A stretch of DNA of 64,000 nucleotides from Mesoterricola sediminis (GTDB taxonomy: Bacteria > Acidobacteriota > Holophagae > Holophagales > Holophagaceae): positions 3,951,001 to 4,015,000 of the forward strand of contig NZ_AP027081.1 of the NCBI RefSeq assembly GCF_030295425.1, in the 5' to 3' direction. Position 1 is the stretch's first letter. Each line of letters opens with the position of its first letter. Below the pieces are notes generated by a model. It ran no database searches, was not told where the DNA came from, and worked only from the letters and a program-made list of their open reading frames with translations. Positions 1-64,000 of this stretch are shown one piece after another. Made by a program: the position numbers and the translations under genes.

Positions 1-283
1 CCGGGCCCTGGACCACTGGCTGGACCGGGAGCGCCTGGAACCCGCCATCGTGGCGGAGATCAGCGACGGCGCCCTCCTCAAGACCTTCGGAGGCGAAGGC
101 CGCGGCTTCCTGCCCGCCCCCGCCGTGCTGGAGGAGGCCATGGCCCGCCAGCACGGGCTCCATCCCGCCGGCGAGGTGCCGGGGATCCGGGAACGCATCT
201 ATGCCGTCTCCGCCGAGCGCCGCCTCCAGCACCCCGCCGTCCTCGCCATCCGGGAGGCCGCGGTCCGGGAGGTTTTCGTGTAG
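1..283 (+). CDS. LysR-family regulator, NhaR-like (C-terminal end only)
   Basis: The reading frame is open from the window edge (codons starting at position 2) to a TAG at 281-283, giving the last ~94 residues. They align by eye with the C-terminus of the complete NhaR-like regulator at 17324-18223: both contain IYAVSAERRL followed by HPAVLA, and both have a 'TFGxEGxGFL' stretch. This is therefore the end of the effector-binding domain of a paralogous LysR regulator. The DNA-binding half lies outside the window, so target and inducer cannot be judged. A DUF4239-type gene converges on it 20 bp downstream. Confidence 0.8.
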   Translation, partial: RALDHWLDRERLEPAIVAEISDGALLKTFGGEGRGFLPAPAVLEEAMARQHGLHPAGEVPGIRERIYAVSAERRLQHPAVLAIREAAVREVFV

Positions 284-303
284 GACGCTTGCTTGGCCGG
301 GCT

Positions 304-1101
304 CTAGGGTGCGGTCACCTGGCCGGGGCCCTGGATCCGCGTCCGCAGGTCCTCCAGGACGCGGTCCGAGGCCTGGAGCCGGATGAAGCCCAGGCGGGGG
401 TGCTCCAGGTCGATGACCACGTAGACCGTCACCGAGAAGATCAGGGCGAAGCCCAGGTGGTGCAGCCAGCTCCGGTTCCGCTCCTCGGCGCTGGCGTAGC
501 CGGCCACGAGGGCCCCGGAGGAGGCGAGGACTAAGAGCATGGCGTAGATCACGCCCGGGGGGTGGAGCTGGGAGGTCATCGCGCGGGTCGTCACGATGTT
601 GGCAAGCTCATTGACGGCGGGCACGACGAGGATGGAGACCTGCCCGCGCGGATCCCGGTCGCAGGCCGCCGCCGTCTCCTTCCAGAGCCGGTCCAGGAGC
701 TGCTGCACGTTCCGCGCCTGGGCCTGGTGGGCGGGGGTGTCCGGCGCCTCGCGGTAGTAGGCGATCCGGGCATCCAGGTACCGGCGGCACAGGTCCCGCA
801 GGGGCGGTTGTTCCTCGGGCCGCAGCAGGTCCAGGCGGTCGTAGGCGGTGCCGATGGCGTTGGCCTCCTGGGCGATGACCATGCGCCGGGCGTCGTACCG
901 GGTCGCCGCGCCCGAGAAGGTGAGGGCCATCACGAGGCCCAGGAGGCCGAACAGGGCCCCCTCCACCGGGCCCAGCTGGGTCCTGGCGTCCGGATGGGCT
1001 TCCCGGCGCGCGCAGCCCAGGCGACGCCCCACTTCCATCAGGACCAGCATCCCGGCGAGCAGGGCCAGGGAAACCCCCAAAGCTTCAAAAATGAAAGACA
1101 T
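304..1101 (-). CDS. DUF4239-type (bestrophin-like) membrane protein
   Basis: 265 residues from the ATG at 1101 (MSFIFEALG), chosen over a GTG 48 nt upstream because the upstream stretch is Gly/Arg-rich and the hydrophobic segment begins right after this Met. Four membrane helices are visible at about residues 6-24, 49-66, 187-205 and 220-236. A long charged segment lies between helices 2 and 3, with a conserved-looking 'QEANAIGTAYDRLDLL' stretch. This arrangement is typical of DUF4239 proteins, which are distantly bestrophin-like and of unproven function. No operon partner is evident. Confidence 0.75.
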   Translation of the reverse strand: MSFIFEALGVSLALLAGMLVLMEVGRRLGCARREAHPDARTQLGPVEGALFGLLGLVMALTFSGAATRYDARRMVIAQEANAIGTAYDRLDLLRPEEQPPLRDLCRRYLDARIAYYREAPDTPAHQAQARNVQQLLDRLWKETAAACDRDPRGQVSILVVPAVNELANIVTTRAMTSQLHPPGVIYAMLLVLASSGALVAGYASAEERNRSWLHHLGFALIFSVTVYVVIDLEHPRLGFIRLQASDRVLEDLRTRIQGPGQVTAP

Positions 1102-1164
1102 AGGCCGTCCGCCCCCCATGCCCCCCCAAGGTAGGCGGCGAACGGCCAAAGGCCAGTCCGGGGT

Positions 1165-1353
1165 TCAGGCTTCGGGCCCGGCCCCTTCCGGTCCCGGGGA
1201 CCCGAGGCCGGCGAGGCGCTCCCGGATCAGGGACCGCGCCTCCTGGAGCGTGGCCCCCTCCGCCTCCAGCGCCTCGCAGGCGGCCTGGTAGGGGACGGAC
1301 GCGGCCCGGAGGGCCTGGACGATGCCTTGGATGCGGGGTTCCACGGAGCACAC
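1165..1353 (-). CDS. small hypothetical protein
   Basis: A 62-residue frame from a GTG at 1353, lying 63 bp upstream of the DUF4239-type gene on the same strand. The N-terminal half is predicted helical and acidic (QALRAASVPYQAACEALEAE) and the end is Gly/Pro-rich. Codons end in G/C as in the neighbours, but no strong ribosome-binding site precedes it and I recognise no family. It could be a real short leader gene or a chance frame in GC-rich DNA. Confidence 0.35.
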   Translation of the reverse strand: MCSVEPRIQGIVQALRAASVPYQAACEALEAEGATLQEARSLIRERLAGLGSPGPEGAGPEA

Positions 1354-1503
1354 CAGATGGGATTGGATGAATCAAGCTTACCGCCACAGGCCTTGCCTGG
1401 CAAATTCACGTCAAGCGGCTGCGGAGATGATGCAAAGCGTCCCATTTCCCGTCCGGCGGGTTCCGGGCGCCGCTAGAATGCCCCCACACCAGGGAGACAA
1501 GCC

Positions 1504-2808
1504 ATGCGGTCGCTCGGCCATATCCTTCTGGGCGGAGTCCAGTTCGGCGAAGACGAGGAGCACGCCCAGTTCCAGTTCCGCTTCCTCTTCGTCATCGTCC
1601 TGTCCGGGATCTTCACCTCCGGGAGCTTCATCCTCGGCCACCTGGCCGAGGCCAATCCCATGGGGCCCGTCCACGCCACGGTCATGGGCCTCCACATCGC
1701 CGCCTGCGCCATCCTGGCCGGGCTCCTCTACGGCCGCAGGGACCGCTTCCGGGGCGTGGCCTGGGCCTACGGGGCCATCTGCCTGGGGGTGATGACCTCC
1801 GCCCTGGTCCACGTGCCCGCGGACGAGCTCCGGATCCTCTGGTTCTTCCTGAGCCTCCCCGCCTTCCACCTCCTCCTGGGCCCCCGGGCCGGGGCCGCCT
1901 ACGCCGTGGCCGCGATGGCCATCATCCTCGCCCTGAACCCCCGGCTCACGGCGGCCTATTCCGTCCACGCCCTCGCCACGGCCCTGGTCGGGATGACCTA
2001 CCTCGCGATCGTCTTCCACGCCTTCTCGAGCCGCTCGATCTCGTACCACGCGCAGCTGGTGGCCTCCAAGCAGCGCCTCCGCGCGTGGTCCCTGCGCGAC
2101 CCCCTGACGGGCCTGGCCAACCTGCGGGCCTACCGCGGGGCCGCGGACCAGGCCCTGGCGCTGGCGCGGCGGACCGGGACTCCCCTCGCGGTCCTCTTCA
2201 TCGACCTGGACCACTTCAAGCGCATCAACGACACCCACGGCCACGAGGCCGGCGATGCGGTCCTCGTGGCCGTGGCCCGGTGCCTGGCCTCCGAGGTCCG
2301 GTCCTCGGACACGGCAGGGCGCATCGGCGGGGAGGAATTCGCGGTGCTCCTGCCCGCCACGGACGGCGCCGGCGCCCTGGCCCTGGGCGAGAAGCTCCGG
2401 CGGGCCGTGGAGGCCCTGGAGATCCCCGCGGGGAGCGCCCGCCTCCGCGTCACCGCCAGCATCGGGGTGGCCGGGCTTTCGGGACACCACGCCGCCTACG
2501 AGGCCCTCCAGGCGGAGGCCGACGCCGCCATGTACCGGGCCAAGCAGGGCGGACGCAACCGCGTCGCGGTGCTCACGGACGACGGGGCCGGCACGGGCGG
2601 TCCGCCGCCCCTGGAGCCGGCGGCCTTCGAGGCCGCGAACTGCCCCGCCTGCGCCTTCGGGCGGGGCGAGGGCACGTGCCCCCTCGCGGCGGTGGTGCGG
2701 ACCCACGCCCATGCCCGCGCCGAGGCCGGCGAGATCCTCCTGGCCCTGGCGCCGCCCGACGGCGCTGGAGGGCGGGCCTGCGCCCTGGGCCGGAACCCGG
2801 CCGCCTGA
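1504..2808 (+). CDS. membrane diguanylate cyclase (GGDEF)
   Basis: 434 residues. Residues ~26-172 carry about six hydrophobic helices (a sensor module with no named domain I can assign), followed by a GGDEF domain at ~195-360 that makes c-di-GMP from two GTP. The signature loop is GGEEF at 275-279. An RxxD inhibitory site (R266, D269) lies five residues before it, so product feedback inhibition is likely retained. The metal/substrate stretch DLDHFKRINDTHGHEAGD is intact. An unusual C-terminal extension carries CPAC then C about eight residues later, possibly a small metal or redox site. The start is supported by AGGGAGA just upstream and a TAGAAT -10-like hexamer at 1474-1479. Confidence 0.9.
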   Translation: MRSLGHILLGGVQFGEDEEHAQFQFRFLFVIVLSGIFTSGSFILGHLAEANPMGPVHATVMGLHIAACAILAGLLYGRRDRFRGVAWAYGAICLGVMTSALVHVPADELRILWFFLSLPAFHLLLGPRAGAAYAVAAMAIILALNPRLTAAYSVHALATALVGMTYLAIVFHAFSSRSISYHAQLVASKQRLRAWSLRDPLTGLANLRAYRGAADQALALARRTGTPLAVLFIDLDHFKRINDTHGHEAGDAVLVAVARCLASEVRSSDTAGRIGGEEFAVLLPATDGAGALALGEKLRRAVEALEIPAGSARLRVTASIGVAGLSGHHAAYEALQAEADAAMYRAKQGGRNRVAVLTDDGAGTGGPPPLEPAAFEAANCPACAFGRGEGTCPLAAVVRTHAHARAEAGEILLALAPPDGAGGRACALGRNPAA

Positions 2809-2914
2809 GGCGCGGAAGCCCGGGGGGCCCAGGTATGATGGGCTGGGACGCCCCGCCGCCCCGCCCCGATCCCCATGACCCGGGTGGCCCCGGCCGCCCC
2901 AGCCCAGGACCCCC

Positions 2915-4870
2915 ATGGAACGCCTCATCGCTGGCTCGCCCGAGTCCCGCAGCCTCGACCTCGCCGCCGTCAACCTGGCCCGGATCCAGGCCCTCTTCCC
3001 GGACGCCGTGGTGGAGGGGCGGCTCGAGGTGGAAGCCCTCCGCCTGGCGGTCGGCGAACCGATCAGCGAGGGGGAGGAGCGCTACGGCCTCACCTGGCAC
3101 GGCAAACGCCGGGCGAAGCAGTTGGCCCTGACCCCCTCCACCGGCACCCTGCGCCCCCGCCCGGAAGAGAGCCTCGACTGGGACACCACCCGGAACCTGG
3201 TGATCGAGGGGGACAACCTGGAAGTGCTCAAGCTCCTCCAGAAGCCCTTCGCGGGGCGGGTGAAGCTGATCTACATCGACCCGCCCTACAACACCGGCCG
3301 GGATTTCGTGTACCCCGACAGCTACCAGGACACCCTGCGCAACTACCTGGAGGTCACGGGCCAGGCCGAGGAGGGGGCCCGGATCAGCTCCAACACCGAG
3401 GCCTCGGGCCGCTTCCACACCGACTGGCTGAACATGATGCTCCCCCGGCTCAGGCTGGCCCACAGCCTCCTCCAGCCGGCGGGGACCCTCCTGGCCTCCT
3501 GCGACGACAACGAGATGCCCCGCCTGCGCCTGCTCCTGGACGAGCTCTTCGGGGAGGAGAACTTCGTGGCCCAGCTGGTCTGGCAGCGCTCGCGGAAGGG
3601 CGACGCCAAGCTCATCGCCACCGTCCACGAGTACGTGCTCTGCTACGCCCGGGACAAGGAGGCCCTCCTGGAGGCCGGGATCTGGCGGAAACCCAAGGAG
3701 GGCGCCGACGAGGTGCTGGCCCACTACCGGGCCCTCCGGGCCCGGCTGGGCGGGGACCACGCCGCGATCCGCGAGGCCATGCAGGCCTTCTACCGGGGCC
3801 TGCCGGAGGGCGATCCCCGGCGGGCCCACCGGCACTACAACTGGTCCGACGACCGGGGCCTCTACTTCGCCGCCGACTTCGCCGGCCCGGACGACGGGCG
3901 TGCCTCCCGCCCCCGCCACGACATCCTCCACCCGGTCACGGGCAGGCCCTGCAAGAAGCCCTCCACGGGGTGGCGCTGGGACCAGGCCAAGACGGATTGG
4001 GCCCTGGCCCAGGTCCCGCCCCGGATCCACTTCGGCCCCGACGAGACCACCATTCCCACCCGGAAGAGCTACCTGGAGGAGATCGACAGCGAGCCCTTCA
4101 GTTCGGTCTTCTACCGCGACGGGCGGTCCGCGACGCTGGAGGTGGAGGCCCTGGTCGGCAAGGGCTGGTTCCCCTTCCCCAAGAACACGGACGTCCTCGC
4201 GGAGCTGATCGCCCTCGCCACCGGCCCGGAGGACCTCGTCCTGGACTTCTTCGCGGGGTCGGGAAGCACGGGCCACGCGGTCTGGAAGCTCAACGCCGGC
4301 TCGGGCTCCGCCCGGCGCTTCATCCTCGTCCAGCTCCCGGAGCCCACCGGCCGCGAACCCTACCGCACCATCGCCGACATCACCCGGCGGCGGCTGCGGG
4401 AGGCCGCCGCCCAGCTCCGGGCCGGCGGCGCGCGGGGGGACCTCGGCTTCCGCGCCTACCGCCTCGACACCTCCAACCTGCGGGCCTGGAACCCCCGGCC
4501 CGACGACCTCGCCGGCACCCTCTTCGAGGCCACCGACAACCTGGTCGAGGGCCGGACCCCGGAGGACCTCCTCGCCGAACTGTTCCTCAAACTGGGCTTC
4601 GATCCCGCCACCCCCGTGGCCACCCGGGCCATCGCGGGCCATACCGTCCACAGCGCCGGCGGAGGTCTCCTCATGGCCTGCCTCGACGCCGCCATCGGGG
4701 CCGACTACGAGGCCCTCGCCCAGGGCATCGCGGACTGGCGCTCCGAGCTTTCGCCGGCCGGGGAGACCACCCTCGTCTTCCGGGACGGCGCCTTCGCCGA
4801 CGACGTGGCCAAGACCAACCTGACGGCGATCCTGGCCCAGCGCGGGCTTAGCCACGTGCGGAGCCTGTGA
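2915..4870 (+). CDS. mod: type III restriction-modification DNA methyltransferase (Mod subunit)
   Basis: 651 residues, normal for Mod subunits. It is an N6-adenine-type methyltransferase with motif IV DPPYNTG at 122-128 followed ~320 residues later by the SAM-binding loop FFAGSGSTG (~446-453). That is the beta-class order seen in type III enzymes. The variable stretch between them (~160-400) should hold target recognition. Mod methylates one strand of an asymmetric site and confers specificity on the Res subunit encoded directly downstream. The gene pair overlaps or nearly abuts, indicating one transcript. A TATGAT -10-like hexamer lies at 2834-2839. Confidence 0.92.
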   Translation: MERLIAGSPESRSLDLAAVNLARIQALFPDAVVEGRLEVEALRLAVGEPISEGEERYGLTWHGKRRAKQLALTPSTGTLRPRPEESLDWDTTRNLVIEGDNLEVLKLLQKPFAGRVKLIYIDPPYNTGRDFVYPDSYQDTLRNYLEVTGQAEEGARISSNTEASGRFHTDWLNMMLPRLRLAHSLLQPAGTLLASCDDNEMPRLRLLLDELFGEENFVAQLVWQRSRKGDAKLIATVHEYVLCYARDKEALLEAGIWRKPKEGADEVLAHYRALRARLGGDHAAIREAMQAFYRGLPEGDPRRAHRHYNWSDDRGLYFAADFAGPDDGRASRPRHDILHPVTGRPCKKPSTGWRWDQAKTDWALAQVPPRIHFGPDETTIPTRKSYLEEIDSEPFSSVFYRDGRSATLEVEALVGKGWFPFPKNTDVLAELIALATGPEDLVLDFFAGSGSTGHAVWKLNAGSGSARRFILVQLPEPTGREPYRTIADITRRRLREAAAQLRAGGARGDLGFRAYRLDTSNLRAWNPRPDDLAGTLFEATDNLVEGRTPEDLLAELFLKLGFDPATPVATRAIAGHTVHSAGGGLLMACLDAAIGADYEALAQGIADWRSELSPAGETTLVFRDGAFADDVAKTNLTAILAQRGLSHVRSL

Positions 4871-4872
4871 CC

Positions 4873-7848
4873 ATGAAGCTGCACTTCGAGCCCGACCTCG
4901 ACTACCAGCGCACGGCCATCGAGGCCGTGTGCGCCCTGTTCCAGGGGCAGGAGAGGTGCCGCTCCGAGTTCACCGTGACCCGGGATTCCCGCCTGGGGTC
5001 CCCGGCCCTGGAGGGCCTCGACGCCACCCTCGGCGTCGGCAACCGGCTCCAGCTGCCGGACGGCGAGATCCACGCCAATCTCCGGGCCGTCCAGCTCCAG
5101 AACGGCATCCGCCAGTCCGCCGTCCTGGAATCGGGCGACTTCACCGTCGAGATGGAGACCGGCACCGGCAAGACCTATGTCTACCTGCGCACGATCTTCG
5201 AGCTGAACCGCCGCTACGGCTTCACCAAGTTCGTGATCGTCGTCCCTTCCGTCGCCATCAAGGAGGGCGTCTTCAAGTCCCTCCAGATCACCGAGGAGCA
5301 CTTCCGCGCCCTGTACGCCAACGTGCCTTTCGAGTACTTCGTCTACGACTCGGCCCGCCTGGGTCAGGTGCGCAACTTCGCCACCAGTCCGCACATCCAG
5401 GTCATGGTCGTGACCGTCGGCGCGATCAACAAGAAGGAGGTCAACAACCTCTACAAGGACAGCGAGAAGACCGGGGGCGACAAGCCCATCGACCTCATCC
5501 GCGCCACCAGCCCCGTCCTCATCGTGGATGAGCCCCAGAGCGTCGACGGCGGGCTGAAGGGGGAGGGCCGGAAGGCCCTCGCCGCCATGAACCCCCTCTG
5601 CACCCTCCGCTACTCCGCCACCCACGCGGAGAAGCACCACATGGTCTACCGCCTGGACGCGGTCGACGCCTACGAGCGGCGCCTCGTCAAGCAGATCGAG
5701 GTGGCCTCGGGCATGGTGGAGGGCGATCACAACACCCCCTACGCGCGCATCCTCGAGGTCGGCTCCCGGAAGGGCGCCGTCTGGGCCGTGGCGGAACTGG
5801 ACGTGGACCAGCGCGGCTCCGTCTCGAGGAAGCCCGTGCGCGTCGAGGACGGCGACGACCTGGAGCGGGTCACGGGCCGGGCCGTGTACCGGGACTGCCG
5901 CGTTGGCGAGATCCGCGCCGGGAAGGGCCGGGAGGCCGTCGAGATCCGCAGGCCGGGCTCCGAGCGCTGGCTGCGGCCCGGGGAGGCCATGGGCGGGGCC
6001 GCCGCCGGGGCCGTCCAGCGGCAGATGATCCGGCGCACCATCCGGGAGCACCTGGACAAGGAGCTGCGGCTCCGCCCCCTGGGCATCAAGGTGCTCAGCC
6101 TCTTCTTCATCGACCAGGTGGCCCGCTACCGCGAGGCCGGGCCCGACGGCGCGCCCGTGAAGGGGGAGTACGCCCGGATCTTCGAGGAGGAGTTCCGCAG
6201 CGCCATCCAACTGCCCGAGTACGCCCCCCTCCTCGGCGGGGAGGACCCCGCCGCCCTCGCCGCCGCGGTCCACGAAGGCTACTTTTCCGTCGACAAGCGG
6301 GGCGCCTGGTCCGACACGGGGGAGAGCAACGCGACCGACCGGGAGAACGCCGCCCGGGCCTACAACCTCATCATGCGGGACAAGGAGCGCCTCCTCAGCT
6401 TCGAGACGCCCCTGCGGTTCATCTTCAGCCACTCGGCCCTCCGGGAAGGCTGGGACAACCCCAACGTCTTCCAGATCTGCGCCCTCCGGGACATGGGGAC
6501 CGAGCGGGAGCGGCGCCAGACCCTCGGCCGGGGCCTCCGCCTGTGCGTCAACCAGGACGGCGAGCGCGTCCGGGACCGGCACGTGAACATCCTCACCATC
6601 ATCGCCCTGGAGAGCTACCAGGCCTTCGCCGAGAACCTCCAGAAGGAGATCGAGGCGGACACCGGGATCCGCTTCGGGGTGGTGGAGCCCCACCAGTTCT
6701 CCGCCCTCCCCGTCCCCGCCCCGGGCGGCGGCTCCGCGCCCCTGGGCGAGGCCGGCTCCCGGGCGCTGTGGGAGCACCTCCGCGCGCAGGGCTGGGTCGA
6801 CGCGGAGGGGAAGGTCCAGGACGCGCTCCGCCAGGCCCTCCGCGAAGGCACCTTCGCCCTCCCCGGGGACTGCCCCGCCCCGCCGGCCCTGGTGGCCGAC
6901 CTGCTCCGCAAGACGGCCGGCAGGCTCACCCTCCGGAACGCCGACGAGCGGCGGACGGTCCGCACCCGGGAGGCCGTCCTGCACGGCGCCGACTTCCGGG
7001 AGCTGTGGGAGCGGATCAAGCACAAGACCACGTACCGGGTGGCCTTCGACAACCAGGGCCTCCTCGAGGCCTGCGCCGCCGCGCTCGCCGCGGCGCCGCC
7101 CATTCCCCGCACCCGCCTCACCTGGCACCGCGCCAGCCTCGCCATCGGCAAGGGCGGCGTCGACGCCGCGGGCGCCTCGACCTCCGGCCCCCTGGCCCTG
7201 GCGGAGGAGGACGTGGAGCTGCCCGACATCCTCACCGAGCTCCAGGACCGCACCCAGCTCACCCGGCGCAGCCTGGCGCGCATCCTCGTGGACAGCGGCC
7301 GCCTCGAGGACTTCCGCCGCAACCCCCAGGCCTTCATCGAGACCGCCGCCGACGCGATCGGCTCCTGCAAGCGCCTCGCCCTGGTCCAGGGCATCCGCTA
7401 CCGGAAGCTGGGGGACCAGGCCTTCTACGCGCAGGAGCTCTTCGAGCAGGAGGAGCTCACCGGCTACATGAAGCACATGGTCGAGGCCCGGAAGAGCGTG
7501 CACGAGTACGTCGTCTACGACTCCGCGGGGGTGGAGCGGACCTTCGCCAAGGACCTCGAGCGGAACGAGGCGGTCAAGGTCTACGCCAAGCTCCCCTCCT
7601 GGTTCCGGGTGAACACGCCCCTGGGCACCTACAACCCGGACTGGGCCGTGCTCGTCGAGCAGGACGGCGGGGAGCGCCTCTACCTGGTGGTGGAGACCAA
7701 GGGCAGCCTGGACCCGGGCGACCTCCGCCCCGCCGAGGCGGCCAGGATCGCCTGCGGGCGCGCCCACTTCGAGGCCATCTCCGGGGAGGGCGGCGGGGCC
7801 CGCTACCTCGTGGCCCGGACGGCCGGGGACCTCTTCCAGGAGCCCTGA
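4873..7848 (+). CDS. res: type III restriction enzyme (Res subunit), SF2 helicase-nuclease
   Basis: 991 residues from ATG 4873; a GTG at 4867 overlapping the mod stop is an alternative. I prefer ATG because family members commonly start with a MKLHFEP-like sequence. Walker A is ETGTGKTYVY (~95-104), the helicase DEAD-like box reads DEPQ (~219), and a motif VI-like REGWDNPN segment lies near 525. A PD-(D/E)xK-type nuclease core is visible at the end: YNPDW (~920) and VVETKGS (~940). With Mod it translocates along DNA and cuts between two head-to-head unmodified sites. All key motifs are present, so the system looks active against phage or plasmid DNA. Confidence 0.92.
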   Translation: MKLHFEPDLDYQRTAIEAVCALFQGQERCRSEFTVTRDSRLGSPALEGLDATLGVGNRLQLPDGEIHANLRAVQLQNGIRQSAVLESGDFTVEMETGTGKTYVYLRTIFELNRRYGFTKFVIVVPSVAIKEGVFKSLQITEEHFRALYANVPFEYFVYDSARLGQVRNFATSPHIQVMVVTVGAINKKEVNNLYKDSEKTGGDKPIDLIRATSPVLIVDEPQSVDGGLKGEGRKALAAMNPLCTLRYSATHAEKHHMVYRLDAVDAYERRLVKQIEVASGMVEGDHNTPYARILEVGSRKGAVWAVAELDVDQRGSVSRKPVRVEDGDDLERVTGRAVYRDCRVGEIRAGKGREAVEIRRPGSERWLRPGEAMGGAAAGAVQRQMIRRTIREHLDKELRLRPLGIKVLSLFFIDQVARYREAGPDGAPVKGEYARIFEEEFRSAIQLPEYAPLLGGEDPAALAAAVHEGYFSVDKRGAWSDTGESNATDRENAARAYNLIMRDKERLLSFETPLRFIFSHSALREGWDNPNVFQICALRDMGTERERRQTLGRGLRLCVNQDGERVRDRHVNILTIIALESYQAFAENLQKEIEADTGIRFGVVEPHQFSALPVPAPGGGSAPLGEAGSRALWEHLRAQGWVDAEGKVQDALRQALREGTFALPGDCPAPPALVADLLRKTAGRLTLRNADERRTVRTREAVLHGADFRELWERIKHKTTYRVAFDNQGLLEACAAALAAAPPIPRTRLTWHRASLAIGKGGVDAAGASTSGPLALAEEDVELPDILTELQDRTQLTRRSLARILVDSGRLEDFRRNPQAFIETAADAIGSCKRLALVQGIRYRKLGDQAFYAQELFEQEELTGYMKHMVEARKSVHEYVVYDSAGVERTFAKDLERNEAVKVYAKLPSWFRVNTPLGTYNPDWAVLVEQDGGERLYLVVETKGSLDPGDLRPAEAARIACGRAHFEAISGEGGGARYLVARTAGDLFQEP

Positions 7849-7865
7849 CCCGCCGGTACGCGGGA

Positions 7866-7892
7866 AGGCCCGCCCCCGGCGGGGGCGGGCCT
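7866..7892. terminator. bidirectional hairpin terminator
   Basis: Twelve-base-pair GC stem (AGGCCCGCCCCC / GGGGGCGGGCCT) with a 3-nt loop, centred between the convergent res gene and the S9 peptidase gene. No T-tract is present, so it may act as a weak or Rho-assisted terminator for both. Confidence 0.6.
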
Positions 7893-7907
7893 CCGGAGCG
7901 GGAGCGC

Positions 7908-10409
7908 CTACCGCGCGCGGGGCGGCGCGTTCTTCACATGGGCGTCGAACCACTTCACCATTTCGGCCACGAGGTGCTCGTTGGACTCGAGGGCGGTGTA
8001 CCAGTGCGGCTCGAAGGGCAGCATGACGAGGCGGGTGACGCCGCCGTTGCCGCGGATCGCCTCGAAGAGCTTCACGGCCTGGAGGGGCGTCGTGCCCGGG
8101 TTGGCGTCGTCGGCCCCGTGGACGATGAGCAGGGGGGACTTGATCCGGTCCGCGAAGAAGAACGTGGACACCTGGCGGTAGACCTCGGGCGCCTCCCACA
8201 CGCTGCGGCGCTCGTTCTGGAAGCCGAAGGGGGTGAGGGTCTTGTTGTAGGAGCCGCTGGTGGCCACGCCGGCCCGGAAGAGGCTGCTGTGGGCCAGGAG
8301 GTTGGCCGTCATGAGGGCGCCGTGGCTGTGGCCGGTGACGCCGATGCGGTCCGGATCGGCCACGCCGAGGCGCACCGCCTCGTCCACGGCGGCCTTGGCG
8401 TCGGCGACGAGCTGCTCGAGGTAGGTGTCGTAGGCCTTGCGCGGATCCCCGATGATGGGGAACGAGGCGTTGTCGATGATGGCGTAGCCCGCCAGCAGGA
8501 GCAGCCGGTAGTCCCGGAGCCGGGTGAAGGAGGCCTGGGAGCCCGTCACCTGCCCGGCCTTGGAGGGATCCGCGAAGTCCTGGGGATAGGCGTAGAGGAT
8601 GGTGGGGACGCGGGTCCCTTCCTTGTACCCGGGCGGGGTGAAGAGGGTGAAGGAGAGGTCCAGGCCGTCGGCGCGCTTGTACTTCACGAGCCGCTTCTCG
8701 ATCTGCCGCACGGCGGGGGAGGGGTCCGGAATGTGGGTGAGGGCCCGGGTGGTGGAGGCGAACACCGCCTCGCCCGCGGGGGCGCCGGTGCGGGCGCCCA
8801 GGGTGCGCACGTGGGCGTTGGGCGCGTCCTTGGCGGACTGGTGCCAGGTGAGGAAGGTCCCCGCATCGGGGCCGGGGAAGGCAAGGAAGCGCTCAAGGGC
8901 ATCCTTGGCGCTGCGGAAGAGGCGCTCGGTCTTGAGGGTGCCCAGGTCCAGGCGGTCCAGGAAGGGCCGGTCGCCGTCCGGCGAGGACCCGGTGCCGCTC
9001 AGGAAGATGGCGTTCCCCTCCTGGCGCACCACGGTGTGGCCGCTGGGCAGGGCGCGGGAGACCGGGCTGCCGGGGTTGGCGTAGCGCTCCTGGGTGGACA
9101 TCTCCCAGAGGGTGCGGGCCGCCTTGGACGGATCGTCGGGATCCGTCAGGGCCGCGCGCATCCAGTGGCGGTTCTCGTCGTATTCGTAGTAGAGGGCGCC
9201 GCCGCGCTCGAGCCAGCCCAGGCCCGCGAAGCGCAGGGTGGTCCTCAGCACCTCCCTGGGGGCCTCCTGGAAGGGGGCCCGGGAGAGGAGGACCCGGTCG
9301 CGGGCCGGCGCGGCCACGTTCCAGTCGCCGCCGTCCAGGGCCTCGATCCACACGAGGGTGGCCGGCTCCGTGGGCCGCCATTCGAAGTCCCGCGGGCCCG
9401 TCGGCACGCCCCGGATGGGCACCCGGTCCGCGAGGGGCAGGGAGGCCACGGTCTTCACCGCGGGCGTTCTGGGCCGGGCCAGGTCCCACACCTCCATGTC
9501 CCGGGGGAACCGGTCGGAGGTGGTCACGTACGAGTAGGGCCGGTGGATGCGGGCCACCAGGAGGTGGTGCCCGTCAGGGGCGGGGGCCATCGTCTCGTAG
9601 ATGCCGGGGGCGCCCACGGGCGTCACCGCCAGCGTGGCGGCGTCCACCAGCGCGACCTGGGCCAGGCCGTAGTGGTCGAAGAGGGCCTCGTCGTGGGCGC
9701 TGCCCAGGGTGTCCCGGTTCTCATAGGTGCTGCTCTGGCCCTTGCCGCCCAGGGACTCCTGGATGGAGGGGCCCTGGGGCGCCTGGGGCTTCACGGGCGC
9801 CGGCCCCAGGTGGGCCGGGACGGTCTTGACCAGGAGGACCCCCGGCCGCATCCAGACGACCTCGTCGCCCAGCATGGGGTTCAGACGGACCCCGGGCACC
9901 CGGCGCACCGCGCCGGTGGCGGCCTCGCAGATCCACAGCTCGACGCTCGTGGCCGTCGTGTTCCGGAAGGCGAACCGCTTCCCGTCGGGGCTCCAGAGGG
10001 GCTGGTCGGCGGAGGCCCCCGCGGGCAGCTTGACCGCGGTCCGGGCCCCCGTCGCCGTGTCCACCAGCTCGAAGGATTCCGCGAAGGCCGGGATGCCGTA
10101 GCCCCCGGGCGTGTCGTGGCGGCTGTGGTTCCCGGGCTCGACCCGGACCCCGGCCAGCTTCAGGTAGGGCGTGGCCACCCGCGCGATGCCCGGATAGGCC
10201 TGCCACCCCGCCAGCAGCATCCGCTCCCGGGTGGGGCTCATGACCGGCACCGGCGTGTTGGGCGCCCGGAGCACGTCCAGGATCGGCTTGGGAGGCTGGG
10301 CGTAGCCCGAGGCGGGCGCGGCCTGGGCCGCCCCGGACGGGGGCGCCGCGGCAAGGCAGGCCGCGAGGGACGCGGTCAGGACGAGGGAAAGGCGGCGCGG
10401 GAAAGGCAT
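7908..10409 (-). CDS. secreted S9 prolyl-oligopeptidase-family peptidase, glutamyl endopeptidase-like
   Basis: 833 residues with an N-terminal signal peptide (~1-30, ending near SGAAQA). A long N-terminal part, expected to form a beta-propeller, precedes an alpha/beta-hydrolase domain. Catalytic candidates are Ser in GHSHGAL (~690), Asp in GADDANPG (~765) and His in LPFEPHWY (~803). Segments such as YNKTLTPFGFQNE and the PGT/FEPHW region resemble the plant chloroplast glutamyl endopeptidase branch of S9 more than classical prolyl oligopeptidase. It probably acts in the periplasm or outside on peptides. It is divergent from creB, with about 145 bp between. Confidence 0.87.
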   Translation of the reverse strand: MPFPRRLSLVLTASLAACLAAAPPSGAAQAAPASGYAQPPKPILDVLRAPNTPVPVMSPTRERMLLAGWQAYPGIARVATPYLKLAGVRVEPGNHSRHDTPGGYGIPAFAESFELVDTATGARTAVKLPAGASADQPLWSPDGKRFAFRNTTATSVELWICEAATGAVRRVPGVRLNPMLGDEVVWMRPGVLLVKTVPAHLGPAPVKPQAPQGPSIQESLGGKGQSSTYENRDTLGSAHDEALFDHYGLAQVALVDAATLAVTPVGAPGIYETMAPAPDGHHLLVARIHRPYSYVTTSDRFPRDMEVWDLARPRTPAVKTVASLPLADRVPIRGVPTGPRDFEWRPTEPATLVWIEALDGGDWNVAAPARDRVLLSRAPFQEAPREVLRTTLRFAGLGWLERGGALYYEYDENRHWMRAALTDPDDPSKAARTLWEMSTQERYANPGSPVSRALPSGHTVVRQEGNAIFLSGTGSSPDGDRPFLDRLDLGTLKTERLFRSAKDALERFLAFPGPDAGTFLTWHQSAKDAPNAHVRTLGARTGAPAGEAVFASTTRALTHIPDPSPAVRQIEKRLVKYKRADGLDLSFTLFTPPGYKEGTRVPTILYAYPQDFADPSKAGQVTGSQASFTRLRDYRLLLLAGYAIIDNASFPIIGDPRKAYDTYLEQLVADAKAAVDEAVRLGVADPDRIGVTGHSHGALMTANLLAHSSLFRAGVATSGSYNKTLTPFGFQNERRSVWEAPEVYRQVSTFFFADRIKSPLLIVHGADDANPGTTPLQAVKLFEAIRGNGGVTRLVMLPFEPHWYTALESNEHLVAEMVKWFDAHVKNAPPRAR

Positions 10410-10554
10410 CGGAATTTTCCTTCCTGGGGAGGTGCCTCAGTATACGATACCTCAAGCCCGCCCACAGCCCCTTTCCGGCCCGACCTTCAGCTGGGGCGTA
10501 TTTGCAGGAATAATCAGAAGGTTGCCACCAGAACCCCTTCCAGGAACCTGCCCC

Positions 10555-11220
10555 ATGGGCCAGCCGATCCTGATCGTCGATGATGAGCCGGCGATCGCCG
10601 ATACCCTGATCTACGCCCTCCGCACCGAGGGCTTCGAGCCTGCGTGGTGCGACCTGGGAAGCCGCGCGATCACGGCCGTGGAGGCCTCCGAACCCGCCCT
10701 GGTGATCCTGGACGTGGGCCTGCCGGACCTGTCGGGCTTCGAGGTGTGCCGGCGGATCCGCCGGTTCTCGGAGGTCCCCATCCTGTTCCTGACGGCCCGG
10801 GACGGGGAGGTCGACCGGGTCGTGGGCCTGGAACTGGGCGCGGACGACTACGTCACCAAGCCCTTCAGTCCCCGGGAAGTCACCGCCCGGGTCCGGACCA
10901 TCCTGCGCCGGACCCGCCCCGCGCCGCCCCCCGCCGGCTTCCGCATCGACGCCGCGGCCCGCAAGGCCCACTACGCCGGCCGGCTCCTGGACCTGACCCG
11001 GTTCGAGTTCGACCTGCTGCGGACCCTCGTGGCCCGGCCCGGGCGGGTCTTCACCCGCACCGAACTCATGGAGACCGTCTGGGCCGGGGCCGAGGACACC
11101 CAGGAGCGGACCGTGGACACCCACGTCAAGACCCTCCGGGCCAAGCTCCGCGCTGCGGCCCCCGAGGCCGACCCCATCCAGACCCACCGCGGCGTCGGCT
11201 ACAGCGTGGATGGCCCGTGA
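10555..11220 (+). CDS. creB: OmpR-family response regulator CreB
   Basis: 221 residues from the ATG at 10555; the frame runs further upstream but that extension has no domain. The receiver domain has the acidic pocket DD at 9-10, phospho-acceptor D53 (VILDVGLPD) and the conserved Lys in DDYVTKPFSP. A winged-helix DNA-binding domain follows (~130-221, ending HRGVGYSV). Placed directly before creC and creD, it is the transcription factor of the CreBC two-component system, which in enterobacteria responds to metabolic state and induces creD. It overlaps creC by 4 bp. Confidence 0.87.
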   Translation: MGQPILIVDDEPAIADTLIYALRTEGFEPAWCDLGSRAITAVEASEPALVILDVGLPDLSGFEVCRRIRRFSEVPILFLTARDGEVDRVVGLELGADDYVTKPFSPREVTARVRTILRRTRPAPPPAGFRIDAAARKAHYAGRLLDLTRFEFDLLRTLVARPGRVFTRTELMETVWAGAEDTQERTVDTHVKTLRAKLRAAAPEADPIQTHRGVGYSVDGP

Positions 11221-12668
11221 GACTTGGCATCCGGCTCCTGCTCGGCGTCTTCCTCATCGCGGGCCTTTCAGCCTGGTTCGTCCTGTCCATCTTCTCCAAG
11301 GAGGTCAAGCCCGGCGTGCGCCAGGGCATGGAGGTGGCCCTGGTGGACACCGCCAACCTCCTGGCCGAGTTCGCCGCCGAGGACCTCGCCGCCGGACGCA
11401 TCGAGCGGGGGCGCCTGGCCGAAGCCGTCGCCCGGTACCGCACGCGCCAGGTGCGCGCGAGCATCTGGGGCCTGACCAAGGCGCGCATGGACTTCCAGGT
11501 GTACGTCACCGACGGCGCCGGCATCGTGCGCTACGACAGCGAGGGCGCGGCGGTGGGACGGGACTATTCGCGGTGGACGGACGTGGGCCGCACCCTCCAG
11601 GGGGCCTACGGGGCCAGGGCCACCCGTATGGATCCCGCCGACCCGCGCACCTCGGCGATGTACGTGGGCGCGCCCGTCCTCCGGGATGGGCGCGTCCTCG
11701 GGGTCCTGACCGTCATCTCCCCCACCGCCAGCGTCCAGCCCTACGCACGTCGCAGCGAACACCGCATCCGGTCCGCGGGGCTGGTCCTCCTCGGCGCGTC
11801 CCTGTTCATCGGGGCGGTCCTCACCTGGTGGCTCACCCGCGACGTGGCCCGGCTGCGGTCCTATGCCAGGACCGCCGGCTCCGGAGGCCGGACACCCCTC
11901 CCGGCCCTGGGCTCGCCCGAACTGCGGGAACTGGGCGAGGCCCTGGAGTCGATGCGCACCCGCCTCGATGGCCGCGCCTACGTTGAGCGCTACGTCCACA
12001 CCCTCACCCACGAGATGAAGAGCCCCCTGTCGGCCATCCGCGGCGCCGCGGAACTGCTCAGGGAGCCCCTCCCCGAGGCGGATCGCGCGCGGTTCGCCGA
12101 CAACGTCCTGGAACAGGCCCGGCGCATGCGCGCCCTGGTGGACCGGATGCTGGCCCTGGCCGAGCTCCAGCACCGCCAGGGGCTCCACAATCCGGCGCAG
12201 GTGGATCTCCGCGACCTCGCGGAACGCGCGGCCGCCGCCCGCCGTCCCCAGGCCGAGGCCCGGGGCCTCGGGCTCCGGGTGGTGGGGGAGGGTGCTGCGC
12301 CGGTGCGGGGCGAGGCCTTCCTGCTGGAGCAGGCGGTGGGGAACCTGGTGGACAACGCCCTGTCCTTCGCACCGGCCGGATCCCAGGTGGTCCTGGCCGT
12401 GGAGCGCCGGCCGGGCAGCGTCCGGATCACCGTCCGGGACGCGGGCCCCGGGCTGCCGGACTTCGCCCTCGACAAGGTCTTCACGCCCTTCTTCTCCCTG
12501 GCGCGCCCCGACGGCGCCACCCGCGGCACGGGCCTCGGCCTCTGCTTCGTGCGCGAGATCGCCGAGCTCCACGGCGGCAGCGCGGCCCTCGTCAACGCCC
12601 CCGGGGGCGGCGCCCTCGCGACCCTCGCCCTGCCCGCCACCTCCGCCCCCGGAACCGCCGGCGACTGA
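11217..12668 (+). CDS. creC: sensor histidine kinase CreC
   Basis: 483 residues from a GTG at 11217 that overlaps the creB stop (GTGA). Helix 1 is at ~4-25, a periplasmic sensor follows (~30-180, with a CreC-like YVGAPVLRDGRVLGVLTV stretch), then helix 2 (~183-205). The dimerisation/phosphoacceptor helix has H265 in LTHEMKSPLSAIRGAAELL. The ATP-binding domain has N-box NLVDNAL, DAGPGL and GTGLGLCFV. All catalytic boxes are intact. It phosphorylates CreB, and the translational overlap argues for coupled synthesis. No creA gene is seen nearby. Confidence 0.87.
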   Translation: MRLGIRLLLGVFLIAGLSAWFVLSIFSKEVKPGVRQGMEVALVDTANLLAEFAAEDLAAGRIERGRLAEAVARYRTRQVRASIWGLTKARMDFQVYVTDGAGIVRYDSEGAAVGRDYSRWTDVGRTLQGAYGARATRMDPADPRTSAMYVGAPVLRDGRVLGVLTVISPTASVQPYARRSEHRIRSAGLVLLGASLFIGAVLTWWLTRDVARLRSYARTAGSGGRTPLPALGSPELRELGEALESMRTRLDGRAYVERYVHTLTHEMKSPLSAIRGAAELLREPLPEADRARFADNVLEQARRMRALVDRMLALAELQHRQGLHNPAQVDLRDLAERAAAARRPQAEARGLGLRVVGEGAAPVRGEAFLLEQAVGNLVDNALSFAPAGSQVVLAVERRPGSVRITVRDAGPGLPDFALDKVFTPFFSLARPDGATRGTGLGLCFVREIAELHGGSAALVNAPGGGALATLALPATSAPGTAGD

Positions 12669-12692
12669 GGTCCGAGCCCTCCGGCGCGGGGC

Positions 12693-12718
12693 TTCACACG
12701 GCCCCACACTGGCTTCAC
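12693..12718 (+). promoter_or_regulatory. Cre-tag-like CreB operator upstream of creD
   Basis: TTCAC at 12693-12697 and TTCAC at 12714-12718 are in direct orientation, with CCCAC at 12703-12707 between them. The repeats therefore fall every 10-11 bp on one helix face. The E. coli CreB site is TTCAC-N6-TTCAC, and the CCCAC-N6-TTCAC pair matches that spacing. It lies 38 bp before the creD start and just before a TAGGAT -10-like hexamer. Confidence 0.5.
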
Positions 12719-12755
12719 GCGCAGGTCCTAGGATCCTTCCATCCAAGGAGACCTC

Positions 12756-14078
12756 ATGCGCATGTCCTTCCCCCTCAAGCTCCTGGCCGTCGTCGGCCTC
12801 GCCCTGCTCCTCTTCGTCCCCCTCGCCATGACCCAGGGCCTCGTGGAAGTCCGCAATACCCGCCAGATCGAGACGGAGAACCAGGTGGCCCGGCTCACGG
12901 CGCGACCCCAGGTCCTGGTGGGCCCCCTCCTCGTGGTCCCCTTCACCCTGGAGGCCCGCCGCCTCCAGCGCAACGACCCGGCCGGCCCCGCCCAGGAGGT
13001 GTGGGAGGAGGAGCGCGGCGAGAAGGTCTTCGTGCCCGCCTCCCTCGACTTGGCCGGGGACATCCGCATCGAGGCGCGCCGGCGCGGCTTGTACCGGACC
13101 CAGGTCTTCCGCCTCGCGGGCCCGCTCAAGGGGCGGTTCGAGGTGCCCGCGCAGGCGGGGCTCCAGGGCGCGCGCAATCTCCGGCTGGGCCTCCCCTTCC
13201 TCGCGCTCGGCATCGAGGACCCCCGCGGGATCCTCAACCACATGGTCCTGCGCACCGGCGGTGGGGAGCGCCCCTTCCTCCCGGGCACCGGCCTGGCCCA
13301 CCCCGGATCCGGCGTCCACGCCCAGGTCCCCGGCCTGGACCTGGCGGCCGGCGCCGCCTTCGCCTTCGAGATCCCCCTGGAACTCGTGGGCACCCGCAGC
13401 CTGAAGATCGCCCCCGTGGCCGAGGAGACCCAGGTCCGGCTTGCGGGGACCTGGCCCGCCCCCAGCTTCGAGGGCGGCTTCGCGCCCCTGGACCGGACCT
13501 GGTCCGGCGATGGCTTCACGGCCCGGTGGAAGATTCCCTTCCTCAGCCGGGACCAGGCCTCCCTCCTCCATGGCGGCCCCGGCGCGGAGGCCCAGTACTT
13601 CGGCGTGGCCTTCCTCGACCCGGTGAACATCTACCTCCAGTCCGAGCGCGCGGTGAAATACGGCTTCCTCTTCGTCCTGCTCACCTTTGGCGCCTTCCTG
13701 CTCCGGGAGATGGTACGCGCCCTCCCCATCCACCCTTTCCAGTACTTCCTGGTCGGGGCCTCCCTCGCCGTGTTCTTCCTCCTCCTCCTGGGCCTGGCCG
13801 AGCACCTCGGTTTCCCCCTGGCCTACGCGACGGCCACCGCCGCCAACCTGGCCCTGCTCGCCACCTACCTGACCGCCGTACTCGGCAGCCGCAAGGAGGC
13901 CTTCGCCTTCACCGCCGGCCTGGGCCTCCTGTACGCCGCCCTCTACGGCCTGCTGGCCTCCGAGGACAATGCCCTGCTCCTGGGCTCCCTCCTGGTCTTC
14001 GCCCTGCTCGCCGCCGTCATGCTGGGAACCCGGCGCATGACCTGGCTGAAGCCCGGCACCCCCACCGAGGAGGGCTGA
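12756..14078 (+). CDS. creD: inner-membrane protein CreD
   Basis: 440 residues, the usual CreD length. An N-terminal membrane anchor (~8-24, LKLLAVVGLALLLFVPLAM) is followed by a large periplasmic beta-rich region (~30-305). A C-terminal block of about six membrane helices (~310-430) starts with the CreD-typical VKYGFLFVLLTF segment. CreD is the main output of CreBC in other bacteria and is linked to envelope integrity and beta-lactam/colicin tolerance. The Cre-tag-like repeats upstream support CreB control. Confidence 0.9.
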   Translation: MRMSFPLKLLAVVGLALLLFVPLAMTQGLVEVRNTRQIETENQVARLTARPQVLVGPLLVVPFTLEARRLQRNDPAGPAQEVWEEERGEKVFVPASLDLAGDIRIEARRRGLYRTQVFRLAGPLKGRFEVPAQAGLQGARNLRLGLPFLALGIEDPRGILNHMVLRTGGGERPFLPGTGLAHPGSGVHAQVPGLDLAAGAAFAFEIPLELVGTRSLKIAPVAEETQVRLAGTWPAPSFEGGFAPLDRTWSGDGFTARWKIPFLSRDQASLLHGGPGAEAQYFGVAFLDPVNIYLQSERAVKYGFLFVLLTFGAFLLREMVRALPIHPFQYFLVGASLAVFFLLLLGLAEHLGFPLAYATATAANLALLATYLTAVLGSRKEAFAFTAGLGLLYAALYGLLASEDNALLLGSLLVFALLAAVMLGTRRMTWLKPGTPTEEG

Positions 14079-14114
14079 ACGCCCGGGGCGCGCCTCCCTT
14101 CCTTTCAGCCGGGT

Positions 14115-15017
14115 CTATCGCTTCCGGGGCGGGGTGGCCGACCCGCGGGCCCGGTGCCCGCGCCGGGCCGCGGGCTCCTGGGCGCCGGCGAGGGAGGCCA
14201 TGGCCTTGCGCACCAGCAGGGGATCCACGTCCACCCCCGCGATGCTGGCGCCCCAGTGGAGGTGGGGCCCGCTCACGCGCCCCGTGGCGCCGCTGAGCCC
14301 CAGGCGGTCCCCGGCCCGGACCTCATCGCCCGCCTTCACGGCCATCCTGCTCAGGTGGGCGTAGATGGTGAAGAGGCCCGCGCCGTGGTCGAGGATGATG
14401 AGGTTGCCCCCGAAGAAGACGTCCTTGGCCAGCCGCACCCGGCCCGGGGCCGCCGCCCGCACGGGGGTTCCCGAGGGGGCCCGCAGGTCCAGGCCGCGAT
14501 GCACGCTCTGGACCTCGCCGTTGAACCGCCGCGTCGTCCCGAACCCGCAGGTGACCCGGCCGCCCCCGGGCTGGAGGAAGGGCGCCGTCCAGGCCCGCCC
14601 CTCCTCCGGCGAGGCGTACACGGCCAGGAAGTCCTCGCGCTCCCGCGCCGCCCGGGCCTGGTCCGCCTCGCTCAGCTTCGCGGTGGAGGGGGGGACCTTC
14701 ACGGTGATCGTGGGCCCTTGGCAGGGGGTGGCGGTGAAGGGCACCCGGACCGGCCCCCCGGCCCCGCCCTCGACGGTCACCTCCCGGGCGCCGAGGGGGC
14801 TGTTCCAGGGCACGGGCACCATCACCGCCTGGCCGCCCCCGGGGACGGGGAAGAAGGGGTGGACCTTATCGTCCAAGCGGGCGGTGAGGGCCCCCGGCGT
14901 CCGGGTCCGGAGGAGCACCACGCCCCCCTGGGGCACCCGGACCGCCTCGGCGTGGACCTGGGGCGGGGCCGGAGCGGCAAGACAGGGAAGCAGACACAGG
15001 GCGGCGGCGAGGGACAT
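14115..15017 (-). CDS. secreted M23 (LytM-type) metalloendopeptidase
   Basis: 300 residues from ATG 15017, preceded by GGAG. It has a signal peptide (~1-16, MSLAAALCLLPCLAAPA), an N-terminal domain of unassigned fold, then an M23 domain. Zinc ligands are visible in SVHRGLDLRAPSGTP and the C-terminal HLHWG motif. The family cleaves peptidoglycan cross-bridge peptides, or regulates amidases when degenerate. Both His/Asp motifs are present here, so an active enzyme is likely. The tail is Arg-rich. It converges with creD, with only 36 bp between stops. Confidence 0.88.
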   Translation of the reverse strand: MSLAAALCLLPCLAAPAPPQVHAEAVRVPQGGVVLLRTRTPGALTARLDDKVHPFFPVPGGGQAVMVPVPWNSPLGAREVTVEGGAGGPVRVPFTATPCQGPTITVKVPPSTAKLSEADQARAAREREDFLAVYASPEEGRAWTAPFLQPGGGRVTCGFGTTRRFNGEVQSVHRGLDLRAPSGTPVRAAAPGRVRLAKDVFFGGNLIILDHGAGLFTIYAHLSRMAVKAGDEVRAGDRLGLSGATGRVSGPHLHWGASIAGVDVDPLLVRKAMASLAGAQEPAARRGHRARGSATPPRKR

Positions 15018-15077
15018 GGGCACTCCGACCTCCCACAGTACGCGGCCCGGGACCCGGGGTCCACGGACCCGCCGGCC

Positions 15078-16013
15078 TCAGGCCGCCGGATCCGGTTTCC
15101 GGGCCGGCCACACCAGGCTCGCCGCGATGGAGCCGCCCACGAGGAGGACGATGATGCCCAGGCTCGCGGCCACGGGCACCTTCACCAGGTCGGCGGCCAG
15201 CATCTTGAGGCCGACGAAGGCGAGGACCAGGCTCAGGCCCGCCTTCAGCAGGTGGAAGCGCCCCACCACGCCGGCCAGGAGGAAGTAGAGGCTCCGCAGG
15301 CCGAGGATCGCGAAGATGTTGCTGGTGAACACGATGAAGGGATCGGGCGTCACCGCGAAGATGGCGGGCACGCTGTCCACGGCGAAGACGACGTCGGTGA
15401 CCTCGACGGCCACGAGCACCAGGAGCAGGGGCGTCGCCAGGCGCCGCCCATCCTTGACGATGGTGAAGGCCGGGCCCTCGTACCGGTCCGTGGCCGGGAC
15501 GAGGCGGCTGAAGAGCCGGTAGACGGGATTGGCCCTGGGATCGAAGGCCAGGTCCTTGGCCAGGAGCATCTTGATGCCCGTGATCAGCAGGAATCCGCCG
15601 AAGACGTAGAGCACGGCGTGGAACTTCGCCAGCAGGGCCGCCCCCAGGCCCACGAACGCGGCGCGCATCGCCAGGGCTCCCAGGATGCCCCAGAAGAGCA
15701 CCCGGTGCTGGTAGGCGTCGGGCACCGAGAAGGCCCCGAAGATCAGGACGAACACGAAGATGTTGTCCACGCTCAGGGCCTTCTCGATGAGGTAGCCCGC
15801 CAGGAACTCCATGCCCTTCTGGGGTCCGAACCCCTTCCAGAGGAGGGCGCCGAAGACCAGGGCGCAGGCCACCCAGACGGCGCTCCACACCGCGGCCTCG
15901 CGCAGCCCGACCCGGTGCGCCTTCCGGTGGAAGACGCCCAGGTCGAGGGCGAGCATCGCGAACACGAAGGCCAGGAATCCGGCCCACATCCAGGGGGTTC
16001 CGATCGTCGTCAA
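15078..16013 (-). CDS. TerC-family integral membrane protein
   Basis: 311 residues from a TTG at 16013 preceded by AAGGAG at good distance. About eight membrane helices are present. The TerC signatures are clear: EKALSVDNIFVFVLIF (~77-92) and the second repeat EVTDVVFAVDSVPAIFAVT (~203-221), with the acidic residues used for Mn2+/metal movement. Members export Mn2+ or help metalate exoenzymes; older literature ties them to tellurite resistance. No ter genes are nearby, so a metal-homeostasis role is more likely than tellurite resistance. Confidence 0.9.
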   Translation of the reverse strand: MTTIGTPWMWAGFLAFVFAMLALDLGVFHRKAHRVGLREAAVWSAVWVACALVFGALLWKGFGPQKGMEFLAGYLIEKALSVDNIFVFVLIFGAFSVPDAYQHRVLFWGILGALAMRAAFVGLGAALLAKFHAVLYVFGGFLLITGIKMLLAKDLAFDPRANPVYRLFSRLVPATDRYEGPAFTIVKDGRRLATPLLLVLVAVEVTDVVFAVDSVPAIFAVTPDPFIVFTSNIFAILGLRSLYFLLAGVVGRFHLLKAGLSLVLAFVGLKMLAADLVKVPVAASLGIIVLLVGGSIAASLVWPARKPDPAA

Positions 16014-16039
16014 GGGGCTCCTTCAGGGCCGGGGGCGGG

Positions 16040-16906
16040 TCACGAGGCCCGCCGGAGGGACGCGGGGTCCATGCCCCGCAGGCGCCGGACGCGCTCGGCG
16101 ACCGGCGGGTGGGTGCTGAACCAGGACATCATGCCATCGCCCGAGAAGGGCGAGGCGATCATGAGGCTCGCGGAGGCCGGCTCCGCGGTGGGGCCGGGCT
16201 CGATGACGTGGTTGGCCCGGGTGAGGCGCTCCAGGGCCAGGGCCAGGCCTTCCGGATCGCCCGTGGCCCGGGCGGCGCCCGCGTCGGCCATGAACTCCCG
16301 GGACCGGGAGATGCCCATCTGCACGAGGGTCGCGCCGATGGGGGCCACGATGGCGAAGAGGAGGGCCCCCAGGGGGCTTCCGCCCTCCCCGTCGCGGTCG
16401 TGGCCGAAGCCCAGCAGCGCCCCCCACTGGAGGGCGCTGGCCAGCAGCCCCACCGCCCCCGCGAGGCCCGCGGCGACCGTCGCGACGAGGATGTCCCGGT
16501 TCCTGACGTGGCTGAGCTCGTGGGCGATGACGCCCCTCAGCTCGCGCCGGGAGAGGCTGCGGAGGATGCCCTCGGTGAAGGCCACCGCGCCGTGCTCCGG
16601 ATTGCGCCCCGTGGCGAAGGCGTTCAACGCCGCGTCGGGGATCACGTACACCTTCGGCGTGGGGATCCCCATCCGGCCGGCCAGCTCGGCCACGTCCAGG
16701 TGGAGCTGCGGAGCCTCCATCACCGTCAGGACCCGGGCGCGCTGGAGCCGCAGCACGAGGCGGTCGCTCCAGAAGTAGGCGCCGAGGTTCATGGCGAAGG
16801 CGAGCACCGTGGCCCCGATGAGCCAGCTGCGGCCCATGGCCGCGCCGGCCGCCAGCAGGATGGCGGTGGCGGCGCAGAGGAGGAGGGCGGTCTTGAGCTG
16901 GTTCAT
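16040..16906 (-). CDS. htpX: membrane zinc metalloprotease HtpX
   Basis: 288 residues. Two N-terminal helices (~7-24 and 29-46) precede the cytosolic M48 domain with zinc motif HELSH at 129-133. The third ligand is a Glu in SREFMADAGAA near 208. Two further helices (~145-165 and ~175-198) fit the family. HtpX is a quality-control protease for misfolded membrane proteins, partnering FtsH in other bacteria. It sits 7 bp after the HPF-like gene on the same strand, so the two are probably cotranscribed. Confidence 0.93.
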   Translation of the reverse strand: MNQLKTALLLCAATAILLAAGAAMGRSWLIGATVLAFAMNLGAYFWSDRLVLRLQRARVLTVMEAPQLHLDVAELAGRMGIPTPKVYVIPDAALNAFATGRNPEHGAVAFTEGILRSLSRRELRGVIAHELSHVRNRDILVATVAAGLAGAVGLLASALQWGALLGFGHDRDGEGGSPLGALLFAIVAPIGATLVQMGISRSREFMADAGAARATGDPEGLALALERLTRANHVIEPGPTAEPASASLMIASPFSGDGMMSWFSTHPPVAERVRRLRGMDPASLRRAS

Positions 16907-16913
16907 GGCGGGC

Positions 16914-17213
16914 CTACTGGAAGGCGCGCCGGTTGAAGGCGCGGTACGCCACCCGCCCCAGGCGGTGGATGGCGAGGTTCGTGGCGGTCACGTAGTCCGA
17001 GCCGATGGCGGTGACCCGCAGGGGTTCCCGCCGTGGCACCTCCACCAGGATCGAGCAGGCCTTGTCCACCCCGCCCTTGGGCCCGTTGAGGTCGACGATG
17101 CGGACCACCACCTGGCCGAGCCGGTCGGCCCAGTGGGAGAGGGACGCCTGGAGCTTCTGGATCACCTTCTGCCCCAGCGCCGAACCATCAAAGGATTTCA
17201 GGAGGATCTTCAT
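16914..17213 (-). CDS. HPF/RaiA-type (S30AE) ribosome-associated protein, short form
   Basis: 99 residues covering only the N-terminal S30AE fold: MKILLKSFDGSALGQKVIQ, a basic strand with VEVPRREPLRVTAIGSDYV, and an ATNLAIHRLGRVAYR helix. Long HPFs of many bacteria add a dimerisation domain, which is absent here. The family binds the ribosome A/P sites and silences or dimerises ribosomes under stress. Pairing with htpX suggests a stress unit. The family call rests on fold pattern rather than a diagnostic motif. Confidence 0.65.
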   Translation of the reverse strand: MKILLKSFDGSALGQKVIQKLQASLSHWADRLGQVVVRIVDLNGPKGGVDKACSILVEVPRREPLRVTAIGSDYVTATNLAIHRLGRVAYRAFNRRAFQ

Positions 17214-17281
17214 GGTCGACTCCGAGCGCTTGGTTGCGCACCTCTAGGATGACGCCAGATATCAATAAGTTTTATTGAATC

Positions 17282-17320
17282 TATGGATGTAAACCATTCA
17301 CTTTATGGATGTATCATCCA
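17282..17320 (+). promoter_or_regulatory. LysR-type operator at the NhaR-like gene
   Basis: A perfect inverted repeat TGGATG-TAT-CATCCA occupies 17306-17320. TATGGATGTA occurs at 17282-17291 and again at 17304-17313, a spacing of 22 bp (two helical turns). The first copy is followed by a decayed right half (CATTCA). This matches the recognition/activation site pairing of LysR regulators and lies in a markedly AT-rich gap between the HPF-like gene and the regulator. Confidence 0.55.
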
Positions 17321-17323
17321 GGT

Positions 17324-18223
17324 GTGGACTGGCTCAACTACCACCATCTCCTCTATTTCTGGACCGTGGCCCGGGAGGGCTCCGTCACCGCGGCGGCCCG
17401 GACCCTGAACCTGTCCCAACCCGCCCTCAGCACCCAGATCCGCGCGCTGGAGGAGAGCCTGGGCGAACGGCTCTTCGAGAAGGCCGGCCGGGGGCTCCGC
17501 CTCACCGGAGCCGGCCAGGTGGCCTTCCGGTACGCGGACGAGATCTTCACCCTGGGCCGGGAGTTCCGCCAGGCCCTCAAGGGGCGGCCCACGGGCCGGG
17601 CCCTCCGCCTGGTGGTGGGGGTCTCCGACGTGCTGCCCAAGCTGATGGTCCAGCGCCTCCTGCGCCCCGCCCTCCGCCTCGGCGAGCCCCTCCACCTCAC
17701 CTGCCGCGAGGGCACCCTGCCCCTCCTCCTGGAGGCCCTCCAGGCCCACGAGGTGGACATCGTGCTCTCCGACGTGCCCTGCACGCCCGTGACCGGCCCC
17801 CGCGCCTTCAACCATCTGCTGGGCGAGTGCGGGGTGGAGCTCTTCGGCTCGCCGGACCTGGTGGCGCGCCATCCGGGCCCCTTCCCCGAGGCCCTGAACG
17901 GCGCGCCCTTCCTCCTGCCCTCCGAGGGCCACGCCCTGCGGCGCGGCCTGGACACCTGGTTCGAGCGCCGGGGCCTCCACCCCGTCATCTCGGGCGAGTT
18001 CGACGACAGCGCCCTGCTGATGACGTTCGGGGAGGAGGGCCTCGGCTTCCTCGCGGCCCACGCCGCCATCTCCGGCGAGGTGGCCCGGGCCCACGGCCTG
18101 GTGGGCCTGGGCCCCATGGACGGCCTCAAGGGCCGCATCTACGCCGTCTCCGCCGAGCGCCGCCTCGTCCACCCCGCCGTCCTGGCCGTGCTGGAGGCCG
18201 CGAAGGCCGAGATCTTCCTCTAG
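17324..18223 (+). CDS. nhaR: LysR-family transcriptional regulator, NhaR-like
   Basis: 299 residues from GTG 17324; an ATG at 17309 would add five residues but lies inside the operator palindrome, and neither has a strong Shine-Dalgarno. The helix-turn-helix spans ~5-62 (NYHHLLYFWTVAREGSVTAA then LSQPALSTQIRALEESLG) and the effector domain ~90-299. The opening resembles NhaR, activator of Na+/H+ antiporter and stress genes in enterobacteria, but no antiporter gene is nearby. The cut-off gene at the window start is a paralogue. Autoregulation through the adjacent palindrome is likely. Confidence 0.82.
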   Translation: MDWLNYHHLLYFWTVAREGSVTAAARTLNLSQPALSTQIRALEESLGERLFEKAGRGLRLTGAGQVAFRYADEIFTLGREFRQALKGRPTGRALRLVVGVSDVLPKLMVQRLLRPALRLGEPLHLTCREGTLPLLLEALQAHEVDIVLSDVPCTPVTGPRAFNHLLGECGVELFGSPDLVARHPGPFPEALNGAPFLLPSEGHALRRGLDTWFERRGLHPVISGEFDDSALLMTFGEEGLGFLAAHAAISGEVARAHGLVGLGPMDGLKGRIYAVSAERRLVHPAVLAVLEAAKAEIFL

Positions 18224-18247
18224 CGGGACGGCCTCCTCCGCTCCAGG

Positions 18248-20407
18248 TCAGTACTTCCAGCTCACGGAAACCCGGACGTTGGTCGGGGCCCCGTAGAAGG
18301 CCTGGGACCAGTAGAGGCTCGTCAGGTACTTCTCGTTGGTGACGTTCTCGACGTTGACCGAGGCGCTCAGGGCCGAAGTGAAGTCGTAGCGGGCCATGAG
18401 GTTGACCAGGGCGTAGGCGCGCTGGCGGATGGTCATCCCGGGCCCCTCCTCGCGCCGCATGTCGCTCTTCCAGGTCACCGCCAGGCCGGTCTTGGCCTTG
18501 GGGAGGAAGGGCAGGCGCCAGGTGGCCCCGGCCTGCGCGAGCCGGCGCGGCACGTAGGTGCGGGCGTCCCGGCCGTCCCCGTCCTCGAGGGAGAGGAAGG
18601 TGGCGCCGGCGTGCACCTGGAGGTCGCGGGTCAGGTCGCCGCTGGCCTCCAGCTCCAGGCCCTTGGCCGTGGTGTCGACGCCCTTGTAGACCGCCTGGAT
18701 CCCCACGTAGCCGTCCGACTCGGCGAGGTTGCGCTGGGTGGCACGGAAGAGGGAGACGCTGGTCTGGAGGCGCTGCCCGAGCCAGGCGCTCTTGAGGCCC
18801 GCCTCGACGCTGCGTCCCTTCACCGGGTCCAGCCGCCGCTGGGAGCGGTCCATCTCCGACTGCGGGTTGAAGATCTCGGCGCAGCTGGCGTAGAGGGTGT
18901 GGGCGGGCGCGACGTCCCAGGTCAGGCCCGCGTAGGGGGTGGTGGCGGAGTCCTTGCGCATGCGGTCCACGCCGTACGCGAGTCCGGCGGTGCTCTGGGA
19001 GGTGTGGGCGGCGCCCAGGAGCAGGTTCACCCCTTCGGCCAGGTTCAGGCGCGCGGCGGCGAACCCGGTCCCCCGGGCGTCCACGACCCGGCTCCCCGCC
19101 ACGGAGGCGTCGAAGACGGGTTCGGGGTACCGGCCGTCCCAGACCGCCAGGTCGGGAAGGGGCGTGCCGATGCCCCGCCCGTAGTGGGACTGGTCCTCGA
19201 GCAGGCCGTGGGCGTACTGGGCCCCGACGACCACCTGGTGGGTGCGCCCGAAGAGACTGAAGGTCCCGCGCAGGCTGCCTTCGGCCAGGTCCTGGGTGGT
19301 GGTGCCGGCGTAGAGGGAGGGGTAGGCGTAGAGGCCCAGGCCGGTGACCGGGTCCGGGGTGCCGTAGACGTAGAAGAGCTTGTCGTCGCTCTCCTGGCGC
19401 CGGCGGGTCCAGGTGCCCTTCACGGACCAGCCGCCGCCCAGGTCGTGGGCCAGCTCCGCGAAGAGGGTGGTCTCGCGGTTGTCCCAGCGGACCCAGTCCG
19501 CCGCGGTGCTGGTGGAACGCGCGTAGTGCGTGGGCGTGCCGTCGGTGTGGAGAAGCGGCAGGGCGCCCCAGAGGCCGCCGTCCGTGTCCTTCCGCTGGAA
19601 GGTGAAGCCCGCGGTGAACGTGGTCGCGGCGCCCAGATCCGCCTCCACCACGCCGTAGAGGAGGTGCTTCCGGGAGGCGAGCCGGTCCAGGTACGAATGG
19701 CCGGTCTCGCCCGCGCCCACGAAGCGGCCGCGCACCGCGCCGTCCCAGCCCAGGCTGCCGGAGATGTCCACGTCGGCGCGGCCCCGGTCCCAGGAGCCGG
19801 CGCCAAGGGTCGCCGAGGCCTGCAGTTCGCGGGTGGGGCGCTTCCGGATGAAATTCACGGTGGCGGAGGGATAGCCCGTGGCGGAGACGAGGCCGTTGGC
19901 GCCGCGCACCACCTCGATGCGGTCGAAGGGCGCCAGGTCCAAGTCGCCCAGGAGGTTGCCGTTGGCGAAGCCCGCGCCCACGCCGTCGAACTGGAAGTTG
20001 GTGATGTCGAAGCCCCGGGCCGTGAAGTAGGTTCGGTCCGTCTCCACCCGCTCCACCTGGACCCCGGTCACGGCGTCCAGGGCGTCGATGGCCGAGGACA
20101 GGCGGAAGTCCTCCAGCTGGGCGTGGGTGAGCACGGTCACCGGCTGGGGGGTCTCCCGCAGGGGGAGGTCGAGGCCGGTCCCGGACGCGCTCCGGGCGAC
20201 CACGTAGGCCCCGGTGTCCTCCGAGGGAGCCTCCTTCTCCTTGGCCTCCTTGGCGTCCTTGGCGGCCTTGGCGGTGACCTTCACCGCGGGCAGCGTGGTC
20301 TCCGGCGCGGGGGGCTCGGCGTGGGCCAGGCCCGAGAAGAGGAGGCCGGTCAGCAGGGTGGAGCGGGGAGGGGTGGCGAAGCGGTAGCGCAGCATGGCGA
20401 ACCTCAT
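18248..20407 (-). CDS. TonB-dependent siderophore receptor
   Basis: 719 residues from ATG 20407. Signal peptide is ~1-30 (ending LAHAEPP), then a Lys/Glu-rich linker (AKAAKDAKEAKEKEA), a plug domain (~70-185, with RETPQPVTVLT and YFTARGFDITNFQFDGV) and a 22-strand-type barrel ending in the aromatic VSVSWKY. The plug wording is that of the FhuE/FpvA siderophore branch. It imports ferric siderophores using energy from TonB. It is the last gene of the tonB unit (31 bp after the PepSY gene) and is likely controlled by the Fur-box-like site at 22956. Confidence 0.92.
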   Translation of the reverse strand: MRFAMLRYRFATPPRSTLLTGLLFSGLAHAEPPAPETTLPAVKVTAKAAKDAKEAKEKEAPSEDTGAYVVARSASGTGLDLPLRETPQPVTVLTHAQLEDFRLSSAIDALDAVTGVQVERVETDRTYFTARGFDITNFQFDGVGAGFANGNLLGDLDLAPFDRIEVVRGANGLVSATGYPSATVNFIRKRPTRELQASATLGAGSWDRGRADVDISGSLGWDGAVRGRFVGAGETGHSYLDRLASRKHLLYGVVEADLGAATTFTAGFTFQRKDTDGGLWGALPLLHTDGTPTHYARSTSTAADWVRWDNRETTLFAELAHDLGGGWSVKGTWTRRRQESDDKLFYVYGTPDPVTGLGLYAYPSLYAGTTTQDLAEGSLRGTFSLFGRTHQVVVGAQYAHGLLEDQSHYGRGIGTPLPDLAVWDGRYPEPVFDASVAGSRVVDARGTGFAAARLNLAEGVNLLLGAAHTSQSTAGLAYGVDRMRKDSATTPYAGLTWDVAPAHTLYASCAEIFNPQSEMDRSQRRLDPVKGRSVEAGLKSAWLGQRLQTSVSLFRATQRNLAESDGYVGIQAVYKGVDTTAKGLELEASGDLTRDLQVHAGATFLSLEDGDGRDARTYVPRRLAQAGATWRLPFLPKAKTGLAVTWKSDMRREEGPGMTIRQRAYALVNLMARYDFTSALSASVNVENVTNEKYLTSLYWSQAFYGAPTNVRVSVSWKY

Positions 20408-20438
20408 GGAACCGGCCTCGCGGCCGGGGGTGGAAGCA

Positions 20439-21881
20439 TCAGGCCCAGGCGTTCCGGGCATGGCGGGGGAGACGGGCGCCGAGGACCAGGAACAGCGCGC
20501 CGGCGGCGGCGCCCAGGACGGCGAGGACGGGATGGGTGGACAGGCTGAGGAGGGGAATGGCCAGGGCGCCGGCGGCCGTCGCCCAGGCGAGGCCCCGCAG
20601 GCTCCGGCGGAGGGGGCCGAGCCCCGCCCAGAGGACCCCGCCCAGGAGGCAGGGCCAGAAGACCCAGCCCAGGCTGGCGGCCCCCAGGCGGGCCGCGGGG
20701 AAGCAGGCGGCGAGTCCGGCCAGGGCCCCCCCGCACACCCCCACCGTGAGGCGGGCCATGAGCTGGGCCTGGCGGGGCCGGCGCTTCCAGCGGGCCTCCA
20801 CGGCCACGCCCATTCCGGCGAGGAAGGCCAGGGCGCCGGCCACCCCGAAGGTGAACCAGGCGGCCTGCACGGTCCGGCCGCCGAAGTCGCCGAAGTGGAG
20901 GCCGTAGAGGGTGGACAGGAGGGCGTGGTTGCCGTCGCGGCGCCCCGGCACCTGCACATCGGTGACGGTCCCGGTGTCCATTGCCACGGCCAGCTGGCCG
21001 AAGGGCGCGACGCCGCCGGGGCGGTGGCCCAGGATCTGGAGGGTCGCCGCCGCGTCCCCGGCGTGGACGAACCGGAGGAAGCGGGGCTCGAAGCCCGGGG
21101 CCGCGGCCGACGCCGCCTCCAGGAGCCGCGCCAGGGGCAGGGGCGAACCGGGCCGGCCCGACGCCGCCGGGGCCGCCGTGCCCAGGATCGCGTCCAGCCT
21201 CGGCGCCAGCTGGCCCCGGTACACCGTCGCGTCGTAGGTGGCGACGAGCACGAGAAAGAGGCTGAAGAGGGCCCCCGTGACCGCGAAGATCCCGTGCAGG
21301 GGCAGGGCCGCGAGGCCCAGGGCCCCGTGGGTGTCGCCCCAGGTGCGGCGGGCCGGGGCCTTCCAGGCCACGGAGAGCGCCCGGCGGCCCCTGGGCAGGT
21401 GCAGGATGGCGCCGGTGAGGAGGGCCAGGGCGTAGAGGAGGCAGACCCCGCCCAGGAGGAGGGCCCCTGCGCGGCCGAGGCCGAATTCGTGGTGCAGTTC
21501 GTTGAAGAAGGTGCCGAGGCCTCCCCGCGCCGCGGCGGGGCGGCCCGAGGCCAGGTCACCGGCGGACCCGAAGACCCAGTCACCGGTGGCCGGATCCTGC
21601 CAGTAGGCCACCGGGTCGGGACCCAGCTCCCCGGGCACCGCGAGGGAGAAGGCGCCCTTGAGCTCCGGGTGCCGGCGCTGGATCTCCGCCGCCGCGGCCT
21701 CGAGGGCGGCCGGATCGGCCTGGGCCGCGGGCCGGGTCTCGCCCGCGCCCCAGCGGTCCAGCTCCTTCCCGAAGACCGTCAGGGCGCCGGCGCAGAAGAC
21801 GACGAAGAGCACCAGGGCGCAGGCCAGGCCCGCCCAGGTGTGGAGGGCGCGGGCGGCCCGCTGGCGGAGGGGGTCGCTCAT
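20439..21881 (-). CDS. PepSY-associated transmembrane protein, siderophore-reductase-like
   Basis: 480 residues from ATG 21881, overlapping the upstream small gene by ATGA. Membrane helices are at ~16-36 (AGLACALVLFVVFCAGALTV), ~145-165, ~195-215 and several at the end (~325-470). Periplasmic PepSY-like segments lie between them. The family commonly accompanies TonB receptors and is thought to reduce ferric siderophores at the inner membrane. The C-terminal block of extra helices makes this one longer than minimal members. Position between tonB and the receptor supports an iron role. Confidence 0.82.
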   Translation of the reverse strand: MSDPLRQRAARALHTWAGLACALVLFVVFCAGALTVFGKELDRWGAGETRPAAQADPAALEAAAAEIQRRHPELKGAFSLAVPGELGPDPVAYWQDPATGDWVFGSAGDLASGRPAAARGGLGTFFNELHHEFGLGRAGALLLGGVCLLYALALLTGAILHLPRGRRALSVAWKAPARRTWGDTHGALGLAALPLHGIFAVTGALFSLFLVLVATYDATVYRGQLAPRLDAILGTAAPAASGRPGSPLPLARLLEAASAAAPGFEPRFLRFVHAGDAAATLQILGHRPGGVAPFGQLAVAMDTGTVTDVQVPGRRDGNHALLSTLYGLHFGDFGGRTVQAAWFTFGVAGALAFLAGMGVAVEARWKRRPRQAQLMARLTVGVCGGALAGLAACFPAARLGAASLGWVFWPCLLGGVLWAGLGPLRRSLRGLAWATAAGALAIPLLSLSTHPVLAVLGAAAGALFLVLGARLPRHARNAWA

Positions 21882-22153
21882 GCCAGCCCCCAGAGGGCCA
21901 GGGCGGCGACGCCGTGGAGCAGGCCCAGGACCGCCCACATCCGGCGGGGATCGCGCATCCACAAGCCCACCCACACGGCCCCGATCCAGAGGGGGACCAC
22001 GAGGGTGAAGCCCAGCACGAGGCGGGTCCAGCCCGTGGCCTTGAGGAGCACCCCCACCGCGAGCACGGCCAGGGTGAGGGCCGCCAGCGGCATCAGGGCG
22101 AGGTGGACGCGCCCGGGGGCGCGGCGGGGAGCGGGTGGGGTGCGTTCGGGCAT
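21878..22153 (-). CDS. small membrane protein of iron-uptake unit
   Basis: 91 residues, basic N-terminus (MPERTPPAPRRAPGR), then three hydrophobic helices (~19-37, 42-63, 70-90). No named family is recognised. The stop overlaps the start of the PepSY-TM gene (ATGA) and it follows tonB by 50 bp, so it should be translated with them. Small three-helix proteins like this are often found beside PepSY-TM proteins, but the function is unproven. Confidence 0.7.
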   Translation of the reverse strand: MPERTPPAPRRAPGRVHLALMPLAALTLAVLAVGVLLKATGWTRLVLGFTLVVPLWIGAVWVGLWMRDPRRMWAVLGLLHGVAALALWGLA

Positions 22154-22203
22154 GGGTCATCCAGGGCCCCTGGACGGGGCCGTCGGCGGGTGGGGGGAAT
22201 GGT

Positions 22204-22929
22204 TCAGGCGCTGAGGGAGAACTCGATGGGGACCAGGACCCAGGCCTGGACGGGGGCCTCCCCCAGCCGGGCCGGGGTGAAGCGCCAGGCGCGGACCGTG
22301 GCGGCGGCGGCCTGGTCCAGGGCGGTGGATCCGCTGCTGGCGCGGACCTCCACCTGGAGGGGCGCGCCCTCCGCCGAGACCAGGACCCGGAGCAGCACCC
22401 GCCCCTCCTCCCGGGCGCGGCGGGCCCGGGCCGGATAGGCGGGGGCGGGGTTGTTCAGGTAGGCCGCGTCGAAGCGGGGCTGGATCACCGCCAGGCCTCC
22501 GGGGGCCCCGGTGGCGGCGGCTCCGCCGCCGGCCGCGCCAGGATGGGCCGGTCCCGCCTCGGGACGGGGGGCGGGCGGCGCGGGGACCGCCTGGGCCACG
22601 GCGGGCAGGGCCGCGGGGGGCTGCTCCGGCACCGGCTCCGGGCGGGGGGCGGGCGCCCCGGTGGCGGGGCCCGCCGCCGGCCGGGGCGCCGCCGCCGGCG
22701 CGGGGACGGGGGCCTGGGGCAGGGTCAGATCCAGGATGATCTCCCGGCGCGCGACCCGCACTGGGGCCGGACCAGCGTCCATGCGGGAGGCCAGCACGGC
22801 CGCGCCGGCCAGGACGAGGCCGGAGGCCAGGGAGCCCAGGGAGGCCCAGAGGCGCCGGGCGACGGGATGCGGGTCCTGGATCTGGAAATCCGGGACGGGG
22901 AGGATGGGGTCGGGTCGGGGGTGCGTCAT
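22204..22929 (-). CDS. tonB: TonB energy-transducing protein
   Basis: 241 residues. A single membrane anchor (~33-50, ASLGSLASGLVLAGAAVLAS) follows a short cytoplasmic tail. A long Pro/Ala-rich periplasm-spanning segment runs ~65-150, then the TonB C-terminal domain (~160-241) with YPARARRAREEGRVLLRVLV and the closing WRFTPA segment. It carries proton-motive energy from ExbBD to outer-membrane receptors; no exbBD genes are adjacent. First gene of the iron unit, 26 bp from the Fur-box-like palindrome. Confidence 0.9.
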   Translation of the reverse strand: MTHPRPDPILPVPDFQIQDPHPVARRLWASLGSLASGLVLAGAAVLASRMDAGPAPVRVARREIILDLTLPQAPVPAPAAAPRPAAGPATGAPAPRPEPVPEQPPAALPAVAQAVPAPPAPRPEAGPAHPGAAGGGAAATGAPGGLAVIQPRFDAAYLNNPAPAYPARARRAREEGRVLLRVLVSAEGAPLQVEVRASSGSTALDQAAAATVRAWRFTPARLGEAPVQAWVLVPIEFSLSA

Positions 22930-22955
22930 GGTGGGGTCCAGGGCCTCGGCTTATT

Positions 22956-22997
22956 TGAGACTGAGTCTCAGTCTACATAAGCCCTCCCCTGCGTCAA
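22956..22997 (-). promoter_or_regulatory. Fur-box-like operator with tonB promoter
   Basis: TGAGACT-G-AGTCTCA at 22956-22970 is a 7-1-7 inverted repeat of the Fur-box form. On the minus strand it directly follows a promoter: -35 TTGACG (22992-22997), 16-bp spacer, -10 TAGACT (22970-22975). Repressor bound here would cover -10 and the transcription start of the tonB-PepSY-receptor unit. Confidence 0.65.
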
Positions 22998-23045
22998 CCC
23001 TGAACGCGGGACCTGTGCTGTCCGTCACACCGGGCGGGGACCCGC

Positions 23046-25268
23046 TCAGCCGCGCCGCCCCCGGAACCGCCCCATCAGGCGCAGGCCGTTGGCCACCACC
23101 AGGAGGCTGGCGCCCATGTCGGCGAACACCGCCATCCACAGGGTGGCCCGGCCCGCGAAGGCCAGCAGCAGGAAGGCCGCCTTGATGCCCAGGGCCAGGA
23201 CGAGGTTCTGGCGGAGGACGAGGGCCGTGCGGTGGCTCAGCCCGATGAAGTCCGCGATCTTGCGCGGATCGTCGTCCATGATGGCCACGTCGGCCGTCTC
23301 CAGGGCCGTGGCGGTGCCCGCCGCCCCCATGGCGAAGCCGAGGTCGGCCCGGGCCAGGGCCGGGGCGTCGTTCACGCCGTCCCCCACCATGCCGGTCAGG
23401 CCCTGGGCCTGGAGGTCGGCGATGGCGGCCTGCTTGTCCTCGGGCATCAGGTTGCCGCGGGCGTCCGAAATGCCCAGCTGCCGGGCCACGGCCCGGGCCG
23501 TGGCCGGGTTGTCCCCCGTGAGCAGGACGGGCGTCACCCCCAGGCCCCGCAGGGCGTCCACGGCCGGGCGGCTCTCGGGCCGGAGGGTGTCCGCCAGGGC
23601 GAACAGGGCCTCCGGGCCGCGGCTGGAGCAGAGGAGGATGGCCGTGCGGCCCGCCTCCTCCACCTGGGCCAGGCGCGCCTCCAGGGCCGGGTCGCAGGCG
23701 CCCAGTTCCTCGACCAGGCGATGGTTCCCCAGGTGCCAGGTTTCGCCGTCGATGCGGCCCCGGACCCCCCGCCCCGGCAGGACGCTGAAGTCGGCCACGG
23801 CCGCCAGCGACGCTCCCGGCTGGCGGTCGCGCCAGCCCTGGACGAGGGCCCGGGCCACGGGATGGGTGCTGGGCTCGTCCAGGCTCGCGGCGATGCGCAG
23901 GAGGTCGGCCACGGATCCCCCGTCCAGGGCCTGGGCGTCCACGAGGGCGGGCCGGCCCTGGGTGAGGGTCCCGGTCTTGTCCAGGGCCACCACCTTCAAG
24001 CGCCGGCCGTTCTCCAGGAAGGCGCCGCCCTTCACGAGGACGCCGTGGCGGGCGGCCGCCGCCAGGCCGCTCACCACGGTCACGGGGGTGGAGACCACGA
24101 GGGCGCAGGGGCAGGCGATCACCAGCAGCACGATGGCCTGGTAGAGCCAGCCCGCCCAGCCGCCTCCGGCCAGCAGGGGCCCCAGGAGGGCCACGGCCCC
24201 GGCGAGGACCACCACGGCGGGCGTGTACACATGGGCGAACCGGTCCACGAAGCGCTGCATGGGCGCCCGCTGGGCCTGGGCCTCCTGGATGGCGGCGGCG
24301 ATGCGGTCGAGGGTCCCGGCGCCGGCGGCGGCCGTGACCTCGGCCTCCAGCACGCCGTCGGTGACGATGCTGCCGGCGTAGAGGGGATCGCCGGGGCCCT
24401 TGTCCACCGGGAGGCTCTCGCCCGTGATGGGGGCCTGGTCGAGGGCCGCCTGGCCCGAGAGGACCCGGGCGTCCAGGGGCACCCGGGCGCCGGTACGCAC
24501 GCGGATGCGGGCGCCCAGGGGCACTTCGGCGAGGGGCGCCTCCCGCCAGCCGTCCCCGTCCGGCACTTCGGCGGTCTCCGGGGCCAGGGCGGTGAGGGCG
24601 CGGATGGCGTCCCGGGCCCGGGCCAGGGAGAGGCCCTCGATGGCCTCCGCGAGCCCGAAGAGGAAGATCACCATGGCGGCCTCGGGCCATTTGCCGATGG
24701 CGAGGGCGCCGGCGGTGGCCAGGGACATGAGGAAGTGGATGTTGATCGCGCGGTTGCGCAGGGCGATCCAGCCCTTGCGGAGGGTCGGGAGCCCGGAGGC
24801 CGCCAGGGACGCGGCGGCCAGCACGGCCACGGCCGGGGAGGCCTCGTGGCCGGTCTTCCAGGCCACGAGTTCGGCGGCGAGGGCCGCGGCGCCCCCCCAT
24901 GCCAGGCGCCACCGCTGCCCCCGCGGCAGGACCGGCGGCGGCGCGGACCGGCCCCGGGCCTCCAGGAGCACCGGGGCCATGCCCACCTGGACCAGGGCCT
25001 CGGCCACCTCCCCCGGGGCCTCCAGGCGGTGGTGCACCGTCAATTCCCGGTCCAGCAGGTTGAAGTCCAGGTGGACGATGCCCGGGATCCGGCCCAGGCG
25101 CTTGCGGATCAGGCCCTCCTCGGTGGGGCAGTCCATGGCGTCGATGCGGAACCGCAGGCGGGCGTGGTCCCCCGGGGGGGCCGGGGCCCGCTCCGGCGCG
25201 GGGGCGGAACCGCCGCAGGCGCCGCCACAGCAGGCGTGACCGGTGGGAGAGGACGGGGATCGGGTCAT
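23046..25268 (-). CDS. P1B-type Zn/Cd/Pb-translocating ATPase
   Basis: 740 residues. A Cys-rich start (HACCGGACGG) is followed by one HMA domain (~38-105) with the MDCPTEE metal motif. Then come paired helices and the transport signature CPC in IACPCALVVSTP (~383-385), phosphorylation site DKTGTLT (~428) and the hinge GDGVNDAPAL near 650. The CPC plus DCPTEE pattern places it in the ZntA/CadA/PbrA (P1B-2) exporters. It expels toxic divalent cations from the cytoplasm. Divergent from the CadR/PbrR-type regulator, across a perfect operator. Confidence 0.92.
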   Translation of the reverse strand: MTRSPSSPTGHACCGGACGGSAPAPERAPAPPGDHARLRFRIDAMDCPTEEGLIRKRLGRIPGIVHLDFNLLDRELTVHHRLEAPGEVAEALVQVGMAPVLLEARGRSAPPPVLPRGQRWRLAWGGAAALAAELVAWKTGHEASPAVAVLAAASLAASGLPTLRKGWIALRNRAINIHFLMSLATAGALAIGKWPEAAMVIFLFGLAEAIEGLSLARARDAIRALTALAPETAEVPDGDGWREAPLAEVPLGARIRVRTGARVPLDARVLSGQAALDQAPITGESLPVDKGPGDPLYAGSIVTDGVLEAEVTAAAGAGTLDRIAAAIQEAQAQRAPMQRFVDRFAHVYTPAVVVLAGAVALLGPLLAGGGWAGWLYQAIVLLVIACPCALVVSTPVTVVSGLAAAARHGVLVKGGAFLENGRRLKVVALDKTGTLTQGRPALVDAQALDGGSVADLLRIAASLDEPSTHPVARALVQGWRDRQPGASLAAVADFSVLPGRGVRGRIDGETWHLGNHRLVEELGACDPALEARLAQVEEAGRTAILLCSSRGPEALFALADTLRPESRPAVDALRGLGVTPVLLTGDNPATARAVARQLGISDARGNLMPEDKQAAIADLQAQGLTGMVGDGVNDAPALARADLGFAMGAAGTATALETADVAIMDDDPRKIADFIGLSHRTALVLRQNLVLALGIKAAFLLLAFAGRATLWMAVFADMGASLLVVANGLRLMGRFRGRRG

Positions 25269-25304
25269 GGTTGCGCGGCGCTCCCGGAGATGCCACCATT
25301 CGGC

Positions 25305-25325
25305 ACCCTGTAGCAGCTACAGGGT
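25305..25325. promoter_or_regulatory. MerR-family operator with metal-inducible promoter
   Basis: Perfect 10-1-10 palindrome: ACCCTGTAGC, central A, GCTACAGGGT. The form is that of CadR/PbrR/ZntR operators. Toward the ATPase gene a -35 TTGACC (25323-25328, minus strand) is followed after 19 bp by a weak -10 (CCGAAT). This is the overlong spacer that MerR activators compensate by twisting DNA. Confidence 0.8.
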
Positions 25326-25343
25326 CAACCCCGGAGGTGCGGT

Positions 25344-25814
25344 GTGAGGATCGGCGAGCTGGCCCAGCGGAGCGGCTGCGACGTGGAGACCGTCCGGTTC
25401 TACGAGCGGGAAGGCCTGCTGGACACCCCCGCCCGGGAGCCCAACGGCTACCGCCGCTACGGGGAGCGCCACCTGGTGCAGCTCCACTTCGTCCGCCACT
25501 GCCGCTCCCTGGGCATGGGCCTGCCGGACATCCGGACCCTCCGCGCCTTCCAGGCCCACCCGGAACTGGCCTGCGACGACATCAACGCCATGATCGACCG
25601 CCAGATCGGGCGTATCCACCAGCAGGTGGAGACCCTGCGGACCCTGGAGGGGCAGCTCCACGCCCTGCGGGACACCTGCGACCAGCACCGGAAGACCGGC
25701 GAGTGCGGCATCCTGCGCAACCTGGAGCAAGCAGCCGAGGGAGAGGCCTGCTCCTGCCACCCCCAGCGGTCGGAGGGGGTCTGGACCCCAGGGGGGGTTG
25801 ATTCTTTCAAATAG
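25344..25814 (+). CDS. cadR: MerR-family Cd/Pb-responsive regulator, CadR/PbrR-like
   Basis: 156 residues from GTG 25344 with GGAGG six bases upstream. The winged HTH is at 1-70 (MRIGELAQRSGCDVETVRFYEREGLL). Metal-site cysteines are at C77 (ELACDD), C112 and C121, the CadR/PbrR pattern, with an additional C-terminal CSCH. It senses Cd2+/Pb2+ (possibly Zn2+) and activates the divergent P-type ATPase gene by distorting its promoter. Confidence 0.9.
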   Translation: MRIGELAQRSGCDVETVRFYEREGLLDTPAREPNGYRRYGERHLVQLHFVRHCRSLGMGLPDIRTLRAFQAHPELACDDINAMIDRQIGRIHQQVETLRTLEGQLHALRDTCDQHRKTGECGILRNLEQAAEGEACSCHPQRSEGVWTPGGVDSFK

Positions 25815-25864
25815 CCCTCCAGGGCGGACGCCCGACCCCTTACACTGGCCTTTCGCGCCGTCCC

Positions 25865-26179
25865 ATGTCCGCCCCCCTGTCCCAGACCTCCGCTCCCGAC
25901 CGCCCGGCCTCGCCGGCGAGGCGGTGGCTGTGCGTGCTCCTGCTGGTGGTCCTGGGCACCTTCCTGGCGGCCGCCGGGCGGGACCACTGCCATGACGGGG
26001 GCCACCAGGCGTCCGCCCCCCACCTCCTCTGCGTCGACGACTGCGCCCCCGCCGTGATCCCGGCGGCGCCGGCGCCGCCGCCCCGCGACCCCCAGCCCGA
26101 GGCCCCGTTCACGGAGGCGGCCCCCGCCGCCGTGCGGAGCCTGGACCTCGAACCGGAGAAAGCGCCGCCCCGGGCCTGA
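25865..26179 (+). CDS. small membrane-anchored His/Cys-rich protein
   Basis: 104 residues. A hydrophobic anchor (~21-36, WLCVLLLVVLGTFLAAAG) is followed by an exported stretch with HCHDGGH and CVDDC, then an Ala/Pro-rich acidic tail. No named family is recognised. The clustered His/Cys ligands and position between the metal regulator and the RND efflux genes suggest a periplasmic metal-binding accessory, but this is inference. A TACACT -10-like hexamer precedes it. Confidence 0.6.
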   Translation: MSAPLSQTSAPDRPASPARRWLCVLLLVVLGTFLAAAGRDHCHDGGHQASAPHLLCVDDCAPAVIPAAPAPPPRDPQPEAPFTEAAPAAVRSLDLEPEKAPPRA

Positions 26180-26245
26180 GCCCCGCCGACGCCCCTGACG
26201 GCTCCCGGCCCGGGAGCCCCGTTTCCCCGCCCATCGAGGTTCTCC

Positions 26246-27427
26246 ATGCGAATCCCCCTTCTGGGGGCCCTGCCCTGCCTGCTCTTCGCGCAGGCGGCCG
26301 AGGCTCCCCTGGCCTTCGAGGCCATCCTGGCCCTGGCCCGCCCTGCGCCCGAGCAGTGGCGCGTCCAGGCCCTTCTCGCCGAGCGCGGCCTCCAGACCGC
26401 CGAATCCCGGGGCCTCCTCCGGGACGCCCCCACCCTCTCCCTCCTGGCGGGCCCCCGCCGGGCCACCGGCACCCCCGGCAGCACCGACCGCGCCGTGGAA
26501 CTGGACCTGCCCCTCCTCCTCGCCCCCGGCGCGCGCGCGGCCCTGGAAGCCAGCCTGGGCGCCGCCCATCCCCTCCTCACGGAAGCCGCCCGGCGCGAGG
26601 CCCGCCTCCGGCTCCAGACCGCCTACCTGGACGCGTGGCTCAGCGCGCGCCTGCGGGCCCTGCGGGAAGCGGACCTCCAGACCGTGGACCGCTGGCGGTC
26701 CGCGGCCCAGGCCCGGCTGGAGGCCGGGGCCGATCCCGCCTTCCAGGTGGCCCTCGTCGAGGGCGAGCGCCTCAAGGTCCAGCAGGAGCTGGACGAGGCC
26801 CGCCTCCAGGAGGCCCGGGCCTGGGGCGCCCTGACGGCCCTCGCCGATCTGCCCGCCCAACCCCGGCCCCTGGCCGACCCGGGCCCCCTTCCCGCCCTGT
26901 CCGGGGCCGGCCTGGAAGCCCGGCTCCAGGCCAGCCCCGTCCGCCAGGCCCTCCTCGCCGAGGCGGACCTGGAGGCCCGCGGCCTCCGCCTGAAGGAGGC
27001 CCAGGCCCTGGCGCGGTGGAGCCTGCGCGGCAGCTACGCCGCCGAGGGCGAGGACCGGGTGGCCCGCCTGGGCGTGGCCCTGCGCCTCCCCCGCCCGGGA
27101 CAGGCCGAGGCCGTCCGCCGCGGCACCGAGGCCCAGCTCCGGGCCGTCCAGGGCGCTTCGCGCCAGGCCCTGGCCGAGTTCGACGCCCGCGCCGAGGCCG
27201 CCGCGGCCCGCCTCCGGGGCTTCGGTCCCGACGCGCCGGTCCCCGACTTCGCCCGCGCCCTGGAGGCCGTCGGCCTCCGGCTGCAGGAGGGCCGGGAACG
27301 GCCTTCGGACGCCCTCCCCATCCGGCGCCAGCTGCTGGAGGCCCAGATGGCCTCGCTGCGGCGCGTCCACGCGCGGCATGCCCTGGCCGCCGAACTCCAG
27401 GCCCTGCTCCCCGAGGTGACCCCATGA
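26246..27427 (+). CDS. TolC-family outer-membrane efflux protein
   Basis: 393 residues, signal peptide ~1-18 (LLGALPCLLFAQAAEA), then long amphipathic helices rich in Ala/Leu/Glu/Arg, as in TolC/CzcC coiled-coil barrels. It is shorter than most members (~420-470), and the second repeat half lacks a clear NPxL-like motif. It should form the outer-membrane channel of the pump encoded by the next two genes. Its TGA overlaps the adaptor start (ATGA), indicating translational coupling. Confidence 0.82.
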   Translation: MRIPLLGALPCLLFAQAAEAPLAFEAILALARPAPEQWRVQALLAERGLQTAESRGLLRDAPTLSLLAGPRRATGTPGSTDRAVELDLPLLLAPGARAALEASLGAAHPLLTEAARREARLRLQTAYLDAWLSARLRALREADLQTVDRWRSAAQARLEAGADPAFQVALVEGERLKVQQELDEARLQEARAWGALTALADLPAQPRPLADPGPLPALSGAGLEARLQASPVRQALLAEADLEARGLRLKEAQALARWSLRGSYAAEGEDRVARLGVALRLPRPGQAEAVRRGTEAQLRAVQGASRQALAEFDARAEAAAARLRGFGPDAPVPDFARALEAVGLRLQEGRERPSDALPIRRQLLEAQMASLRRVHARHALAAELQALLPEVTP

Positions 27428-28542
27428 CCCGCGTCCACCAGATCCTGCCCCTCGCCCTCGTCCTCGCCGCGGGGACGGCCTGCGGCCGCAAGCCCGCGCC
27501 GAAGGCGGCGGAGGCGGAGCACGCCCACGAGGAGGCCGCCATCCCCGTGGAGGCCATGCGGGGCATCCGCCTCCTCGAGGTGGCCGAGGCCCGCACCGGC
27601 GCGCGCTGGATGCCCGGCGAGGCCCAGGGGGACGAGGCCGCCCAGGCCGTCCTCAGCTGCCCCGTCAAGGGCATCGTCAGCCGCCTCGTGGCCATCCCCG
27701 GCCAGGCCCGGCGGGCCGGGGAGGTGCTGGCCGTCGTCCAGAGCCCCGAACTGGCCCGCCTCAAGGCCGAGTGGATCGCGGCGAAGTCCCGGCTGACCCG
27801 CGCCCGGGCCGACCTGGCGCGGGAGGAACGCCTCTTCCAGGCCGGGGCGGGCGCCCGCCGGGACCTGGAGACCGTGCGCGCCGAGGCCGAGACGGCCGAG
27901 GCCGGGGAGGAAGCCGCCCGCCTGAGCCTGGAGGCCGTCGGCCTCCCGCCCAGCGAAGCGGGCGCCAGCTTCCCCCTCCGCGCCCCGTCCGCCGGCAGCC
28001 TCGTGGCCTGGAAAGTGCAGCGGGGCCAGGGCGTGGAGGCGGGCCAAGAGCTGGGCGCTTTCCAGGCCGCCCGGGCCTCCATCGTGAAGGTGGAGGTGCC
28101 CCAGCCCGGTCCCGTGGACTGGGCCCCGGGGGCCGAGACCGAGGTCCGCCAGGCCGGCGGAAGGACCTGGAGGGCGCGCCTGGAGGGGACCCCCACGGCC
28201 CTCACCGCCGACACGCGCCGGCTGGCCTACCGCCTCCGCTTCCTCGGTGGGCCCCTGCCCATCCCGGGCACCCCCGTGGAGGTGAAGGTCCCCCTGGACA
28301 AGGGAATCTACCTGCCCCAGTCCGCCCTCCAGCAGATGGAGGGGCGCTGGGGGGTCTTCGTGGTGTCGGGAGGGCAGGCCGCGTTCCGCCCCGTGACCCG
28401 CGGCGCCGACATCCAGGCCGAGGTCCTGATCCTCGACGGCCTGAAGCCCGGCGAGACCGTCGTGGCCGAGGGGGCCTACCTCCTCAAGGCCCGGCACCAG
28501 AAGCAGGCGGAACCGGAGGGGGAGGGCGGCCATGGCCACTGA
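27424..28542 (+). CDS. RND efflux periplasmic adaptor lipoprotein
   Basis: 372 residues. Lipoprotein signal with lipobox LAAGTAC (~16-22), then a His/Glu-rich stretch (EHAHEE) typical of CzcB-like metal adaptors. A biotinyl-lipoyl half (~70-105), coiled-coil hairpin (~110-165), second lipoyl half and beta-barrel follow, and the protein ends GGHGH. It bridges the inner-membrane pump and the TolC-like channel. His-rich ends favour a metal cargo. It overlaps the pump gene by 11 bp. Confidence 0.88.
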   Translation: MTRVHQILPLALVLAAGTACGRKPAPKAAEAEHAHEEAAIPVEAMRGIRLLEVAEARTGARWMPGEAQGDEAAQAVLSCPVKGIVSRLVAIPGQARRAGEVLAVVQSPELARLKAEWIAAKSRLTRARADLAREERLFQAGAGARRDLETVRAEAETAEAGEEAARLSLEAVGLPPSEAGASFPLRAPSAGSLVAWKVQRGQGVEAGQELGAFQAARASIVKVEVPQPGPVDWAPGAETEVRQAGGRTWRARLEGTPTALTADTRRLAYRLRFLGGPLPIPGTPVEVKVPLDKGIYLPQSALQQMEGRWGVFVVSGGQAAFRPVTRGADIQAEVLILDGLKPGETVVAEGAYLLKARHQKQAEPEGEGGHGH

Positions 28543-31500
28543 GCCCTCCTCCCTCCTGCGCCGCTGGTTCCAGGCCCTCCTGCCCCGCAAGGGCTGGGTC
28601 TTCGCCCTGAGCCTCGCCTGGGGCGCGGCGGGCATCCTCACCTTCACGGGCCTGGGGCGCGACCTGTTCCCCGACATGAGCCTGCCCGTCCTCAGCGTCC
28701 TCATCCAGAGCCCCGGGCGCGCCACGCCGGAGCTGGAGCTCTCCGTCGCCCAGCCCGCGGAGCAGGCCCTGGGCGGCATGCCCGGGGTGCGGCGGGTCAA
28801 CTCCGTCGTCCTGCCGGAGCTCGTGCAGACCGTCGTGACCTTCGAGGGCGGCACGGACCCGTGGCGGGCCCGGCAGCTCGTCGCCGAGCGCCTCTCGGGC
28901 GTCGTCGGGTCCTTCCCCGCCGGCACCCGCCCCCCCCTCATGACCAGCGCCTCGGGACGCCTCCAGGAGCTGATGGAGATCGTCCTCGAGGGCGAGCGCG
29001 TCGACCCCATGCGCCTGCGCGACCACACCGACCAGGTCCTGGTGCCCCGCCTCCAGGCGGTCCCCGGCGTGGCGCGGGTGGAGAAGCTCGGGGGCCAGGA
29101 GCGGTCCCTCCAGATCCAGCTCATCCCCGAGCGGGTCCGCAGCCTGGGCGTCACCCTCGACAAGGTCATGGCCGCCCTGGAGCAGAGCGGCCAGGACCTG
29201 GCCGCCGGCATCCTGGAGATCCAGGACAAGGGGTGGTACATGTCCGTGGGCAGCCTCGCCGCAGGCCCCGAGGAGGTGCGCAGGCTCCCCGTGCAGGCCG
29301 CGCGCCGCACCGTCACCCTCGGGGAGATCGCCGAGGTCCGGGAGGCACCCGCCTTCCGGCGCGGCCTGGCCCGGCACGACGGCCACGAGGACGTCAGCCT
29401 GCGCATCGTGAAGCAGCCCACCGCCGCCACCCTGGAGGTGGCCGAAGGCGTGCGGGAGGCCGTGAAGGAGCTCCAGCGGGGCCTGCCCCAGGGCATGCGC
29501 CTGGAGACCATCTACGACCAGGGCGGGCTCGTGACCCACGCCCTCGACGGGGTGACCCTGGCCCTGGCCGTGGGCGGCCTCTTCGTGGCGGGCGTCCTCG
29601 TCGCCCTCCTGGGCAGTTTCCGGGGCGCCGTCCTCGTGCTCGCCGTGCTGCCCCTGGCCACCTTCGGGGCGGCCATCCCGCTCCGCCTCTCGGGGCTGGG
29701 GCTGAACGCCATGACCCTCGGCGGCCTCGCCATCGCCGTGGGGCTGCTGGTGGACGCCGCCGTCATCATGGTGGAGAACCTGGCCCACCGCCTCCACGGG
29801 GCGGACGGCGGCACCCGGCGCGACGTGCTCACCCGCGCGGCGGCGGAAGTGGCCGGCCCCATCCTCACCGCCGTCCTCGTGATCCTGGCGGTGTTCATCC
29901 CCCTCCTCTCCATGGGCGGCATCGCGGGCAAGCTCTACGCCCCCCTGGCCGCGGCCGTGGCCTCCGCCATGACGATCAGCCTGGTGCTGACCTTCACCCT
30001 GGTCCCGGCCCTGGTGGAGCGCTTCCTGCCCCCCGGCGCCACCCTGCGGGAACCCCGGCTCGTGGCGGCCATCAAGCGCGTGTACCGGCCCGCCCTGGAC
30101 TGGGCCCTCGGGCACGGCGTCCTCGTGCGGATCCTGGCCCTGGGCCTGACGGTCCCGAGCCTGTGGCTGGCCTTCCGGCTGGGAACGGACTTCCTGCCCG
30201 CCCTGGACGAGCGCGCCTTCATGCTGCTCTCCAAGGTCCCCTCGGAATCCAGCCTGGAGGCGGTGGACAAGGCCAACCTGCTCCTGGACGAACGGCTCCG
30301 CGACATCCCCGGCGTCGGGGCCGTCTACCGCCGGAGCGGCAGGGCCGAGGTCACCGAGGACCCCTGCCCCATCACCGACAGCGAGGTGATGGTGATCCTG
30401 CGCGCCGACGCCGACGAGAAGGCCGTGGGCCGCGAGGTGCTGGAGGCGGCCGAGGCCATGCCCTTCCCCGTGGAAGTCAACACCCCCATGCAGGAGCGCA
30501 TCGCCGAGGGCATCGGCGGCACCCCCGCGGACATCCAGGTGAAGCTCTTCAACCGGGACCTGGACGCCCTGCGCCGCGAACTCCCGGCCCTCCGGGAGCG
30601 CCTGCTCCGGGTGGAGGGCGTCCGGAGCGTCACCCCCGACACCCCCGACCCCATGCCCCGGTGGCGGGCCGTCCTCGACGAGGAGGCCCTGCGCCGCCTG
30701 GACGTGCCCCGGCCCCTGGTGGCCCGGACCCTCCAGGCCGCCCTCCAGGGCCTGGAAGCCGAGGCCCGCTTCGACGGCCCCCAGCGCATCGAGCGGACCG
30801 TCCGGTTCCCCAACGACGGCCATGCCAGCCCCGAGACCCTCAAGGACACCCCCCTCGTCCTCGACGACGGCCGGGCCCTCTCCCTGGGCCAGGTCCTGCG
30901 CTTCGAGGAGGCCTCCACCCCGACCCTGGTGCGGCGCGAGTCCGCCCAGCGGCGCCTGGGCCTCAACGTCCGCACCGGGGGCGACCTGGGGGGGACCGCC
31001 CGCCGCATCGAGCAGGCCCTCGCCGGCGTCCAACTGCCCGAGGGCACCTTCGTGAAGCTGGGCGGCAAGATCGAGGAGGCCCGGGAGACCCAGCGCCGCC
31101 TCGGCCTGGCCGTCGCCGGGGCCCTGGCCCTCGTCGTGGGCCTCCTCTTCCTGGCCCTCAAACGCTGGCGCGAGGTGCTCGTCGTCGTCGCTACCCTGCC
31201 CGACGCCTTCGCGGGGGCCCTCTTCGCCCTCTGGCTCGCGGGCGAGACCTGGAACATCAGCTCCATCGTGGGCATGATCGGGCTCTTCGGGGTGGCCGTG
31301 CAGAACAGCCTGGTCCTCATCACCCAGGCCAAGGCCCTCATGGACGCCGGCACCCCCTTCGAGGAGGCCCTGCGGGAGGCCAGCCTCGGCCGGGTCCGGC
31401 CCAAGCTCATGACCGCCGGCGCGGCCATCCTGGGCCTCGCCCCCATGCTGCTCGGCTTCGGCGGCTCCGAACTGGAGCGGCCCCTGGCCATCGCCATGGT

Positions 31501-31588
31501 GGGCGGCCTCGTGACCAGCACCCTCTTCACCCTCCTGGCCCTGCCCAGCTTCTACGCGTGGGTGGGCCGGCCCCGCGACGGCAGGTAG
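28532..31588 (+). CDS. RND-family efflux pump permease
   Basis: 1018 residues, full length for RND pumps: helix 1 (~18-36), two large periplasmic loops, and two blocks of helices (~335-530 and ~860-1005). The TM4 region reads AIAVGLLVDAAVIMVEN. The second Asp and the Glu of the CzcA-type D..D..E triad are present, but the first Asp is replaced by Ala. Cargo may therefore be metal or organic. It forms an apparent operon with the TolC-like and adaptor genes, all overlapping. Confidence 0.9.
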   Translation: MATEPSSLLRRWFQALLPRKGWVFALSLAWGAAGILTFTGLGRDLFPDMSLPVLSVLIQSPGRATPELELSVAQPAEQALGGMPGVRRVNSVVLPELVQTVVTFEGGTDPWRARQLVAERLSGVVGSFPAGTRPPLMTSASGRLQELMEIVLEGERVDPMRLRDHTDQVLVPRLQAVPGVARVEKLGGQERSLQIQLIPERVRSLGVTLDKVMAALEQSGQDLAAGILEIQDKGWYMSVGSLAAGPEEVRRLPVQAARRTVTLGEIAEVREAPAFRRGLARHDGHEDVSLRIVKQPTAATLEVAEGVREAVKELQRGLPQGMRLETIYDQGGLVTHALDGVTLALAVGGLFVAGVLVALLGSFRGAVLVLAVLPLATFGAAIPLRLSGLGLNAMTLGGLAIAVGLLVDAAVIMVENLAHRLHGADGGTRRDVLTRAAAEVAGPILTAVLVILAVFIPLLSMGGIAGKLYAPLAAAVASAMTISLVLTFTLVPALVERFLPPGATLREPRLVAAIKRVYRPALDWALGHGVLVRILALGLTVPSLWLAFRLGTDFLPALDERAFMLLSKVPSESSLEAVDKANLLLDERLRDIPGVGAVYRRSGRAEVTEDPCPITDSEVMVILRADADEKAVGREVLEAAEAMPFPVEVNTPMQERIAEGIGGTPADIQVKLFNRDLDALRRELPALRERLLRVEGVRSVTPDTPDPMPRWRAVLDEEALRRLDVPRPLVARTLQAALQGLEAEARFDGPQRIERTVRFPNDGHASPETLKDTPLVLDDGRALSLGQVLRFEEASTPTLVRRESAQRRLGLNVRTGGDLGGTARRIEQALAGVQLPEGTFVKLGGKIEEARETQRRLGLAVAGALALVVGLLFLALKRWREVLVVVATLPDAFAGALFALWLAGETWNISSIVGMIGLFGVAVQNSLVLITQAKALMDAGTPFEEALREASLGRVRPKLMTAGAAILGLAPMLLGFGGSELERPLAIAMVGGLVTSTLFTLLALPSFYAWVGRPRDGR

Positions 31589-31602
31589 GCGTCCTCCACC
31601 CC

Positions 31603-31628
31603 GGGTTCCGCGGTTCGCCGCGGAACCC
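31603..31628. terminator. TTCG-loop hairpin after efflux operon
   Basis: Perfect 11-bp stem GGGTTCCGCGG / CCGCGGAACCC closed by a TTCG tetraloop, 14 bp after the RND stop. The exceptionally stable loop suggests a terminator or transcript-end protector, although no T-tract follows. Confidence 0.6.
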
Positions 31629-31647
31629 GCTTGCGCCGGCAAGGATC

Positions 31648-31666
31648 GTACTGTACCGTTCAGTAC
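31648..31666. promoter_or_regulatory. TetR-type operator
   Basis: Inverted repeat GTACTG-N7-CAGTAC, ending 13 bp before the tetR ATG. A possible promoter (TTGCGC at 31631, 17-bp spacer, TACCGT at 31654) is overlapped by it, so autorepression is expected. Confidence 0.55.
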
Positions 31667-31679
31667 ACTGGAGGACCCC

Positions 31680-32267
31680 ATGACCGCCCCGCGCACCCGC
31701 GACACCCGCGAACGCATCCTCGAGGCCGCCCAGCGCCTCTTCCTGGCGCACGGGTACGAAGGCACGAGCATGGACGCGATCCAGCAGGCCGTGGGCGGCT
31801 CCAAGGCCACCCTCTACGCCCACTTCGCCGGCAAGGACGCCCTCTTCGCGGCGGTGCTGGACCGGGCCGGGTCCGGCCCCCTCGCCCTGCCCCTCGAAGC
31901 CGGACTGCCGGTCCGGGAAACCTTGGAGCAGGTGGCCGACAAGGTCCTCCAGGTGGCGGGCTCCCCCTGGTACGCCCGCCTGCAGCGCTGCGTGCTCGGC
32001 CGGGCCGAGGCCGCCCCCGAGCTGGCCGCCGCCTTCTTCGAGCAGGGCGCGGGCCTCGCCCACCGGGAGCTGGCGGCCTGGCTGCGCCGCCAGCACCGGG
32101 CGGGGGCCCTCCGCTGCCCCCGGCCGGAGCGCTCCGCCGAACTCTTCCTCGGCCTCGCCCAGGGCCTCCACGCCCAGCGGGCCCTCTTCGGGCTCCCGCC
32201 CCTGGACGCCGCGGCCCGGAAGGCCTGGGCGCGCCAGGCCGTCCAGGCCTTCCTCACCCTCTCCTAG
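31680..32267 (+). CDS. TetR/AcrR-family transcriptional regulator
   Basis: 195 residues. The N-terminal HTH (~8-58) reads TRERILEAAQRLFLAHGYEG then SKATLYAHFAGKDALF, the standard TetR pattern. An AefR-like helical ligand domain (~65-195) follows. It probably represses its own promoter via the adjacent palindrome. Whether it also controls the upstream RND genes is unclear, since they lie upstream on the same strand behind a hairpin. Thioredoxin follows 11 bp downstream. Confidence 0.88.
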   Translation: MTAPRTRDTRERILEAAQRLFLAHGYEGTSMDAIQQAVGGSKATLYAHFAGKDALFAAVLDRAGSGPLALPLEAGLPVRETLEQVADKVLQVAGSPWYARLQRCVLGRAEAAPELAAAFFEQGAGLAHRELAAWLRRQHRAGALRCPRPERSAELFLGLAQGLHAQRALFGLPPLDAAARKAWARQAVQAFLTLS

Positions 32268-32278
32268 GAGTTCCCCCC

Positions 32279-32596
32279 ATGAGCACCCCCTTCCCCGCCG
32301 TGGACGACGCCACCTTCCGCGAGGCCGTGGCCTCCGGCACCACCCTCGTGGACGTGTGGGCCCCCTGGTGCGGCGCCTGCCGAACCCTGGGCGCCACCCT
32401 CCAGCAGCTGGCCCCGGCCCTGGACCCCGCCCTGAAGGTGGTCCAGCTGGACAGCGAGGCCAACCCCGCGACCGCCGCGGCCCTCGGGGTCCTGGCCCTG
32501 CCGACCCTCCTCCTCTTCCGGGACGGGGCCCTCGTCGGCCGCCGCGTGGGCGCCCTGGGCCGCCAGGGCATCCTCGCCTTCGTGGCCGGGGATTGA
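32279..32596 (+). CDS. thioredoxin-family protein
   Basis: 105 residues, one thioredoxin fold with active site W30-C31-G-A-C34 (WAPWCGAC) and the cis-Pro loop in LALPTLLLF. The CGAC dipeptide differs from the CGPC of classical thioredoxin, which usually raises the redox potential. No signal peptide, so cytosolic. An AGGAG sits just before the ATG. Probably cotranscribed with the tetR gene. Confidence 0.88.
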   Translation: MSTPFPAVDDATFREAVASGTTLVDVWAPWCGACRTLGATLQQLAPALDPALKVVQLDSEANPATAAALGVLALPTLLLFRDGALVGRRVGALGRQGILAFVAGD

Positions 32597-32799
32597 CCCG
32601 CGCCGGCCTGGGCGACCCCAGCACCCGCTGGCGGACCTTCCGCGCCGGCCTGGGCGTCTCCCCCGCCGATCACCGCCGGCGGTTCGCCGCGCCAGAGATC
32701 CGGAGGCTTGTGGAGCCGTCCGGGGTATGATGCATTCCGCCCGCTCGACGGCCTCGACCGCGAGCCCCCCGGACCCCTGACACCCCGGAGCCGCCAGCC

Positions 32800-34212
32800 A
32801 TGACCTGGCTCACCCGCCACCCCGCCCAGGCCTCGATCCGCACGGTCCTCCTGGGCTCCCTCCTCATCCTGGGCGGCTGGGCGCTGGCGGTCACCCTCGG
32901 GCATCTGCAGCTCAACTGGCGAGCCCATCGCCATGCCCAGGACCGGGTGCGGGCCTCGATCCTCGCCGAAAGCATCCTGGAAATGGCCAACAACCTTGCT
33001 TTCGAACGGGGGCGCGCCGCCGTGCTCCTCCGCCGGACCGAGATCCCCGCCCCCGAGGACCTGGCCTTCCTGGACCGCCGCCGCGCCCGGTCCGAGTCCG
33101 CCTGGCAGGCCCTTCAGGGCCCGCTGCGCCAGGGGGCCATCCCCCACGCCGCCGACGTCGAAGCCCGCCTGCAGGAGGTCCGGGCCCTCCGGGTCCGCGT
33201 GAGCGAAATCCTGGTCCGCGTCGGCCAGGACCCCGCCCTCGCCGACGCCTGGTACCTCGCCGCCACCCGGGCCATCCAGGCCATCCAGAAGAGCCTGGAG
33301 GCGCTGGCCCAGCAGTTCGAGCCCGGCGACAGCACGATCCCCCTGGCCCTCCTGGCCAGCACCGCCCTGGAACTGCGCGACACGGTGGGCTCGGAAAGTT
33401 TCATGGCCCTCCAGCTCATCTCCGCCGGATCGGCAACCCCGGCGCAGCGGGAGCGCGTCGCCGAGGCCCGCGGCCGGGGCGAGCGCCTCTGGGACGAAGT
33501 CGCCCAGCTGGCCGAGATCGGCCACGCGCCGGCCCTCCAGGCCCGGGTGGCCGACCTTCGGGCCCAGTGGACCCAGGTCGCGCGCCCCCTCCACGACGCC
33601 GGGCTCGCGGACCTGGCCCAGGGCCGGGCGCCGATGCCCATCCGCCGGATCACCGCCGTCTCCGTGCCCGCCCTGGATGGCCTCGCGGCCCTGAGCGCCG
33701 CCGCCGCCCAGCAGGTCCGCATGCGCGCCCAGGCCACCATGGCGGCCACCCAGGCGCATCTGGTCCGCCACGTCCTCGTCCTCGCGGGCCTGCTGCTGGT
33801 CCTGGCCTTCTCCTTCCGCTACGTGCTGGTCCACATGGTCCAGCCCCTGGAGGCCGCGGACCAGGAACTCCGGCGGATGGGCGCCCTGCCCCAGCTGACC
33901 GATGGCAAGGGCAGCGAGGTGGAGCGCATCACCGCCAGCACGCAGGCCCTCGGCGAATCCCTGGCCCGCCGCGCCGAGGCCGAGGCCGCCCGCGAGGCGA
34001 CCATCGCCGAGCTCCAGGCCGCCCTGGACCAGATCCGCGTGCTCAAGGACATCCTCCCCATCTGCGCCCGTTGCAAGAAGATCCGCAACGACGCCGGCTA
34101 CTGGGAGCAGGTCGAATCCTACATCTCCACCCACACCGACACCACGTTCACCCACGGCTGCTGCCCGGACTGCGCCGAGGTCCTCTTCCCCCGCCCGAAA
34201 CGGGAGGCTTGA
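32800..34212 (+). CDS. membrane sensor-like protein with C-terminal paired CxxC motif
   Basis: 470 residues. Helix 1 (~13-35), a periplasmic all-helical sensor region (~36-320), helix 2 (~323-342), a HAMP-like segment and coiled coil (~345-415). The C-terminus then reads [20 protein letters not shown], ending HGCCPDC. C422/C425 and C455/C458 make two CxxC pairs. This tail occurs at the end of many uncharacterised sensors in place of an output domain. No kinase, GGDEF or methyl-accepting domain is present. It may be a zinc- or redox-linked protein-interaction module. A TATGAT -10-like hexamer is at 32726-32731. Confidence 0.75.
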
Positions 34213-34420
34213 CCCCGCGCGGCCTCAATGGATTTTCCAAGGTCGGCCTGGGTCCACATGGTTGTCATCGCCCCCGTCCGGGGCTATCGTGGCTCAACGC
34301 TCCCGCTTGACCCCCGGATCGACGCGCCCGGCCGACGCGCCGAATTCCGCATCCCACCGGCCCGCAGTCCTGGAACCTCGCCCCGGACGCCCCCGCCCGG
34401 GGTCCCCCCACGGAGGCAGC

Positions 34421-35113
34421 ATGTCCCTCACCAAGCGTCTCGCCGCTGAATTCCTGGGAACCCTCTGGCTCGTGCTCGGCGGGTGTGGCAGCGCCGTCCT
34501 GGCCGCCGCCTTTCCCGGCGTAGGCATCGGCCTGCACGGCGTCAGCCTCGCCTTCGGCCTCACGGTGCTCACCATGGCCTTCGCCATCGGCCCCATCTCC
34601 GGCTGCCACCTGAATCCCGCCGTGAGCCTGGGCCTGGCCACCGCCGGGCGCTTCGCCTGGAAGGACCTCGTCCCCTACTGGATCGCCCAGGTGCTGGGCG
34701 CCATCGCCGCCGGCGCCGTCCTCTACGCCATCGCCAGCGGCAAGCCCGGCTTCACCCCCGGCGGCTTCGCCAGCAACGGCTACGGCCTCCACAGCCCCGG
34801 CGGCTATGGCCTGGGCGCCGCCTTCCTCACGGAAGCCGTCCTCACCTGCTTCTTCCTCCTCGTGATCCTGGGATCCACCGCCCGGAAGGCCGCCCCCGGC
34901 TTCGCCCCCATCGCCATCGGCCTCTGCCTCACCCTCATCCACCTGGTGAGCATCCCCGTCACCAACACCAGCGTGAACCCCGCCCGCAGCACGGGCGTGG
35001 CCTTCTTCGCCGAGGGCGGGTGGGCCCTGGGCCAGCTCTGGCTCTTCTGGGTCGCCCCCCTTCTCGGCGCCCTCGTCGCCGGCTGGATCTTCCCCCGCCT
35101 CGAAGCGGAGTGA
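34421..35113 (+). CDS. aqpZ: aquaporin Z-type water channel
   Basis: 230 residues, six helices, with both NPA pore motifs (HLNPAVS at 63-69 and SVNPARS near 185). The start ATG follows GGAGG. Length and the [12 protein letters not shown] context match bacterial AqpZ (water-selective) rather than the longer glycerol facilitators. It is the last backbone gene before the tRNA-linked accessory region. Confidence 0.93.
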
Positions 35114-35230
35114 CCCCCGGGCCCGCGAGGGCCGAACGGCTGACCACCGGAACCGCCCCCCCTGGCGGGCGCCGGAGGTCAACCCAACCGCCAACGCGCC
35201 GAACCCCGCGCGGACTCCCCCAAGCCTCAG

Positions 35231-35273
35231 CCCCCCCCGCAACGCTCGACATCCGTCGACCGTTGCGAGGGGG
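35231..35273. terminator. hairpin beside degenerate tRNA relic
   Basis: Stem GCAACGCTCGAC / GTCGACCGTTGC (one mismatch) with loop ATCC, extended outward by CCCC/GGGG. It sits immediately at the 3' side of the minus-strand tRNA-like relic, the same position as the hairpins beside the other tRNA-fMet copies. Confidence 0.55.
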
Positions 35274-35318
35274 CGTAGAGGCAGGCGCTGGACCTGCGAC
35301 CTCTGGGTTCTGAGCCCG
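35271..35318 (-). pseudogene. degenerate tRNA 3'-half relic
   Basis: The minus strand keeps an anticodon arm (GGGCTCAGAACCC) and a T arm (GCAGG-N7-CCTGC) with the same spacing and GAGGTC-type variable loop as tRNA-fMet. The anticodon loop now has CAG, the T loop lost TTC, and neither the D arm nor a pairing acceptor strand is present. It is best read as a decayed 3' tRNA fragment, the outermost of five tRNA-like sites in this region. Confidence 0.5.
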
Positions 35319-35509
35319 GGAAGCGCGCATTGCAAACCATCTATTTACAACGATTATACCCGCAACAACACCTGGGTACCAATCCGGTTACAACGCCTTT
35401 CTTCTTCAATACCCTATGACGAACGCACACCATCTCGTTGCACTTCCGTCGATCATGCACGACAAATTTAACGGATTCGGATCAACTGTCGATCGTATTC
35501 GAAGGATTT

Positions 35510-36723
35510 ATGATAGCTCGCTCATCATACTTGGACCGGATCCGGGCCTACCTGGACAAACCCATCGTCAAGGTCATCACCGGCATGCGACGGGTCGGGA
35601 AGAGCACCTTGCTGGGCCAAGTGCGTGAAGAGCTCCTGGCACAGGGGGTCCCGGCCGCCCAGATCCTGAGCATCAACAAAGACCTCGTGGCCTGGGATGG
35701 CGTCCGGACTTACCTGGATCTGGACCGGGCCATCCAGGACACCCTCGCGAGCCAGCCTGCCCCCGCTACCTCATGGTGGACGAGATCCAGGAGATCGAAG
35801 GCTGGGAGAAGGCCATCAACTCGGTCCTCGCCCAGGGGCTGGCCGATGTCCTGATCACCGGTTCCAACGCCCATTTGCCTTCCACGGATCTTGCGACCCT
35901 GCTCACCGGCCGCTATGTGGAGATTCCGGTCTACCCGCTTTCCTTCTCCGAATTCCTGGCCTTCCGCCATGCTGCAGGCGATACGACGGACAGGACCGGA
36001 TGCTTCCGGCAGTTCCTTCGTTATGGCGGCCTTCCCGGGCTGCATGTCCTCCCCCTGGTCGACGACCAGGTCTTCCCGTTCCTGAACGCGATCCTGAACA
36101 CGATCCTCCTGAAGGACATCGTCAAGCGCCACGCCATCCGGGATGTGGGACACCTGGAACGCATCCTGTCCTTCGCCTTCGACAATTGCGGATGTCCCGT
36201 CTCCGCGCGGAGCATCGCGGCCTACTTCAAGAACCAGCAGACCCGCATCACTGCGGACACGGTGCTGAGCTACCTCGCCCACCTCTGCAATGCCTTCCTC
36301 CTCTTCCGCACCGGGCGGTTCGAGATCAAGGGGAAGAAAAACCTGGAGTTCCTGGACAAGTACTACTTGGGGGACCTGGGCCTCCGGCATGCGCTGTTCG
36401 GATACCGGGAGCCCGATGTCGGCGGCCTCCTCGAGAATGTGGTCTTCCTGGAACTCCTTCGCCGTGGCTATCAGGTGAAGGTCGGCATCCTCGACCAGGG
36501 TGAAATCGATTTCATCGCCGAACGCCACGGCGAGCGCCTCTACATCCAGGTGGCATACCTGCTCGCCGGCCCCGAGACCCTCCTGAGGGAATTCGGAAGC
36601 CTTGCGCGGATTCCCGACAACCATCCCAAACTTGTCCTGTCCATGGATGAGGTTGGGCAGGCCCAGCGCGAGGGCATCCGCTGGCAGCACGTCCTGGATT
36701 TCCTGACCGAAACACCGACCTGA
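35510..36723 (+). pseudogene. AAA/DUF4143 ATP-binding protein, frameshifted
   Basis: From ATG 35510 (after GAAGGA) the frame encodes YLDKPIVKVITGMRRVGKST with a Walker A, then breaks. The rest, from Walker B onward (RYLMVDEIQEIEGWEKAINS, near 35765), continues in another frame to 36723 and includes the DUF4143 nuclease-like domain. The break falls at a C5 run (35760-35764), and one added C would restore a ~400-residue protein. So either a 1-nt deletion has inactivated it or this is a sequencing error. Such ATPases are frequent in mobile islands; function unknown. First cassette of the tRNA-linked array. Confidence 0.8.
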
Positions 36724-36764
36724 GGCACCCGCGAGGGCTTCCGGTCTTTGCCAGGCAACGAAAG

Positions 36765-36795
36765 AACGCCTCGAATCGTTGAGATTCAAGGCGTT
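36765..36795. terminator. terminator between cassette 1 and tRNA relic
   Basis: Stem AACGCCT-C-GAATC / GATTC-A-AGGCGTT with one C/A mismatch and a 5-nt loop. It ends the ATPase pseudogene on the plus strand and the tRNA copy on the minus strand. Confidence 0.7.
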
Positions 36796-36811
36796 GTTCA
36801 CAACTCCGATG

Positions 36812-36861
36812 GGTAGCGGGGGCAGGATTTGAACCTGGGTTCGCCTTCGGCTCACCCCGCG
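36812..36861 (-). pseudogene. tRNA-fMet fragment (acceptor and T arm)
   Basis: Positions 36812-36837 are identical to the 3' 26 nt (before CA) of the intact tRNA-fMet copies, through the T arm. After that the match is lost. A later ACCCCGCG (36854-36861) may be the remaining 5' acceptor strand, so this could be an internally deleted tRNA or an attachment-site relic. Confidence 0.75.
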
Positions 36862-36938
36862 GCATGGCTGCGCACGGGCATCCGCCTCCGGCGGACCGGA
36901 AGGGACGCTGCCCCGCAGCGTCAGTCTAGGAATTTCAT

Positions 36939-36957
36939 TTCATTTTTGGGCACCCGG
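36939..36957 (+). repeat. cassette-internal repeat, copy 1
   Basis: TTCATTTTTGGGCACCCGG; 17 of 19 bases match the copy at 38718-38736. Both lie roughly 65-100 bp inside the cassette from the adjoining tRNA fragment, as expected for an integrase arm site. Confidence 0.5.
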
Positions 36958-37162
36958 TGGAGACCTTCCGCCTCCCCGGTCAAGCCATCCTGAGTTTCAT
37001 TTCCCGACTCTGCCGCCCAGCACCGACAGGCAAGCAAACACCCGCCCGCAGATACCAACCACCTACTACTTGGTAGCATTTTTAGTATTTTCTGGACGCC
37101 GCCGGTCCTTGGGCTTAACCCACTAGCGAACTCCTAATCGGGGTCATTTTTAATAGGATGCC

Positions 37163-38509
37163 ATGAAGCTGCCCCATCGGCCGCCCGGCCTATCTGGCTT
37201 GTTCAACCTCCTTAAACCCGGGGACATCCAGGAGATTTTGCATCTCCAGCCAGGCCCCTTGGTAAGGGATGCCTACCTCCACTGGGATGAGTTACGGCAT
37301 CGAAACCCGCCCGAACCCCTGGATCACGAGAAATGGTGGCTCGGCATCAAGTGGGCCCGACAAGCCATTTCCAAGCCCCTCCCACTCCTGGACAAGGAGG
37401 GGCTGCCCTTCCGTTTCGGCTCTCCGGAGCCCATCCTGATCGATCTGCACCACATTGACCAGGACGCCGCAGGGGAAATCCGGTCCGTCAGCGAGGCCGC
37501 CACACCTGCGACCCGGGACCGCTATCTCCTGAAATCGATCATTGAGGGAGCCATTACGTCCAGCCAATTGGAGGGCGCATCCACGACCCGCAAGGTGGCC
37601 GCCGAGATGCTTCGTTCGGGCAGAAGGCCGAAGGATCGCAGCGAGCAGATGATCTTCAACAACTTCATGGCCTTGCAGGCCATCCAGGGATTCAAGGACG
37701 AGCCTCTCACCCCGGGCCGCATCCGTGAAGTCCATCGGTTGGTATCGGAGCACACCCTGGACGATCCCCTTGATGTGGGGCGGCTACGCCGGGCGAACGA
37801 CGTTCATGTCGTCAGCACCGACACCGGCACCTTTCTTCACCAGCCACCCGACTACCGTGAGCTCCCGGAACGCCTCGAGCGGTTGTGCGCGTTCGCGAAC
37901 GCCGGTGAGGACGACCGGCCCTTCGTGCATCCCGTTCTCAGGGCCATTCTGCTTCACTTCATGATCGGTTATGACCACCCCTTCGCCGATGGCAACGGCA
38001 GGACCGCACGGGGCATTTTCTACTGGTCCATGCTGCGCAGCGGGTACTGGTTGACCAAGTTCATCTCGATCTCCCACATCCTGCGCAAGGCCCCAGCCCA
38101 GTATGGAAGAGCATATCTCCTCACCCAGACCGACGGTGGGGACACGACCTACTTCCTCATTCACCAACTCGCCACCATCCGCAAGGCCATCCAAGGACTC
38201 CATGACTACCTCGCCAGAAAGGCCAAGGAACAACGAGGCGCGGAGCGCATGCTGGCGGAGTCGCCAGCCTTGCGAGCCAGGCTCAACCACCGGCAAAAGG
38301 CCCTGCTCACCCATGCGCTGAAACATCCCGGTACGGCCTATCGCATCGAGGACCACCAAAAAACCCATGCCGTTGTCTACCAGACTGCCAGAACCGATCT
38401 GCTGGGGTTGGCAGCCCTGGGCCTTCTCGAAAAGGTCAAGGAAGGGCGCGCCTTCGTGTTCCTCGCTCCGGAGGACCTGGCCGTCAGGATGTCCAGCCAT
38501 GGCCGGTGA
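37163..38509 (+). CDS. Fic-domain protein (putative AMP-transferase)
   Basis: 448 residues. The Fic core motif HPFADGNGRTAR begins at ~272 and matches HxFx(D/E)GNGRxxR completely. A class II inhibitory helix motif SSQLEGA lies near 133, before the Fic domain, so activity is probably self-restrained. A C-terminal winged-helix-like stretch (~375-440) ends the protein. Fic enzymes transfer AMP or related groups to target hydroxyls. Second cassette of the tRNA-linked array, AT-richer than the backbone. An imperfect palindrome (TACCAA-N11-TTGGTA, 37053-37075) lies upstream. Confidence 0.9.
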   Translation: MKLPHRPPGLSGLFNLLKPGDIQEILHLQPGPLVRDAYLHWDELRHRNPPEPLDHEKWWLGIKWARQAISKPLPLLDKEGLPFRFGSPEPILIDLHHIDQDAAGEIRSVSEAATPATRDRYLLKSIIEGAITSSQLEGASTTRKVAAEMLRSGRRPKDRSEQMIFNNFMALQAIQGFKDEPLTPGRIREVHRLVSEHTLDDPLDVGRLRRANDVHVVSTDTGTFLHQPPDYRELPERLERLCAFANAGEDDRPFVHPVLRAILLHFMIGYDHPFADGNGRTARGIFYWSMLRSGYWLTKFISISHILRKAPAQYGRAYLLTQTDGGDTTYFLIHQLATIRKAIQGLHDYLARKAKEQRGAERMLAESPALRARLNHRQKALLTHALKHPGTAYRIEDHQKTHAVVYQTARTDLLGLAALGLLEKVKEGRAFVFLAPEDLAVRMSSHGR

Positions 38510-38569
38510 CAGGCAGGGCACGAGGACTGGGCTTTCCGGAATGCCATCCGGGCTTGCATAGCAAAAGGC

Positions 38570-38601
38570 AAAAGGGGCTCGACTTGCGTCGAGCCCCTTT
38601 T
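38570..38601. terminator. bidirectional terminator between Fic cassette and tRNA fragment
   Basis: Perfect 14-bp stem AAAAGGGGCTCGAC / GTCGAGCCCCTTTT with loop TTGC. A-tract and T-tract on opposite sides make it an intrinsic terminator in both directions. Confidence 0.88.
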
Positions 38602-38606
38602 GCGAT

Positions 38607-38652
<46 letters not shown>

Positions 38653-38717
38653 GCATGGATTTTTGAATTTTATATGGTGAAAATATTTAACTTAAAGAAA
38701 CACCGATGGGCATTTGC

Positions 38718-38736
38718 TTCAATTCTGGGCACCCGG
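38718..38736 (+). repeat. cassette-internal repeat, copy 2
   Basis: TTCAATTCTGGGCACCCGG, matching 36939-36957 at 17 of 19 positions, 66 bp inside the third cassette. Confidence 0.5.
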
Positions 38737-38834
38737 CCTAGCGATGCCGTCAGTCGGTTGCACGATTGATGGCTTTCATTTGGACGGACTAATACGTTTC
38801 AAATGGACGGAGCCTTACCTTACAATTGGACGCC

Positions 38835-40085
38835 ATGGACCCCACTCCGCTCTATCCCCGTTTCGCCGTCCCGCGCCTCCTTGAAGCCTTGGAGGATACC
38901 CCGGTCGTCCTGGTCCACGGCCCTCGCCAGTGCGGCAAGACCACGCTCGCGAAAGCGGTCGGCTTACCCACGAATTATGCATATATCTCGTTTGACGACC
39001 CCATTGCCCTGACCTCTGCCACGGCCGACCCCGTGGGATTCGTGGCCGACCTGGGCGAAAGAACGATCCTGGACGAAGTCCAACGTGTGCCCTTCCTCTT
39101 CGCGTCCCTCAAGGCCGCCGTGGACCGTGACCGCAGGCCGGGTCGTTTCCTGCTCACCGGGTCGGCCAACGTCCTCCTGGTCCCGCAATTATCCGACTCC
39201 CTCGCGGGCCGGATGGAGATCATCCGGCTCCACCCCCTGGCTCAATGCGAACTCACAGCCTGCCCGTCCTCCTTCCTGGACCGGTTGTTCGACGGTGATT
39301 TCCGGGTCGAATCGGCGACCAGACTCGGGGGTGAGTTGGCGAACCGGATCGCCGCCGGCGGCTACCCGGCGGCCCTGGCCCGGTCGTCCCCCCACCGTCG
39401 CGCAACCTGGTATCGCAGCTACCTCGAAACCATCATCCAGCGGGATGTGCGTGATCTGGCACGGATCGCGTCCCTGGATGTCCTGCCCCGGCTTCTGGAG
39501 GGCGCGGCAGGCCAGACGGCTCGCCTATTGAATATCAGTGACCTCGCAGCCCCCCTCCATTTGACCCGGCCGACCATCCGGGACTACACGACGCTCCTGG
39601 AGAACGTGTTCCTCCTCGACGAACTCCAGCCGTGGCACAGCAATCGCCTCAGCCGCCTCATCAAGACGCCCAAGCTGCATTTCGGAGATACCGGTTTGGC
39701 CTGCGCTCTCCTGGGTCTGGACGGACCTGCCCTCTGGAAAGATCGCGGGACACTTCGCCAGTTACTGGAGACCTTCGTCTACCAGGAGCTTCGCCGACAG
39801 GCCGACTGGGGTGCCTCGCCGACCCGCTTCTACCACTTCCGGGACAAGGAAGGCATCGAGGTCGACCTCATTGCCGACCGTGGCGCGGCTGGACTTGCCG
39901 GCATCGAGATCAAGGCTGCGGCAACCGTCACCCCCAAGGACTTCCGCGGGCTCAGGAAACTCAAGGAAGATGCAGGACAGCGGTTCAGGACCGGCGTGGT
40001 TCTCTACGACGGAGAAACCTGCGCGGGCTTCGGCGAAGGAATGTTCGCCGTGCCAGTGAGTTTCCTATGGAAGCCCTGGAAATGA
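38835..40085 (+). CDS. AAA/DUF4143 ATP-binding protein
   Basis: 416 residues from ATG 38835 (a TTG nine bases upstream is possible). The AAA_14-type ATPase has Walker A GPRQCGKTTL (~29-38) and a Walker B-like RTILDEVQRVP (~76). An HTH-like middle is followed by a DUF4143 PD-(D/E)xK-like end with KEGIEVDLI and GIEIKAAATV. Intact, unlike the related gene at 35510. Function of the family is unknown; members cluster in mobile islands. Third cassette of the array. Confidence 0.88.
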   Translation: MDPTPLYPRFAVPRLLEALEDTPVVLVHGPRQCGKTTLAKAVGLPTNYAYISFDDPIALTSATADPVGFVADLGERTILDEVQRVPFLFASLKAAVDRDRRPGRFLLTGSANVLLVPQLSDSLAGRMEIIRLHPLAQCELTACPSSFLDRLFDGDFRVESATRLGGELANRIAAGGYPAALARSSPHRRATWYRSYLETIIQRDVRDLARIASLDVLPRLLEGAAGQTARLLNISDLAAPLHLTRPTIRDYTTLLENVFLLDELQPWHSNRLSRLIKTPKLHFGDTGLACALLGLDGPALWKDRGTLRQLLETFVYQELRRQADWGASPTRFYHFRDKEGIEVDLIADRGAAGLAGIEIKAAATVTPKDFRGLRKLKEDAGQRFRTGVVLYDGETCAGFGEGMFAVPVSFLWKPWK

Positions 40086-40087
40086 CG

Positions 40088-40115
40088 AAGGGGTTCGGCA
40101 GTTGCCGAACCCCTT
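40088..40115. terminator. bidirectional terminator beside tRNA-fMet copy 2
   Basis: 12-bp stem AAGGGGTTCGGC / GCCGAACCCCTT, loop AGTT, beginning 3 bp after the ATPase stop and ending 5 bp before the tRNA 3' end. Confidence 0.8.
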
Positions 40116-40116
40116 C

Positions 40117-40203
<87 letters not shown>

Positions 40204-40272
40204 AGATAAATGCAAGTCCCATAAGGATTTCTGGGGTCTCTTGCATCCTGCCCACAAGCCCCGTCTAACGGA

Positions 40273-40292
40273 CTTGTGGCGTCCTGGTGACA
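40273..40292 (+). repeat. putative integrase arm site, left
   Basis: CTTGTGGCGTCCTGGTGACA, 19 of 20 identical to 46654-46673 in the same orientation. It lies 75 bp inside the left tRNA copy and just upstream of the integrase. Confidence 0.6.
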
Positions 40293-40344
40293 ACAGGCTC
40301 CAGCCGAACATCCAGGTGATCCCTCCTCACCCAGGAGGAATCCC

Positions 40345-41415
40345 ATGGCAAGTTCCCATCCCGGTCTCAAGAAGATCGGTCCGTTCTGGCACTACGAACT
40401 GAGGGTCAATGGACAAAGGCTCCACGGCTCGACCAAGGCAACGGACCTCGCCACCGCAAAGAAGGTCCTGGAGATCAAGCGCCGGGAAGCCCTGGAAGGG
40501 CAATACAGGATCATCAGCCGTATACCGACTCTCAAGGAGGTCTTCGACCAGTGGCTACGGACCCATCAAGGAATTTTCAGCCAGAGGCACCTTGTTCCAA
40601 CGGAATGCGTGTTTCGGAAATGGCTGCAGCCCCGGATGGGTTCGACCAGGACCGACCAGATCGGGAGTAGCCAGGTGGAAAACCTTCGTTCAGACGCCAC
40701 GACTGCTGGGCTCTCGCCACGGACCATCAACAACATCCTGAAGACTCTCCAGGTGCTGCTCAACTACGGCTTCAAGTCGGGGTTCATCAAGGGGCAACCG
40801 ATGAAGATCGGTCTCTTGCGCGTTCAGAAGAAACCTCGCCCTGTCCTTCCCGCCGCCAGGATCAATGAGTTCCTTGAGGCTGTTGACCGAACCGCGACTA
40901 ACCCACACGTCCAGGTGATACTCCGGGTCATGATTGGGCTTGGGCTGCGAGAATCGGAAGCACTCGGGATGCGCTGGGAATGGTTCGACCCTCAGCAGCG
41001 GACCTATGTCGTTGGGAAATCCAAAGGCAGGGAGGCTCGGGTCCTGCCTGTGCCTGAGTGGCTCTGGAATGCCATTCACGGGATGCCGAAGACCCTGAGC
41101 GAATGGGTATTTCCCGCTGAGGATGGCAAACCTCACCGCCCCCAATTCTGCAAGAAGGCTCTCCAGCGGGTCTGCCTCCGCCTCGGACTGGGAAACGTCA
41201 CACAGCACCGATTGAGGGCAACATTTGCGACTCTCCATGCCACTGTGGCAAAGACACCCATTACAGAAATCATGGGCTTGCTCGGGCACAAGGCTGTCAC
41301 CACAACCATGATCTACGTGGAGTCGGCATTGGAGAACAAACGGAAGGCACAGGAGATCATGAGCATGAAATTGGGGTTGGGGATTGAGCCAGCCCGAGTG
41401 GTCTCAGGAATCTGA
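40345..41415 (+). CDS. int: tyrosine recombinase / integrase
   Basis: 356 residues, with strong AGGAGGAAT before the ATG. An N-terminal arm-binding region (~1-60), SAM-like core-binding domain (~65-160) and catalytic domain follow. Catalytic residues visible: Arg in GLGLRESEAL (~203), Lys in SKGREARVLPV, HxxR in QHRLRA (~289), LLGHK (~312) and Tyr in MIYVESA (~324). All are intact. It should recombine the tRNA-fMet-associated repeats to insert or excise this island. A weak 6-bp hairpin (41424-41446) follows. Confidence 0.95.
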   Translation: MASSHPGLKKIGPFWHYELRVNGQRLHGSTKATDLATAKKVLEIKRREALEGQYRIISRIPTLKEVFDQWLRTHQGIFSQRHLVPTECVFRKWLQPRMGSTRTDQIGSSQVENLRSDATTAGLSPRTINNILKTLQVLLNYGFKSGFIKGQPMKIGLLRVQKKPRPVLPAARINEFLEAVDRTATNPHVQVILRVMIGLGLRESEALGMRWEWFDPQQRTYVVGKSKGREARVLPVPEWLWNAIHGMPKTLSEWVFPAEDGKPHRPQFCKKALQRVCLRLGLGNVTQHRLRATFATLHATVAKTPITEIMGLLGHKAVTTTMIYVESALENKRKAQEIMSMKLGLGIEPARVVSGI

Positions 41416-41478
41416 TCCCCTGTAGAGCCTATGCCATAATGGCTCTAATTCCATAGCCAAAAGGAGAAAGCTCGCGTG

Positions 41479-42399
41479 ATGACTCGAACCAAAGCGATCG
41501 TTGTCGGCATTATTGGAATTGCCCTGGTGTCGGTGGCGGCGGGGTTATGGATACGAAGTAAATCCATGAAGAATGCGACCCCGCCGCCATTTCTTGCCTG
41601 GGTGGAGATTAGCCGGGACCCGAAACATAAAGGTGATCTTGACGCCTACCCGCTGATTGCAGTCAAGGGGGGTTCACTCGTAGACATTTCCCTAGACCCC
41701 GAAGCGGAGAAGGCACCATTGCCCTCTATTCCGGTCGAACGATTCCCCCTGAAAGCCAAACCTGTTGTGAGCGGCTTCTTCATGGGTAAGGAACTTGGGC
41801 TCTTGAGGATCAAGTCATACAAGCCGGTCCAGGTCGCTTGCAATGAGCTCGTGCTGGGAAAGGGTGAGTGGGCGGAGAAGGGTAACCGTACATCCGTGCC
41901 ACGTGGCATCAAAGGATTCATTGCTGCGTTCCAACTCCCGAAGCAGAGGTCCTGGGCTTCAACCCTCCCGACCAGCAGGAGGCAGGAAATTGAGGCTAAA
42001 TTCCTGGCGGAAGCACGCACCAAATTCGACTTGGCGCAGGACGTGAATGCAAAGGAGTTTCTACGAAACTGGATATCCCTGGGAGAAAGCAGGGGGGATG
42101 TTGCCTTCTTTGAGGTCCTGTGGAAGGTAGGCGAAGAACTGAAGGTGCTCAATGCCCTTGTCCAAGTCCAGGCACAAGGGGATGCAAAGACCATCTGGGA
42201 AGTCTCAGGGCAAGGTGCGGCAGAGTCCGATGCCGGAATTCCCGTCTACGAATTCCTTGATGCGTTTGACGTGGATGGCGACGGCATTCCTGAACTTGTT
42301 CTCGGATACCACAACTATGAAGCCAACAGCTTCATCCTCATACGCATCCTCCCAGGCAAGCCCACCGAACTTTGGAATGGATCAGGTTACGGTTGCTAA
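41479..42399 (+). CDS. island cargo: membrane-anchored protein with DxDGDG repeat
   Basis: 306 residues from ATG 41479 (GTG 41476 also possible; AAGGAG upstream). An N-terminal signal/anchor helix (~5-24, TKAIVVGIIGIALVSVAAGL) is followed by an exported body of unknown fold. Near the end DVDGDGIPELVLGYHNYE resembles the calcium-binding loop of FG-GAP/VCBS repeats. No family is recognised. Mixed codon wobble shows foreign origin. The next two genes are also exported proteins on the same strand. Confidence 0.7.
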   Translation: MTRTKAIVVGIIGIALVSVAAGLWIRSKSMKNATPPPFLAWVEISRDPKHKGDLDAYPLIAVKGGSLVDISLDPEAEKAPLPSIPVERFPLKAKPVVSGFFMGKELGLLRIKSYKPVQVACNELVLGKGEWAEKGNRTSVPRGIKGFIAAFQLPKQRSWASTLPTSRRQEIEAKFLAEARTKFDLAQDVNAKEFLRNWISLGESRGDVAFFEVLWKVGEELKVLNALVQVQAQGDAKTIWEVSGQGAAESDAGIPVYEFLDAFDVDGDGIPELVLGYHNYEANSFILIRILPGKPTELWNGSGYGC

Positions 42400-42464
42400 T
42401 AAGTAGTGCAAGGAACTCACGATCAATAGGAGATAACCAGCCCTATCCTGTTCCCTGGAGCCCT

Positions 42465-42935
42465 GTGACCAAAGCCATTGTCTATTCACTTGCAGCCCTG
42501 GTCGCCGTGGCTGCATTCACTCAGACCCCGGTTCGACCTGAGGTATTCGATGCTTGGTCCTCCCGGAGAGGAAAGGTGCAGGTTGTAGGGAAAGGGAACG
42601 GCGAGAGTTACCTGGTCTGCAGGGGCAGACGCATTGCAGAGTTCCCAACCCGGGGCTTCCTTTTCGCCTCCTTCCGCCCCTCTGGGGACCTCGGTGACGA
42701 GGTCTTCCTGATTCAATTGAACGCTGCCGACACAGCTTGGTTCCACATCTTGGAAGTGAGGGAGAAGGGCGACATCTGGGTTTCACCTCGCATCGGCAAT
42801 GGTGGCGACCTTCCGAAGGTAGTATTCAAAGCCGGGTGCCTTGAACTCTTGTTCGAGGAACTAGATTATCCCCGGGGCATAGTTCCTGCTCAGTCATGGC
42901 AATTCCAGGGGCATCAACTCGTAAAGATCAGATAA
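42465..42935 (+). CDS. island cargo: putative exported protein
   Basis: 156 residues from GTG 42465, chosen because a signal-peptide-like sequence begins there (TKAIVYSLAALVAVAAFTQT). Its TKAIV opening echoes that of the preceding protein. The mature part is beta-rich with GKVQVVGKGNGESYLVCRGR and GDEVFLIQLN. No family is recognised. It lies 65 bp after the preceding gene and probably shares its transcript. Confidence 0.6.
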   Translation: MTKAIVYSLAALVAVAAFTQTPVRPEVFDAWSSRRGKVQVVGKGNGESYLVCRGRRIAEFPTRGFLFASFRPSGDLGDEVFLIQLNAADTAWFHILEVREKGDIWVSPRIGNGGDLPKVVFKAGCLELLFEELDYPRGIVPAQSWQFQGHQLVKIR

Positions 42936-42968
42936 GCGTTGATTCATGGGAAATGGGTGGAAAATACG

Positions 42969-43457
42969 ATGAGGATCGAACGTGCAAACCAATTTGTTCT
43001 TGCATTGGTGGCAGCAATTCCACTGGGCGCTCAGTCCATGCACCAACCAGCAAAAGATGAACATTCTTTCATAATCCCAAGTCCTATAACGACAGTTAGC
43101 CCTCAGCAATCATCTTTACCTGGAGAATATTATCATTTCCAAGGACTTGGCAATTCCAAAAAATTGACACTGATGAGGGACGGGACATACGCGATTGCTC
43201 ATAGCGCATGTGGAGGACCCATTGGTCTTGCCTATGGCACGTGGGAATTATCTGGTGGGTCAATCACCCTGATGCCGATTCATGAAACCACAAGCATGAA
43301 GCCTTCTCCCAAACACCTACTGGTTGTCAAAAGATCTGGGCAATTGTGTTTTGTTCCTGATTACGCAGTTGGCTATTACGAAACCCATGGTGCGTGCTTC
43401 TTCACCGCCTTCTGCCCATTGAATTGGGACCTTTTTGGACCCCCAGAACATCGTTGA
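42969..43457 (+). CDS. island cargo: secreted protein with GEYYHFQGLG repeat-like fold
   Basis: 162 residues from ATG 42969. The signal peptide (~5-24) ends near IPLGAQS. The mature part contains LPGEYYHFQGLGNSKKLTLM followed by RDGTYAIAHSACGGPIG and YGTWELSGGSITLMP. This recalls a common secreted-protein pattern (GxY..GDGLG..LxLxxDGxY...GxW). Function unknown. It may be a periplasmic lipocalin-like beta protein. Confidence 0.6.
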   Translation: MRIERANQFVLALVAAIPLGAQSMHQPAKDEHSFIIPSPITTVSPQQSSLPGEYYHFQGLGNSKKLTLMRDGTYAIAHSACGGPIGLAYGTWELSGGSITLMPIHETTSMKPSPKHLLVVKRSGQLCFVPDYAVGYYETHGACFFTAFCPLNWDLFGPPEHR

Positions 43458-43974
43458 GAATTGGCATTAAAACCAGGTCGGTAACGCGGTGAAGCTACGG
43501 CTACAGGTTCGAAATGAATTGTCATGACCAGCGTGTGCTGAATCGGGGCGCCATTGCGGTCGCGTCTATCCATCGAGGAGAGAGTGCCGAGTTGCATTGA
43601 TTGTTCCTCGGGAAATGGCTCGGGCTGCGTTCTTCGCGGCGGCTGTGCGGTGCTGGCTTCCATCAGAAAGATACACTGCATGCTCGCTGTCGCAGTTCCC
43701 TGAATCCTCTAGAAGGCGCGCCACGCATGAATTTCCTGATGTTCACCATCATTCTGCTGTGTTGCTGTCTGCGCTGATTCCGCCTATGTCTGTGCAAGGA
43801 TGTGGTCGATGTTTCTATCGAGCAGAGCCCTTAACTATATTCCTTGCGGGTAATATTTGCCCGCCACGATTGGGAGAACATGGGTGTCGAAGTCTCATCA
43901 GGGGACTGAGGCTGCATCGTCTAGTTCGCTCAAAAGCAGACCACGTGCCATGGGCACACGATCTCCTCATTCCG
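43458..43974. other. 517-bp gap without convincing gene
   Basis: AT-richer DNA between the plus-strand cargo genes and the minus-strand replication module. Only weak frames with low-complexity or shadow-like translations are seen. No tRNA, clear hairpin terminator or repeat was recognised. Confidence 0.4.
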
Positions 43975-44418
43975 TTACCAGGGAATGTCTTCATCATCGG
44001 GGTGGACACCAGACCCAGCCTCGGGGTTACTAACCTTAGGCGGTTCTTCGGGGACCATTTCCACATACATCGGCATAGGCTTCTCCTGCATGGCAATGGG
44101 GACGGTGGCACGCTGCGGCTGGGGATTCGCCACCGTCTTTGGCGTCACCTTCATTTTGGGCGTCACTTCGATCTTGGGCGGCATTTCCGCCTTGTGTGGG
44201 TTAGCTTCTACGACTGTGGGCGAGGCTTCTTGGTGGGCTTCACGGTTCAGAGCCTCGGCGACAAGGCAAGAGAGCCCAGCGCGCTGAAGAAGGTCTTCCA
44301 CAAGCGTGTGATTGTCCCAGTCTCTGAAGGCTGCAAGAAGCCTGAGGTCCCGAATGGTCTTCTTGGTCAGGGTGAGGCTTAGCCGGTCGGTCTCTGGCTT
44401 GGTGATGGGATTGCTCAT
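43975..44418 (-). CDS. small island accessory protein, possibly ribbon-helix-helix
   Basis: 147 residues from ATG 44418 with AAGGAGAC just upstream; the frame opens further upstream but without a ribosome site. The N-terminal part (LSLTLTKKTIRDLRLLAAFR) looks like a strand followed by helices, as in RHH/CopG-type DNA-binding proteins. The middle has an imperfect PPKIEVTPKMKVTPK repeat and the tail is acidic (HPDDEDIPW). Downstream of the primase, so possibly a replication or copy-control partner; this is inference. Confidence 0.55.
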   Translation of the reverse strand: MSNPITKPETDRLSLTLTKKTIRDLRLLAAFRDWDNHTLVEDLLQRAGLSCLVAEALNREAHQEASPTVVEANPHKAEMPPKIEVTPKMKVTPKTVANPQPQRATVPIAMQEKPMPMYVEMVPEEPPKVSNPEAGSGVHPDDEDIPW

Positions 44419-44602
44419 TGATGTCTCCTTGATGCCAGCCGTTCCTATGGCTTGGCGATCTGTAGGAAGCACCCGAGCATCCACGGTCGCGGGGTGCGTG
44501 TGAGTAGTCGCACATGTCTCAAAGTGCATGTGCTTGATGGCGGAATTCCGTGCTGGCGACAATTACCAAGGTGCACGGAGGGCGACGGGGGGCGCGTGCC
44601 GC

Positions 44603-44634
44603 GATGTGCATCTGCACACCTGTGCATGGTCACG
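44603..44634. repeat. double-palindrome element, copy A
   Basis: TGTGCA-TC-TGCACA (44605-44618) followed 16 bp on by TGTGCATGGTCACG. The 32-bp block matches 46075-46106 at 27 positions. It straddles the primase stop codon, upstream of the small accessory gene. Confidence 0.6.
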
Positions 44635-45865
44635 AAGCCAGGGCTACACCCTTGCGGCGCTGCTCAAAGACGCCGATGGCATACCTGATGGTGCGCTCGT
44701 CCATGCCCACGTAGAAGCGACTGCGACTTGTGCGCTCCTGCTTCACGAAAGGAAGACGACCCTCAGCCATGGCTATGTTCAGTTCCATGCCCAATTCGCT
44801 CTTGTGGTAGGCATCAGCCTGGACTCCTGAGAACTCCAGGAACAGGCTGTGGAGAGGCTCTGAGGCAATCGTAATGACCCCGTGCGGCTCCGGGAGGTAG
44901 GTGAGCACCTCGATGAACTCAGCAGCCTTCTGGCGTGCCTGTGCCTTCGCTTGGGCTTTTTCATACATCAGGATGCCGTATGCCGGAGCAGCGTCTAGGG
45001 CGTCATACAGGGCGTCCAGGAGTTCCTTCCTGGTCCACGGGAGTTTCTTCCCATCAGAATCCAGACATCGGGCATTCCAGGCGATGTGCATGATGGATTC
45101 TCCAATCTCGTTGCTACCTGCGGTGGTCGTGGTCATGAAGTAGAGCGCCAAATGCGGATCGAGGTCATACCATCCGACTACATGCTCAGCAACCCTACGC
45201 AGCACGGCACGGCGCCCCAAGCCTTTGATGGCGATGGGTGCACGGTGTTCGAGGTAGCCCATAGCCCCCATCATCCGGTCCTCAAGGCTCCGGGTATTCC
45301 GCAGGAAGGGGCGGATGTCTCGATAGATTTCCAGTTCCGGCGCTAGAAACCTGACATCGAAGGTGGGCGGTGGAAGCCAGATTCCCGCTCGGTAGGAGCC
45401 CTTGGACATGATGGTGCCGGGTGCCATCAACATTGTGCGGGAGTTGAGCTTGAAGTCCCATGGCACCTTCTCATCGTCCTCATATGGATGGCAGACATGA
45501 TTCTTCAGCCGGGTCATGTCGATGTCGCTGGGGTGCCTGAAATGGGCATGGACGCCACCGCTGGGGGTCTGGACCTTCGGAAGGTGGATGTAAACCTCCC
45601 TATCCTCGAAATCCAGGATGCGCTGCACGGTCTCAGGTCCATCCGCATCTACGGCAGCAAGCCCACCGCGAAGCAGGTAACCCACTCCGTAGCCTTGCCG
45701 CAGCCAGGTATCCACGTAGTCGAGGCGCGATTCACCGAGGCTCTCATGGAGGTTCTCGAAGTAGTCCCAAGTGCGGGTGGTGTGCTTGGTGTCAGGGAAT
45801 ACCTTTGTGAACACGACATTGAAGCTTGCCAGCCCCTCAAGGTAATCAAGGTCCATGCTATTCAT
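44630..45865 (-). CDS. prim-pol-type primase/replication protein
   Basis: 411 residues from ATG 45865 (Met at 45856 also possible). The N-terminal ~200 residues resemble the bifunctional primase-polymerase domain: GYGVGYLLRGGLAAVDADG with its acidic pair near 73-75, then QTPSGGVHAHFRHP near 98-111 and a PGTIMSKGSYRAG stretch. The C-terminal half is helical (possible primase accessory or DNA-binding region); no helicase Walker motif is seen. It likely primes or starts replication of the excised island. Confidence 0.7.
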   Translation of the reverse strand: MNSMDLDYLEGLASFNVVFTKVFPDTKHTTRTWDYFENLHESLGESRLDYVDTWLRQGYGVGYLLRGGLAAVDADGPETVQRILDFEDREVYIHLPKVQTPSGGVHAHFRHPSDIDMTRLKNHVCHPYEDDEKVPWDFKLNSRTMLMAPGTIMSKGSYRAGIWLPPPTFDVRFLAPELEIYRDIRPFLRNTRSLEDRMMGAMGYLEHRAPIAIKGLGRRAVLRRVAEHVVGWYDLDPHLALYFMTTTTAGSNEIGESIMHIAWNARCLDSDGKKLPWTRKELLDALYDALDAAPAYGILMYEKAQAKAQARQKAAEFIEVLTYLPEPHGVITIASEPLHSLFLEFSGVQADAYHKSELGMELNIAMAEGRLPFVKQERTSRSRFYVGMDERTIRYAIGVFEQRRKGVALAS

Positions 45866-45915
45866 GGATCACCAGACCGGATGCTGGTGCTGTGGTGTGG
45901 TCAAAGAGATCAGGT

Positions 45916-46089
45916 TCATAGAAGAACCGACCTGACTTCAGCGGCACGCTGTTTCCATTCTCTGACCGCCGGGGCTTCGCCCCCATATAGCATGGGGTTG
46001 TCATCACCCAGCCCGTTGACCGTAGGCACAGCCAGCACCGCCAGACCAAACACAGGTCCTTGTCCAGATGACTTGATGTGCAGATGCAC
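45916..46089 (-). CDS. possible 57-residue protein after excisionase
   Basis: In the same frame as, and 12 bp past, the excisionase stop. From GTG 46089 it reads VHLHIKSSGQGPVFGLAVLA, VPTVNGLGDDNPMLYGGEAP and AVREWKQRAAEV before a TGA. Composition is protein-like, but the start has no clear Shine-Dalgarno and overlaps the palindrome element. No family recognised. Confidence 0.35.
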   Translation of the reverse strand: MHLHIKSSGQGPVFGLAVLAVPTVNGLGDDNPMLYGGEAPAVREWKQRAAEVRSVLL

Positions 46090-46106
46090 ACCTGTGACTG
46101 GTCACA
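46075..46106. repeat. double-palindrome element, copy B
   Basis: Two perfect 6-2-6 palindromes, TGTGCA-GA-TGCACA (46077-46090) and TGTGAC-TG-GTCACA (46093-46106), centred 16 bp apart. It sits across the excisionase stop, upstream of the primase gene. Candidate operator pair or replication iterons. Confidence 0.65.
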
Positions 46107-46314
46107 CACGCGGCACCCCCTCCACCAAAACTTGAAGGCTCTGGCGACTGACGTATTTCCAGTGCTTTCCTGCCTTGAAGCCATCAAGCCGCCCATCCCG
46201 CAGCCATGCGTTGATGGTGGTCTGAGTGACGCCAAGAAGCTGAGCAGCTTCCTTGGGGTGATACAGGGGCTCGTCCGGCAAACCTTTTGCCGAGAGAAGA
46301 TCGTTGAAGAGCAT
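46102..46314 (-). CDS. xis: excisionase-like helix-turn-helix protein
   Basis: 70 residues. YHPKEAAQLLGVTQTTINAW followed by LRDGRLDGFKAGKHWKYVSR is the winged-helix pattern of MerR/AlpA/excisionase 'helix-turn-helix domain 17' proteins. Such factors bend attachment-site DNA to favour excision, or activate the integrase gene. It lies at the far end of the island from int, reads toward the primase, and is first in the minus-strand module. Confidence 0.8.
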   Translation of the reverse strand: MLFNDLLSAKGLPDEPLYHPKEAAQLLGVTQTTINAWLRDGRLDGFKAGKHWKYVSRQSLQVLVEGVPRV

Positions 46315-46653
46315 TCATGCTCCCTTGAGGTGATGGGGGCGGCTCGGCCGCAGAGCGGCGAGCCGACCCAGTTCAGGTCAAGAGGCTTCAAGGCGCCCTC
46401 TTACCTATTGCGTGTTTAGTTGAAGCGCTCCCTTCGATGCCTTCTCTGTGATTAATTTAACCCTACTGATTCCTTTAAATGACCCAAACGGTTGCCTACG
46501 CCGGGAAGCATTCGGCTGAAGCCAGGGCAGCCTAACCAGTCTGCTGGGACCTCAGTGCCAAAGTTGACCTCCCCTGCGCCACTGGGATGGGGTCACTCGT
46601 TGCGGCAAACATCCTCCCTATGCCCGTCCCTACTGCCTTTCTGGCTGGTCAAG

Positions 46654-46673
46654 CTTGTGGCGTCCTTGTGACA
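46654..46673 (+). repeat. putative integrase arm site, right
   Basis: CTTGTGGCGTCCTTGTGACA, matching 40273-40292 with one difference, 114 bp inside the right tRNA copy. Confidence 0.6.
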
Positions 46674-46743
46674 CGATCCCTGTCCAGGCGGTAGAATCAG
46701 GCTGAACCCGAGGGTTCACCTCGATCTTTGGCTGAACAGGAAA

Positions 46744-46773
46744 AGAGCCCGAAACGTTGTCGTTTCAGGCTCT
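46744..46773 (-). terminator. intrinsic terminator of tRNA-fMet
   Basis: Minus strand: AGAGCC-N-GAAACG type stem (13 bp with one mismatch, loop 4 nt) followed by TTTT, 14 bp past the tRNA 3' end. Confidence 0.88.
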
Positions 46774-46783
46774 CGTCATCTGG

Positions 46784-46870
<87 letters not shown>

Positions 46871-46875
46871 GGACC

Positions 46876-46903
46876 AGTGTATCACCTTCCTGGGGCAATG
46901 CAA
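46876..46903 (-). promoter_or_regulatory. promoter of tRNA-fMet
   Basis: Minus strand TTGCAT, 16 bp, TACACT, placing the transcription start a few bases before the tRNA 5' end at 46864. Confidence 0.5.
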
Positions 46904-46943
46904 AGGCGGATTGCGTTAATCTCAAGGCCACCGAGGGAGCAAC

Positions 46944-48893
46944 ATGGGGCGTTGGGTCATTTGGCTGGTTGCAGCGATCTGGGGCACGGGGTTGGCGGCG
47001 TTCGATCCGGGGCGCTGGTTCGACAAGCCGAAGTCGCCGCGGGTGGCCCAGTACCACATCGAGGCGGCCCTGGACTGGCCCAACAAGGCCCTGGAGGGCC
47101 GCGAGACGATCACCTGGCGCAACACGGGTCATGCTCCGACGGCTGAGTTCCCCCTGCATCTGTATCTCAACGCGTTCAAGGGGCCCCAGACGGCCTTCGT
47201 GCGGGAGATGGGCGGCCCCCGGAAACTGACGCGCGATTTCGACGAACGGAACCCCCGGCATTGGGGCTACTGCCGGCTCCTGTCGGTGAAGCTCGGGGAC
47301 AAGGTCCTGGAGGGGCACGCGGGGGAGGACGCCACGGTGTGGTGGGTCCGGCTCCCGAAGCCGGTGGCGCCGGGGGAGACGATCCGCCTGGATGTGGCCT
47401 GGGAGAGCCGGTTCCCGCGGATCATCGCGCGGTCGGGCTGGAGCGGGAGCGGGTCGGGGGATTTCCTGATGGGGGCCCAGTGGTACCCCAAGGCCGGGGT
47501 CTACGAGGGCGACCACTGGGTCTGCCACGCCTACCACGCGTTCACGGAGTTCTACTCGGACTTCGGGGTCTACGACGTGGAGCTGAGCCTGCCGAACGCG
47601 CTGCTGCTGGCCCACGTGGGGGCGCAGACCAATTTCAGGACCGATGACGACGTCACGCCCGATCCCAAGCGGAAGTTGAACGTGATCTGGAAGCTGCACG
47701 CGGAGGACGTCCACGATTTCGCCTGGGCGGTGATGCCCTCCCGGAGCTGGAACTTCAAGAAGTTCGAGTACCGGGGCGTCCAGGTGTTCTGCTACTACCA
47801 GCCCGAGAACTTCACCAACCTGGAGCGCCAGATGCTCGCGGTCCGGGTGGCCCTGCGCCACGCGGGCGAGTGGTTCATGCCCTACCCCTATCCGGTGCTG
47901 ACGGTCCTCGACCTCCCGGAGGAGGCGCGCGGGGCTGACGGGATGGAATACCCCACCCTGGTGACGGCCTCGTCGGTGCGGTTCGACCCGCTGAGGATCC
48001 GCTACGCGCCGGAGCACGTGACGATCCACGAGATCGGGCACCAGTGGTTCTACGGGATGCTGGCCTCCAACGAGGTGGAGGAGGCCTGGCTCGACGAGGG
48101 CTTCACGACCTGGTTCACGCAGCGCGCCATGGAGCGCGGCTACCAGGCGATGTTCGGCTCCCGCCGGTTCCAGGTGGGCACGGACGCGGAATCCGCGCTG
48201 GCCTACCGGGCGATGCCGTCGACGGACCCGATCCTCCGGCCCAGCTACCTGGCCCGCGACTACCAGTCCTACGGGGTGGCGGCCTACAGCAAGCCGGCCC
48301 TGGTGCTCGACCAGCTCGAGGCGATGATCGGCCGTCCCACCATGGAGCAGGTGGTCCAGACCTACGCGCGGGAGTTCGCCTTCCGGCATCCCAAGGCCCA
48401 GGATTTCAAGCGGGTCGCGGAACGGGTCGCGGGCCGGGACCTGTCCGCCTTCTGGAAGGACTGGATGGAGGGCACGGACGTCCTGGACATGGCCATCGAC
48501 AAGGTCGAGGTGCGCGAGGTGACCGAGGGCGGCTGGATGGACGCGTCCGGGGGCATGGTCTTCGCGGCGCCGCAGCCATCGGCCCCGGGCCGCAAGGGCG
48601 CCATCACCCTCGTCCGCAAGGGCGGAATCCGCGCGCCCATCACGCTGTGGGTCCGGCTCGAGGACCGCTCTGAACGGCGCCTCGCGTGGGACGGGCAGGA
48701 CCGGTGGGTGACCTACGAGTTCGAGAGCCCCGTCACGGCCGCGATCCTGGACCCCGACGGGAACTACCCCCTGCTGAAGGACCGCCTCCACGCGAGCTGG
48801 AGCGCCAAGCCCGTGCGCCGCGGATTCCACTACTGGGCCCAGATGCTGGTGGGGACCCTCACCGCCCTCCTTCAGGGGGCCGGCGCCGCCTGA
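46944..48893 (+). CDS. M1-family zinc aminopeptidase
   Basis: 649 residues with a signal peptide (~1-18). The M1 catalytic signature HEIGHQW is at 362-368 with the third zinc ligand E385 (HExxH-x18-E). The exopeptidase motif of the family appears as DGMEYPTLVTA near 333. A C-terminal domain follows (~400-649). Exported, so likely trimming peptides in the periplasm or on the surface. It converges with the next gene, with a 22-bp overlap of 3' ends. Confidence 0.92.
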   Translation: MGRWVIWLVAAIWGTGLAAFDPGRWFDKPKSPRVAQYHIEAALDWPNKALEGRETITWRNTGHAPTAEFPLHLYLNAFKGPQTAFVREMGGPRKLTRDFDERNPRHWGYCRLLSVKLGDKVLEGHAGEDATVWWVRLPKPVAPGETIRLDVAWESRFPRIIARSGWSGSGSGDFLMGAQWYPKAGVYEGDHWVCHAYHAFTEFYSDFGVYDVELSLPNALLLAHVGAQTNFRTDDDVTPDPKRKLNVIWKLHAEDVHDFAWAVMPSRSWNFKKFEYRGVQVFCYYQPENFTNLERQMLAVRVALRHAGEWFMPYPYPVLTVLDLPEEARGADGMEYPTLVTASSVRFDPLRIRYAPEHVTIHEIGHQWFYGMLASNEVEEAWLDEGFTTWFTQRAMERGYQAMFGSRRFQVGTDAESALAYRAMPSTDPILRPSYLARDYQSYGVAAYSKPALVLDQLEAMIGRPTMEQVVQTYAREFAFRHPKAQDFKRVAERVAGRDLSAFWKDWMEGTDVLDMAIDKVEVREVTEGGWMDASGGMVFAAPQPSAPGRKGAITLVRKGGIRAPITLWVRLEDRSERRLAWDGQDRWVTYEFESPVTAAILDPDGNYPLLKDRLHASWSAKPVRRGFHYWAQMLVGTLTALLQGAGAA

Positions 48894-49831
48894 TCCAGGG
48901 CCGCGTCGCCCATCCGGATGGACCGCACGGTACCGTCCGGGGCGAGGCGGATCCGCACGGGGAAGAGCACCAGGCCCCAGGCCTGGAGGGGCTCCTCCCC
49001 GGGCAGGAGCCAGCCCTCGCGGCCTGCGGCCGCCATCCTGGCGGCCAGGTCCCGGGCCCGTTCCATGGCCTGCCCAGGGAGGGAAACAGGGAATCCCCCG
49101 AGCCGCCCCTCCTCCACGGGCAGGATCCACTGGCCCTCGCCCGGCGCGGGGGCCTCGCCGCGGAAGGGGGTGATCAGGAAGGCCTCCCCGCCCAGCCCCC
49201 GCAGGTCCGTCTCACGGTAGTCCAGGCCGGGCAGGCTCCAGAGGCGGAACATGGGGGTCGGGGCGCCGAGGAGGGCGAAGGCCCGCTGGAAGCCCAGGAA
49301 GTCCCCGGGCGCGTCCTCGCCCCAGGCTTCCCGGAGGGCCGTGAACCGGTCCCGGTCGGCCTCGGCGAGGGCGAAGCAGAGGGCGTGGCGCAGGGCCCAG
49401 CCGCGCAGGAGCCCCGCCACGGGCGCGCCGAGGATGCGATCCTCCCAGAGGCGGCGCAGGGCCGGGGCGGCGCCGGCGGCGCGCCCCCAGCGCCACACGG
49501 CGAGGCCGCTGCCGTCCAGGGTGAGGGGGAGGTCGGCCAGGGCCCGGGCGGGATCGGGGGCCGAGGCCAGGCGCCGGACCGCTTCGGCTTCGCGCCACCG
49601 GTCCGTGCCCGGGCGGAAGGGGTTCCGGGGCCGGCCGGGACCGGCCGCGGCACGGAGCCAGGCGAGGGCGGCGGGGTCCGTGGAGGCCGCGGGCGGGGGC
49701 GGCAGGGCCGCGCCCTCTTCCAGGGCCCCCAGCACCAGGTCGGCGGACTCGGCGTAGGGGACGCGGGCGGGGCGCTCCGCGTGCGCCTGGAGGCAGAGGA
49801 GGGCTGCTGGGAGGAGGAGGGGGATCTTCAC
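48872..49831 (-). CDS. exported hypothetical protein
   Basis: 319 residues, signal peptide ~1-18 (LLLPAALLCLQAHA). The mature part is Ala/Leu/Arg-rich and mostly helical, with SGLAVWRWGRAAGAAPAL in the middle and a beta-like end. No family recognised. The 3' end overlaps the M1 peptidase gene on the other strand; G/C third positions support coding on this strand. Confidence 0.65.
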   Translation of the reverse strand: MKIPLLLPAALLCLQAHAERPARVPYAESADLVLGALEEGAALPPPPAASTDPAALAWLRAAAGPGRPRNPFRPGTDRWREAEAVRRLASAPDPARALADLPLTLDGSGLAVWRWGRAAGAAPALRRLWEDRILGAPVAGLLRGWALRHALCFALAEADRDRFTALREAWGEDAPGDFLGFQRAFALLGAPTPMFRLWSLPGLDYRETDLRGLGGEAFLITPFRGEAPAPGEGQWILPVEEGRLGGFPVSLPGQAMERARDLAARMAAAGREGWLLPGEEPLQAWGLVLFPVRIRLAPDGTVRSIRMGDAALDQAAPAP

Positions 49832-49896
49832 CGGGGGGCTCCGGGGGCGTGGGCGGTAGAATCTCCTATATGATGCTCGAACCCGGGGGTGTTTCC

Positions 49897-50616
49897 ATGA
49901 CCATCGATCCGTCCGTCGCCGCCAAGCTCGTGGTCGCCCTGGACGTGCCCAGCGCGGGGGAGGCCCTGGACCTCGCGGCGAAGCTGAAGGGACGGGTCGG
50001 CATGTTCAAGGTCGGCCTCGAGCTCTTCTGCGCGGAGGGACCCGCCTTCGTGCGGGAGGTGCAGAAGGCCGGGCCGGTCTTCCTGGACCTCAAGCTCCAC
50101 GACATCCCCAATACGGTGGCCCGGGCCCTGGAGGCGCTGCTGCCCCTGGACCCCTCGCTGCTGACCATCCACACCCAGGGCGGGCCGGCCATGATGGAGG
50201 CCGCGGCGGAGGCCGTCCGCGCCCACCGCCAGCGCGGGGGGCGGACGCGGCTCCTGGGGGTCACCATCCTCACGAGCCTCGGGCCCGAGGCCCTGGCGCG
50301 GCTGGGCTCGACGGCGGAGCCCGGGGACCTGGCCCTCCACCTGGCGAGGCTGGCCAAGGACTGCGGCTGCGATGGGGTCGTGTGCTCCGCGCGGGAGGCG
50401 GCCGCGGTGCGCGCCGCCTGTGGCGAGGCCTTCCACCGCCTCACCCCGGGCATCCGCCCCGGGGGCGTGGCGGCCCAGGACCAGGCGCGGGTGGTGACCC
50501 CCGCCCAGGCCCTCCGGGAAGGGGCCACCTGGCTCGTGGTGGGGCGCCCCATCACCCAGGCCCCGGATCCCGCGGCGGCGGCCGACGCCATCCTCCGGGA
50601 CATGGCGACGGCCTGA
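49897..50616 (+). CDS. pyrF: orotidine 5'-phosphate decarboxylase
   Basis: 239 residues from ATG 49897. TIM barrel with catalytic DxKxxD at D64-K66-D69 (DLKLHDIPNTV), and the phosphate loop GIRPGGVAAQDQARV then LVVGRPIT near the end. It converts OMP to UMP, the last pyrimidine step. Closely followed (1 bp) by a membrane protein gene. A TAGAAT hexamer lies at 49857-49862. Confidence 0.95.
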   Translation: MTIDPSVAAKLVVALDVPSAGEALDLAAKLKGRVGMFKVGLELFCAEGPAFVREVQKAGPVFLDLKLHDIPNTVARALEALLPLDPSLLTIHTQGGPAMMEAAAEAVRAHRQRGGRTRLLGVTILTSLGPEALARLGSTAEPGDLALHLARLAKDCGCDGVVCSAREAAAVRAACGEAFHRLTPGIRPGGVAAQDQARVVTPAQALREGATWLVVGRPITQAPDPAAAADAILRDMATA

Positions 50617-50617
50617 C

Positions 50618-51178
50618 ATGAGCGCAGCCACACCCCTCGTCTTTCGTCCCAGCCTCGCCCAGCGCGCCCTGGCGGTGCTCCTGTGCGCGGGCTCCTGGCT
50701 GGTTGGCATCCGGGCCGTCGGCATGCTGGTCAACGCCGTCAACGGTCTCGCGACGATCCTCCACCAGGCCCTGGCCCTGGGCGAGCCGACCACCCGGCTC
50801 TGGCTGGTGCTGATCCTGAGCCTCGCCCTGTGCCTCCTGGCCGGGGTGCTGCTCCTCCTGGCCACCCTCGGCCTGGTCCTCATCGAGGGGAGCTCGGTGA
50901 TGGTGGACGAGCTGGGCATCACGGTGGAGCACGCGGGGCTGCCGCGGGCCCTGGCGCGCCGCCTGGGCGCGGGACACCTGCCGTGGAAGTACGTGCGGAG
51001 CCTGGAGAAGGGCCGCGTCTTCTTCATCCTCCGGGGCGGCGCGCCCCCCTCGGAAACGACCTCCGACGTGGCCGGGACCTGGGCCCGGACCAACCTCCGC
51101 TTCCTGATGGTGGACGAGCTGGAGCGGCTCGTCCTGATCATCCTGGAGAAGAGCCCCAACATCTCCCTCAAGGACTGA
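50618..51178 (+). CDS. membrane protein of unknown function
   Basis: 186 residues with two long hydrophobic segments (~16-38 and ~62-90) and a cytosolic C-terminal half with a KYVRSLEKGRVFFIL stretch, reminiscent of a PH-like membrane-associated domain. No firm family. Directly follows pyrF and precedes another anchored protein by 3 bp, so translation is probably coupled. Confidence 0.65.
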   Translation: MSAATPLVFRPSLAQRALAVLLCAGSWLVGIRAVGMLVNAVNGLATILHQALALGEPTTRLWLVLILSLALCLLAGVLLLLATLGLVLIEGSSVMVDELGITVEHAGLPRALARRLGAGHLPWKYVRSLEKGRVFFILRGGAPPSETTSDVAGTWARTNLRFLMVDELERLVLIILEKSPNISLKD

Positions 51179-51181
51179 CCG

Positions 51182-51697
51182 ATGGCCCCTGCCTCCATCC
51201 ACCACCGCCGCCGGTGGTTCTACGTTCTCTGGACCTGCCTCCTCCTCCTGAGCCTGGGCGCCCTCGTCCTCTGGAACCTGCCGACGCGGACCGACCAGGC
51301 CTCTCTCCAGATGGGAGTCGTCATCCCGGACGCTCCTTCGGGCGCTCGGGTGCAGGTCTGGGCCGGTCCCCGGGCCCGCTGCCCCCACCCCGCCTGGGAC
51401 GGCCGGGGGTCCCTGGGGGAGGCGGCCCTCGGACCGGCGGGGGATGCCCGCTTGCCCCTTCTCCGGGTGCCCATCGCCCGCCGGCGCTGGGTCAAGGACT
51501 TCATCCCCGGGCGCACCTGGGAGATCGTCCTGCTCCGGGTGGTGGTCCCGGGCCAGCCGGACAAATTCATTATTTATCCCCTCACCCTGGACATCCGGGC
51601 GGGGCTGCTGGGTCCCGGCCGGAAGCTTTTGATCACAAGTCAGTCCAAGTGGGCCAAGCTCCGGGTCGAAGTCCCCCCCCCAAATGGGCTACCCTGA
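51182..51697 (+). CDS. single-pass membrane protein of unknown function
   Basis: 171 residues: basic N-terminus (HHRRRWFY), one helix (~13-32, LWTCLLLLSLGALVLWNLP), then an exported beta-rich region with TWEIVLLRVVVPGQPDKF. No family recognised. It follows the previous gene by 3 bp, and the two may form a complex. Confidence 0.6.
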   Translation: MAPASIHHRRRWFYVLWTCLLLLSLGALVLWNLPTRTDQASLQMGVVIPDAPSGARVQVWAGPRARCPHPAWDGRGSLGEAALGPAGDARLPLLRVPIARRRWVKDFIPGRTWEIVLLRVVVPGQPDKFIIYPLTLDIRAGLLGPGRKLLITSQSKWAKLRVEVPPPNGLP

Positions 51698-51723
51698 AAC
51701 CTTCAATTGACTTGGAGCCACCC

Positions 51724-52791
51724 ATGCGCACCCCTGCCCTCATGACCCTCGCCCTCGTGCCCGCCGCCTTGGTGGCCCAGGCCCCCGCCCTCCCCGACTA
51801 CATGACCATCCTGAAGGACGAGACCCCCAAGGTCGACGAGCTCCTCAAGGCCTACAAGCCCCTCGAGGCCCTGAAGCACGCCGAGGGGCTGCTTCCCGCC
51901 ACCCTTCCCGCCTTCGACAAGGCCGATGCCCGCACGGCCATGAAGACCTCCATCTCCTTCAGCGGCCTCACCCGCCTCTACCTCCTGGCCGCCAAGGCCG
52001 CGGGCCAGGCCGGCGAGTGGGAGAAGGTGCTGGACTTCTGCACCAAGGCGGACGCCTGCGCCCGGGTGAACCACGAGAGCACCAAGGCCGCCCTGTCCCC
52101 GGTGATCGCCACCTGGACGGACGCCGTGGCCAAGGCCAAGGTCTTCGTCGACCAGAACGGCGAGCGCATCAAGGCCCTCAAGCCCGCGACCCGCACGGCC
52201 GAGGAGGAGACCTTCTACAAGGAGTTCGTGAAGAAGGACGAGATCTACCGCACCACCAAGAGCGCCTCCGAGAAGTCCGAAGTCGCCAAGTGGCTCCAGA
52301 CGAACCTCCAGAAGTTCCGCGACCTGGAGGCCAAGAGCCAGAAGGCCGCCCAGGAGCAGGACGACGTCAACGCCCTGAAGATGTACAACGGCAACCTCGA
52401 GAACGGCCCCAAGGTCATCAAGCAGCTCCAGGAAGCCATCGACGCCACGAAGACCGAGGCCGACCTGATCCCCACCAAGATCGAGACGATGAAGAAGACC
52501 CTCAAGGACGAGTCCGACGAGATCACCAAGGGCGTCGCCGAGGCCAAGGTGAAGGGCAAGGAGGACAAGCGCCTCAAGTACTTCGAGAACGTCATGAAGA
52601 CCCGGGCCAACTACGAGAGCCGCAAGGAGACCAGCGACAAGCTGAACTTCCTGTTCCGCCTCCGCCACAACGTGGCCGGGACGCCGCTCGAGCCCAAGGC
52701 TGACGAGATCATCGGCCGCGTCATCAAGGGCGAGGATCCCCTCGGCGCCGCCCCCAAGGGGGCCAAGGGCAAGGCCAAGAAGGCCAAGTGA
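51724..52791 (+). CDS. exported helical/coiled-coil protein
   Basis: 355 residues, signal peptide ~1-20 (LMTLALVPAALVAQAPA). The rest is Lys/Glu/Ala-rich helix with likely coiled coil (~150-330) and ends in a Lys-rich tail (GAKGKAKKAK). No family recognised. Its TGA overlaps the start of the next gene, which encodes a similar exported helical protein with the same kind of Lys-rich tail. Confidence 0.7.
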   Translation: MRTPALMTLALVPAALVAQAPALPDYMTILKDETPKVDELLKAYKPLEALKHAEGLLPATLPAFDKADARTAMKTSISFSGLTRLYLLAAKAAGQAGEWEKVLDFCTKADACARVNHESTKAALSPVIATWTDAVAKAKVFVDQNGERIKALKPATRTAEEETFYKEFVKKDEIYRTTKSASEKSEVAKWLQTNLQKFRDLEAKSQKAAQEQDDVNALKMYNGNLENGPKVIKQLQEAIDATKTEADLIPTKIETMKKTLKDESDEITKGVAEAKVKGKEDKRLKYFENVMKTRANYESRKETSDKLNFLFRLRHNVAGTPLEPKADEIIGRVIKGEDPLGAAPKGAKGKAKKAK

Positions 52792-53675
52792 TGGCCCGAC
52801 TCAGGCTCCTCCTCCCCTCCCTCCTGGCCCTGGCCGTCCCGGGGTTCGCCCAGCACCTCCCCGACAAGTTCCGGGACAACCGGGCCGGATGGGAGGAGAG
52901 CCTGGCCAAGGGGGCTTCGGCCCCTGTCCGGAAGGCCACCGAGTCCCTCCTCCTCCAGGAGGGCCCGGCCGTCAATCCCTCCGACTACAACGCCATGCAC
53001 GCCCTGGTGGCGGTCATGGGCCTCGCGGCCCGCTCCTGCGTGATGGAGGGGGCCTGGGAGGACGCCGTGGCCCACCTGAAGAAGGCGGCCCAGACCGCGG
53101 CGGACAACGCCTCCGGGGCCGAGGCCACCCTCGGCTCCATCCGCGGCCAGCACCAGGCCAACCTCAAGGCCTGGCGGACCGAGCTCGCCAAGCTGGAACA
53201 GCGGGTCCAGGACCTGGACGCCCAGCCCGGCCTGACTTCGGACCAGCTCAAGGTGCGCACCCAGGCCCGGGCCCAGATGGACGAGTACCGGAACGCGGCG
53301 GCCGCCAGCGAACGCAGCCTCGGGGAGATCGCGTCCATCCTCGCCCAGCTCCGCAAGGAGCAGGACGTCTACGCGGCGAGCCTGGCGGAGTGGCAGGGTT
53401 TCCTGGCCAAGGAGAAGGCGGACATCGCCCGCGTGGGCTCGAACGAGGCCTATGTCACCGAGAAGCTGGAGCAGGTGAAGGGGGACGACGCCAAGCCCCT
53501 CGCCGAGCGCCTGGCCTATGCGCGCCGCCTGGTCCGCCTCGATCCCGTCAGCGCCGACGGCAAGCGGTTCCTGGCCGGATTGACGGGCGGCGAGGAAGAG
53601 AAGCCCGCGCCGAAGCCCGCCCCGGCCCGCAAGGCGAAGAAGGCCAAGTCGAAGAAGGCCCGCGCCGCCAACTGA
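52791..53675 (+). CDS. exported helical/coiled-coil protein, companion
   Basis: 294 residues from ATG 52791 overlapping the previous stop. Signal peptide ~1-20 (LLLPSLLALAVPGFAQ), then helical, with coiled-coil-prone stretches (~115-215). A Lys/Ala tail (RKAKKAKSKKARAAN) repeats the style of its neighbour. Function unknown. The matching architecture suggests a paired periplasmic system. Confidence 0.7.
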   Translation: MARLRLLLPSLLALAVPGFAQHLPDKFRDNRAGWEESLAKGASAPVRKATESLLLQEGPAVNPSDYNAMHALVAVMGLAARSCVMEGAWEDAVAHLKKAAQTAADNASGAEATLGSIRGQHQANLKAWRTELAKLEQRVQDLDAQPGLTSDQLKVRTQARAQMDEYRNAAAASERSLGEIASILAQLRKEQDVYAASLAEWQGFLAKEKADIARVGSNEAYVTEKLEQVKGDDAKPLAERLAYARRLVRLDPVSADGKRFLAGLTGGEEEKPAPKPAPARKAKKAKSKKARAAN

Positions 53676-53694
53676 GCCGGCCCGGATCCGGAAC

Positions 53695-53726
53695 AAGGGC
53701 CCCGCGCCGCCGGCGCGGGGCCCTTT
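53695..53726. terminator. bidirectional intrinsic terminator
   Basis: 12-bp stem GGGCCCCGCGCC / GGCGCGGGGCCC, 3-nt loop, flanked by AA and TTT, between convergent genes. Confidence 0.82.
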
Positions 53727-53735
53727 CGCGTCCGG

Positions 53736-54356
53736 CTAGAAGATCATCCCGAAGCCGACCCGGAAGTAGTCGGAGGACGGAGGATCGCCGGCGTTGGTGT
53801 CATTCCCGGTGAGGGTCTTGTGGTAGACGCCCTCCACGTTCCAGCGCCAGCGACCGACGTAGCGGAAGCTGTAGCCGTAGCCCACCACCAGGCCCATGCG
53901 GGTCTTGTTGAGGGTCACGTCAGGGTAGTAGGCCGGGTCGTCGTAGCTGCCCGTGAACCGCTCGAAGTCCGCCGAGAGACCGCCGATGAGGTAGCCGCCC
54001 GTGTGGCGAAGGGCGTTGCCGTCCCCCAGGAAGATCTGGGCCTCGCCGGCCAGGCTGAACATGGAGTTCTGCAGGTTGAAGCGGGGATAGCCGGGGTAGT
54101 CCGAGTTCCCCTGGAAGTTCATCCCGTTGATGTCCACCCGGAAGGCGAAGTTCTTGTCCACCGGGAAGCTGGCCATGAGCTGAAGGCCCAGGGCGGCGTC
54201 GTAGGTGTCGCGGGTGCCGTCCCCGTAGGTCTTGCTGCTGAAATCGCCGGTCGGGATGGCCAGGTTGAGGCCGAAGCCGAGGTGGGGCGCCTGGGCTGCC
54301 AGGGGGGCGGCGCCGGCGAGCACCAGGGTTGCGGCGGTGAGAAGGATCTTTTTCAT
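53736..54356 (-). CDS. outer-membrane beta-barrel protein
   Basis: 206 residues from ATG 54356 with GGAGG upstream. Signal peptide ~1-22 (LLTAATLVLAGAAPLAAQA). The mature part alternates as barrel strands with aromatic girdles (GYGYSFRYVGRWRWNVEGVY) and ends in Phe (RVGFGMIF), the outer-membrane assembly signal. Size fits an 8-strand barrel (OmpW/OmpX-like). Ligand unknown. Confidence 0.8.
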   Translation of the reverse strand: MKKILLTAATLVLAGAAPLAAQAPHLGFGLNLAIPTGDFSSKTYGDGTRDTYDAALGLQLMASFPVDKNFAFRVDINGMNFQGNSDYPGYPRFNLQNSMFSLAGEAQIFLGDGNALRHTGGYLIGGLSADFERFTGSYDDPAYYPDVTLNKTRMGLVVGYGYSFRYVGRWRWNVEGVYHKTLTGNDTNAGDPPSSDYFRVGFGMIF

Positions 54357-54520
54357 AGCTGCCTCCATGCATATCGACCAGCCAAACGTATGCCAGGTTG
54401 AAAGGCTCAGCATTCCGGGGAAAAAGGGGCGTCCTGGCGGCCCGGACCATGATGCATTTTGCGTCAAGTGTGGCGAGGGTGGGACAGGGGAAGCTACATT
54501 AGGAAAAAAGGGAGTGGACG

Positions 54521-55276
54521 ATGGCCTGGAAAAAGGACCTGCAGAAACTGAAGGCATCCCTGGGCGCCGAGGACGCGGCGCCCGCCAAGCCGGCGCCGCC
54601 CCCCAAGGCCAAGCCCCAGGAGTTCCGGCCCCTGGCCGAGGAGGACGCGGTCTTCCTCAGCGCCATGGGCCACCGCCCCGCGCGGCCCAAGGCGGTGCCC
54701 CTGGAGCCCGCGCCCGCGGCCGAAGCGCCCGCGCCGCCCCCGCCCCCGCCCCAGGACCCCGGGGCCGACTTCACCGCCGCCATGGGGGACCTGAAGGGCC
54801 TCGTGTCCCTGCCCGAGCGCGGCCCCGGCGCCGCGAAGCCCCGTCCCGCCCAGCCGGCGAAGCCCGAGCCCACGCCCCGGGCGGCAGCGCCGGTCCCGCC
54901 CCCGGCCCCCACCCCGGCCCCGCAGCCCGCGCCGGAACCGGCGCCGGCCCCCGCCCAGGCCCAGCCCGTCCAGATCAACCTCGCCGCCGGCATGGCCATC
55001 GAGGTGGACGGCGCCCTGGACCTCAAGGGGCACGGCCGGGGCGACGCCGAGGAGCGGCTCAAGGAGCGGATCCTGGACGGGCAGGCCCTGGGCTGGCGCT
55101 CGCTGCACGTGGTGCTCGGCACCTCCGAGGACCTTCGGGCCATGCTCCTGGACGTCCTGCGCGGCCCTTCCGGGGCGCGGGTCTCCCGCTACGCCCAGGC
55201 CCCGATCCCCATGGGGGGGAGCCAGGCGTGGATCCTGTACTTCCGCGGCCTGGGCAATCCCGGCGAAGGGGCCTGA
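54521..55276 (+). CDS. Smr-like domain protein with Pro/Ala-rich linker
   Basis: 251 residues. The N-terminal (~1-60) is helical and a Pro/Ala-rich linker fills ~60-150. The C-terminal ~90 residues resemble an Smr domain (LDLKGHGRGDAEERLKERIL, then SLHVVLGTSEDLRAMLLDVL and QAWILYFR). The catalytic-type HGKG loop of Smr nucleases reads LGTS here, so cleavage activity is doubtful. A role in nucleic-acid binding is likely by family. A TACATT -10-like hexamer precedes the gene. Confidence 0.65.
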   Translation: MAWKKDLQKLKASLGAEDAAPAKPAPPPKAKPQEFRPLAEEDAVFLSAMGHRPARPKAVPLEPAPAAEAPAPPPPPPQDPGADFTAAMGDLKGLVSLPERGPGAAKPRPAQPAKPEPTPRAAAPVPPPAPTPAPQPAPEPAPAPAQAQPVQINLAAGMAIEVDGALDLKGHGRGDAEERLKERILDGQALGWRSLHVVLGTSEDLRAMLLDVLRGPSGARVSRYAQAPIPMGGSQAWILYFRGLGNPGEGA

Positions 55277-55284
55277 GGGGGCTT

Positions 55285-55313
55285 TTTCCAAACCTTGCGA
55301 GACAGGGCATAAT
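55285..55313 (+). promoter_or_regulatory. candidate promoter of LysM gene
   Basis: TTTCCA (55285-55290), 17-bp spacer, CATAAT (55308-55313). A second TATAAT at 55342-55347 lacks a recognisable -35. Confidence 0.35.
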
Positions 55314-55374
55314 AACTGAGGCATACCTGCCCACCCTGTCCTATAATCCCCATCAACCTCCATGGGAGAACCTG

Positions 55375-56565
55375 ATGCATAAGCGGAACCGGCTACATGC
55401 GTTTGCGGTTATCTCTTGTCTGGCCATGGCGCTCGCCGCCTCTGCCCAGGAGACCGCGCGGCAGTCCGGGAACAGCACCGCCCCGGCCGCTGAGCCCGTG
55501 AAGGTCGCCGCGCATTCCTCGCGCTGGGACTATCCCAAGGAGATCAGCCCCGCCGCGGGGCAGAAGGTGCACATCGTCGAGAAGGGCGACACGCTCTGGG
55601 ATCTCGGCGCGCGCTACCTGGGCAATCCCTTCGCCTGGCCCCAGATCTGGGAGCTCAACAAGTGGGTGAAGGATCCCCACTGGATCTACCCCGGCGACCC
55701 CATCCTCATCGACGTCTCCAGGTCCGCCGTGGCGCCGGGCCGCGAGCAGGACGCCGCGACCGCCGAGGTCACCGCCCTCAGGCCCGACGTGCGCCGTCTC
55801 AACAAGCCCGTCCAGGACGAGTTCGGCTACTCCTTCCAGGATTTCATCCAGCTTCCCTTCATCGCGCCCCAGGGCGCCGACGCCTACTTCAAGGAGAACC
55901 GCGCCTTCCCGATCCAGGGCCACCAGGCCTGGGAGCGCAGCATCCTCGCCGACGGCGACACCGTCTACCTGAAGGGCGGTTCCGACCAGGGCGCCAAGGT
56001 CGGCGACCGGCTCGTCGTGACCAAGGTCCTCAGCCGCAAGTTCCACCATCCCGATGACCACTCCCGGAAGGGCCTCCTGGGCGACGTCCTCCAGCAGGAG
56101 GGCGTGGTCCGCATCGTGACCGTCTACCCCGACGCCTCCGTGGCCGTCATCGAGCACGCCCTGGACGGCATCTACGAGGGCGCCCACGCCGTGCCCTTCA
56201 CGGAGCCCGCGAACATCGTCGCCAAGCCCCGGACCGACATCGGCAGCCCCGTGCCCCTGAAGGATCCCCTCGCCAAGGTGATCTTCGTGCGGGAGGACCG
56301 GCCCGTGGGCGGCGCCGGCGACCTCGTCATCATCGACCAGGGCGCCCGCCACGGCCTCAAGGTGGGCGAGATCCTGATCAGCGCCCGCCGGCGGACCCTC
56401 GCCAACGCCGGGGTCTTCGTCAACCCGAAGAAGGAGGCCGGCAAGCCCTCCACCAACTACTACCTCGGCCAGATGATGGTGGTCCGCACCGAGCAGGACA
56501 CCGCCACCTGCCGCCTCCTCCGCACCCGCGAAGAGGTCATGGTGGGCGACATCGCCACCCGCTAG
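55375..56565 (+). CDS. exported LysM-domain protein
   Basis: 396 residues from ATG 55375 with GGGAGAA upstream. Signal peptide ~1-25 (VISCLAMALAASAQ). A LysM domain at ~62-115 (HIVEKGDTLWDLGARYLGNP ... IYPGDPILI) binds peptidoglycan. The rest (~170-396) is beta-rich, with repeating GDxVYLKG / GDRLVV / GDLVIIDQG elements like a bacterial surface-anchoring or flagella-related protein. Likely an envelope-bound structural factor. Confidence 0.85.
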   Translation: MHKRNRLHAFAVISCLAMALAASAQETARQSGNSTAPAAEPVKVAAHSSRWDYPKEISPAAGQKVHIVEKGDTLWDLGARYLGNPFAWPQIWELNKWVKDPHWIYPGDPILIDVSRSAVAPGREQDAATAEVTALRPDVRRLNKPVQDEFGYSFQDFIQLPFIAPQGADAYFKENRAFPIQGHQAWERSILADGDTVYLKGGSDQGAKVGDRLVVTKVLSRKFHHPDDHSRKGLLGDVLQQEGVVRIVTVYPDASVAVIEHALDGIYEGAHAVPFTEPANIVAKPRTDIGSPVPLKDPLAKVIFVREDRPVGGAGDLVIIDQGARHGLKVGEILISARRRTLANAGVFVNPKKEAGKPSTNYYLGQMMVVRTEQDTATCRLLRTREEVMVGDIATR

Positions 56566-56585
56566 GCGGACATGACGTCCGGACA

Positions 56586-56611
56586 GGCCGCGCCCCCGGG
56601 CGCGGCCTTTT
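56586..56611 (+). terminator. intrinsic terminator
   Basis: GGCCGCGCCC / GGGCGCGGCC stem followed by TTTT, 20 bp after the LysM gene stop. Confidence 0.88.
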
Positions 56612-56617
56612 CGCGCC

Positions 56618-57187
56618 TCAGGCCGGACGGAGCTCCACCACCTGCCGGTCGCCCCGGGTGGGCAGGTGGTAGGGATGGGAAACGGCCGTCCAACCGGCTG
56701 GCGGCACCTCGGCCCCGGCCTTGAGGGCCAGGAAGGGCGCCCCGGACAGGCCGTGGCGCTGCCACCAGCCCAGGAGGAGCTCGAGGGTGCCCACGGCCTT
56801 GGCGACGCCCAGGGCCGCGCCCAGGGGCGGGAGGGCCTCGGCCCGGCCGACGGAGGGCCGCAGGTTGGTCAGCCCCAGTTCCAGGGCCACCTGGCGCACG
56901 AAGGCGATCTTCTTGTGGGCCTTGTCCACCGCGTGCACGGTCAAATCCGGGCGAGCGAGCGCCAGGACCACGGCGGGAATGCCCATGCCGGTCCCGAAAT
57001 CGACCACGGCCGCGCCTTTCGGCACCCGGTCCAGGAAGGGCAGCAGGACCGCCGAATCCAGGATCAGTTCCTCGAATCGCGCCTCCGGCTCCAGGGAGGT
57101 CAGGGCGTGGGTGCGGTTCCAGCGGTCCAGGAGGGCCAGGTAGGCCTCGACGGGGGCCGCCAGGCGGGAGGGGAGGGTCGGTTCCAT
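56618..57187 (-). CDS. rsmG: 16S rRNA (guanine-527-N7)-methyltransferase
   Basis: 189 residues from ATG 57187. Class I SAM fold: VVDFGTGMGIPAVVLALARP (motif I, ~64-83), HAVDKAHKKIAFVRQV and a C-terminal QVVELRP. Pattern and length match RsmG/GidB (slightly short). It methylates G527 of 16S rRNA; loss gives low-level streptomycin resistance. The acidic motif normally D/N-x-G is DFGTGMG. Divergent from ybeY with an AT-rich gap. Confidence 0.85.
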   Translation of the reverse strand: MEPTLPSRLAAPVEAYLALLDRWNRTHALTSLEPEARFEELILDSAVLLPFLDRVPKGAAVVDFGTGMGIPAVVLALARPDLTVHAVDKAHKKIAFVRQVALELGLTNLRPSVGRAEALPPLGAALGVAKAVGTLELLLGWWQRHGLSGAPFLALKAGAEVPPAGWTAVSHPYHLPTRGDRQVVELRPA

Positions 57188-57360
57188 GGATCCAAGATAC
57201 CCGCAGACACGGAAAGAATGGGTCCTGATGGTAAATTTCCCATATTTTACATGACCCAGAAATGAAAAAATCACCGAATAAAAAGAGGTTCATTGCGGAA
57301 TTCAAATGACACGGAAAATGCGCAACATACGCTTGGAATGCCTCGATACGAACCCGGCCG

Positions 57361-57389
57361 TTGACTTCGGAATAATTGGCTTGAATACT
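57361..57389 (+). promoter_or_regulatory. promoter of ybeY
   Basis: TTGACT (57361-57366), 17-bp spacer, AATACT (57384-57389), 38 bp upstream of the start. The surrounding gap (57188-57426, about 240 bp) is unusually AT-rich for this genome and otherwise empty. Confidence 0.6.
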
Positions 57390-57426
57390 GTTCATGTATT
57401 GCAAGATCTCATTCAGCGGAGAACCT

Positions 57427-58161
57427 ATGGGCACGGCGGAAAAGGCTTTTAAGATCGATTGGTCCAGCCGGAGCAAACTGAGGGGCCCGGGCGAGAAGTC
57501 CCTCGGAGACTTGGTTTCCAGGCTGAGGGACCGCCTTGCCCCCACCGCCGAAGGGGTTTCCATCTCCTACGTGGATGACCGCGTGATGCGGAAGTACAAC
57601 CGGGAACACCGCCAGATCAACCAGACCACGGATGTCCTGAGTTTCCCCGCAAATCCCGAAAAAGGTGCGTTCCAGCACCTGGGCGATCTGGTCATCAGCC
57701 TCCCGACGGCTGAAAAAATGGCCAAGAAGCTCGGCGTCAGCCGCCGCCGCGAGGTCGAGACCCTCATCATCCACGGCTTCCTCCACCTGTGCGGCTACGA
57801 CCACGAGCAGGACGGGGGGGAGATGCTGGCCCTCCAGGCCGAACTGGAGCGGACCCTCCTGGAATCCGACCCCCTGCCCATGGCCGTGAAGCGCGGCCGC
57901 AAGCCCGGGAGCAAGGTCAAGCAGCTGAAGGACGGCAGCCGGGTGGTCGTCACCGGGCGCGCCGCCAGCGCCCTGGTCCGCCGCGAGGAGGCCCGGAAGG
58001 CGAAGCCCGCCCCCAAGAAGGCCGACAAGCCTGCCAAGAAGGTCGCGGAGAAGCCGCGCCGCGCGCCGGGCCGTCCCCGCAAGACCGCCGAGGCCCCCGC
58101 GGCCCCCCGCCGCGCTCCCCGGCGCAAGCGTCCGCCTCTCCGCTCGGGGATCCTGGGCTGA
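57427..58161 (+). CDS. ybeY: endoribonuclease YbeY with long basic C-terminal tail
   Basis: 244 residues from ATG 57427 (GGAGAACCT upstream). Residues ~1-140 are YbeY, with zinc site H116/H120/H126 in HGFLHLCGYDHEQD. YbeY matures 16S rRNA and aids ribosome quality control. The remaining ~100 residues are a Lys/Arg/Ala/Pro tail (RGRKPGSKVKQ, KKADKPAKKVAEKPRRAPGR, GRPRKT, RRKRPP) containing AT-hook-like GRPRK. Typical YbeY proteins are ~150 residues, so the tail is an addition that probably binds RNA or DNA. Confidence 0.88.
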   Translation: MGTAEKAFKIDWSSRSKLRGPGEKSLGDLVSRLRDRLAPTAEGVSISYVDDRVMRKYNREHRQINQTTDVLSFPANPEKGAFQHLGDLVISLPTAEKMAKKLGVSRRREVETLIIHGFLHLCGYDHEQDGGEMLALQAELERTLLESDPLPMAVKRGRKPGSKVKQLKDGSRVVVTGRAASALVRREEARKAKPAPKKADKPAKKVAEKPRRAPGRPRKTAEAPAAPRRAPRRKRPPLRSGILG

Positions 58162-58163
58162 AA

Positions 58164-58188
58164 CCCGTTCTGGAAACAGGGCTTTTTT
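58164..58188 (+). terminator. possible intrinsic terminator
   Basis: CCCGTT pairs with AAC(A)GGG (one bulge) and is followed by six T, directly after the ybeY stop. Confidence 0.5.
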
Positions 58189-58238
58189 CCTTGTAAGATA
58201 GGCGTTCGGCCGTTTTCCGGCCTACGACGGGAGCCCCT

Positions 58239-58958
58239 GTGCTGAACCTCCTGATGGGCCTTGGCGTTGCCATCGCCGTTGTCCTCGTCTTCGCCCTTCT
58301 GAAGGTCACCCTCTGGGTCGGACTTCCCCTGGGCCTGGTGGCGGGCATCGCCATGTTCATCTGGCGGGGACGGGTCATCCAGCAGCGCCTGGAAGCCATC
58401 TTCAACCGAGCGGGCGAGCTGATGAAGAAGCAGCAGTTCGATCCCGCCATCGAGGTCATGAAGGAAGGCTACGCCCTGGCCCCCTACCAGTTCATGATCA
58501 AGGGCTCCATCGACGGCCAGATCGGCGTCGTCCAGTACGTGCGCAAGAAGCACGAGGAGGCCGAGCCCCTGCTCAAGGCCGCCAGCTACCAGCACTACAT
58601 CGCCAAGGCCATGCTGGGCATCCTGCAGTGGAAGCGCGGGGAGAAGAAGCAGGCCCGGGAGACCTTCAAGCTCGCCCTCAAGGCCGGGCGCAAGGAGAGC
58701 CTCCTCTATGGCATCTACGCCTATGTCCTCTGCGAGATGAAGGAGCGGGACGAGGCCATCGCGATCCTCAACCAGGGCATCAAGGTCTGCGAGGGCGACG
58801 AGCGCCTCGTCACCAACCGCAACGCCCTCCAGAACAACAAGCCCATGAAGATGAAGGTCTATGGCGAGCAGTGGTACCAGTTCATGCTGGAGCGCCCCGT
58901 GATCCGCCAGGAACCGCCTCCCTTCGCCCGGGTGTCCAAGCGCGCCATCCGGGGCTGA
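58239..58958 (+). CDS. TPR-repeat membrane protein
   Basis: 239 residues from GTG 58239. One or two N-terminal hydrophobic helices (~5-45) anchor it. The rest is TPR-like: EAEPLLKAASYQHYIAKAML, GEKKQARETFKLALKAGR, ERDEAIAILNQGIKVC. TPRs mediate protein contacts; the partner is unknown. It precedes the YebC gene by 25 bp and may be cotranscribed with it. Confidence 0.75.
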   Translation: MLNLLMGLGVAIAVVLVFALLKVTLWVGLPLGLVAGIAMFIWRGRVIQQRLEAIFNRAGELMKKQQFDPAIEVMKEGYALAPYQFMIKGSIDGQIGVVQYVRKKHEEAEPLLKAASYQHYIAKAMLGILQWKRGEKKQARETFKLALKAGRKESLLYGIYAYVLCEMKERDEAIAILNQGIKVCEGDERLVTNRNALQNNKPMKMKVYGEQWYQFMLERPVIRQEPPPFARVSKRAIRG

Positions 58959-58983
58959 TTTCCCTTACCTCACGGAGTAGACG

Positions 58984-59715
58984 ATGTCCGGCCACAATAA
59001 ATGGTCCACGATCAAGCACAAGAAGGGCGCCCTTGACGCCAAGCGGGGAAAGATCTTCACCCGCGTCCTGAAGGAGATCACGGTCGCGGCCCGCCTGGGA
59101 GGCGGGGATGTGGCCGCCAATCCCCGGCTGCGCCTGGCCGTTGACCAGGCCAAGGCCAACAACATGCCCAAGGAGAACTGGGAGCGCGCCATCAAGAAGG
59201 GCACCGGCGAACTCGAGGGCGTGAGCTACGAAGAGGTGACCTACGAAGGCTACGGTCCCGGCGGCGTGGCCATCCTGGTGGACGCCCTCACCGACAACAA
59301 GAACCGCACCACCCCCGAGATCCGCTCCTACTTCGCCAAGTTCGGCAGCGAGCTGGGCGCGGCGAACTCGGTGTCCTACATGTTCGCCAAGCAGGGCCAG
59401 ATCGTCGTCGACCCCGAGGTCTCCGAGGACAAGGTCATGGAAGTGGCCCTCGAGGCCGGCGCGGACGACGTGAAGAACGAGGACGGCGCCTGGGTCATCA
59501 CCACCGATCCCGCCAACTACCAGGTCGTCAAGGACGCCGTCGACGCCGCGGGCCTCCCCGTCATCGAGTCCGGCATCATCCGCGCCTCCGCGGTGCGCGT
59601 CGACATGAACAACGACAAGCTCAAGAGCTTCCTCAAGCTCGTCGACCTCCTGGAGGACAACGACGACGTCCAGGACGTCTGGCACAACGCCGACTACGAC
59701 GATCCCGAGGAGTAG
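58984..59715 (+). CDS. YebC/PmpR-family protein
   Basis: 243 residues, full-length, opening with the diagnostic MSGHNKWSTIKHKKGALDAK and containing YEGYGPGGVAILV. Family members were named as transcriptional regulators; recent work links YebC2-type members to ribosomes at proline stretches. The sequence alone does not tell which role applies. No acid-binding motif is missing; tail is acidic (DYDDPEE). Confidence 0.93.
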   Translation: MSGHNKWSTIKHKKGALDAKRGKIFTRVLKEITVAARLGGGDVAANPRLRLAVDQAKANNMPKENWERAIKKGTGELEGVSYEEVTYEGYGPGGVAILVDALTDNKNRTTPEIRSYFAKFGSELGAANSVSYMFAKQGQIVVDPEVSEDKVMEVALEAGADDVKNEDGAWVITTDPANYQVVKDAVDAAGLPVIESGIIRASAVRVDMNNDKLKSFLKLVDLLEDNDDVQDVWHNADYDDPEE

Positions 59716-59734
59716 CGCGCCTGGCGCGACTGGA

Positions 59735-59758
59735 GCGGGGCGGCTTCGGCCGCCCCGC
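59735..59758. terminator. TTCG-loop bidirectional hairpin
   Basis: GCGGGGCGGC / GCCGCCCCGC stem with TTCG tetraloop, between the convergent YebC and MotB-like genes. Confidence 0.72.
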
Positions 59759-59759
59759 T

Positions 59760-60422
59760 TCATTTGCGCTCGGAGGGCCGCTGGAAGCGGAACATCACCC
59801 GGCGCTGCAGGGCCCGGCCCTCCGGCGTGTCCGGATTGCCCTCGAGCTGGCTGTCGCCGTGGGCCTCGGCGGCCAGGATGGCGGGGTCCATGCCCAGGGC
59901 GGCGAGGGCCCGCACCACGGCCTGGGCCCGCTGGCCGCTCAGGTCGAGGGGGTCCTGGGCCCGCCCCCGCTCCCCCTGGGCGGTGTGCCCCTCGCAGACC
60001 AGGGTGTAGCCGGGGTACTGGATGGTGATCTCCGTGATCCTGCGCAGCATGGCCTCGTAGGTCGGATCGATGGCGGTGCTCCCCTCGGGGAAGAGGACGC
60101 CGCCCCGGAACTTGACGACCTGCAGGCGGACCCCGGCGTCCTGCCCCTCCACGGGGCGGATGTCGGCGAGGAGCTTCTCCAGGTCCCCGGCCTGCTCCGG
60201 CGCGATGCCCTGGTGCCCGGGGAGGATGCCCTCCCCCTTGGCGCCCAGCTCGACCTGGAGGGCCAGGAGCACGTCCTTGATCTTGCGCTGGTCCTGGCTG
60301 GTGAGGCCGTAGATCACGGCGAAGAACGCCATGAGCTGCACCATCAGGTCGGCGAAGGTGATGAGCCAGAGGCTCTCGTAGTCGTCCTTCCGGCGCTGGA
60401 AGCGTCCGAGGACCTTAGCCAT
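59760..60422 (-). CDS. motB: MotB-like flagellar stator / OmpA-domain protein
   Basis: 220 residues. A single N-terminal helix (~18-38, WLITFADLMVQLMAFFAVIY) contains D25, the proton/sodium-carrying Asp of MotB. The C-terminal OmpA-like domain (~100-215) has CEGHTAQGE and DLSGQRAQAVVRAL, which binds peptidoglycan. It pairs with the overlapping MotA-like gene upstream to make a stator unit. Without other flagellar genes here, an ExbD-like or gliding role is not excluded. Confidence 0.85.
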   Translation of the reverse strand: MAKVLGRFQRRKDDYESLWLITFADLMVQLMAFFAVIYGLTSQDQRKIKDVLLALQVELGAKGEGILPGHQGIAPEQAGDLEKLLADIRPVEGQDAGVRLQVVKFRGGVLFPEGSTAIDPTYEAMLRRITEITIQYPGYTLVCEGHTAQGERGRAQDPLDLSGQRAQAVVRALAALGMDPAILAAEAHGDSQLEGNPDTPEGRALQRRVMFRFQRPSERK

Positions 60423-61185
60423 TGGATCCGCCCGCCCTGCGCGTCCTGAACTCGGGGGCCAGGAAGGCGTTGAGGGCCTCCTCCAGCTGGCCGGGGTTCA
60501 TCTCGTCCCGGATGCCCAGGATGCCCTCGAGCATGAGCCGGCGGGTCTGGAGCTCCTCGCGGGAGCGGAGCTCGAGCTTGCCGGAGATGGGCAGGGCGAT
60601 GAGGTAGGCGATGACCGCGCCGTAGAGGGTGGACAGGAGGGAGAGGGCCATGCCGTGGCCGATGCCGCTGGGGTCCTTCAGGCTCACGAAGAGGTGCACC
60701 ATGCCGATGAGGGTGCCCACCATGCCGAAGCTGGGGGCCGCCGAGGCGATGAACCGGAAGATCTCCTGCCCGAGCGTGTGCCGCTCGAAGGTCGTCTGGA
60801 TCTCCTGGGCGAGCACGTCGTGGATGTGGTCGCGGGAGACCCGGTCCACCACCATCCGGATGCCCTGGGCCATGAAGGCGTCGGAGGGCAGGTGCTTCTC
60901 CAGCCCCAGGACGCCCTCGCGCCGGGCCCGCTGGGAGAGGCCCACCAGCTCGTTGACGATCTCCCGGCTGGTGCGGGTGTGGGTGAGGAAGGCCCGGGAG
61001 GCCACGGCGAAGGCGGACCGCACGTTCGAGAGGGGGAAGCGGATCATGGTGGAGGCGATGACGCCCCCCAGCACCACGACGAGGCTTTCCGGATGCAGGA
61101 AGATCCTCGGGTTGGGCCCGATGGAGATGGCCGTGACCAGGAGGGCCAGGCCCAGCAGCAAGCCGATCAGCGTTCCCCGGTCCAT
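60415..61185 (-). CDS. motA: MotA-like flagellar stator protein
   Basis: 256 residues, four helices (~6-24, 33-50, ~150-172, ~182-202). The MotA/ExbB pattern includes PESLVVVLGGVIASTMIRFP and APSFGMVGTLIGMVHLFVSL with TLYGAVIAYLIALPI. It forms the ion-conducting part of the stator with MotB, driving flagellar rotation. It overlaps motB by 8 bp, so the two are translationally coupled. Confidence 0.88.
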   Translation of the reverse strand: MDRGTLIGLLLGLALLVTAISIGPNPRIFLHPESLVVVLGGVIASTMIRFPLSNVRSAFAVASRAFLTHTRTSREIVNELVGLSQRARREGVLGLEKHLPSDAFMAQGIRMVVDRVSRDHIHDVLAQEIQTTFERHTLGQEIFRFIASAAPSFGMVGTLIGMVHLFVSLKDPSGIGHGMALSLLSTLYGAVIAYLIALPISGKLELRSREELQTRRLMLEGILGIRDEMNPGQLEEALNAFLAPEFRTRRAGGSNG

Positions 61186-61232
61186 GTGCGCCTCAAGTGG
61201 TTTCTTGACAGAGGCAGGTTATCAAGAAAAGG

Positions 61233-62084
61233 TCATGCCGGAACGGCGAGTCCCGGCGGAAAGCCCATGCAGAGCCTCACCATGGCGATGGTCGGGTCGA
61301 CGCTGCCGTCCCGCCGGCGGATGGTGATGTCCGGGGCGCGCACCGGGAAGCCCGCGGCGGCGTCGAAGCCCTCGGGGAGGTCCTCCTTCCGGCAGCCGGC
61401 GAAGAGGCCCAGCCCGTAAGGGTCCCCGTCCTTGAAGATCACGTCCTGGCGCCGCATCAGCAGCAGGCCGGCCTCGCGGTAGGCCCGCTCCGCGCGGGGG
61501 ATCTGGTCCAGCGGGAAGACCGTGGCGAATATCCCGCCCGGCGCCAGGATCCGGGCCGCGGCCTTGGCGTAGTCCCCAATCTCCCCCCGCACCTCCAGGC
61601 GCGCGGGGATGGCCTGGGGATGGGCGGCCTCCACCTTGGTGCCCAGCGGCCAGTACGGCGGCGTCCCGGTCACCAGGTCGAAGGGGGCCTCGCCCGCGAG
61701 GACGGAGGGGTCGCGCAGGTCCCCCTCGTGGATGGTGACCCGGTCCTCGAGGCCGTTGTAGGCCATGGTCTTGCGGGCCAGGCGCGCCGAGATGTCCTGG
61801 GCCTCGACCGTGTGGATGCGGGCCCCGGGACAGCGCCAGGCCATGGAGACGGCCACGCTCCCGATGCCCGAGCCCAGGTCGGCGATGCGGTCGGCGCGGG
61901 GGCACCACGAGGTGCCGTACCACGCGGCGAGGATGTCGTCGGTGGAGAAGCGGTGGCCCCGGCGGTACTGGAAGATGCGGTAGTGGCCGCAGATGTAGTC
62001 GAGGGTCTCCCCCTCCTCCGGCTCGAGGCCCCCGGGCGGCAAGGGCCCCGGGCGGGTCCAGCCCTTAAACGTCGCTGCCGTCAT
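61233..62084 (-). CDS. TrmN6-like SAM-dependent methyltransferase
   Basis: 283 residues. An RGHRFSTDDILAAWYG opening is followed by motif I ADLGSGIGSVAVSMAWRCPG (~67-86), HTVEAQDISARLARKTMAYN and motif IV TGTPPYWPLGTK (NPPY-like, here TPPY). This is the pattern of tRNA1(Val) A37-N6 methyltransferase (TrmN6/YfiC). The Asn to Thr change in the catalytic motif makes N6-adenine activity less certain. It overlaps scpB by 20 bp. Confidence 0.75.
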   Translation of the reverse strand: MTAATFKGWTRPGPLPPGGLEPEEGETLDYICGHYRIFQYRRGHRFSTDDILAAWYGTSWCPRADRIADLGSGIGSVAVSMAWRCPGARIHTVEAQDISARLARKTMAYNGLEDRVTIHEGDLRDPSVLAGEAPFDLVTGTPPYWPLGTKVEAAHPQAIPARLEVRGEIGDYAKAAARILAPGGIFATVFPLDQIPRAERAYREAGLLLMRRQDVIFKDGDPYGLGLFAGCRKEDLPEGFDAAAGFPVRAPDITIRRRDGSVDPTIAMVRLCMGFPPGLAVPA

Positions 62085-62760
62085 CCGGCCCCTCCTGCAA
62101 GTCCTCCGGGCCCATGTCCTCGTCCAGCCCCTCGAAGAGGCCGCCCTCGGGCAGCGCGGGCTCCAGGCGCGCCAGCGCCTGCGCCTCCAGGTTCCCCTCC
62201 CCGAAGTCCGCCAGGCGAGGCAGGTCGTTGAGGCTGTTGAGACCGAAATGGACGAGGAACTTCCGGGTGGTGGCGTACATCATGGGCCGCCCCACCACCG
62301 ACTTCCGGCCGGCGGGGAGGATGAGCTCCCGCTCCAGGAGGCTCTTGACCTGGTTGGCGCAGCTCGTGACGCCGCGCAGCTCGTTGATCTCGGGGATCGT
62401 CACCGGCTGCCGGTAGGCGATGATGGCCAGCGTCTCCACCTGGGCCGGCGTCAGCTTGCCGCTCCGGGTGATGGTGACGAGGCGCGAGACCATGGCCTGG
62501 TACTCGGGCGCCGCCGCGAGCCGCCAGCCTCCGCCCACCTCGAGCAGGCGCATGCCGCAGGGCGGCTGGAGGCGTTCGCCCAGCTTCTCCAGGCCCAGCC
62601 GGAGGGTGCCCTCGCCCAGGCCGGTGACCTCCCGGAGGCGGGCCATGTCCATCACCTCGCCCGAGGCCGCCAGGATCGCCTCCAGGGCCCCGGCCAGATC
62701 CCCGCCGGCCTCCCAGAGGGGTTCCGCGTCCTGGAAGATGGCGTCGTCCGGGCCGGTCAC
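62065..62760 (-). CDS. scpB: segregation and condensation protein B
   Basis: 231 residues from GTG 62760, which overlaps the psd stop (GTGA). Two winged-helix domains; the diagnostic segment LAIIAYRQPVTIPEINELRG then VKSLLERELI, GRPMMYATTRKFLVHFGLNSLNDL is fully present. ScpB works with ScpA and Smc to compact and segregate chromosomes. No scpA gene is adjacent in the window. The tail is acidic. Confidence 0.92.
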   Translation of the reverse strand: MTGPDDAIFQDAEPLWEAGGDLAGALEAILAASGEVMDMARLREVTGLGEGTLRLGLEKLGERLQPPCGMRLLEVGGGWRLAAAPEYQAMVSRLVTITRSGKLTPAQVETLAIIAYRQPVTIPEINELRGVTSCANQVKSLLERELILPAGRKSVVGRPMMYATTRKFLVHFGLNSLNDLPRLADFGEGNLEAQALARLEPALPEGGLFEGLDEDMGPEDLQEGPDDGSDV

Positions 62761-63704
62761 GGGTACGACCCCAGCCGCTGGCCGACCTGGACGGGGCCTT
62801 CCGTGAGGAGGGGCCGCCAGCGCCCGGCGCCGGGACCGCCGATCAGGAGCACGACGGTGCTGCCGAACTGGAAGGTGCCGAGGTCGTCCCCGGCGCGGCA
62901 GGGCAGGTCGTCCACCCCGAAGGCGCCGTCCCGGGGCAGCTCGCGCCCGCCCAGCCACCGGGGATCGAGGAGGACGCCCCCCACGTGGGTGGCCCCGACG
63001 GCGACGGCGGCCACCTCCAGCCCCTCGTCGGGGCCGGTCCCGGTGGCGACCCAGGTCGCGCGGCGGTTGCGGGCGTAGAGGCGCGGCACATGGGCCGTGC
63101 TCGCGTCGTTGACGGGCCAGAGCTCGCCCTCGACCCGGCCCACGGAGGTGACCTTCCCCTGGAAGGGGACATGGATGCGGTGGTAGTCCCGGGGCGAGAG
63201 GTAGAGGGTGAGGTAGTGCCCCCCCTCGAACCGCATGGCCATGGGGTCGTGCTTCAGCAGGTCCTGCAGGGCGTAGGGGAGGCCCTTGGCCTGGATGGCG
63301 TGCCCGGCCTCGATGCGGCCGCAGGCGATGATCCTGCCGTCCACGGGGCTGTTCACCGCCCCCGGCACCAGGAGCTCCTGGGGGCGCAACCCGGGCTTGA
63401 GGCGCCGGGTGAAGAGGGCCTGGAGGCTGGGGTAGGCCTCGAGGGGCAGTTCGGCCTCGGCCATGTCGACCCCGTAGGCCCGCACGAAACGGGTGAGCAC
63501 CGCGCGGCGGAGGGGGCCCGGAAGAGACCGGCCCGCGGCCCAACCGGCCGCAGCACTGCCTGCCCGCTTAGGGTACAGGCGCAGCAGGGAGAGGGAGAGG
63601 GGCCAGGAACTCATGCACAACCAAGTTATCACGCCCAGGGTCACCCCCAGCCCCGCCAGGCGCTTCCAGCGCCGGCGCAGCCAGGGTCGGGAAAAGCGTC
63701 GCAT
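62757..63704 (-). CDS. psd: phosphatidylserine decarboxylase proenzyme
   Basis: 315 residues from ATG 63704, preferred over an ATG 39 nt upstream because GGAGGG precedes it. N-terminal hydrophobic stretch (~15-35), SPVDGRI, the histidine segment YLSPRDYHRIHVPFQG (~170-185), and the self-cleavage site FGST near the end (GTFQFGSTVVLLIG), which creates the pyruvoyl group. It makes phosphatidylethanolamine. It overlaps scpB. Confidence 0.92.
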   Translation of the reverse strand: MRRFSRPWLRRRWKRLAGLGVTLGVITWLCMSSWPLSLSLLRLYPKRAGSAAAGWAAGRSLPGPLRRAVLTRFVRAYGVDMAEAELPLEAYPSLQALFTRRLKPGLRPQELLVPGAVNSPVDGRIIACGRIEAGHAIQAKGLPYALQDLLKHDPMAMRFEGGHYLTLYLSPRDYHRIHVPFQGKVTSVGRVEGELWPVNDASTAHVPRLYARNRRATWVATGTGPDEGLEVAAVAVGATHVGGVLLDPRWLGGRELPRDGAFGVDDLPCRAGDDLGTFQFGSTVVLLIGGPGAGRWRPLLTEGPVQVGQRLGSYP

Positions 63705-63743
63705 TCTGTCCACCCTCCCAAAATAACCTATAAAAATAGTCAT

Positions 63744-63926
63744 GTTACTTTCGATATTTTTAGAACGATTGTTCGCACTTCCCGGCTCCCGGCGCTAGAA
63801 TCGAGGGGCGGCGGCGCGGCGGGAAACCTGGCCGGACCGGCGCCTAACCTGCCTGTGGACCGAGCCACCCCCCGGCCGCTGGCTTCCAGCCATTCGATCC
63901 CGACTTTCCGCCTGGAGGAGAGGCCT
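63744..63926. other. AT-rich intergenic region with -10-like hexamer
   Basis: About 180 bp between psd and the last gene, unusually AT-rich at 63720-63770. A TAGAAT hexamer lies at 63796-63801 on the plus strand, with TTCGCA 18 bp upstream. Otherwise nothing recognisable. Confidence 0.4.
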
Positions 63927-64000
63927 ATGGGCAGCCCTTCACACGAACCCGACACCCTCAAGGCCCGTCTGCGCAGGGACCTCGGGGTCAACTTGAACCA
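63927..64000 (+). CDS. unidentified gene, N-terminus only
   Basis: ATG 63927 follows a strong GGAGGAG (63914-63920). The first 24 codons read MGSPSHEPDTLKARLRRDLG then VNLN before the window ends. Too short to assign. Confidence 0.65.
   Translation, partial: MGSPSHEPDTLKARLRRDLGVNLN

Follow-up and report, generated by a model that had tools for sequence, protein, structure and literature searches.

Results

The locus and the layout of the sensor protein

The gene described here lies on the plus strand of the window, by which we mean the whole stretch of 64,000 nucleotides of Mesoterricola sediminis DNA that was analysed. The encoded protein is arranged as follows, residue positions within it being approximate except for the two CxxC pairs.

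32800 to 34212, plus strand: sensor gene with the paired-CxxC tail (open reading frame with ATG start, 470 amino acids)
32842 to 32910, plus strand: transmembrane segment 1 (residues 15-37; hydropathy)
32911 to 33753, plus strand: periplasmic helical sensor with a predicted NIT-like fold (residues 38-318; AF2 model, match to NasR 4akk)
33754 to 33834, plus strand: transmembrane segment 2 (residues 319-345; hydropathy)
33835 to 33969, plus strand: HAMP-like helix-break-helix (residues 346-390; AF2 helices 281-359 and 371-416 with a break between them)
33970 to 34050, plus strand: presumed coiled-coil linker (residues 391-417; hydrophobic pattern of 120 tails and linker phase of relatives)
34051 to 34194, plus strand: tail core, the putative C4 output module (residues 418-465; tail searches and alignments)
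34063 to 34074, plus strand: C422xxC425 (read from the translation)
34162 to 34173, plus strand: C455xxC458 (read from the translation)

The protein has five cysteines, at positions 422, 425, 454, 455 and 458. The original prediction had named C422/C425 and C455/C458 as the two pairs, and the translation agrees with it exactly; C454 is an extra cysteine at a site taken by I, L, V, M or F in the other 119 of 120 aligned tails. Hydropathy finds two transmembrane segments, and the AF2 model between them is helical. The original prediction had further claimed that the protein ends in a tail rather than an enzyme. No part of the protein scores above the cut-off of any Pfam or NCBIfam model (searched with E up to 10). 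This includes HisKA and HATPase in Pfam, and the HAMP-like stretch has no match to the Pfam HAMP model.

Just upstream of the sensor gene, at 26246-32596, genes for an outer-membrane efflux protein, an RND pump, a TetR-type regulator and a thioredoxin stand in a row. The region 35000-47000 has a G+C content of 0.51-0.65 compared to about 0.70 for the window and carries two AAA_14/DUF4143 ATPases, a Fic protein and an integrase, and it looks like a genomic island. Within this region an exact direct repeat of 87 bases, which includes a tRNA-Met gene, has its copies at 40117 and 46784. A phage-type integrase gene (40345-41415) lies just inside, and 40117-46870 is probably an element of 6.7 kb integrated at tRNA-Met. 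The DUF4143-type ATPase gene at 35438-36723 is seemingly split into the overlapping frames 35438-35854 and 35773-36723, and the second frame alone matches the last three quarters of the PADLOC model PDC-S01; the gene is therefore probably broken.

The sensor part is an orphan with a predicted NIT-like fold

The AF2 model of the window protein was built from an alignment that covered the tail region only (49 of the 119 other tails); its mean pLDDT is 78.7, and its helical structure extends as far as residue 416, including the stretch between the transmembrane segments. With the caveat that helical bundles easily match one another, the best structural match of model residues 29-316 is the antiterminator NasR (4akk; Z 19.4, rmsd 4.4, 275 aligned residues), with the next match clearly lower at Z 15.2, and Foldseek also ranks 4akk first (E 3.8e-3), followed by NarQ entries. 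The NIT fold of the NasR sensor consists of two four-helix bundles, and the output of NasR is an ANTAR domain. Similarity of the window protein to the NIT domain of NasR and to the NarQ, NarX and McpN sensors concerns the predicted periplasmic fold and is limited to the sensor part. The Pfam NIT model does not match the window protein at E up to 10, and the periplasmic sensor is NIT-like by predicted fold, not by Pfam. Nitrate as its ligand is only a suggestion derived from this model. After the second membrane segment a helix, a break and a further helix follow in a HAMP-like pattern and lead into the presumed coiled coil.

A search of 60 other genomes of the family, among them five of the same genus, found no relative of residues 1-417 at E 0.001. 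By sequence the sensor part is thus an orphan, whereas the tail is conserved, and since orthologues of the sensor part are missing, its ligand is not approachable through conservation.

The tail forms the C-terminus of many different sensors

The original prediction had stated that the same tail is known from other uncharacterised sensors. Besides the window's tail, the 4.52 Mb genome of the organism has six further copies (E 3e-25 to 8.5e-16), followed by a weak eighth match at E 0.45. Together with the copies in other genomes, such a recurrence goes far past what chance would give. The seven proteins, whose domains were named by reading the sequences, comprise one REC, two PAS, two propeller and one multi-TM protein and the window sensor, hence at least five kinds of input. 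In a scan with one genome per species, at least 574 of 584 pattern stretches were confirmed by tblastn. The titles of the 80 loci that were kept include Ignavibacteriae, Neomarinimicrobiota, Chloroflexi, Deltaproteobacteria, Zixiibacteriota, Nitrospirae, Bacteroidetes, Verrucomicrobia, Spirochaetes, Calditrichaeota, Acidobacteria, Lentisphaerae, Cloacimonadota, Hydrogenedentota and Halieaceae, among others. The window's own phylum has the tail in 74 of 199 genomes, with up to 19 copies per genome. A mobile module was considered and rejected, as one plasmid record and no phage record matched.

Twelve further genomes, chosen because the tail is present in them, were searched with the core alone. 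The 69 core matches have E values no higher than 1.1e-6, and two partial hits follow at about 0.006. All 69 tails are C-terminal, with 0 to 31 residues beyond the match, and are preceded by REC, PAS, HAMP or membrane segments. The wider set of 215 open reading frames with a stop codon has at most 67 residues beyond the core. Seven frames that ran off a contig and one spurious match had been dropped from the collected tail frames. That the tail might be a truncated part of a larger known domain, the outcome named as fatal to the original prediction, is rejected on this ground and also because ten tails scanned alone gave no Pfam or NCBIfam match above the cut-off. Weak Pfam rows below the cut-off (DUF3039, zf-C4pol and DUF1272, E 0.002 and above) look as if they reflect the spacing of the cysteines.

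When 84 full tail proteins were compared with Pfam, PAS (up to 32 by one model) and REC (18) were the commonest domains, followed by HAMP (5), Tll0287-like (4), GAF (4), propeller (3) and HisKA_7TM (3); MASE3, CHASE and solute-binding domains occur as well. Among the 25 listed of the 60 Pfam families that matched these proteins, none is a catalytic output domain. GGDEF, HD-GYP and chemoreceptor motifs were all absent from 122 listed open reading frames, in which the motif check picked up two EAL-like and eight kinase-like strings, all of them loose. By reading, the tail at four loci (L203, L206, L213 and L218) seems to follow almost directly after the last membrane helix, a minimal membrane-anchored version of it. 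Tail genes are clustered in several genomes, with three copies at L183 and two each at L173, L215 and L218.

The original prediction had called for a search for conserved neighbours. Among the 514 neighbours of 77 tail genes, one broad two-component cluster (24 of 87 loci) is the only one to exceed three loci; an ABC ATPase cluster and an AMP-ligase-type cluster reach three loci each; a dedicated partner gene was not found among them. Among the tail genes that could be placed (14 could not), 3 of 9 with REC and, of the others, 3 of 70 have a histidine kinase recognized by motif on the same strand and within two genes; the background is 14 of 895 open reading frames. The looser kinase pattern is found for 9 of 76 tail genes compared to 16 of 895 background frames. 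The link between tail genes and kinases is thin.

Sequence and predicted structure of the tail

In 120 aligned tails no variation is seen at P420, C422, C425, K426, G433, H452, C455, P456 and C458, and very little at L405, L415, G417, I421, K427, I428, R429, D431, W435, E439, Y441 and F450, W435 and E439 each being kept in 119. Both CxxC pairs are present in 174 of 175 non-redundant copies, a count that has to be read with the fact that the search patterns and profiles themselves reward cysteines, and 29 residues lie between the two pairs in 170 of 174. From this spacing and conservation we infer a C4 metal site, likely for Zn2+. The conserved histidine is absent in 3 of 174 copies and is therefore probably not a ligand.

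A structure prediction for the tail, also proposed in the original prediction, could be obtained and is of moderate quality (pLDDT 77, pTM 0.43); it contains the linker helix, few strand residues and two short helices. Searched against the PDB, this model gave a best E of 3.6 and no entry with a Z of 2, and with a model of this quality such a null result carries no information on the novelty of the fold. By sequence, the best PDB hits were a glutamate dehydrogenase at E 0.0064 and one at 0.012, both judged to be chance. PHROGs (searched with four tails) and PADLOC (with the window protein and one REC-tail protein) yielded no family for the tail, the PADLOC rows of the latter protein lying on its REC part.

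Lengths of the linkers in front of the tail

For REC proteins, the linker was taken as the distance between the KP-motif lysine, which is conserved, and the first cysteine of the tail, after a cut at 60% identity. The sample is non-random and was drawn from the 12 tail-carrying genomes, the collected loci and chosen frames of about 200-280 amino acids. The 49 non-redundant RECs divide into 32 with KP and a linker of up to 80 residues, four beyond this length (90, 90, 174 and 483) and 13 with no KP motif in the region searched, namely six measured without KP, L184 (whose KP lies outside that region, at 66) and six with long stretches between REC and tail. Lengths of the 32 short linkers are 34 (5), 41 (1), 48 (19), 55 (6) and 62 (1), and each leaves a remainder of 6 on division by seven. 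Together with L184, which at 66 leaves a remainder of 3 and is the exception, 32 of 33 non-redundant KP-type REC proteins share one heptad phase. The two proteins with a length of 90 also share this phase, and those at 174 and 483 have PAS domains between REC and tail. The six KP-less RECs (42, 42, 49, 49, 54 and 58) have different loops behind the lysine and are therefore not on the KP scale.

A maximum-likelihood tree of 38 in-phase REC proteins, computed with the linker omitted, including redundant proteins and lacking L184, contains seven changes of length, all of them multiples of seven. If L184 is counted as an eighth change, seven of eight are multiples of seven; were the phases equally probable, seven or more of eight would be expected with a probability of about 1e-5. 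Including L184 scarcely alters the preference for one phase.

PAS linkers, counted between the DIT aspartate and the first cysteine, could be measured in 58 of 65 cases, with lengths of 35 (51), 14 (2), 42 (1), 29 (2), 74 (1) and 160 (1). Thus, 54 of 58 are at 14, 35 or 42, and 29, 29, 74 and 160 are the exceptions; the common length of 35 is perhaps owed to shared descent. The eight HAMP proteins fall into two phases, five at 46, 46, 46, 60 and 67 and three at 49, 56 and 63. With a length of 49 the window protein belongs to the smaller of the two. The 24 residues in front of the tail have conserved hydrophobic a-d-e columns at 7/8, 11, 14/15, 18, 21 and 25 in the 120 tails.

Discussion

We describe here a tail that is modular and conserved, stands at the C-terminus, follows heptad-phased REC and PAS linkers and, as far as the ten tails scanned alone can tell, is without a model in the Pfam and NCBIfam releases used. 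Searches of openly licensed papers turned up no title, abstract or passage describing it, and peptide strings of the motif matched no paper. The original prediction had raised the possibility that the tail is a new type of signalling output; the architectures, the C-terminal position and the phase of the REC linkers (32 of 33) speak for this. We regard it as most likely, from sequence, that the tail is a genuine output domain, and it is probably a metal-bound protein-interaction module. The complete reading, in which the tail would be the C-terminal signalling output domain of many sensors, switched by a coiled coil, predicted to bind metal and acting by binding a partner, is given a probability of roughly 0.6.

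In the mechanism that we deduce, from the metal and the dimer to the register switch and the binding of a partner, the four cysteines would coordinate a single metal ion, likely Zn2+, in a small fold of the C4 type that is about 45 residues long. The input domains would dimerise, here the NIT-like and HAMP-like parts and elsewhere REC, PAS, GAF, CHASE or propellers, and would shift a parallel coiled coil in register or rotate it. This coiled coil is expected to continue without a break into the tail, at its conserved LxGLLPIC start. In a dimer, the two tails could then form one metal-bound surface with a geometry set by the register of the coiled coil, and the re-oriented pair would bind or release one partner common to the tails of a cell. 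A shared partner is proposed because the motif is near-identical among paralogues with different inputs.

A precedent for a linker of this kind comes from diguanylate cyclases. In the DgcR study, the lengths from KP to the output motif in 1991 Rec-GGDEF sequences lie multiples of 7 apart, with one group excepted, and a slippery axxdexx heptad is described that switches register upon activation (PMC8041772). For phytochrome-GGDEF proteins, 54% of linkers are reported to differ by multiples of seven, with -4 and +2 also occurring (PMC9587094). Rec-GGDEF and phytochrome-GGDEF proteins such as DgcR, WspR and PadC share with the tail proteins the order of input, coiled-coil linker and C-terminal output, and Rec-GGDEF proteins also the steps of 7 and the a-d-e heptads (PMC8041772; PMC9587094). 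In contrast to Rec-GGDEF, the output is here a tail of about 45 residues with four cysteines, and with the GGDEF motif in none of the 122 listed frames a diguanylate cyclase is ruled out. By the linker criterion, and by analogy, the tail likely works like a GGDEF domain in that it is driven by a coiled coil. The reading as an output gains support from the distribution of the tail together with the phase of its linkers.

The most serious competing explanation, which we nevertheless consider improbable, is that the tail is a zinc finger binding DNA or RNA and that the proteins are one- or two-component transcription regulators. The spacing of the cysteines resembles C4 fingers, K426, K427 and R429 are conserved, and the archaeal HalOD2 domain with its two CXXC motifs was proposed as a DNA or RNA binder (PMC5847659). 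Against this, the core has a mean net charge of -1.4 (range -8 to +4; -3 in the window protein), many copies sit, by reading, on membrane proteins, and up to 19 near-identical motifs per genome leave little room for separate DNA targets. Since the core is uniform and its mean charge slightly acidic, DNA binding is the less likely reading.

HalOD2 is described as a C-terminal pair of CXXC motifs behind REC, present only in a few haloarchaeal response regulators, and is predicted to be a Zn finger; its pairs are separated by 20-25 residues, and its N-terminal part resembles HalX (PMC5847659). The tail differs from it by the 29 residues between pairs in nearly all copies, its many inputs and its presence in many bacterial phyla. 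TackOD1, described there as a cysteine-rich output domain of response regulators in archaea and some bacteria, has 11 conserved cysteines (five CXXC and one HXXC) compared to four in the tail (PMC5847659). Judged by their published descriptions, HalOD2 and TackOD1 are the nearest described cysteine-pair outputs, and they differ from the tail in spacing or in the number of cysteines.

Less probable still is that the cysteines tune the sensor as a switch responding to redox state or to metal, which would make the tail an added input. Two CxxC pairs and a thioredoxin gene just upstream (32279-32596) would suit such a switch, but a thioredoxin cluster does not recur in three or more other loci, the tail is the last domain of a window protein that is otherwise without output, and linkers that keep to one phase are a trait of output domains. 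A structural cap or dimer clamp with no signalling role of its own, to which the small size and the conserved junction with the coiled coil would be suited, is quite unlikely, as the charged and aromatic residues K426, R429, D431, W435, E439 and Y441 are conserved across phyla beyond the needs of a cap and the window protein would be left without an output.

With the tail taken as a coiled-coil-driven output domain, a wider idea may be put forward tentatively, and we hold it to be somewhat doubtful: in many phyla the tail could provide a third general channel beside phosphotransfer and cyclic dinucleotides, in which up to about 19 different sensors per cell, all ending in the same metal-bound module, would act on one shared partner through coiled-coil gating. 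Hundreds of sensors and response regulators that lack a recognised effector end in this module, and if the tail is taken as an output, they would have a common and testable effector. The heptad rule can guide such tests, and REC-tail proteins of about 200 residues, such as L009:8527-9174 of the same genome (216 amino acids), would be the easiest starting point, since BeF3 can switch their input and the linker can be extended residue by residue.
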